DNA from: Desulfobulbaceae bacterium
GTDB taxonomy: Bacteria > Desulfobacterota > Desulfobulbia > Desulfobulbales > Desulfocapsaceae
Assembly: GCA_030632405.1 (NCBI GenBank)
Contig: DAOVUU010000017.1
Span: forward strand, 1-14,082
Direction: 5' to 3'
Length of the DNA: 14,082 bases
The position numbers were made by a program, and so were the translations under genes. The stretch's first letter is position 1, and every line of letters begins with the position of its first letter. Positions 1-14,082 of this stretch are shown one piece after another. Below the pieces are notes generated by a model. It was given only the letters and a program-made list of their open reading frames with translations. It was not told the DNA's origin and searched no databases.

Positions 1-2
1 TA

Positions 3-134
3 ACTCCGGATATTAACCTGGAGGAGATTGAAGCGGCAGTGGATGAAGATGCAGAGGATATCCAGTCAAGTCTTGAAGAACTTATAAATGATCTTGAAAA
101 TCCTGATGATGTCACGCCAGTTGAGGATCAATGA
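3..134 (+). CDS. C-terminal fragment of an acidic protein of unknown function
   Basis: The reading frame is open from the left edge and ends in TGA at 132-134, giving 43 residues. Both other forward frames hit stops within the first 15 bases. The fragment is very acidic, rich in Glu and Asp (for example EEIEAAVDEDAEDIQSSLEE), and ends in PVEDQ. It looks like an amphipathic, probably helical or disordered tail. No catalytic motif is visible and I do not recognise the family. Its start lies outside the window, so length, neighbours and function cannot be judged. Confidence 0.6.
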   Translation, partial: TPDINLEEIEAAVDEDAEDIQSSLEELINDLENPDDVTPVEDQ

Positions 135-177
135 TCTGATCTTTTTTGTACATTGTTGGATCAAAGGTTTAATGGTC

Positions 178-426
178 TCACAAGAGCAGGAAAATTTTTA
201 ATCCCATTTCCAACCTCTTGATCACTTGTTTAATCGACTTGCCTAACTCTCTAACAACCCAAAAAACTAAACAGTCTCCTTACCCCACTTTCCAAGATTG
301 CTTGCCCTTGAAAATAATTTTACACAGCTCCGTACCATAGATTTTGGCGACCCTTTCAGCAATTCGCCCCAAACTATACCCTCGGTGTTTCAATTCGTAG
401 TGGCGCTGATGATAAGCGATCAACAT
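178..426 (-). pseudogene. Decayed C-terminus of an IS200-like / REP-associated transposase
   Basis: Read on the minus strand, 426 to 178 is one frame of 83 codons interrupted by a single TAA at 280-282. The first part (48 residues, starting MLIAYHQRHYELKHRGYSL) contains GRIAERVAKIYG and GKQSWKV. The part after the stop contains LVFWVVRELGKSIKQVIKRL. This order resembles the C-terminal helix-turn-helix tail of IS200-like (Y1, REP-associated) transposases, where a segment like RARSLFCYWAVRELGxSxxxLAxxL follows a GKQ-type linker. The N-terminal Y1 catalytic domain (HUH motif, Tyr) is absent: an in-frame stop lies directly upstream of the ATG. I infer a dead relic. The family match is from memory of the consensus, not a search. 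Confidence 0.5.
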
Positions 427-619
427 TTAATGTTACTCTGACCTTAATTATAATTTTAAATCCAAATCATTGTGGGTGAAACCCATGTAAATGTATTTTT
501 TCACTTTAGTACGTTTTTGATTGTTGTATGGATATAAATATATTTTCACTTTTATCGACTGAATTTTGATATTTATTGCTGCGAGTAACTATTAAATTTA
601 ATGCTTTATTAGGGGGATA
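427..619. other. AT-rich spacer with no recognisable gene
   Basis: This stretch between the transposase relic and the uxaA leader is strongly AT-rich and has no convincing coding frame. It carries a 10-nt direct repeat, TTTTCACTTT, at 498-507 and 543-552 that flanks the candidate promoter. That position could suit a regulator, but in AT-rich DNA the repeat may be chance. Confidence 0.4.
517..544 (+). promoter_or_regulatory. Candidate sigma-70 promoter upstream of uxaA
   Basis: TTGATT (517-522) and TATATT (539-544) are separated by 16 nt in an AT-rich spacer, a fair match to the -35 and -10 boxes. Transcription from here would give a leader of about 160 nt before the uxaA ATG. It is a pattern match only; AT-rich DNA produces such pairs by chance. 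Confidence 0.25.
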
Positions 620-685
620 GTGACAAATGCAGTATCAATACCATCAACCTTCAAAATAACTTTTCTCGGCAGAAAAATACATTGA
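620..685 (+). CDS. Possible 21-residue leader ORF ahead of uxaA
   Basis: A GTG at 620-622 follows a strong purine-rich AGGGGG (611-616). It opens a 21-residue frame, beginning TNAVSIPSTFKITF after the start, that ends in TGA at 683-685. The end is 24 nt before the uxaA ATG and in the same frame. The uxaA start itself has no visible Shine-Dalgarno sequence, so re-initiation after this leader is conceivable. The peptide has no run of a single amino acid that would suggest classical attenuation. It may be fortuitous. Confidence 0.2.
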   Translation: MTNAVSIPSTFKITFLGRKIH

Positions 686-709
686 CATGCAGAAACCGAT
701 GCACTAACA

Positions 710-2263
710 ATGCAAAAAACATCTACACCATTCAATATGACAACGCCTAACCCAAAAGTCTTAATTCTCTCCGAAAATGATGATGTTGCTGTAGCTATCT
801 GCGACATCGCAAAAGACATAACCCTCCATGAACTTAAAATAACAACGCAGAAATCAATCCCCAGGGGGCATAAAATTGCACTTCGAGGTCTCAAGGATGG
901 TGACGACGTGCGCAAATATGGACAGATAATTGGATCTGCCGCCACGGAAATTGCTCCGGGTGATCATATTCATGATCACAATCTCACTCTTGAGGTGGCG
1001 ACTGTGCGAACTAAGCCATCGCCCAAAACACGTACTGCGATTGACACGGCAGGTTTGCCTAAAGAGTTTCTAGGTTATCGTCGGGCCAATGGCTTGACTG
1101 GTACCCGCAACTATATTGCTCTTCTTTCGACAGTTAATTGTTCCGCAACTGTGTGCAAAAAAGTTACAGAACATTTTCAGAGCTCGAACAGATTGGACGC
1201 CTATCCGCATCTTGACGGCGTTATCGCCTTTACTCATGGCCTCGGTTGTGCAAATAATCCTAAGGGCAATGGTTTTGATATACTTCAGCGTACGCTCATG
1301 GGGTGTGCTTTAAACCCTAATGTTGCAGCGGTCCTCGTCATTGGTCTTGGATGTGAAACAAATCAGGCTCAGTTTCTATTTGAGAGATACGGATTATCGG
1401 AAACTGATTGCCTGCGATTTTTTAACATCCAGGATGCTGGAGGAACAAAAGCGTCCATTAGAAAGGCCATTGACTACATCAACATTATGCTGCCACAGGT
1501 CAATAACATCCAAAGGCAGAAGCTGCCTGTCAGTGAATTGAGACTTGCCCTGCAGTGTGGTGGCTCTGATGCATACTCTGGCATCACCGCAAACCCGGCT
1601 CTGGGCCATGCTTCTGACCTTTTAGTGGAGCTGGGCGGCACAGCTATTCTTTCAGAAACACCAGAAATATACGGTGCCGAACATCTATTGATGCTGCGGG
1701 CGGCAACACCTGAAGTAGCAGTCAAGCTGAAGGCTCGTATTTCCTGGTGGAAAGATTATGCAAGCAAAAACAATGCAGATTTGGATAACAACCCCTCCTA
1801 CGGCAATAAATTGGGTGGACTGTCGACGATCTACGAGAAATCGCTTGGAGCGGTTGCAAAAGCCGGGCAGAGCCCCCTCAATGCTGTCTATGAGTTTGGA
1901 GAACCTGTAACTGAGCGGGGCCTGGTTTTCGTTGATACACCAGGCTACGACCCAATCTGTTCGACTGGTCAGATTGCAGCCGGTGCTAATATCATGTGCT
2001 TTACTACCGGGCGTGGATCAGTTTCCGGATTTAAACCGGTACCAACCTTGAAGCTTGCGACCAACACGCTGATGTATGAACATATGCAGGATGATATGGA
2101 CATCAACTGCGGTGAAATTGTTGAGGGTGAAAGAATAGAAAAAATTGGACGCCGTATCTTCGAATATATCGTCGCCACCGCGTCGGGTTCCCGTACTGCA
2201 AGTGAGCGAAATGGCTTCGGTGATCATGAATTTGTCCCCTGGCAGCTGGATGCCCTTCTTTAA
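710..2263 (+). CDS. UxaA-family hydroxyacid dehydratase (altronate/galactarate dehydratase-like)
   Basis: This protein of 517 residues has the usual two-part UxaA layout: an N-terminal SAF domain (about residues 15-100) and a long UxaA catalytic domain. Family hallmarks are visible: GTRNYIALLSTVNCSATV, FTHGLGCANN, VIGLGCETNQ, LQCGGSDAYSGITANPALG, FVDTPGYDPICSTGQIAAGAN, FTTGRGSVSGFKPVPTLKLATN and DMDINCGEI. The repeated Cys residues fit a metal-dependent lyase. Members dehydrate altronate or galactarate; the related SuyAB proteins cleave sulfolactate, so the substrate is uncertain. The ATG at 710 has no clear ribosome-binding site, and an in-frame ATG at 737 (MTTPNPKVLILS) begins closer to the SAF domain, so the true start may be 737. 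The TRAP transporter downstream suggests that the substrate is an imported organic acid. Confidence 0.88.
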   Translation: MQKTSTPFNMTTPNPKVLILSENDDVAVAICDIAKDITLHELKITTQKSIPRGHKIALRGLKDGDDVRKYGQIIGSAATEIAPGDHIHDHNLTLEVATVRTKPSPKTRTAIDTAGLPKEFLGYRRANGLTGTRNYIALLSTVNCSATVCKKVTEHFQSSNRLDAYPHLDGVIAFTHGLGCANNPKGNGFDILQRTLMGCALNPNVAAVLVIGLGCETNQAQFLFERYGLSETDCLRFFNIQDAGGTKASIRKAIDYINIMLPQVNNIQRQKLPVSELRLALQCGGSDAYSGITANPALGHASDLLVELGGTAILSETPEIYGAEHLLMLRAATPEVAVKLKARISWWKDYASKNNADLDNNPSYGNKLGGLSTIYEKSLGAVAKAGQSPLNAVYEFGEPVTERGLVFVDTPGYDPICSTGQIAAGANIMCFTTGRGSVSGFKPVPTLKLATNTLMYEHMQDDMDINCGEIVEGERIEKIGRRIFEYIVATASGSRTASERNGFGDHEFVPWQLDALL

Positions 2264-2315
2264 CTGTGGGTTGAATAGTTTAGTCAAAAGTATAAAAAAG
2301 GAATAAAAACTGAAT

Positions 2316-2332
2316 ACGAGTGCTGCACTCGT
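2316..2332. promoter_or_regulatory. 17-nt palindrome, candidate operator upstream of dctP
   Basis: ACGAGTGC-T-GCACTCGT is a perfect inverted repeat of 8-nt arms around one central base. It lies between uxaA and dctP, 105 nt before the dctP ATG. The compact symmetry resembles the binding site of a dimeric GntR- or LacI-type regulator more than a terminator, and no T-run follows directly. No regulator gene is in the window. Confidence 0.4.
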
Positions 2333-2437
2333 TAAGCCTCGTACAGCGTAAACACAGTATTTTTTTTAAAAAACCAACGCTCAAGTATGATGTTTGTCGT
2401 AGTTAAACCGTTTCATTAATAATGACAGGAGGTTAAA

Positions 2438-3481
2438 ATGGCAAAAAAAAATGTTATGTTTGTATTCACTCTCATCTTGGGGATGGCCCTGATTTTTCCG
2501 GGGATGGTTCTGGCAGAAAAAACATATACCATTCGTTACGCCCACGGTGATCCACCAGATATTACGACCTCTTCGGCCCACGCCGACGCAGTTTTGTTCA
2601 AACGCTATGTGGAAGATCGATCCGGAGGGCGGATAAAAGTTGAAATCTATCCAGCCAATGAACTTGGCTCTGAGCGTGAACAGATTGAAGGTGTTCAACT
2701 TGGCAGTATTCATATGAGCAATATCAGTGAAGGCACAGTAGGAATCTTCTTTCCTGAAATCCTGGCCACTGCTATTCCTTACGCATTTCGGACTTATACC
2801 GAGGCTTGGAGGGTGTTAGACAGCCCGTACATGAAGGAGCTGATGGAAGAAATGCGTAAGAAGACAGGTGTCCGTTGCCTTGACGTCAATCAAAACGGTT
2901 TCAGAAACTTTTCAAATAATGTCCATACCATCAAAACTCCTGCCGATCTCAAAGGGCTGAAAATCAGGACGATGGAGCATCGTGGACATATGAAAATGGT
3001 CGAATCTCTCGGTGGAAACCCGGTTCCCATCGCCTGGGGGGAGTTGTACACAGCTCTACAGCAGAAGGTTGTGGACGGACAGGAAAACCCACCCAGTCTC
3101 GTACTGGCCATGAAATTTTATGAAGTTCAGAAATACTATACCCTTGACGGGCATATCTACAGCATCGATTTCACTTTCATCAACGATAAATTCTACAATT
3201 CTCTACCGGAAGATCTACGCCAAATCGTTTATGAAGCTGCGGATATTGCAGGCTGGCACCACCGAACCACGGAGACATTCGTTTCTAATGAAGTTGCTGT
3301 CGGTGCACTGATTGAAAAGGGTATGGAAGTTTATGTACCCACGGCCGAGGAGATCTCACTTTTCAGTAAAATGTCACAAAAGCCGGTTGTCGACTGGATT
3401 AAAACTCAAATTGACCCCAAGTGGGTTGATGGTTTTGTGGCTGAGATTGATAAGGCCAAAATCGAGCTTAAAGCTCCTTGA
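2438..3481 (+). CDS. dctP: TRAP transporter solute-binding protein, DctP family
   Basis: This periplasmic binding protein of 347 residues delivers a carboxylate substrate to the DctQM membrane complex. A Sec signal peptide is clear: KK, a hydrophobic core FTLILGMALIFPGMV, and cleavage near VLA-EK at residue 26. The mature part starts with YTIRYAHGDPPDITTSSAHADA. It has the family motifs ELGSEREQIEGVQLGSI, LKGLKIRT (whose Arg usually binds the substrate carboxylate), NPVPIAWGELYTALQQKVVDGQENP and FINDKFYNSLPEDLRQIV. The ATG has a perfect AGGAGG (2427-2432) at 5-nt spacing. Length is normal for the family. It is the first gene of the TRAP set, and its strong ribosome-binding site fits the high level needed for a binding protein. 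The exact ligand cannot be read from the sequence; the uxaA neighbour suggests a sugar acid or similar. Confidence 0.93.
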   Translation: MAKKNVMFVFTLILGMALIFPGMVLAEKTYTIRYAHGDPPDITTSSAHADAVLFKRYVEDRSGGRIKVEIYPANELGSEREQIEGVQLGSIHMSNISEGTVGIFFPEILATAIPYAFRTYTEAWRVLDSPYMKELMEEMRKKTGVRCLDVNQNGFRNFSNNVHTIKTPADLKGLKIRTMEHRGHMKMVESLGGNPVPIAWGELYTALQQKVVDGQENPPSLVLAMKFYEVQKYYTLDGHIYSIDFTFINDKFYNSLPEDLRQIVYEAADIAGWHHRTTETFVSNEVAVGALIEKGMEVYVPTAEEISLFSKMSQKPVVDWIKTQIDPKWVDGFVAEIDKAKIELKAP

Positions 3482-3573
3482 TCTGGAGAATATACTGCTG
3501 AATCCATTTTCTCCAGGCAGTTATCTAATATAATTAGTTTGACATAATGGCACCTTGAAAAATTAGCATTTTT

Positions 3574-3621
3574 GTTAAAAATCGAGATCGCCCGTCGAAA
3601 GAAGGCGATCTCGATTTTAAC
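3574..3621. repeat. Long stem-loop in the dctP-dctQ gap
   Basis: The arm at 3574-3592 (GTTAAAAATCGAGATCGCC) pairs with 3604-3621 (GGCGATCTCGATTTTAAC), leaving one bulged A and an 11-nt loop. This gives about 18 base pairs. No T-run follows on either strand, so it is not a standard intrinsic terminator. Such a structure after a binding-protein gene could protect the dctP mRNA 3' end and lower dctQM expression. Confidence 0.7.
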
Positions 3622-3643
3622 GAATCCTGTGGCCATTAAAATG

Positions 3644-3673
3644 ATACTGGCGGTAACCAGTATTTGTTTATTC
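3644..3673 (+). terminator. Weak terminator-like hairpin
   Basis: ATACTGG (3644-3650) and CCAGTAT (3657-3663) form a perfect 7-bp stem with a 6-nt loop, followed by a T-rich tract TTGTTTATTC. The stem is low in G+C and the T-tract is interrupted, so it would at best be a partial (leaky) terminator between dctP and dctQ. Confidence 0.4.
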
Positions 3674-3702
3674 GTTCACGCACCCAGAACTGGAATCAAT
3701 GT

Positions 3703-3739
3703 TTTTTTTGCGAGCCGCCATAGCGAAGCTATGCAAAAA
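3703..3739. repeat. Third hairpin upstream of dctQ
   Basis: CATAGC (3719-3724), a GAA loop, and GCTATG (3728-3733) form a tight 6-bp hairpin. Outside it, a T-run plus GC (around 3705-3711) can pair with GCAAAAA (3733-3739). This lies 24 nt ahead of the dctQ ribosome-binding site and is the third structure in a gap of about 300 nt. Confidence 0.4.
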
Positions 3740-3778
3740 TATCTGAGAGCCGATCTATATATAGGAGGATGAAATTAC

Positions 3779-4291
3779 TTGTTAAGGAACATCGTTTACA
3801 AGATCCACCTGGTATTTGAGATTTTCAGCGAAAAACTGGATCGAGCCGTCCTTCTCTCCATCGTTATCCTGAGCGTACCACTTGTGATAATCATTCTTTA
3901 CGCTGTTTTTATGCGCTATGTAATTAACGCTGCGCCCACCTGGTCTGAAGAGATTGCCAGGTATCTGATGGTCTGGATGTCTCTGCTGGCAACGTCGGCT
4001 GCCATGCGACGGGGACAACATATTGGTTTGACCTTTGTAGTGGAAAAAGCCGGACCTCGGCTCCGCAAGGTATTAAATTTATTGGCCTACGCTCTAGTGC
4101 TCCTGTTTTTCTCCGTTCTAATGGTTAAAGGAATCGATATGACCTTTTTTGTATCACAGCAGCGGTCTCCTTCAGTTAACATCCCCATGTGGATTCCCTA
4201 TCTATCGGTTCCCGTGGCTGGTTTTTTAATGGTGATACAAACCCTCACACTTATATTCAAACAGTTTGAATCTCCAGAGAGGATAAACTGA
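3779..4291 (+). CDS. dctQ: TRAP transporter small membrane subunit, DctQ family
   Basis: This 170-residue inner-membrane protein has four predicted membrane segments (about residues 24-46, 61-76, 98-120 and 137-160). It carries the DctQ signature FMRYVINAAPTWSEEIARYLMVWMSLLATSAAMRRGQHIGL. It partners the large DctM subunit and completes the transporter with DctP. The start is a TTG at 3779, placed 10 nt after GGAGG (3764-3768). The ATG at 3769 abuts that ribosome-binding site with no spacing and opens only a 16-codon out-of-frame ORF, so TTG is the better choice; the next in-frame ATG would cut off the first membrane segment. The rare start codon and the hairpins upstream suggest expression below that of dctP. 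Confidence 0.9.
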   Translation: MLRNIVYKIHLVFEIFSEKLDRAVLLSIVILSVPLVIIILYAVFMRYVINAAPTWSEEIARYLMVWMSLLATSAAMRRGQHIGLTFVVEKAGPRLRKVLNLLAYALVLLFFSVLMVKGIDMTFFVSQQRSPSVNIPMWIPYLSVPVAGFLMVIQTLTLIFKQFESPERIN

Positions 4292-4295
4292 CTCA

Positions 4296-5582
4296 ATGAT
4301 ACCACTTCTTGCCTCTATAGGAATTTTTGTCTTTACTCTCATTATTGGAATCCCAGTGGGTATCTGTCTGGGAATTACCGGAATGATCGGTGTCTATATT
4401 CTCGGAGCCCCCATGGAAGTCGTTGCCCAGCGGATGTTTACCGGTCTAGACTCTTTTCCGCTGATGTGTATTCCCTTTTTCATCATGGCTGGTGAAATAA
4501 TGAACAAGGCAAAGATCACTGACAGGATCATCATTTTTGCTGATGTACTAGTTGGCCGGTTTCGTGGGGCAATGGCCCAAGCAAACGTTGTAGCCAGCAT
4601 GTTCTTCGGGGGCATTACCGGTTCTGCCGCCGCCGATGTCGCAGGTCTTGGAAGCATTCTGATTCCTGCAATGAAAAAAAACGGTTACCCAGCACCGTTT
4701 AGCGCCGCAGTAACCGCTGCATCGTCACTTCAAGGGCCAATCATTCCTCCCAGCATTCTGGCTGTCATTTATGGGGCCACCATGGGTGAGTCTATAGGTG
4801 CTCTGTTTGCGGCAGGCATTCCAATTGGTATAGCAATTGGCCTCTCTGATATGATCATTGTTGCATTCATTGCCGCCAAACAGAAATTTCCGAGACAGGT
4901 CATCCGTGTTACCATCATTGAGTTTGGAAAAATCTTCGGTAATGCATTAGTCGCACTTGTAATGCCCTTGATTATCATCGGGGGGATTTTACTTGGTGTG
5001 TTCACACCCACGGAATCCGCTGCCGTAGCGGTAGGGTACGCCTTTGTCGTCGGTGTATTTTTTTTAAAAACAATCAAAATAAGTGACATCCCGGCCATTT
5101 TGGTCAACTCGGGACTCACTACTGGGGTGGTTTTTCTGCTGCTCGCGTCCGCAAGACTCTATTCATGGATTCTTAGCACAAACCAGATTCCGGCCATGAT
5201 TTCCAGCGGTATTCTTGCTCTGACGTCGAACCCCATCATTATCATTCTACTGATCAATATAATTTTACTTATGGTCGGGTGTGTTATGGATCCAGGCGCT
5301 GCCATTATCATGCTGGCCCCGGTATTAGCTCCATTGGCCATCAGTGCCGGTATTCACCCTGTTCAGTTCGGTCTGATTATGATTGTGAACCTCTGCCTGG
5401 GATTAATCACTCCACCAGTGGGTTTGTGCCTGTTCATCAGTGCAAATATAGCAAAAGTATCCATCGAAGAAGTGGCCAGAGCAGTTTTGCCCTTTTTCTT
5501 TCTCAACATCGTGGTACTACTGGTTGTCTCTTATTTTCAAGGATTTGTTCTATGGGTTCCCAGATTATTTGGTTTTCTATAA
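4296..5582 (+). CDS. dctM: TRAP transporter large permease subunit, DctM family
   Basis: This 428-residue integral membrane protein is almost wholly hydrophobic, with about a dozen membrane segments, and drives cation-coupled uptake of the DctP ligand. Typical DctM features are visible: PVGICLGITGMIGVYILG near the N-terminus, FPLMCIPFFIMAGEIMNKAKITDRII, FFGGITGSAAADVAGLGSILIPAM, AAVTAASSLQGPIIPPSILAVIYGA, GVFTPTESAAVAVGYAF and GLITPPVGLCLF. It starts 4 nt after dctQ ends; a GAGAGG lies 13 nt before the ATG, and coupling to dctQ is likely. Length is normal. The next gene, an ABC ATPase, begins only 4 nt after its stop although it belongs to an unrelated system. Confidence 0.94.
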   Translation: MIPLLASIGIFVFTLIIGIPVGICLGITGMIGVYILGAPMEVVAQRMFTGLDSFPLMCIPFFIMAGEIMNKAKITDRIIIFADVLVGRFRGAMAQANVVASMFFGGITGSAAADVAGLGSILIPAMKKNGYPAPFSAAVTAASSLQGPIIPPSILAVIYGATMGESIGALFAAGIPIGIAIGLSDMIIVAFIAAKQKFPRQVIRVTIIEFGKIFGNALVALVMPLIIIGGILLGVFTPTESAAVAVGYAFVVGVFFLKTIKISDIPAILVNSGLTTGVVFLLLASARLYSWILSTNQIPAMISSGILALTSNPIIIILLINIILLMVGCVMDPGAAIIMLAPVLAPLAISAGIHPVQFGLIMIVNLCLGLITPPVGLCLFISANIAKVSIEEVARAVLPFFFLNIVVLLVVSYFQGFVLWVPRLFGFL

Positions 5583-5586
5583 GACG

Positions 5587-6552
5587 ATGATTCAAATAAA
5601 AGATTTGACCAGATATTACGGTTCTATTCTGGGTGTTGACAACATCAGTTTTCGTTTGAAAAGAGGAACTACCCTCGGATTGCTCGGCCCCAACGGTGCC
5701 GGTAAATCGACTATCATCCGAATGCTGGCCGGCACGCTGATGCCGACTGCTGGCAAAGTGTTCATGACGGAGTCACTGGCAGATCCCAGTAGCCTTGAGT
5801 TTAAAAAACATTTGGGATACCTTCCGGAAACAGCGCCGCTATATTCTCAGATGCCGGTTGACAAATATCTGAAGTTCGTTTCCCAGGTAAAAGGGGTACC
5901 GGCAAAAAAACAGCAGGAGTGTCTGGAACGTGTGCTGTCTCAGTGTCAACTTGAAGATGTAGTGGACAGAAGAATCGGCCGATTGTCGAAAGGATACAGA
6001 CAAAGGGTAGGCCTTGCTCAAGCGTTGATCAACGATCCGTCACTTCTGATTCTCGATGAACCCACGGCAGGGCTTGACCCTCAGCAAACAAACGAATTCA
6101 GAAAACTGATCCGCAGTATGCAGGGGCAGCGAACGGTGCTGCTCAGCACCCATATCTTACCGGAAGTACAATTGCTCTGCAGCCATGTCATCATCATAAA
6201 CAAGGGGAAAATTGCTGCTCAGGGAAAAATAGACGGACTCCTGGCACAGGATCCTTCTCAACAGCGATTTCATCTGGAAATTAGAGGACCCAGCCGGGAA
6301 GTTTTAAATGGACTGGAGAAGTTGCAAGATATTCAGTCGGTTACATTGGTCCGCAAGACGGACAAAGACCAGTTCGTTTACCTGCTGATATCCAACAATA
6401 CAACAGACCCGCGTGACCAACTAATTCATCTGATTGCCGGACATGAATGGCAATTGCTTGAATTACGTCCGAATCACCAAGAACTTGAAAAGTTATTCCT
6501 TGCTGCTATTTCAGAAACTATGGAAGATGAAAGCATTCAATTCTCTGTTTAA
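5587..6552 (+). CDS. ABC transporter ATPase, GldA-like (ABC-2 type)
   Basis: This 321-residue cytoplasmic ATPase would power the membrane module encoded by the next genes. Walker A is GPNGAGKST (residues 34-42), the signature is LSKGYRQRVG (133-142), Walker B is LLILDE (153-158) followed by PTAGLDP, and the switch His is H189 in LLSTH. The Q-loop position reads GYLPE, which is common in the GldA/ABC-2 export branch. A C-terminal region of about 110 residues follows the ATPase core. The chosen ATG gives MIQIKDLTRYYG, a standard start for these proteins; the frame is open further upstream but would run into dctM. There is no strong ribosome-binding site, so coupling to dctM translation is likely. 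The substrate of this module is unknown. Confidence 0.9.
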   Translation: MIQIKDLTRYYGSILGVDNISFRLKRGTTLGLLGPNGAGKSTIIRMLAGTLMPTAGKVFMTESLADPSSLEFKKHLGYLPETAPLYSQMPVDKYLKFVSQVKGVPAKKQQECLERVLSQCQLEDVVDRRIGRLSKGYRQRVGLAQALINDPSLLILDEPTAGLDPQQTNEFRKLIRSMQGQRTVLLSTHILPEVQLLCSHVIIINKGKIAAQGKIDGLLAQDPSQQRFHLEIRGPSREVLNGLEKLQDIQSVTLVRKTDKDQFVYLLISNNTTDPRDQLIHLIAGHEWQLLELRPNHQELEKLFLAAISETMEDESIQFSV

Positions 6553-7297
6553 ACGCGAGCTTTACGCCTACTTCCTGTCCCCTGTAGCCTATGCCGTATT
6601 GGGAGTATTTTTATTACTGTGCGGCTATTTTTTTTCCAGAAGTATTGCATATTTCAGCTATCTTAGTGTTCAGGCTGGCTACGATACCTCCCTGCAAGCC
6701 CACGTTAACGTCCATGAACTGATTCTCCGTCCGCTGTTTTCCAGTATCACCCTGATGCTCATTTTTTTGATTCCTCTGCTGACTATGCGAACCTTTTCGG
6801 AAGAGAAAAAGCAGGGTACATTGGAACTATTGCTGTCCTATCCAACAAGCGACACAGTCATCATTCTTGCGAAAAATGGAGTCTGCCTTCTTGTCGTTTT
6901 AACCGGTTTGCTGGGCACGGCAATATATCCAGCAATAATTTTTGCTCTGAGCCATCCGGACACCGGACCGATCTTCACCGGCTACCTGGGGTTAGTCTTT
7001 CTGGCCGCCAGCCTGGTTTCTATTGGCACGCTCTTTTCTATTTTTACGGAAAATCAAACTGTTGCAGCAGTCTCTGCATTTGGAGTTATCTTACTACTTT
7101 GGAGCCTGGCATGGTTTGTTGACTTTGTTCCGGGAGTACTAGGTGTTATTTTGAATGAGCTATCCATCCAATCTCATTTCCAATCATTTGCAAGGGGACA
7201 GATTTCTACCCGTGATGTGATCTATTTTATCAATATTACAATTATTTTTAATGTTCTTGCCATTCAAGCTCTCAAGCGGGGAATTCGCTGCCGATAA
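6527..7297 (+). CDS. ABC-2 type permease, GldF-like
   Basis: This 256-residue membrane protein is the permease partner of the preceding ATPase. It opens with MKAFNSLFKRELYAYFLSPVAYAVLGVFLLLCGYFF, typical of GldF-like ABC-2 permeases, and has about six membrane segments. The conserved stretch LIFLIPLLTMRTFSEEKKQGTLELLLSYPTSD is characteristic of the family. The ATG at 6527 lies inside the end of the ATPase gene, a 26-nt overlap that supports translational coupling; GGAAG sits directly before it with unusually short spacing. An upstream in-frame ATG (6434) would add 31 residues without family character and was not used. The GldG-like gene follows after 4 nt. Confidence 0.88.
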   Translation: MKAFNSLFKRELYAYFLSPVAYAVLGVFLLLCGYFFSRSIAYFSYLSVQAGYDTSLQAHVNVHELILRPLFSSITLMLIFLIPLLTMRTFSEEKKQGTLELLLSYPTSDTVIILAKNGVCLLVVLTGLLGTAIYPAIIFALSHPDTGPIFTGYLGLVFLAASLVSIGTLFSIFTENQTVAAVSAFGVILLLWSLAWFVDFVPGVLGVILNELSIQSHFQSFARGQISTRDVIYFINITIIFNVLAIQALKRGIRCR

Positions 7298-7301
7298 TAC
7301 A

Positions 7302-8639
7302 ATGAAAACCCGAAATATTTCATACATCAACGGGTTCGTAGTTACCCTTTTGCTTCTGGGTATTCTGGTTCTTGTTCAACTCATCGCATACCGTCAGGAG
7401 CTTAGATGGGATTTTACTGACTCCGGGCGTTACAGCCTCTCCGGCCAAAGTCGGGATGTCCTTGCCATGCTGGAGGCACCGCTTACGGCAGTGGCCTTTT
7501 ATGGTGAAACAGACAGCGGTTTACCCCAGGTGCGTGAACTTTTCAGAGAGTACGCTCTGGCCTATCCACCATTTCAATCTAAAATAGTCAATCCCACCAA
7601 AAACCCCGCTATAACACAGCAATATCAGATAAAAAGCCACGGAACTATAGTTCTTGAGTACCGCGGCCTGCGAAGAAAAGTTGTCGGAGCGGATGAGGAA
7701 CGTCTGACGAATGCAATCTACCGATTAATCGATAGCCGCCGCAAGACCATTTATTTCACTCAAGGACATGGAGAGAAAGGGAAAAGTCAGGGAGGGGAAC
7801 AATTGTGGCAGGCATTGGAAGAAGAAAATTACCGGGTTGCTCCACTTTCCATGATCAAAACCAGTCAAATACCCGGAGACGCGAGCTGCCTCATAATTGC
7901 CGGACCGCGAGCTGATTTTTTTCAACAAGAAATAAAACAACTGAATGCTTATATGCGCAGTGGGGGGAGCGTGGTAGTGCTTCTCGACCCCTACCATGAT
8001 GCCGGGCTCAAAACATTTCTGCATACCTATGGTATTCTGCTCCCTGAAATGAGCATCGTGGACAAAATCGCTAAACTGCCAAATGGTGGTGATTTGTTTC
8101 CAGCAGTTTCACGATACAGTTCCCACCCCATTACCCGCCATCTGTCCCAGTTAACTTTTTTTCCGGTGGCCCACCCTATTAATATTGTTGACCCGCTTTC
8201 TGAAACTCTTACAGTCGACCTCCTGGTGCAAACCGAAATCAGTGCCTGGGGGGAATCTGACCGACAAAGCTTAATCGACAAAGAGAGTGATTTTGATCCG
8301 GATAAGGATATGCCCGGTCCGCTGAATATCGGTGTTGCTGTAAAGGTTTCTAACAAAGACAGTCAAGAAGAATCACGTCTTGTGGTTTTCGGAGATTCTG
8401 ATTTTGTTAATGACAGCTACCTGTTCATGGCCGGTAACAGAGATTTGGCGCTTAATATGATGGCGTGGGCAGCTGCACGCGAAGGGTACATTACTGTTCG
8501 CTCCCGAGAAAGCGGCTTTACCCCTATCATCCTCTCAGAAATGCAGCAGCGTGCAGTCTTTTGGGTGTCACTCTGCCTGGCACCAGGTATCGTATTAATA
8601 ATCGGAGTATGGGTTCGGTTACGATGGATGAAAAAATAG
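7302..8639 (+). CDS. GldG-like auxiliary protein of an ABC export system
   Basis: This 445-residue protein has one membrane segment at the N-terminus (about residues 11-29, GFVVTLLLLGILVLVQLIA), then RQELRWDFTDSGRYSLSGQSRDVL, the usual opening of GldG-like auxiliary proteins (COG3225). A large extracytoplasmic domain follows, with KTIYFTQGHGEKG, a GGSVVVLLDPYHDAGLKTFL segment and LVVFGDSDFVND. A second membrane segment lies at the extreme C-terminus (AVFWVSLCLAPGIVLIIGVWV). The ATG is 4 nt after the permease stop. The gene ends in TAG, which matters here because the window encodes tRNA-Pyl: readthrough would add only seven residues before a TGA at 8661-8663. The stop overlaps the start of the DUF4340 gene, so UAG as a true stop is the simplest reading. 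Confidence 0.85.
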   Translation: MKTRNISYINGFVVTLLLLGILVLVQLIAYRQELRWDFTDSGRYSLSGQSRDVLAMLEAPLTAVAFYGETDSGLPQVRELFREYALAYPPFQSKIVNPTKNPAITQQYQIKSHGTIVLEYRGLRRKVVGADEERLTNAIYRLIDSRRKTIYFTQGHGEKGKSQGGEQLWQALEEENYRVAPLSMIKTSQIPGDASCLIIAGPRADFFQQEIKQLNAYMRSGGSVVVLLDPYHDAGLKTFLHTYGILLPEMSIVDKIAKLPNGGDLFPAVSRYSSHPITRHLSQLTFFPVAHPINIVDPLSETLTVDLLVQTEISAWGESDRQSLIDKESDFDPDKDMPGPLNIGVAVKVSNKDSQEESRLVVFGDSDFVNDSYLFMAGNRDLALNMMAWAAAREGYITVRSRESGFTPIILSEMQQRAVFWVSLCLAPGIVLIIGVWVRLRWMKK

Positions 8640-10387
8640 ATTACCGGACCATCGGTATCATGACAACCATCTGGCTATTACTCCTTGGCTACCTGGTATG
8701 GTTCCCCCTGCAAAATGAGCGTCATGGTTATGTCGGTGCATTTATCACTGGAGAAACCTCCGTCCAGCAGATTGTCAGAATTTTGATCAAAAAACCGGAT
8801 GGCGAATCCTTTGAATATGTCAAAATGTCGGACCACTGGCAGATTCAGGAACCTTACCAGGCAGCAGCCAGCGAACCAATGATTCAGGAACTTCTCGGTG
8901 CGGTAGGGAAGACCCGGATAATGGATATCGTTGCAAAACAACCGGAAACTCTTTCACCATATGGTCTTGAAGATGGTAAGCGCTTAGAAGCCACCTTTGA
9001 ATTCGAGAACGGGAGGGAGAGTACCTTCAGGATCGGGGCACGTCTTCCACTTAACCAGATCTACGTTTATTTTCAAAAAGAAGGAGACTCTTCTGTTTTC
9101 AGGGTATGGGAAGGTATACGATCAACCCTCGAAAGACATGCCTCTGTTCTGGATCAGGGACAACCAGTTCGGTTCAACCCTTCCACCATTGTTTCACTTG
9201 AATTAGAGCGTGAGGGGCGTTTTGTACGTTTGGAAAAACGGAATGTAAATTGGTTTGTGACTAGTCCAATGCAACGTGCAGCCACCACCGAAACGGTGCA
9301 ATTATATCTCGAATCGATCTTGGCTCTCACATCCAGTGAAGCTTATCCAGATGGAGCCATGTTTCAAAAGAAAGTCGATAATTCCAATCATTTCAAATTA
9401 ACTTTGAATCAAGATAATGGAGGTGAACCGATAACTATCCACTTGACGCCGAAAGATTCATTGGCTCCAGCCCTTCTTGCCATTGAGCAGGGTGGGCAGT
9501 CGGTTATTTACTCAACTGACCCTCGAGCCATGGACAAACTATCATTTGATCCAGATGATTTTTATCTATCAAACGCACTTGTATTTGATATCGATACCAT
9601 AACAAATATCGAGGTATTGAAACCTCAATATTCTCTTAAGCTTAAGCGTAACCCTGATGGCTCGTGGCAATTTTACCACCCCTATGACAGGCAAAGGGCT
9701 GATTCGGACACTGTCAATCAGCTTCTCCACTTACTGAGAAATCTGCCAGTCGAACAATACTTAGAAGAAGAGAAGGAGAATATTGATTCAGCAGAATCTG
9801 GAATACTCGTAAAACTGTTTGGCAACACAGATTCTACTACCTTAAAAATCATTAAAAACCCCAGTGGACATTACCGTGGAACCTCTGTACACCACCCACA
9901 CTGGTACCGTCTGAATTCAGATACAATAAAACGGTTGGGAGAATTTTCTCCGGACGCACTCGTCGATCGGCATTTACTGGCATTCGACCCTCTGAGTGTT
10001 GAGCGAATTACTGTACAACGGGGAGAGAATTATTACGTGTTGACCAAAAAGGGTAATGCATGGACATGGGAAAAACCACAGAAGAAGAAAGCCCGCACTG
10101 CTATGGCATGGAGGTTTGTATTCGGTATCAGAAATCTCCAGTACCAGAGGCTGGTTAGAGAAAATACAGGGCGAGGATCTAGAGAGGATCATTGTGGTTT
10201 TCTGGACCCCGATATTACCATTTATATTCAGCTGGCCGGCGCAGAAGTGGACAACGAAATGAGACTGAAGGCTGCAAAAACCAGGGAGGGAATGATCGTC
10301 TCGACCAGCCTTTTTCCAGGATGTTACCTGGTTGAAACAGCTTTCGCCGACCATATTCTTCCAGATTTTGCTGTCTTGGAAGATTGA
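8624..10387 (+). CDS. DUF4340 membrane-anchored protein of the Gld-type ABC cluster
   Basis: This 587-residue protein has one N-terminal membrane anchor (TIGIMTTIWLLLLGYLVWF) followed by a long extracytoplasmic region with DUF4340-like repeats: a block such as VRILIKKPDGESFEYVKMSDHWQI recurs in variant form as IVSLELEREGRFVRLEKRNVNWFV, NIEVLKPQYSLKLKRNPDGSWQF and VERITVQRGENYYVLTKKGNAWTW. DUF4340 genes usually follow gldG in this type of cluster, but their function is unknown; a role in folding or presenting the exported substrate is a guess. The start is an ATG at 8624 (MDEKIDYRT), overlapping gldG by 16 nt; the in-frame ATG at 8609 (MGSVTMDEK) is an alternative adding five residues. A start further upstream would lie deep inside gldG. 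Confidence 0.82.
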   Translation: MDEKIDYRTIGIMTTIWLLLLGYLVWFPLQNERHGYVGAFITGETSVQQIVRILIKKPDGESFEYVKMSDHWQIQEPYQAAASEPMIQELLGAVGKTRIMDIVAKQPETLSPYGLEDGKRLEATFEFENGRESTFRIGARLPLNQIYVYFQKEGDSSVFRVWEGIRSTLERHASVLDQGQPVRFNPSTIVSLELEREGRFVRLEKRNVNWFVTSPMQRAATTETVQLYLESILALTSSEAYPDGAMFQKKVDNSNHFKLTLNQDNGGEPITIHLTPKDSLAPALLAIEQGGQSVIYSTDPRAMDKLSFDPDDFYLSNALVFDIDTITNIEVLKPQYSLKLKRNPDGSWQFYHPYDRQRADSDTVNQLLHLLRNLPVEQYLEEEKENIDSAESGILVKLFGNTDSTTLKIIKNPSGHYRGTSVHHPHWYRLNSDTIKRLGEFSPDALVDRHLLAFDPLSVERITVQRGENYYVLTKKGNAWTWEKPQKKKARTAMAWRFVFGIRNLQYQRLVRENTGRGSREDHCGFLDPDITIYIQLAGAEVDNEMRLKAAKTREGMIVSTSLFPGCYLVETAFADHILPDFAVLED

Positions 10388-10432
10388 CTACGAAGCATCC
10401 CTTTATCTTTATAATTACAGACCAGAGAGGAC

Positions 10433-11224
10433 ATGAAAATGATTTTTGATCAATTTAATCTTGCGGGTAAAGTTGCGGTTGTTGTTGGCGGAACAGGTGG
10501 CATAGGTGAAGCATTGTCTTTAGGGCTGGCAGAAGCCGGGGCAGATGTAGTGTCAACAAGCAGGAACTCTGCTAAAGTAGCTGATATTTCAAATAAAATA
10601 AAAGCATTGGGCAGAAACACATTTGAGATACAGACAGATGCGACCAGTGAAAAAGACATAAGAACTCTGTCTGAAAAATCGTTAGAATTTTACGGAAAGA
10701 TCGATATCTTGGTTAATGGTGCTGGTGTTAATATAAGAAAAAATGTTGTTCAGATGACATACAATGATTGGGCTACGGTATTAAAAACTAATCTTGATTC
10801 TGTTTTTTTAAGTTCCAAGTATTTTTCAAAAAATATGATTGAAAGAAAATATGGGAAAATACTTAACATTGGTTCTTTAACCTCTGTAGTTGCTATGAGT
10901 AATTCATGTGCGTATGCTGCCAGCAAAGGAGGCGTCGTGCAGTTAACAAAAGCTCTGGCTGTTGAATTATCAAAGTATAATATAAACGTAAATGCAGTAT
11001 TACCCGGTTATTTCAGTACTGAAATGACTGAACCGATAATGCAAAATAGTGTGACTTACAACAGAATTATTGAGAGAACTCCTATGAACAGGATAGGAAC
11101 AGTTGACGAACTTATTGGCACGGCAATATTTCTAACGTCTGACGCCTCTAAATTCATAACGGGTGAAACACTGGCAGTAGATGGCGGTTTTTTATCATTT
11201 GGAGTCGATTTAGCGTTAAAGTAA
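10433..11224 (+). CDS. Short-chain dehydrogenase/reductase (SDR), sugar-acid dehydrogenase-like
   Basis: This 263-residue classical SDR is an NAD(P)-dependent oxidoreductase. The cofactor site is VGGTGGIG (residues 18-25), in which the usual first Thr of TGxxxGxG is Val. NGAG (95-98), N120, S148 and Y161-x3-K165 complete the catalytic set, and the C-terminal half has the usual VNAVLPGYFSTEM and FITGETLAVDGGF. It resembles gluconate 5-dehydrogenase and 2-deoxygluconate dehydrogenase types, but the substrate is not certain. A GAGAGG at 10425-10430 sits 2 nt before the first ATG and 8 nt before a second ATG at 10439, so translation may begin at 10439. Codon use is visibly more AT-rich than in the ABC genes upstream. 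It would fit the uxaA-TRAP pathway better than the ABC module. Confidence 0.87.
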   Translation: MKMIFDQFNLAGKVAVVVGGTGGIGEALSLGLAEAGADVVSTSRNSAKVADISNKIKALGRNTFEIQTDATSEKDIRTLSEKSLEFYGKIDILVNGAGVNIRKNVVQMTYNDWATVLKTNLDSVFLSSKYFSKNMIERKYGKILNIGSLTSVVAMSNSCAYAASKGGVVQLTKALAVELSKYNINVNAVLPGYFSTEMTEPIMQNSVTYNRIIERTPMNRIGTVDELIGTAIFLTSDASKFITGETLAVDGGFLSFGVDLALK

Positions 11225-11301
11225 TGGGTGATATCGGGGAAAAGACTAAGAAACGTTGTAATCAGCAGTTCAAATGAAGCAAATATCAGGCGGACAACCT
11301 C

Positions 11302-11541
11302 GTGAGAGCGGTTAATGCATTATTAAAAAATATCAAGATTCCTCTGATGTACAAAATAAAGCAAGAATTTGTCTCAAAACCATTGAATGATATTGAGGAA
11401 ACTTGTCTTAAACAGATTATATCACTTGACCGTTTGAAAAGAATGAGAATGGTGCAGGAAAGCCAGAGCCCACAGGCAACGCAGCACAGTATGGATCAAG
11501 AGGAACTATTCGACAAAAGTAATTGTCGCATCTTTAGGTAG
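11302..11541 (+). pseudogene. Truncated ORF resembling the N-terminus of a LarA-like (DUF2088) racemase
   Basis: A GTG start with a modest AGG-C-GG ahead of it opens 79 codons. The first part, NALLKNIKIPLMYKIKQEFVS followed by LNDIEETCLKQI, resembles the opening of lactate-racemase-related (LarA homologue, DUF2088/COG3875) proteins, which have an LLKxVKxPxMxKVxQxFD-type start. Those proteins are over 400 residues, so this is at most a stub. After about residue 45 the sequence looks unrelated, and the frame ends in TAG at 11539-11541. It overlaps the 3' end of the convergent minus-strand gene by 36 nt. LarA homologues act on hydroxyacids, which would match uxaA and the TRAP genes. The assignment is from memory of the family consensus. 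Confidence 0.4.
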
Positions 11542-11847
11542 AGCCAACCCTACACTCACTTCCAACGCCTTTAAAATTCCGGATATCACGGGACATGACA
11601 CATGGGGGATTGTTTTCAGGCTAACATCCAATACTTGAGAATTAAGGGTTCCAGTCTTTTTATCTTTAAACAGTTCAGTCATCATATTAAGTGTTTTTCC
11701 TCCCAGAATTTCATCAACTTTCCTCCAGTTAGGGCATTCACTGTCTAACCGGAAGGAGGCTTTATACCCACTCTTATCTTCAGCATGGACTGTAGTGACA
11801 AATCCACAAATCCCACCAAATATTTCTACGTTAACTATTTTATGCAT
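11506..11847 (-). CDS. Small conserved three-cysteine protein of unknown function (DUF6951-like)
   Basis: This 113-residue protein has no membrane segment or signal peptide. Conserved-looking blocks are FGGICGFVTTVHAE (C14), SECPNW (C38) and HVSCPVISGILKALEVSVGLALPKDATITF (C85). The pattern matches a small protein family that I recall as DUF6951, which has no established function; the three Cys could bind metal or form a redox site. The ATG has a strong AGAGGAG at 5-6 nt spacing, so it is probably a real, expressed gene. It is the only complete gene on the minus strand and is divergent from pylT. It ends in TAG (11506-11508). Readthrough as pyrrolysine would add 27 residues antisense to the LarA-like stub, but the protein already ends where the family normally does, so UAG is probably a true stop. 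Confidence 0.75.
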   Translation of the reverse strand: MHKIVNVEIFGGICGFVTTVHAEDKSGYKASFRLDSECPNWRKVDEILGGKTLNMMTELFKDKKTGTLNSQVLDVSLKTIPHVSCPVISGILKALEVSVGLALPKDATITFVE

Positions 11848-12153
11848 GATACTCCTCTTTAAACATTTTTTATTCTATCCGTAAAAGCTCCATTGATATC
11901 AATAAAAAGACTGTTCCGCTTAGCCGACATAAAGAAAACTGTTTTACCCGGAAGTATGAACGACAGCAAGATAAATACGTCAATATACAGTTCCCGATAT
12001 GCTGCTTTTGGGACACAAAAACCTGAAGAAAAGCATATCTGTCCCTCTGTCTGATGGTGCAATAGAGACAATGGATAAAATTCTTGTAGATTTTAATATC
12101 CAATAGGTATACAAGAGGCAGTTAGAGGACGAGTGGTTTTGTTTTTTTATTAC
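11848..12153. other. Spacer between the divergent small gene and pylT
   Basis: Several short overlapping frames occur on both strands, but none has a convincing ribosome-binding site or recognisable motif. A + strand frame through about 11890-12053 (ending EEKHICPSV before TGA) reads like degraded coding sequence, but I cannot name it. A T-rich tract, TTTTGTTTTTTTATTA (12137-12152), directly precedes pylT. The region must carry the promoters of both divergent transcripts. Confidence 0.4.
12084..12113 (+). promoter_or_regulatory. Candidate promoter of pylT
   Basis: TTGTAG (12084-12089) and TATACA (12108-12113) are 18 nt apart, an acceptable -35/-10 pair about 40 nt before the tRNA. No other pair in the spacer looked better. 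Pattern match only. Confidence 0.3.
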
Positions 12154-12226
12154 GGAGGGTGGATCGGATGGGATCACATGGACTCTAAATCCATGCAGCC
12201 GGGTGCGACTCCCGGGCTCTCCGCCA
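12154..12226 (+). tRNA. pylT: tRNA-Pyl, amber-decoding (anticodon CUA)
   Basis: This 73-nt tRNA includes an encoded CCA (12224-12226). It folds with a 7-bp acceptor stem (12154-12160 with 12216-12222, one G-U and one terminal U-G), a D stem GATC/GATC (12162-12165 with 12172-12175) with a short loop, a 6-bp anticodon stem CATGGA/TCCATG (12177-12182 with 12190-12195), the loop CTCTAAA with anticodon CUA at 12185-12187, a 3-nt variable loop CAG, and a 5-bp T stem CCGGG/CCCGG. One base links the acceptor and D stems, and one base joins the D and anticodon stems. The small D loop, long anticodon stem, 3-nt variable loop and T loop without TTC are hallmarks of tRNA-Pyl, and the sequence closely resembles the Desulfitobacterium type as I recall it. 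It inserts pyrrolysine at in-frame UAG codons after charging by PylSc/PylSn. Confidence 0.95.
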
Positions 12227-12318
12227 TTTTACAAGTGCTCAACACTCTGATTTGAATTGATCAGAATAGAGATAAACAGGCTGTAGATATTTTAGCTTTA
12301 ACAACAGGAGAAAGGGAA

Positions 12319-12951
12319 ATGACAGATTTTAGTGCAATGCAGGACGCCTTGATAAACTGTGACCAGGATAAACTTGTGGGACTGGTTAATACTGCTCTGG
12401 CTGATGATGCACCGGCAGTAGATATCCTTAATCAGGGCCTTATTGCCGGGATGGATGTTGTTGGTGAGAGAATGGAAGAAGGCGATATGTTTATTCCCGA
12501 AGTACTTATGGCTGCCAAGGCTATGGCTGAATGTGTCGGTATTTTGAGACCTCTGCTTGGTGAAGAAGACGCCGGTCAGGAAACAAATGTACTTATCGGA
12601 ACGGTGAAAGGGGATCTTCATGATATTGGAAAAAATCTTGTGTCCATGATGATGGAGAGTGCCGGTATGACTGTTCATAACCTGGGCGTTGATATCGGGC
12701 CCGAAGACTTTGTAGCTCAGATAAAAGAAAAAGATGCCCGGATTGTCTGTCTGTCAGCCCTTTTGACAACCACCATGCCCATGATGAAGCAGACCATAGA
12801 TGCCATAGTCGAAGCAGGATTAAGAGATCAGGTCAAAATAATGGTTGGTGGTGCACCCGTAACCCAGGCCTTTGCTGATGATATCGGGGCCGACGGGTTT
12901 GCACCGGATGCCGGTTCCGCTGCCAAATTTGCCAAAACCCTAATCAACTAA
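12319..12951 (+). CDS. Corrinoid methyl-carrier protein, MttC/MtbC family
   Basis: This 210-residue cytoplasmic cobalamin-binding protein accepts a methyl group from a methyltransferase such as the pyrrolysine-containing MttB or MtbB and passes it on. Residues 1-88 form the helical cap domain (NQGLIAGMDVVGERMEEGDMFIPEVLMAAKAM). Residues 89-210 are the B12-binding Rossmann domain with DLHDIG (DxHxxG, His101 as the lower cobalt ligand), SALLTT (146-151) and GGAPV (178-182). AGGAG (12306-12310) lies 8 nt before the ATG. Which methylamine it serves cannot be told from sequence alone; the trimethylamine type (MttC) is plausible. It lies 92 nt downstream of pylT, and a clear terminator follows it, so it may form a unit with the tRNA. 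No methyltransferase gene is visible next to it, which is unusual because the pair is normally adjacent. Confidence 0.92.
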   Translation: MTDFSAMQDALINCDQDKLVGLVNTALADDAPAVDILNQGLIAGMDVVGERMEEGDMFIPEVLMAAKAMAECVGILRPLLGEEDAGQETNVLIGTVKGDLHDIGKNLVSMMMESAGMTVHNLGVDIGPEDFVAQIKEKDARIVCLSALLTTTMPMMKQTIDAIVEAGLRDQVKIMVGGAPVTQAFADDIGADGFAPDAGSAAKFAKTLIN

Positions 12952-12985
12952 CCCTGAGAAAATTATCACCAGAACCTTCATAACC

Positions 12986-13032
12986 TTAATGATGGATGCA
13001 TGAATGAACTCCGCCATCATTAATGTTTTTTT
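12986..13032 (+). terminator. Intrinsic terminator after the corrinoid protein gene
   Basis: TTAATGATGG (12986-12995) and CCATCATTAA (13014-13023) form a perfect 10-bp stem with an 18-nt loop, followed by TG and seven T (13026-13032). It lies 35 nt after the corrinoid gene stop and separates it from pylB, so pylB is either read through at low level or has its own promoter. Confidence 0.8.
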
Positions 13033-13106
13033 CCGGTAAATTTCTCAAAGGAATAAAGGCAGGTGCAACTTCAGGCTGACAACCTGTTGCATTAGGGGAA
13101 AGTATT

Positions 13107-14082
13107 GTGTTGACATCAGATTCCAATCTGACCAGGATTTTAGATCGTTTACAAAATGTTCATATTGCTGGAAAAACCGAGATAAAATACCTTCTCGGTC
13201 TTTCCGCTCCTGAAGAAATAGATCTGCTTTTCGAAGCAGCCCGCAATATACGAGCCAGGTATTTCGGCAACAAAATTTTCCTGTACGGATTTCTCTATTT
13301 TTCCACACACTGCCGAAACAACTGCAGATTCTGCCAATACAGACAATCTAACAAAACGATTCCCCGATATCGTAAGACTGATGCGGAGATCCTTACAGCA
13401 GCCAGAGAAATGGCTGCCAGTGGGGCACACCTTATAGATCTGACAATGGGTGAAGATCCGATACTCTATTCTTCAGAAGAATTTGGATCCGAACGCCTGC
13501 TCACCATGATCAAAACTGTCCGGAATGAAACCAGCCTTCCCCTTATGATTTCCCCCGGCACCCTGCCCGACAACGTCCTTGAGGAACTTGCGGCTGTCGG
13601 AGTCTTCTGGTACGCCTGTTACCAGGAAACCCACAATAAAACCTTGTATGAAAAATTACGCCCGGGACAACCATTTGAAAAAAGAGTGGCAAAAAAACAG
13701 CTGGCAAAAAATAACGGAATGCTCGTTGAAGAAGGTATCCTCACCGGAGTGGGAGAAACGCTGGATGATCTGGCCGACTCCATTATCTGGATGAGAGATT
13801 TTTCTGTGGACCAGGCCCGGGTAATGACTTTCGTCCCCCAGGCTGGAACGCCAATGGCTGATATAAAGGCTCAAGGCAGTTTAAAAGAACAGATAATCAT
13901 TTCGGTCATGCGGTTGATCCTTCCCGACCGGCTTATTCCAGCCTCTCTGGATGTTGACGGCCTTGAAGGTTTAAAAGCAAGGTTGGATGCAGGAGCCAAT
14001 GTAGTGACTTCTATTGTTCCTCCAGAAAAAGGTCTGGCTGGAGTTGCCCATAATTCTCTTGATATTGAGGATTCCCGTAGAA
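13107..14082 (+). CDS. pylB: PylB, methylornithine synthase (radical SAM), 3' end outside the window
   Basis: PylB makes (3R)-3-methyl-D-ornithine from lysine, the first step of pyrrolysine synthesis. The 325 residues present run from VLTSDSNLTRIL to the right edge with no stop; the family is about 350 residues, so little is missing. The radical SAM cluster motif is HCRNNCRFCQYR, with C69-x3-C73-x2-C76. Other typical stretches are IPRYRKTDAEI, GAHLIDLTMGEDP, MISPGTLPDNVL, WYACYQETHN, KLRPGQPFEKRV, VEEGILTGVGET, MTFVPQAGTPM and RLIPASLDVDGLEGLKARLDAGANVVTSIVPP. The GTG start follows AGGGGA (13094-13099) at 7 nt. A terminator lies upstream. pylT nearby strongly supports the assignment over biotin synthase or HydE, its closest relatives. 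No in-frame TAG occurs. Confidence 0.94.
   Translation, partial: MLTSDSNLTRILDRLQNVHIAGKTEIKYLLGLSAPEEIDLLFEAARNIRARYFGNKIFLYGFLYFSTHCRNNCRFCQYRQSNKTIPRYRKTDAEILTAAREMAASGAHLIDLTMGEDPILYSSEEFGSERLLTMIKTVRNETSLPLMISPGTLPDNVLEELAAVGVFWYACYQETHNKTLYEKLRPGQPFEKRVAKKQLAKNNGMLVEEGILTGVGETLDDLADSIIWMRDFSVDQARVMTFVPQAGTPMADIKAQGSLKEQIIISVMRLILPDRLIPASLDVDGLEGLKARLDAGANVVTSIVPPEKGLAGVAHNSLDIEDSRR

Follow-up and report, generated by a model that had tools for sequence, protein, structure and literature searches.

The 14,082 nt stretch analysed here (the window) is the entire contig C256 of a 2.67 Mb, 421-contig metagenome-assembled genome (MAG; 72.7% complete, 3.65% contamination), and sequence comparison confirmed that it carries an intact, genuine tRNA-Pyl gene. 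We consider it probable, at roughly 80%, that this is a working bacterial-type tRNA-Pyl in a pyrrolysine and methylamine gene set of the Desulfobacula type, which was either acquired laterally or misbinned, and which has been rearranged. Overall, the tRNA-Pyl is genuine and the pyrrolysine system to which it belongs was recovered in part, its sole further interest lying in the rearranged cluster and the missing pylSn. Pyrrolysine coding in marine Deltaproteobacteria is already published: as described in the text of Kivenson et al. 2021 (PMC8318568), tRNA-Pyl, PylBCD, a synthetase and MttB with an in-frame amber codon occur in Desulfobacula-related MAGs, and the kind of finding is therefore known. 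What is new here is a Desulfobacula-type cluster in a bin of the Desulforhopalus family, a tRNA-pylB junction free of pylSn, and two eroded methyltransferase genes.

A complete tRNA-Pyl gene

The initial annotation had called a complete tRNA-Pyl on the strength of its diagnostic fold, and both the call and every element of the fold were borne out. ARAGORN found a single tRNA in the whole window, a tRNA-Pyl at 12154–12226 on the forward strand with a CTA anticodon at 12185–12187 (tRNA position 32; CUA in the transcript) and an encoded CCA tail (12224–12226). The acceptor, D, anticodon and T stems comprise 7, 4, 6 and 5 bp, respectively, with a single base between the acceptor and D stems, a D loop of 6 nt, a variable loop of 3 nt (CAG) and a T loop, TGCGACT, that lacks TTC. 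These agree with the features of anticodon stem, variable loop, acceptor-D linker, D loop and T loop listed for tRNA-Pyl in a 2025 review (PMC11764691), the D loop being 6 nt here and 5 nt there. No tRNA match was reported by Rfam at 12154–12226, even at E = 1, and a scan of the assembly found no second tRNA-Pyl.

A set of 61 tRNA-Pyl genes (48 distinct) was collected from 82 sequences, namely the window, locus L022 and 80 PylB-bearing loci. The 73 letters of the window gene recur unchanged in three of these loci, one of them from the cultured Desulfospira joergensenii (L050; the others are L047 and L052), and 100% copies were found in four other genomes (G094, G098, G099 and G107). When 39 of the 61 genes were aligned (38 distinct rows, 22 pairs, 836 cells), 100% of the cloverleaf cells were standard pairs, compared with a mean of 93.2% in 500 shuffles. 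Changes on both sides were seen at 15 of the 22 pairs, with 71 such changes against 17.5 in the shuffles, and none of the 500 shuffles equalled the observed value on any measure. Because the same 73 letters occur in other genomes and the stems covary, a chance fold was ruled out; with the ARAGORN call and the nearby pylB also against it, the reading of the fold as chance or as another suppressor tRNA, to which the silence of Rfam could be credited, has a negligible probability. The tRNA would be charged with pyrrolysine.

Genes around the tRNA

The tRNA is flanked by a small set of intact and eroded genes (Table 1). The nearby pylB of the initial annotation was recovered downstream, with a corrinoid protein gene lying between it and the tRNA. 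The pylB product, as in a bacterial pyrrolysine set, scored 472.7 bits against TIGR03910 (cut-off 348.2), and its dN/dS was 0.08–0.16 against chosen relatives. The corrinoid protein scored 211.5 bits against its best NCBIfam match, NF041607 (cut-off 350), and 188.8 bits against TIGR02370 (cut-off 215.3); since both scores lie below the curated cut-offs we describe it only as MttC-like. Its gene (hereafter mttC) gave pairwise dN/dS values of about 0.07–0.13 against six relatives.

Table 1. Features of the pyrrolysine cluster and its borders in the window.
Feature	Position	Strand	Evidence
DUF6951 gene	11506..11847	-	PF22263, 101.4 bits; adjoins pyl cluster
Remnant, last 18 codons of a TAG-less MttB-family gene	12041..12094	+	blastn E 8e-9; tblastn 67% over 18 aa, E 2e-4
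tRNA-Pyl gene	12154..12226	+	ARAGORN; same letters in L047, L050, L052; covariation
Spacer, 92 nt, site of pylSn in relatives	12227..12318	.	Junction alignment; no pylSn or clear remnant
Methylamine-type corrinoid protein (MttC/MtbC-like), 210 aa, no internal stop	12319..12951	+	PF02607 and PF02310
Remnant, 3′ part of methyltetrahydrofolate:corrinoid methyltransferase gene	12959..13067	+	tblastn against L048; blastn E 4e-13
pylB (methylornithine synthase), 325 codons, runs off contig end, no internal stop	13107..14082	+	TIGR03910

The remnant upstream of the tRNA has an intact counterpart that sits directly 5′ of tRNA-Pyl in locus L043. The second remnant carries an in-frame stop and deletions, and matched the intact gene of L048 by tblastn over 22 aa (82%, E 5e-9) and 13 aa (62%, E 0.002). 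That gene, a member of family NF005719 (330.5 bits, cut-off 259), is intact between mttC and pylB in L043, L048, L049 and others. Between 11850 and 13110 there were no promoter-like sites on the forward strand, a point against a working cluster, and two on the reverse strand (2.7 expected).

Elsewhere in the window, a gliding-type ABC operon (GldA-like, permease, GldG-like and DUF4340 genes) occupies 5524–10387 on the forward strand. Close relatives of its GldG-like protein are few. In 23 other genomes (6 of the same genus, 5 of the same family and 12 pyl-bearing) the protein had either no match or a short one of no more than 39% identity. A long hairpin lies at 3554–3639 on the reverse strand, between genes for a TRAP solute-binding protein and a small permease; Rfam matched it to mir-544 under the gathering score, and the family label is likely due to chance.

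The rest of the pyrrolysine set in the assembly

The initial annotation further held that this genome reads some UAG codons as pyrrolysine. A search of the assembly supported this without yielding a complete set: pylSc and an mttB with an in-frame TAG were recovered, whereas the 73%-complete bin gave no pylC, pylD or pylSn. The proposal had been staked on the presence of a synthetase or biosynthesis gene and of a gene with a conserved internal TAG, and the assembly holds both kinds. The catalytic synthetase subunit PylSc is encoded on contig C138 and scored 296.6 bits against a curated cut-off of 178.15; its gene is cut by the contig end and is followed by a corrinoid-activase gene (ramA/acsV-like). 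This PylSc keeps 73 of the 74 columns conserved at ≥90%, and is the most diverged of six compared, at 63–68% identity to five relatives that share 68–88% among themselves (seven pairs computed).

The trimethylamine methyltransferase MttB is encoded on contig C196 (TIGR02369, 744.6 bits; cut-off 525). Its gene has a single in-frame TAG, codon 328 of 490, in the conserved pyrrolysine column. A TAG stands at this column in all 10 MttB genes chosen from other genomes and in none of four MttB-family paralogues compared from the same assembly; the four were taken from seven further MttB-family matches on six contigs, all free of internal stops. The MttB is 88% identical to that of a Desulfobacula (L042), with a dN/dS of about 0.07. 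Next to mttB is a gene that we take to be dimethylglycine-dehydrogenase-like (dmgdh-like), with NCBIfam GcvT and sarcosine-oxidase-type matches below cut-off. Routine gene calling would cut mttB at codon 328, in keeping with the truncation of UAG-containing genes that had been foreseen.

Neither pylC nor pylD gave a match over its cut-off in the 73%-complete bin, the only matches being weak ones of other proteins, and a profile of four PylSn sequences retrieved nothing from the assembly at E ≤ 1. TAG also terminates genes in this assembly (14 of 59 ORFs of ≥150 aa on ten contigs), so "some UAG" is the right wording. We rejected a further candidate pyrrolysine codon, the TAG at codon 533 of the ramA/acsV-like gene on C138, and take it as an ordinary stop, since the next stop follows five codons later and the TAG lies past the aligned end (codon 527) of the closest relative, L051, although the alignment runs a few residues further in two distant relatives. 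No sign of relaxed selection was seen in pairwise dN/dS, computed by a simple counting method with dS saturated in several pairs, including all five PylSc pairs of the assembly.

In the mechanism that we propose, PylB, PylC and PylD would make pyrrolysine from lysine, and PylSc, normally together with PylSn, would load it on tRNA-Pyl. The CUA anticodon would then read the sole internal UAG of mttB, placing pyrrolysine in the enzyme, and MttB would demethylate its presumed substrate, trimethylamine, passing the methyl group to the corrinoid protein whose gene starts 92 nt after the tRNA.

Origin of the cluster

Judged by its sequences, the window cluster is of the Desulfobacula type, though the MAG is assigned to the Desulforhopalus family; that family includes Desulforhopalus vacuolatus, for which NCBI gives the family Desulfocapsaceae. 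The closest known systems are the clusters of L042, L048, L068 and D. joergensenii (L050), in which tRNA-Pyl is 99–100% and PylB, over aligned codons, 69–77% identical to those of the window; L042 and L050 also share with the window assembly the MttB TAG column and the dmgdh-like neighbour. In L042 and L048 the order tRNA-pylSn-pylB-pylC-pylD-pylSc forms one run, with mttC and the methyltransferase gene between pylSn and pylB in L048; the L050 locus lacks pylSc, and that of L068 lacks pylC, pylD and pylSc. In the window, by contrast, neither pylSn nor the methyltransferase gene stands between tRNA and pylB, and mttB and pylSc lie on other contigs. In the dual-code marine Deltaproteobacteria described in PMC8318568 the MttB UAG is at codon 327 of 485, compared with 328 of 490 here, and the MAGs described there are Desulfobacula-related, unlike the bin of the window. 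In D. vacuolatus (L120), from the bin's own family, tRNA-Pyl is 96% identical, and a DUF6951 gene (14044–14382) directly after pylSc is 79.6% identical to that of the window, but its PylB is only 54% identical and, unlike the window, it has the complete tRNA-pylSn-B-C-D-Sc order.

PylB was found at E ≤ 1e-40 in four of 93 genomes of the family, including that of the window, and in none of six other genomes of the same genus. Among the 80 of 357 matches listed, from which some near records may be missing, seven PylB sequences were 75–78% identical to the window PylB, five of them named Desulfobacula (78% for L042). A quick maximum-likelihood tree with SH-aLRT support only was built from 83 of 85 rows, leaving out L021 (from the same genome as L120) and one row of fewer than 280 residues. 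The window PylB fell inside a 26-row clade (starred in the tree; SH-aLRT 96), the other rows of which are from Desulfobacteraceae genera or the family as such, unplaced Delta- or Proteobacteria, Desulfobacterales and, elsewhere in the clade from the window, D. vacuolatus; the position of the window within the clade is less sure (SH-aLRT 83 for a 12-row group). Forcing the four same-family PylB rows together cost 44 log units (p-AU 0.007), a test that left the identical G091 rows free and hence rests on three rows. As for the DUF6951 gene, few of the best 120 homologues are named; these include Desulfobacula and Desulfospira, and the named Desulfobacula homologues are 82–88% identical, so that the few named relatives appear to lean to Desulfobacula. 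L120 apart, the pyl loci of the other genomes compared gave no match to this gene at E ≤ 1e-8.

Either lateral transfer or misbinning could explain the cluster, with a Desulfobacula-like organism as the donor in the first case and as the true owner of the contigs in the second. The second course, in which the cluster is real but the contig was misbinned and the filed organism does not read UAG as pyrrolysine, is possible, at somewhat less than even odds. It would account for the closeness of PylB and the tRNA to those of Desulfobacula and Desulfospira type, the rejection of a single same-family PylB clade in the three-row test, the lack of PylB in the six congeners, and the DUF6951 identities among the few named homologues, and the bin's contamination of 3.65% allows for it. 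Against it, matching pieces of the system are spread over three contigs of the bin (C256, C138 and C196), although these might all be foreign. In tetranucleotide composition the window also resembles 19 readable bin stretches (r 0.964) and two genomes of the same genus, G028 and G029 (r 0.937 and 0.942), more closely than it does the Desulfobacula genome G095 (r 0.915). Composition leans weakly to the bin; the test is a weak one because four of the 19 bin stretches resemble G095 more than they do the rest of the bin. The GldG-like gene of the contig had only brief and weak matches, both in genomes of the genus and in those of Desulfobacula type, and so favours neither reading. Nor did the GldG-like and altronate-dehydratase-like proteins serve as lineage markers, since their close relatives bear no organism names. 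Carriage on a plasmid or phage was rejected, as no plasmid matched PylB at E ≤ 1e-40 or window positions 1–12100 by megablast, and the four phage records that match PylB do so at 23–31%.

The missing pylSn

The junction between tRNA-Pyl and pylB was compared with the 25 other rows of the PylB clade (some share a genome), 18 of which have tRNA-Pyl in the locus. In 17 of these, all but L056, the stretch from tRNA-Pyl to pylB contains pylSn; the matched PylSn start follows the tRNA by 25–80 nt in 16 loci and by 5,164 nt in L066. In the window the corrinoid gene begins 92 nt after tRNA-Pyl, with no pylSn between tRNA and pylB. A pylSn remnant in the 92 nt spacer was rejected: in local alignments with each of five relatives, between 10 and 273 of the 300 shuffles scored as high, and the two best alignments (L043 and L048) covered just the final bases upstream of mttC. 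That the methyltransferase gene is gone tells us little about pylSn, because L045, L051 and L052 lack the former and keep the latter; several other relatives have neither the methyltransferase gene nor mttC between tRNA-Pyl and pylB.

Across 22 pyl-bearing genomes, tRNA-Pyl was found in all, PylSc at E ≤ 1e-30 in 20 (19 over the cut-off; misses G094 and G110), and a match to the PylSn profile at E ≤ 0.1 in 20, counting a 40-residue fragment in G095; the two misses for PylSn were G110 and the genome of the window. Split clusters have precedents, with tRNA and pylB on one contig (L056) and pylSn and pylSc on another in G106, and tRNA, pylSn and pylSc together on a contig separate from the L054 pylB in G101. 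Given the 73% completeness of the bin, the concurrent lack of pylC and pylD and these precedents, the likeliest explanation places pylSn, pylC and pylD ahead of pylSc on a piece that was not assembled, in which case the organism would have all three. Rearrangement would then have removed pylSn and the methyltransferase gene from between tRNA and pylB, with pylSn most likely kept in a pylC-pylD-pylSc group as in relatives with split clusters.

Other loci of the clade vary in their own ways. In Desulfobacula sp. co234_bin15, pylB starts at 10001 of L044 with neither pylC nor pylD in the locus and is preceded at 9881–9982 by a pylSn fragment of 40 residues with one TAG (E 2e-10); tRNA-Pyl and PylSc are on another contig, and the L044 pylB with its fragment is perhaps a decayed second copy. 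Among the matches listed, two or three pylB loci occur in at least six genomes (L050/L064, L045/L047, L053/L058, L057/L066/L069, L056/L061 and L096/L117), including that of D. joergensenii.

That pylSn was truly lost, leaving a PylSc that works alone or a system in decay, we regard as unlikely. Such a loss would fit the absence of pylSn from its usual place and from the assembly, the erosion of two neighbouring genes and the divergence of PylSc, and the D. hafniense PylRS is described as active in vivo without its N-terminal part (PMC11764691). It is opposed by the incompleteness of the bin, from which pylC and pylD, the neighbours of pylSn in relatives, are missing too; by the identity of the tRNA to that of four genomes with PylSn; by the retention of the 3 nt variable loop, a feature tied to PylSn-type enzymes in the same review; and by the low dN/dS of pylB, mttC and mttB and the conserved columns of PylSc. 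PylSn-free enzymes are described from archaea (PMC3941956, PMC9071458), and a true lack of PylSn in the window assembly would parallel the ΔPylSn systems of Methanomassiliicoccales, but their tRNAs are reshaped (PMC3941956, PMC11764691), whereas the window tRNA is of ordinary bacterial form. All 81 bacterial PylRS then found belonged to the PylSn+PylSc group according to the 2025 review, and neither the relevant passages of that review nor the literature searched gave a published bacterial exception. It is even more doubtful that we are looking at a first bacterial ΔPylSn lineage, one that kept PylSc, tRNA-Pyl and a UAG-containing MttB with its tRNA not reshaped as in archaea.

Implications

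A Desulfobacula-type system of which part was not assembled, our preferred reading, adds one more genome to the group of sulfate reducers in which UAG is partly a sense codon, and in which routine gene calling truncates mttB. The literature searched held nothing on pyrrolysine in the family of the bin. If the bin is right, this would be a further instance of a pyrrolysine cluster crossing a family boundary. With pylSn missing, the lineage offers a candidate case for the question of whether pyrrolysine coding can persist in bacteria that lack the tRNA-binding subunit; a PylSn-free bacterial system, if true, would be new.
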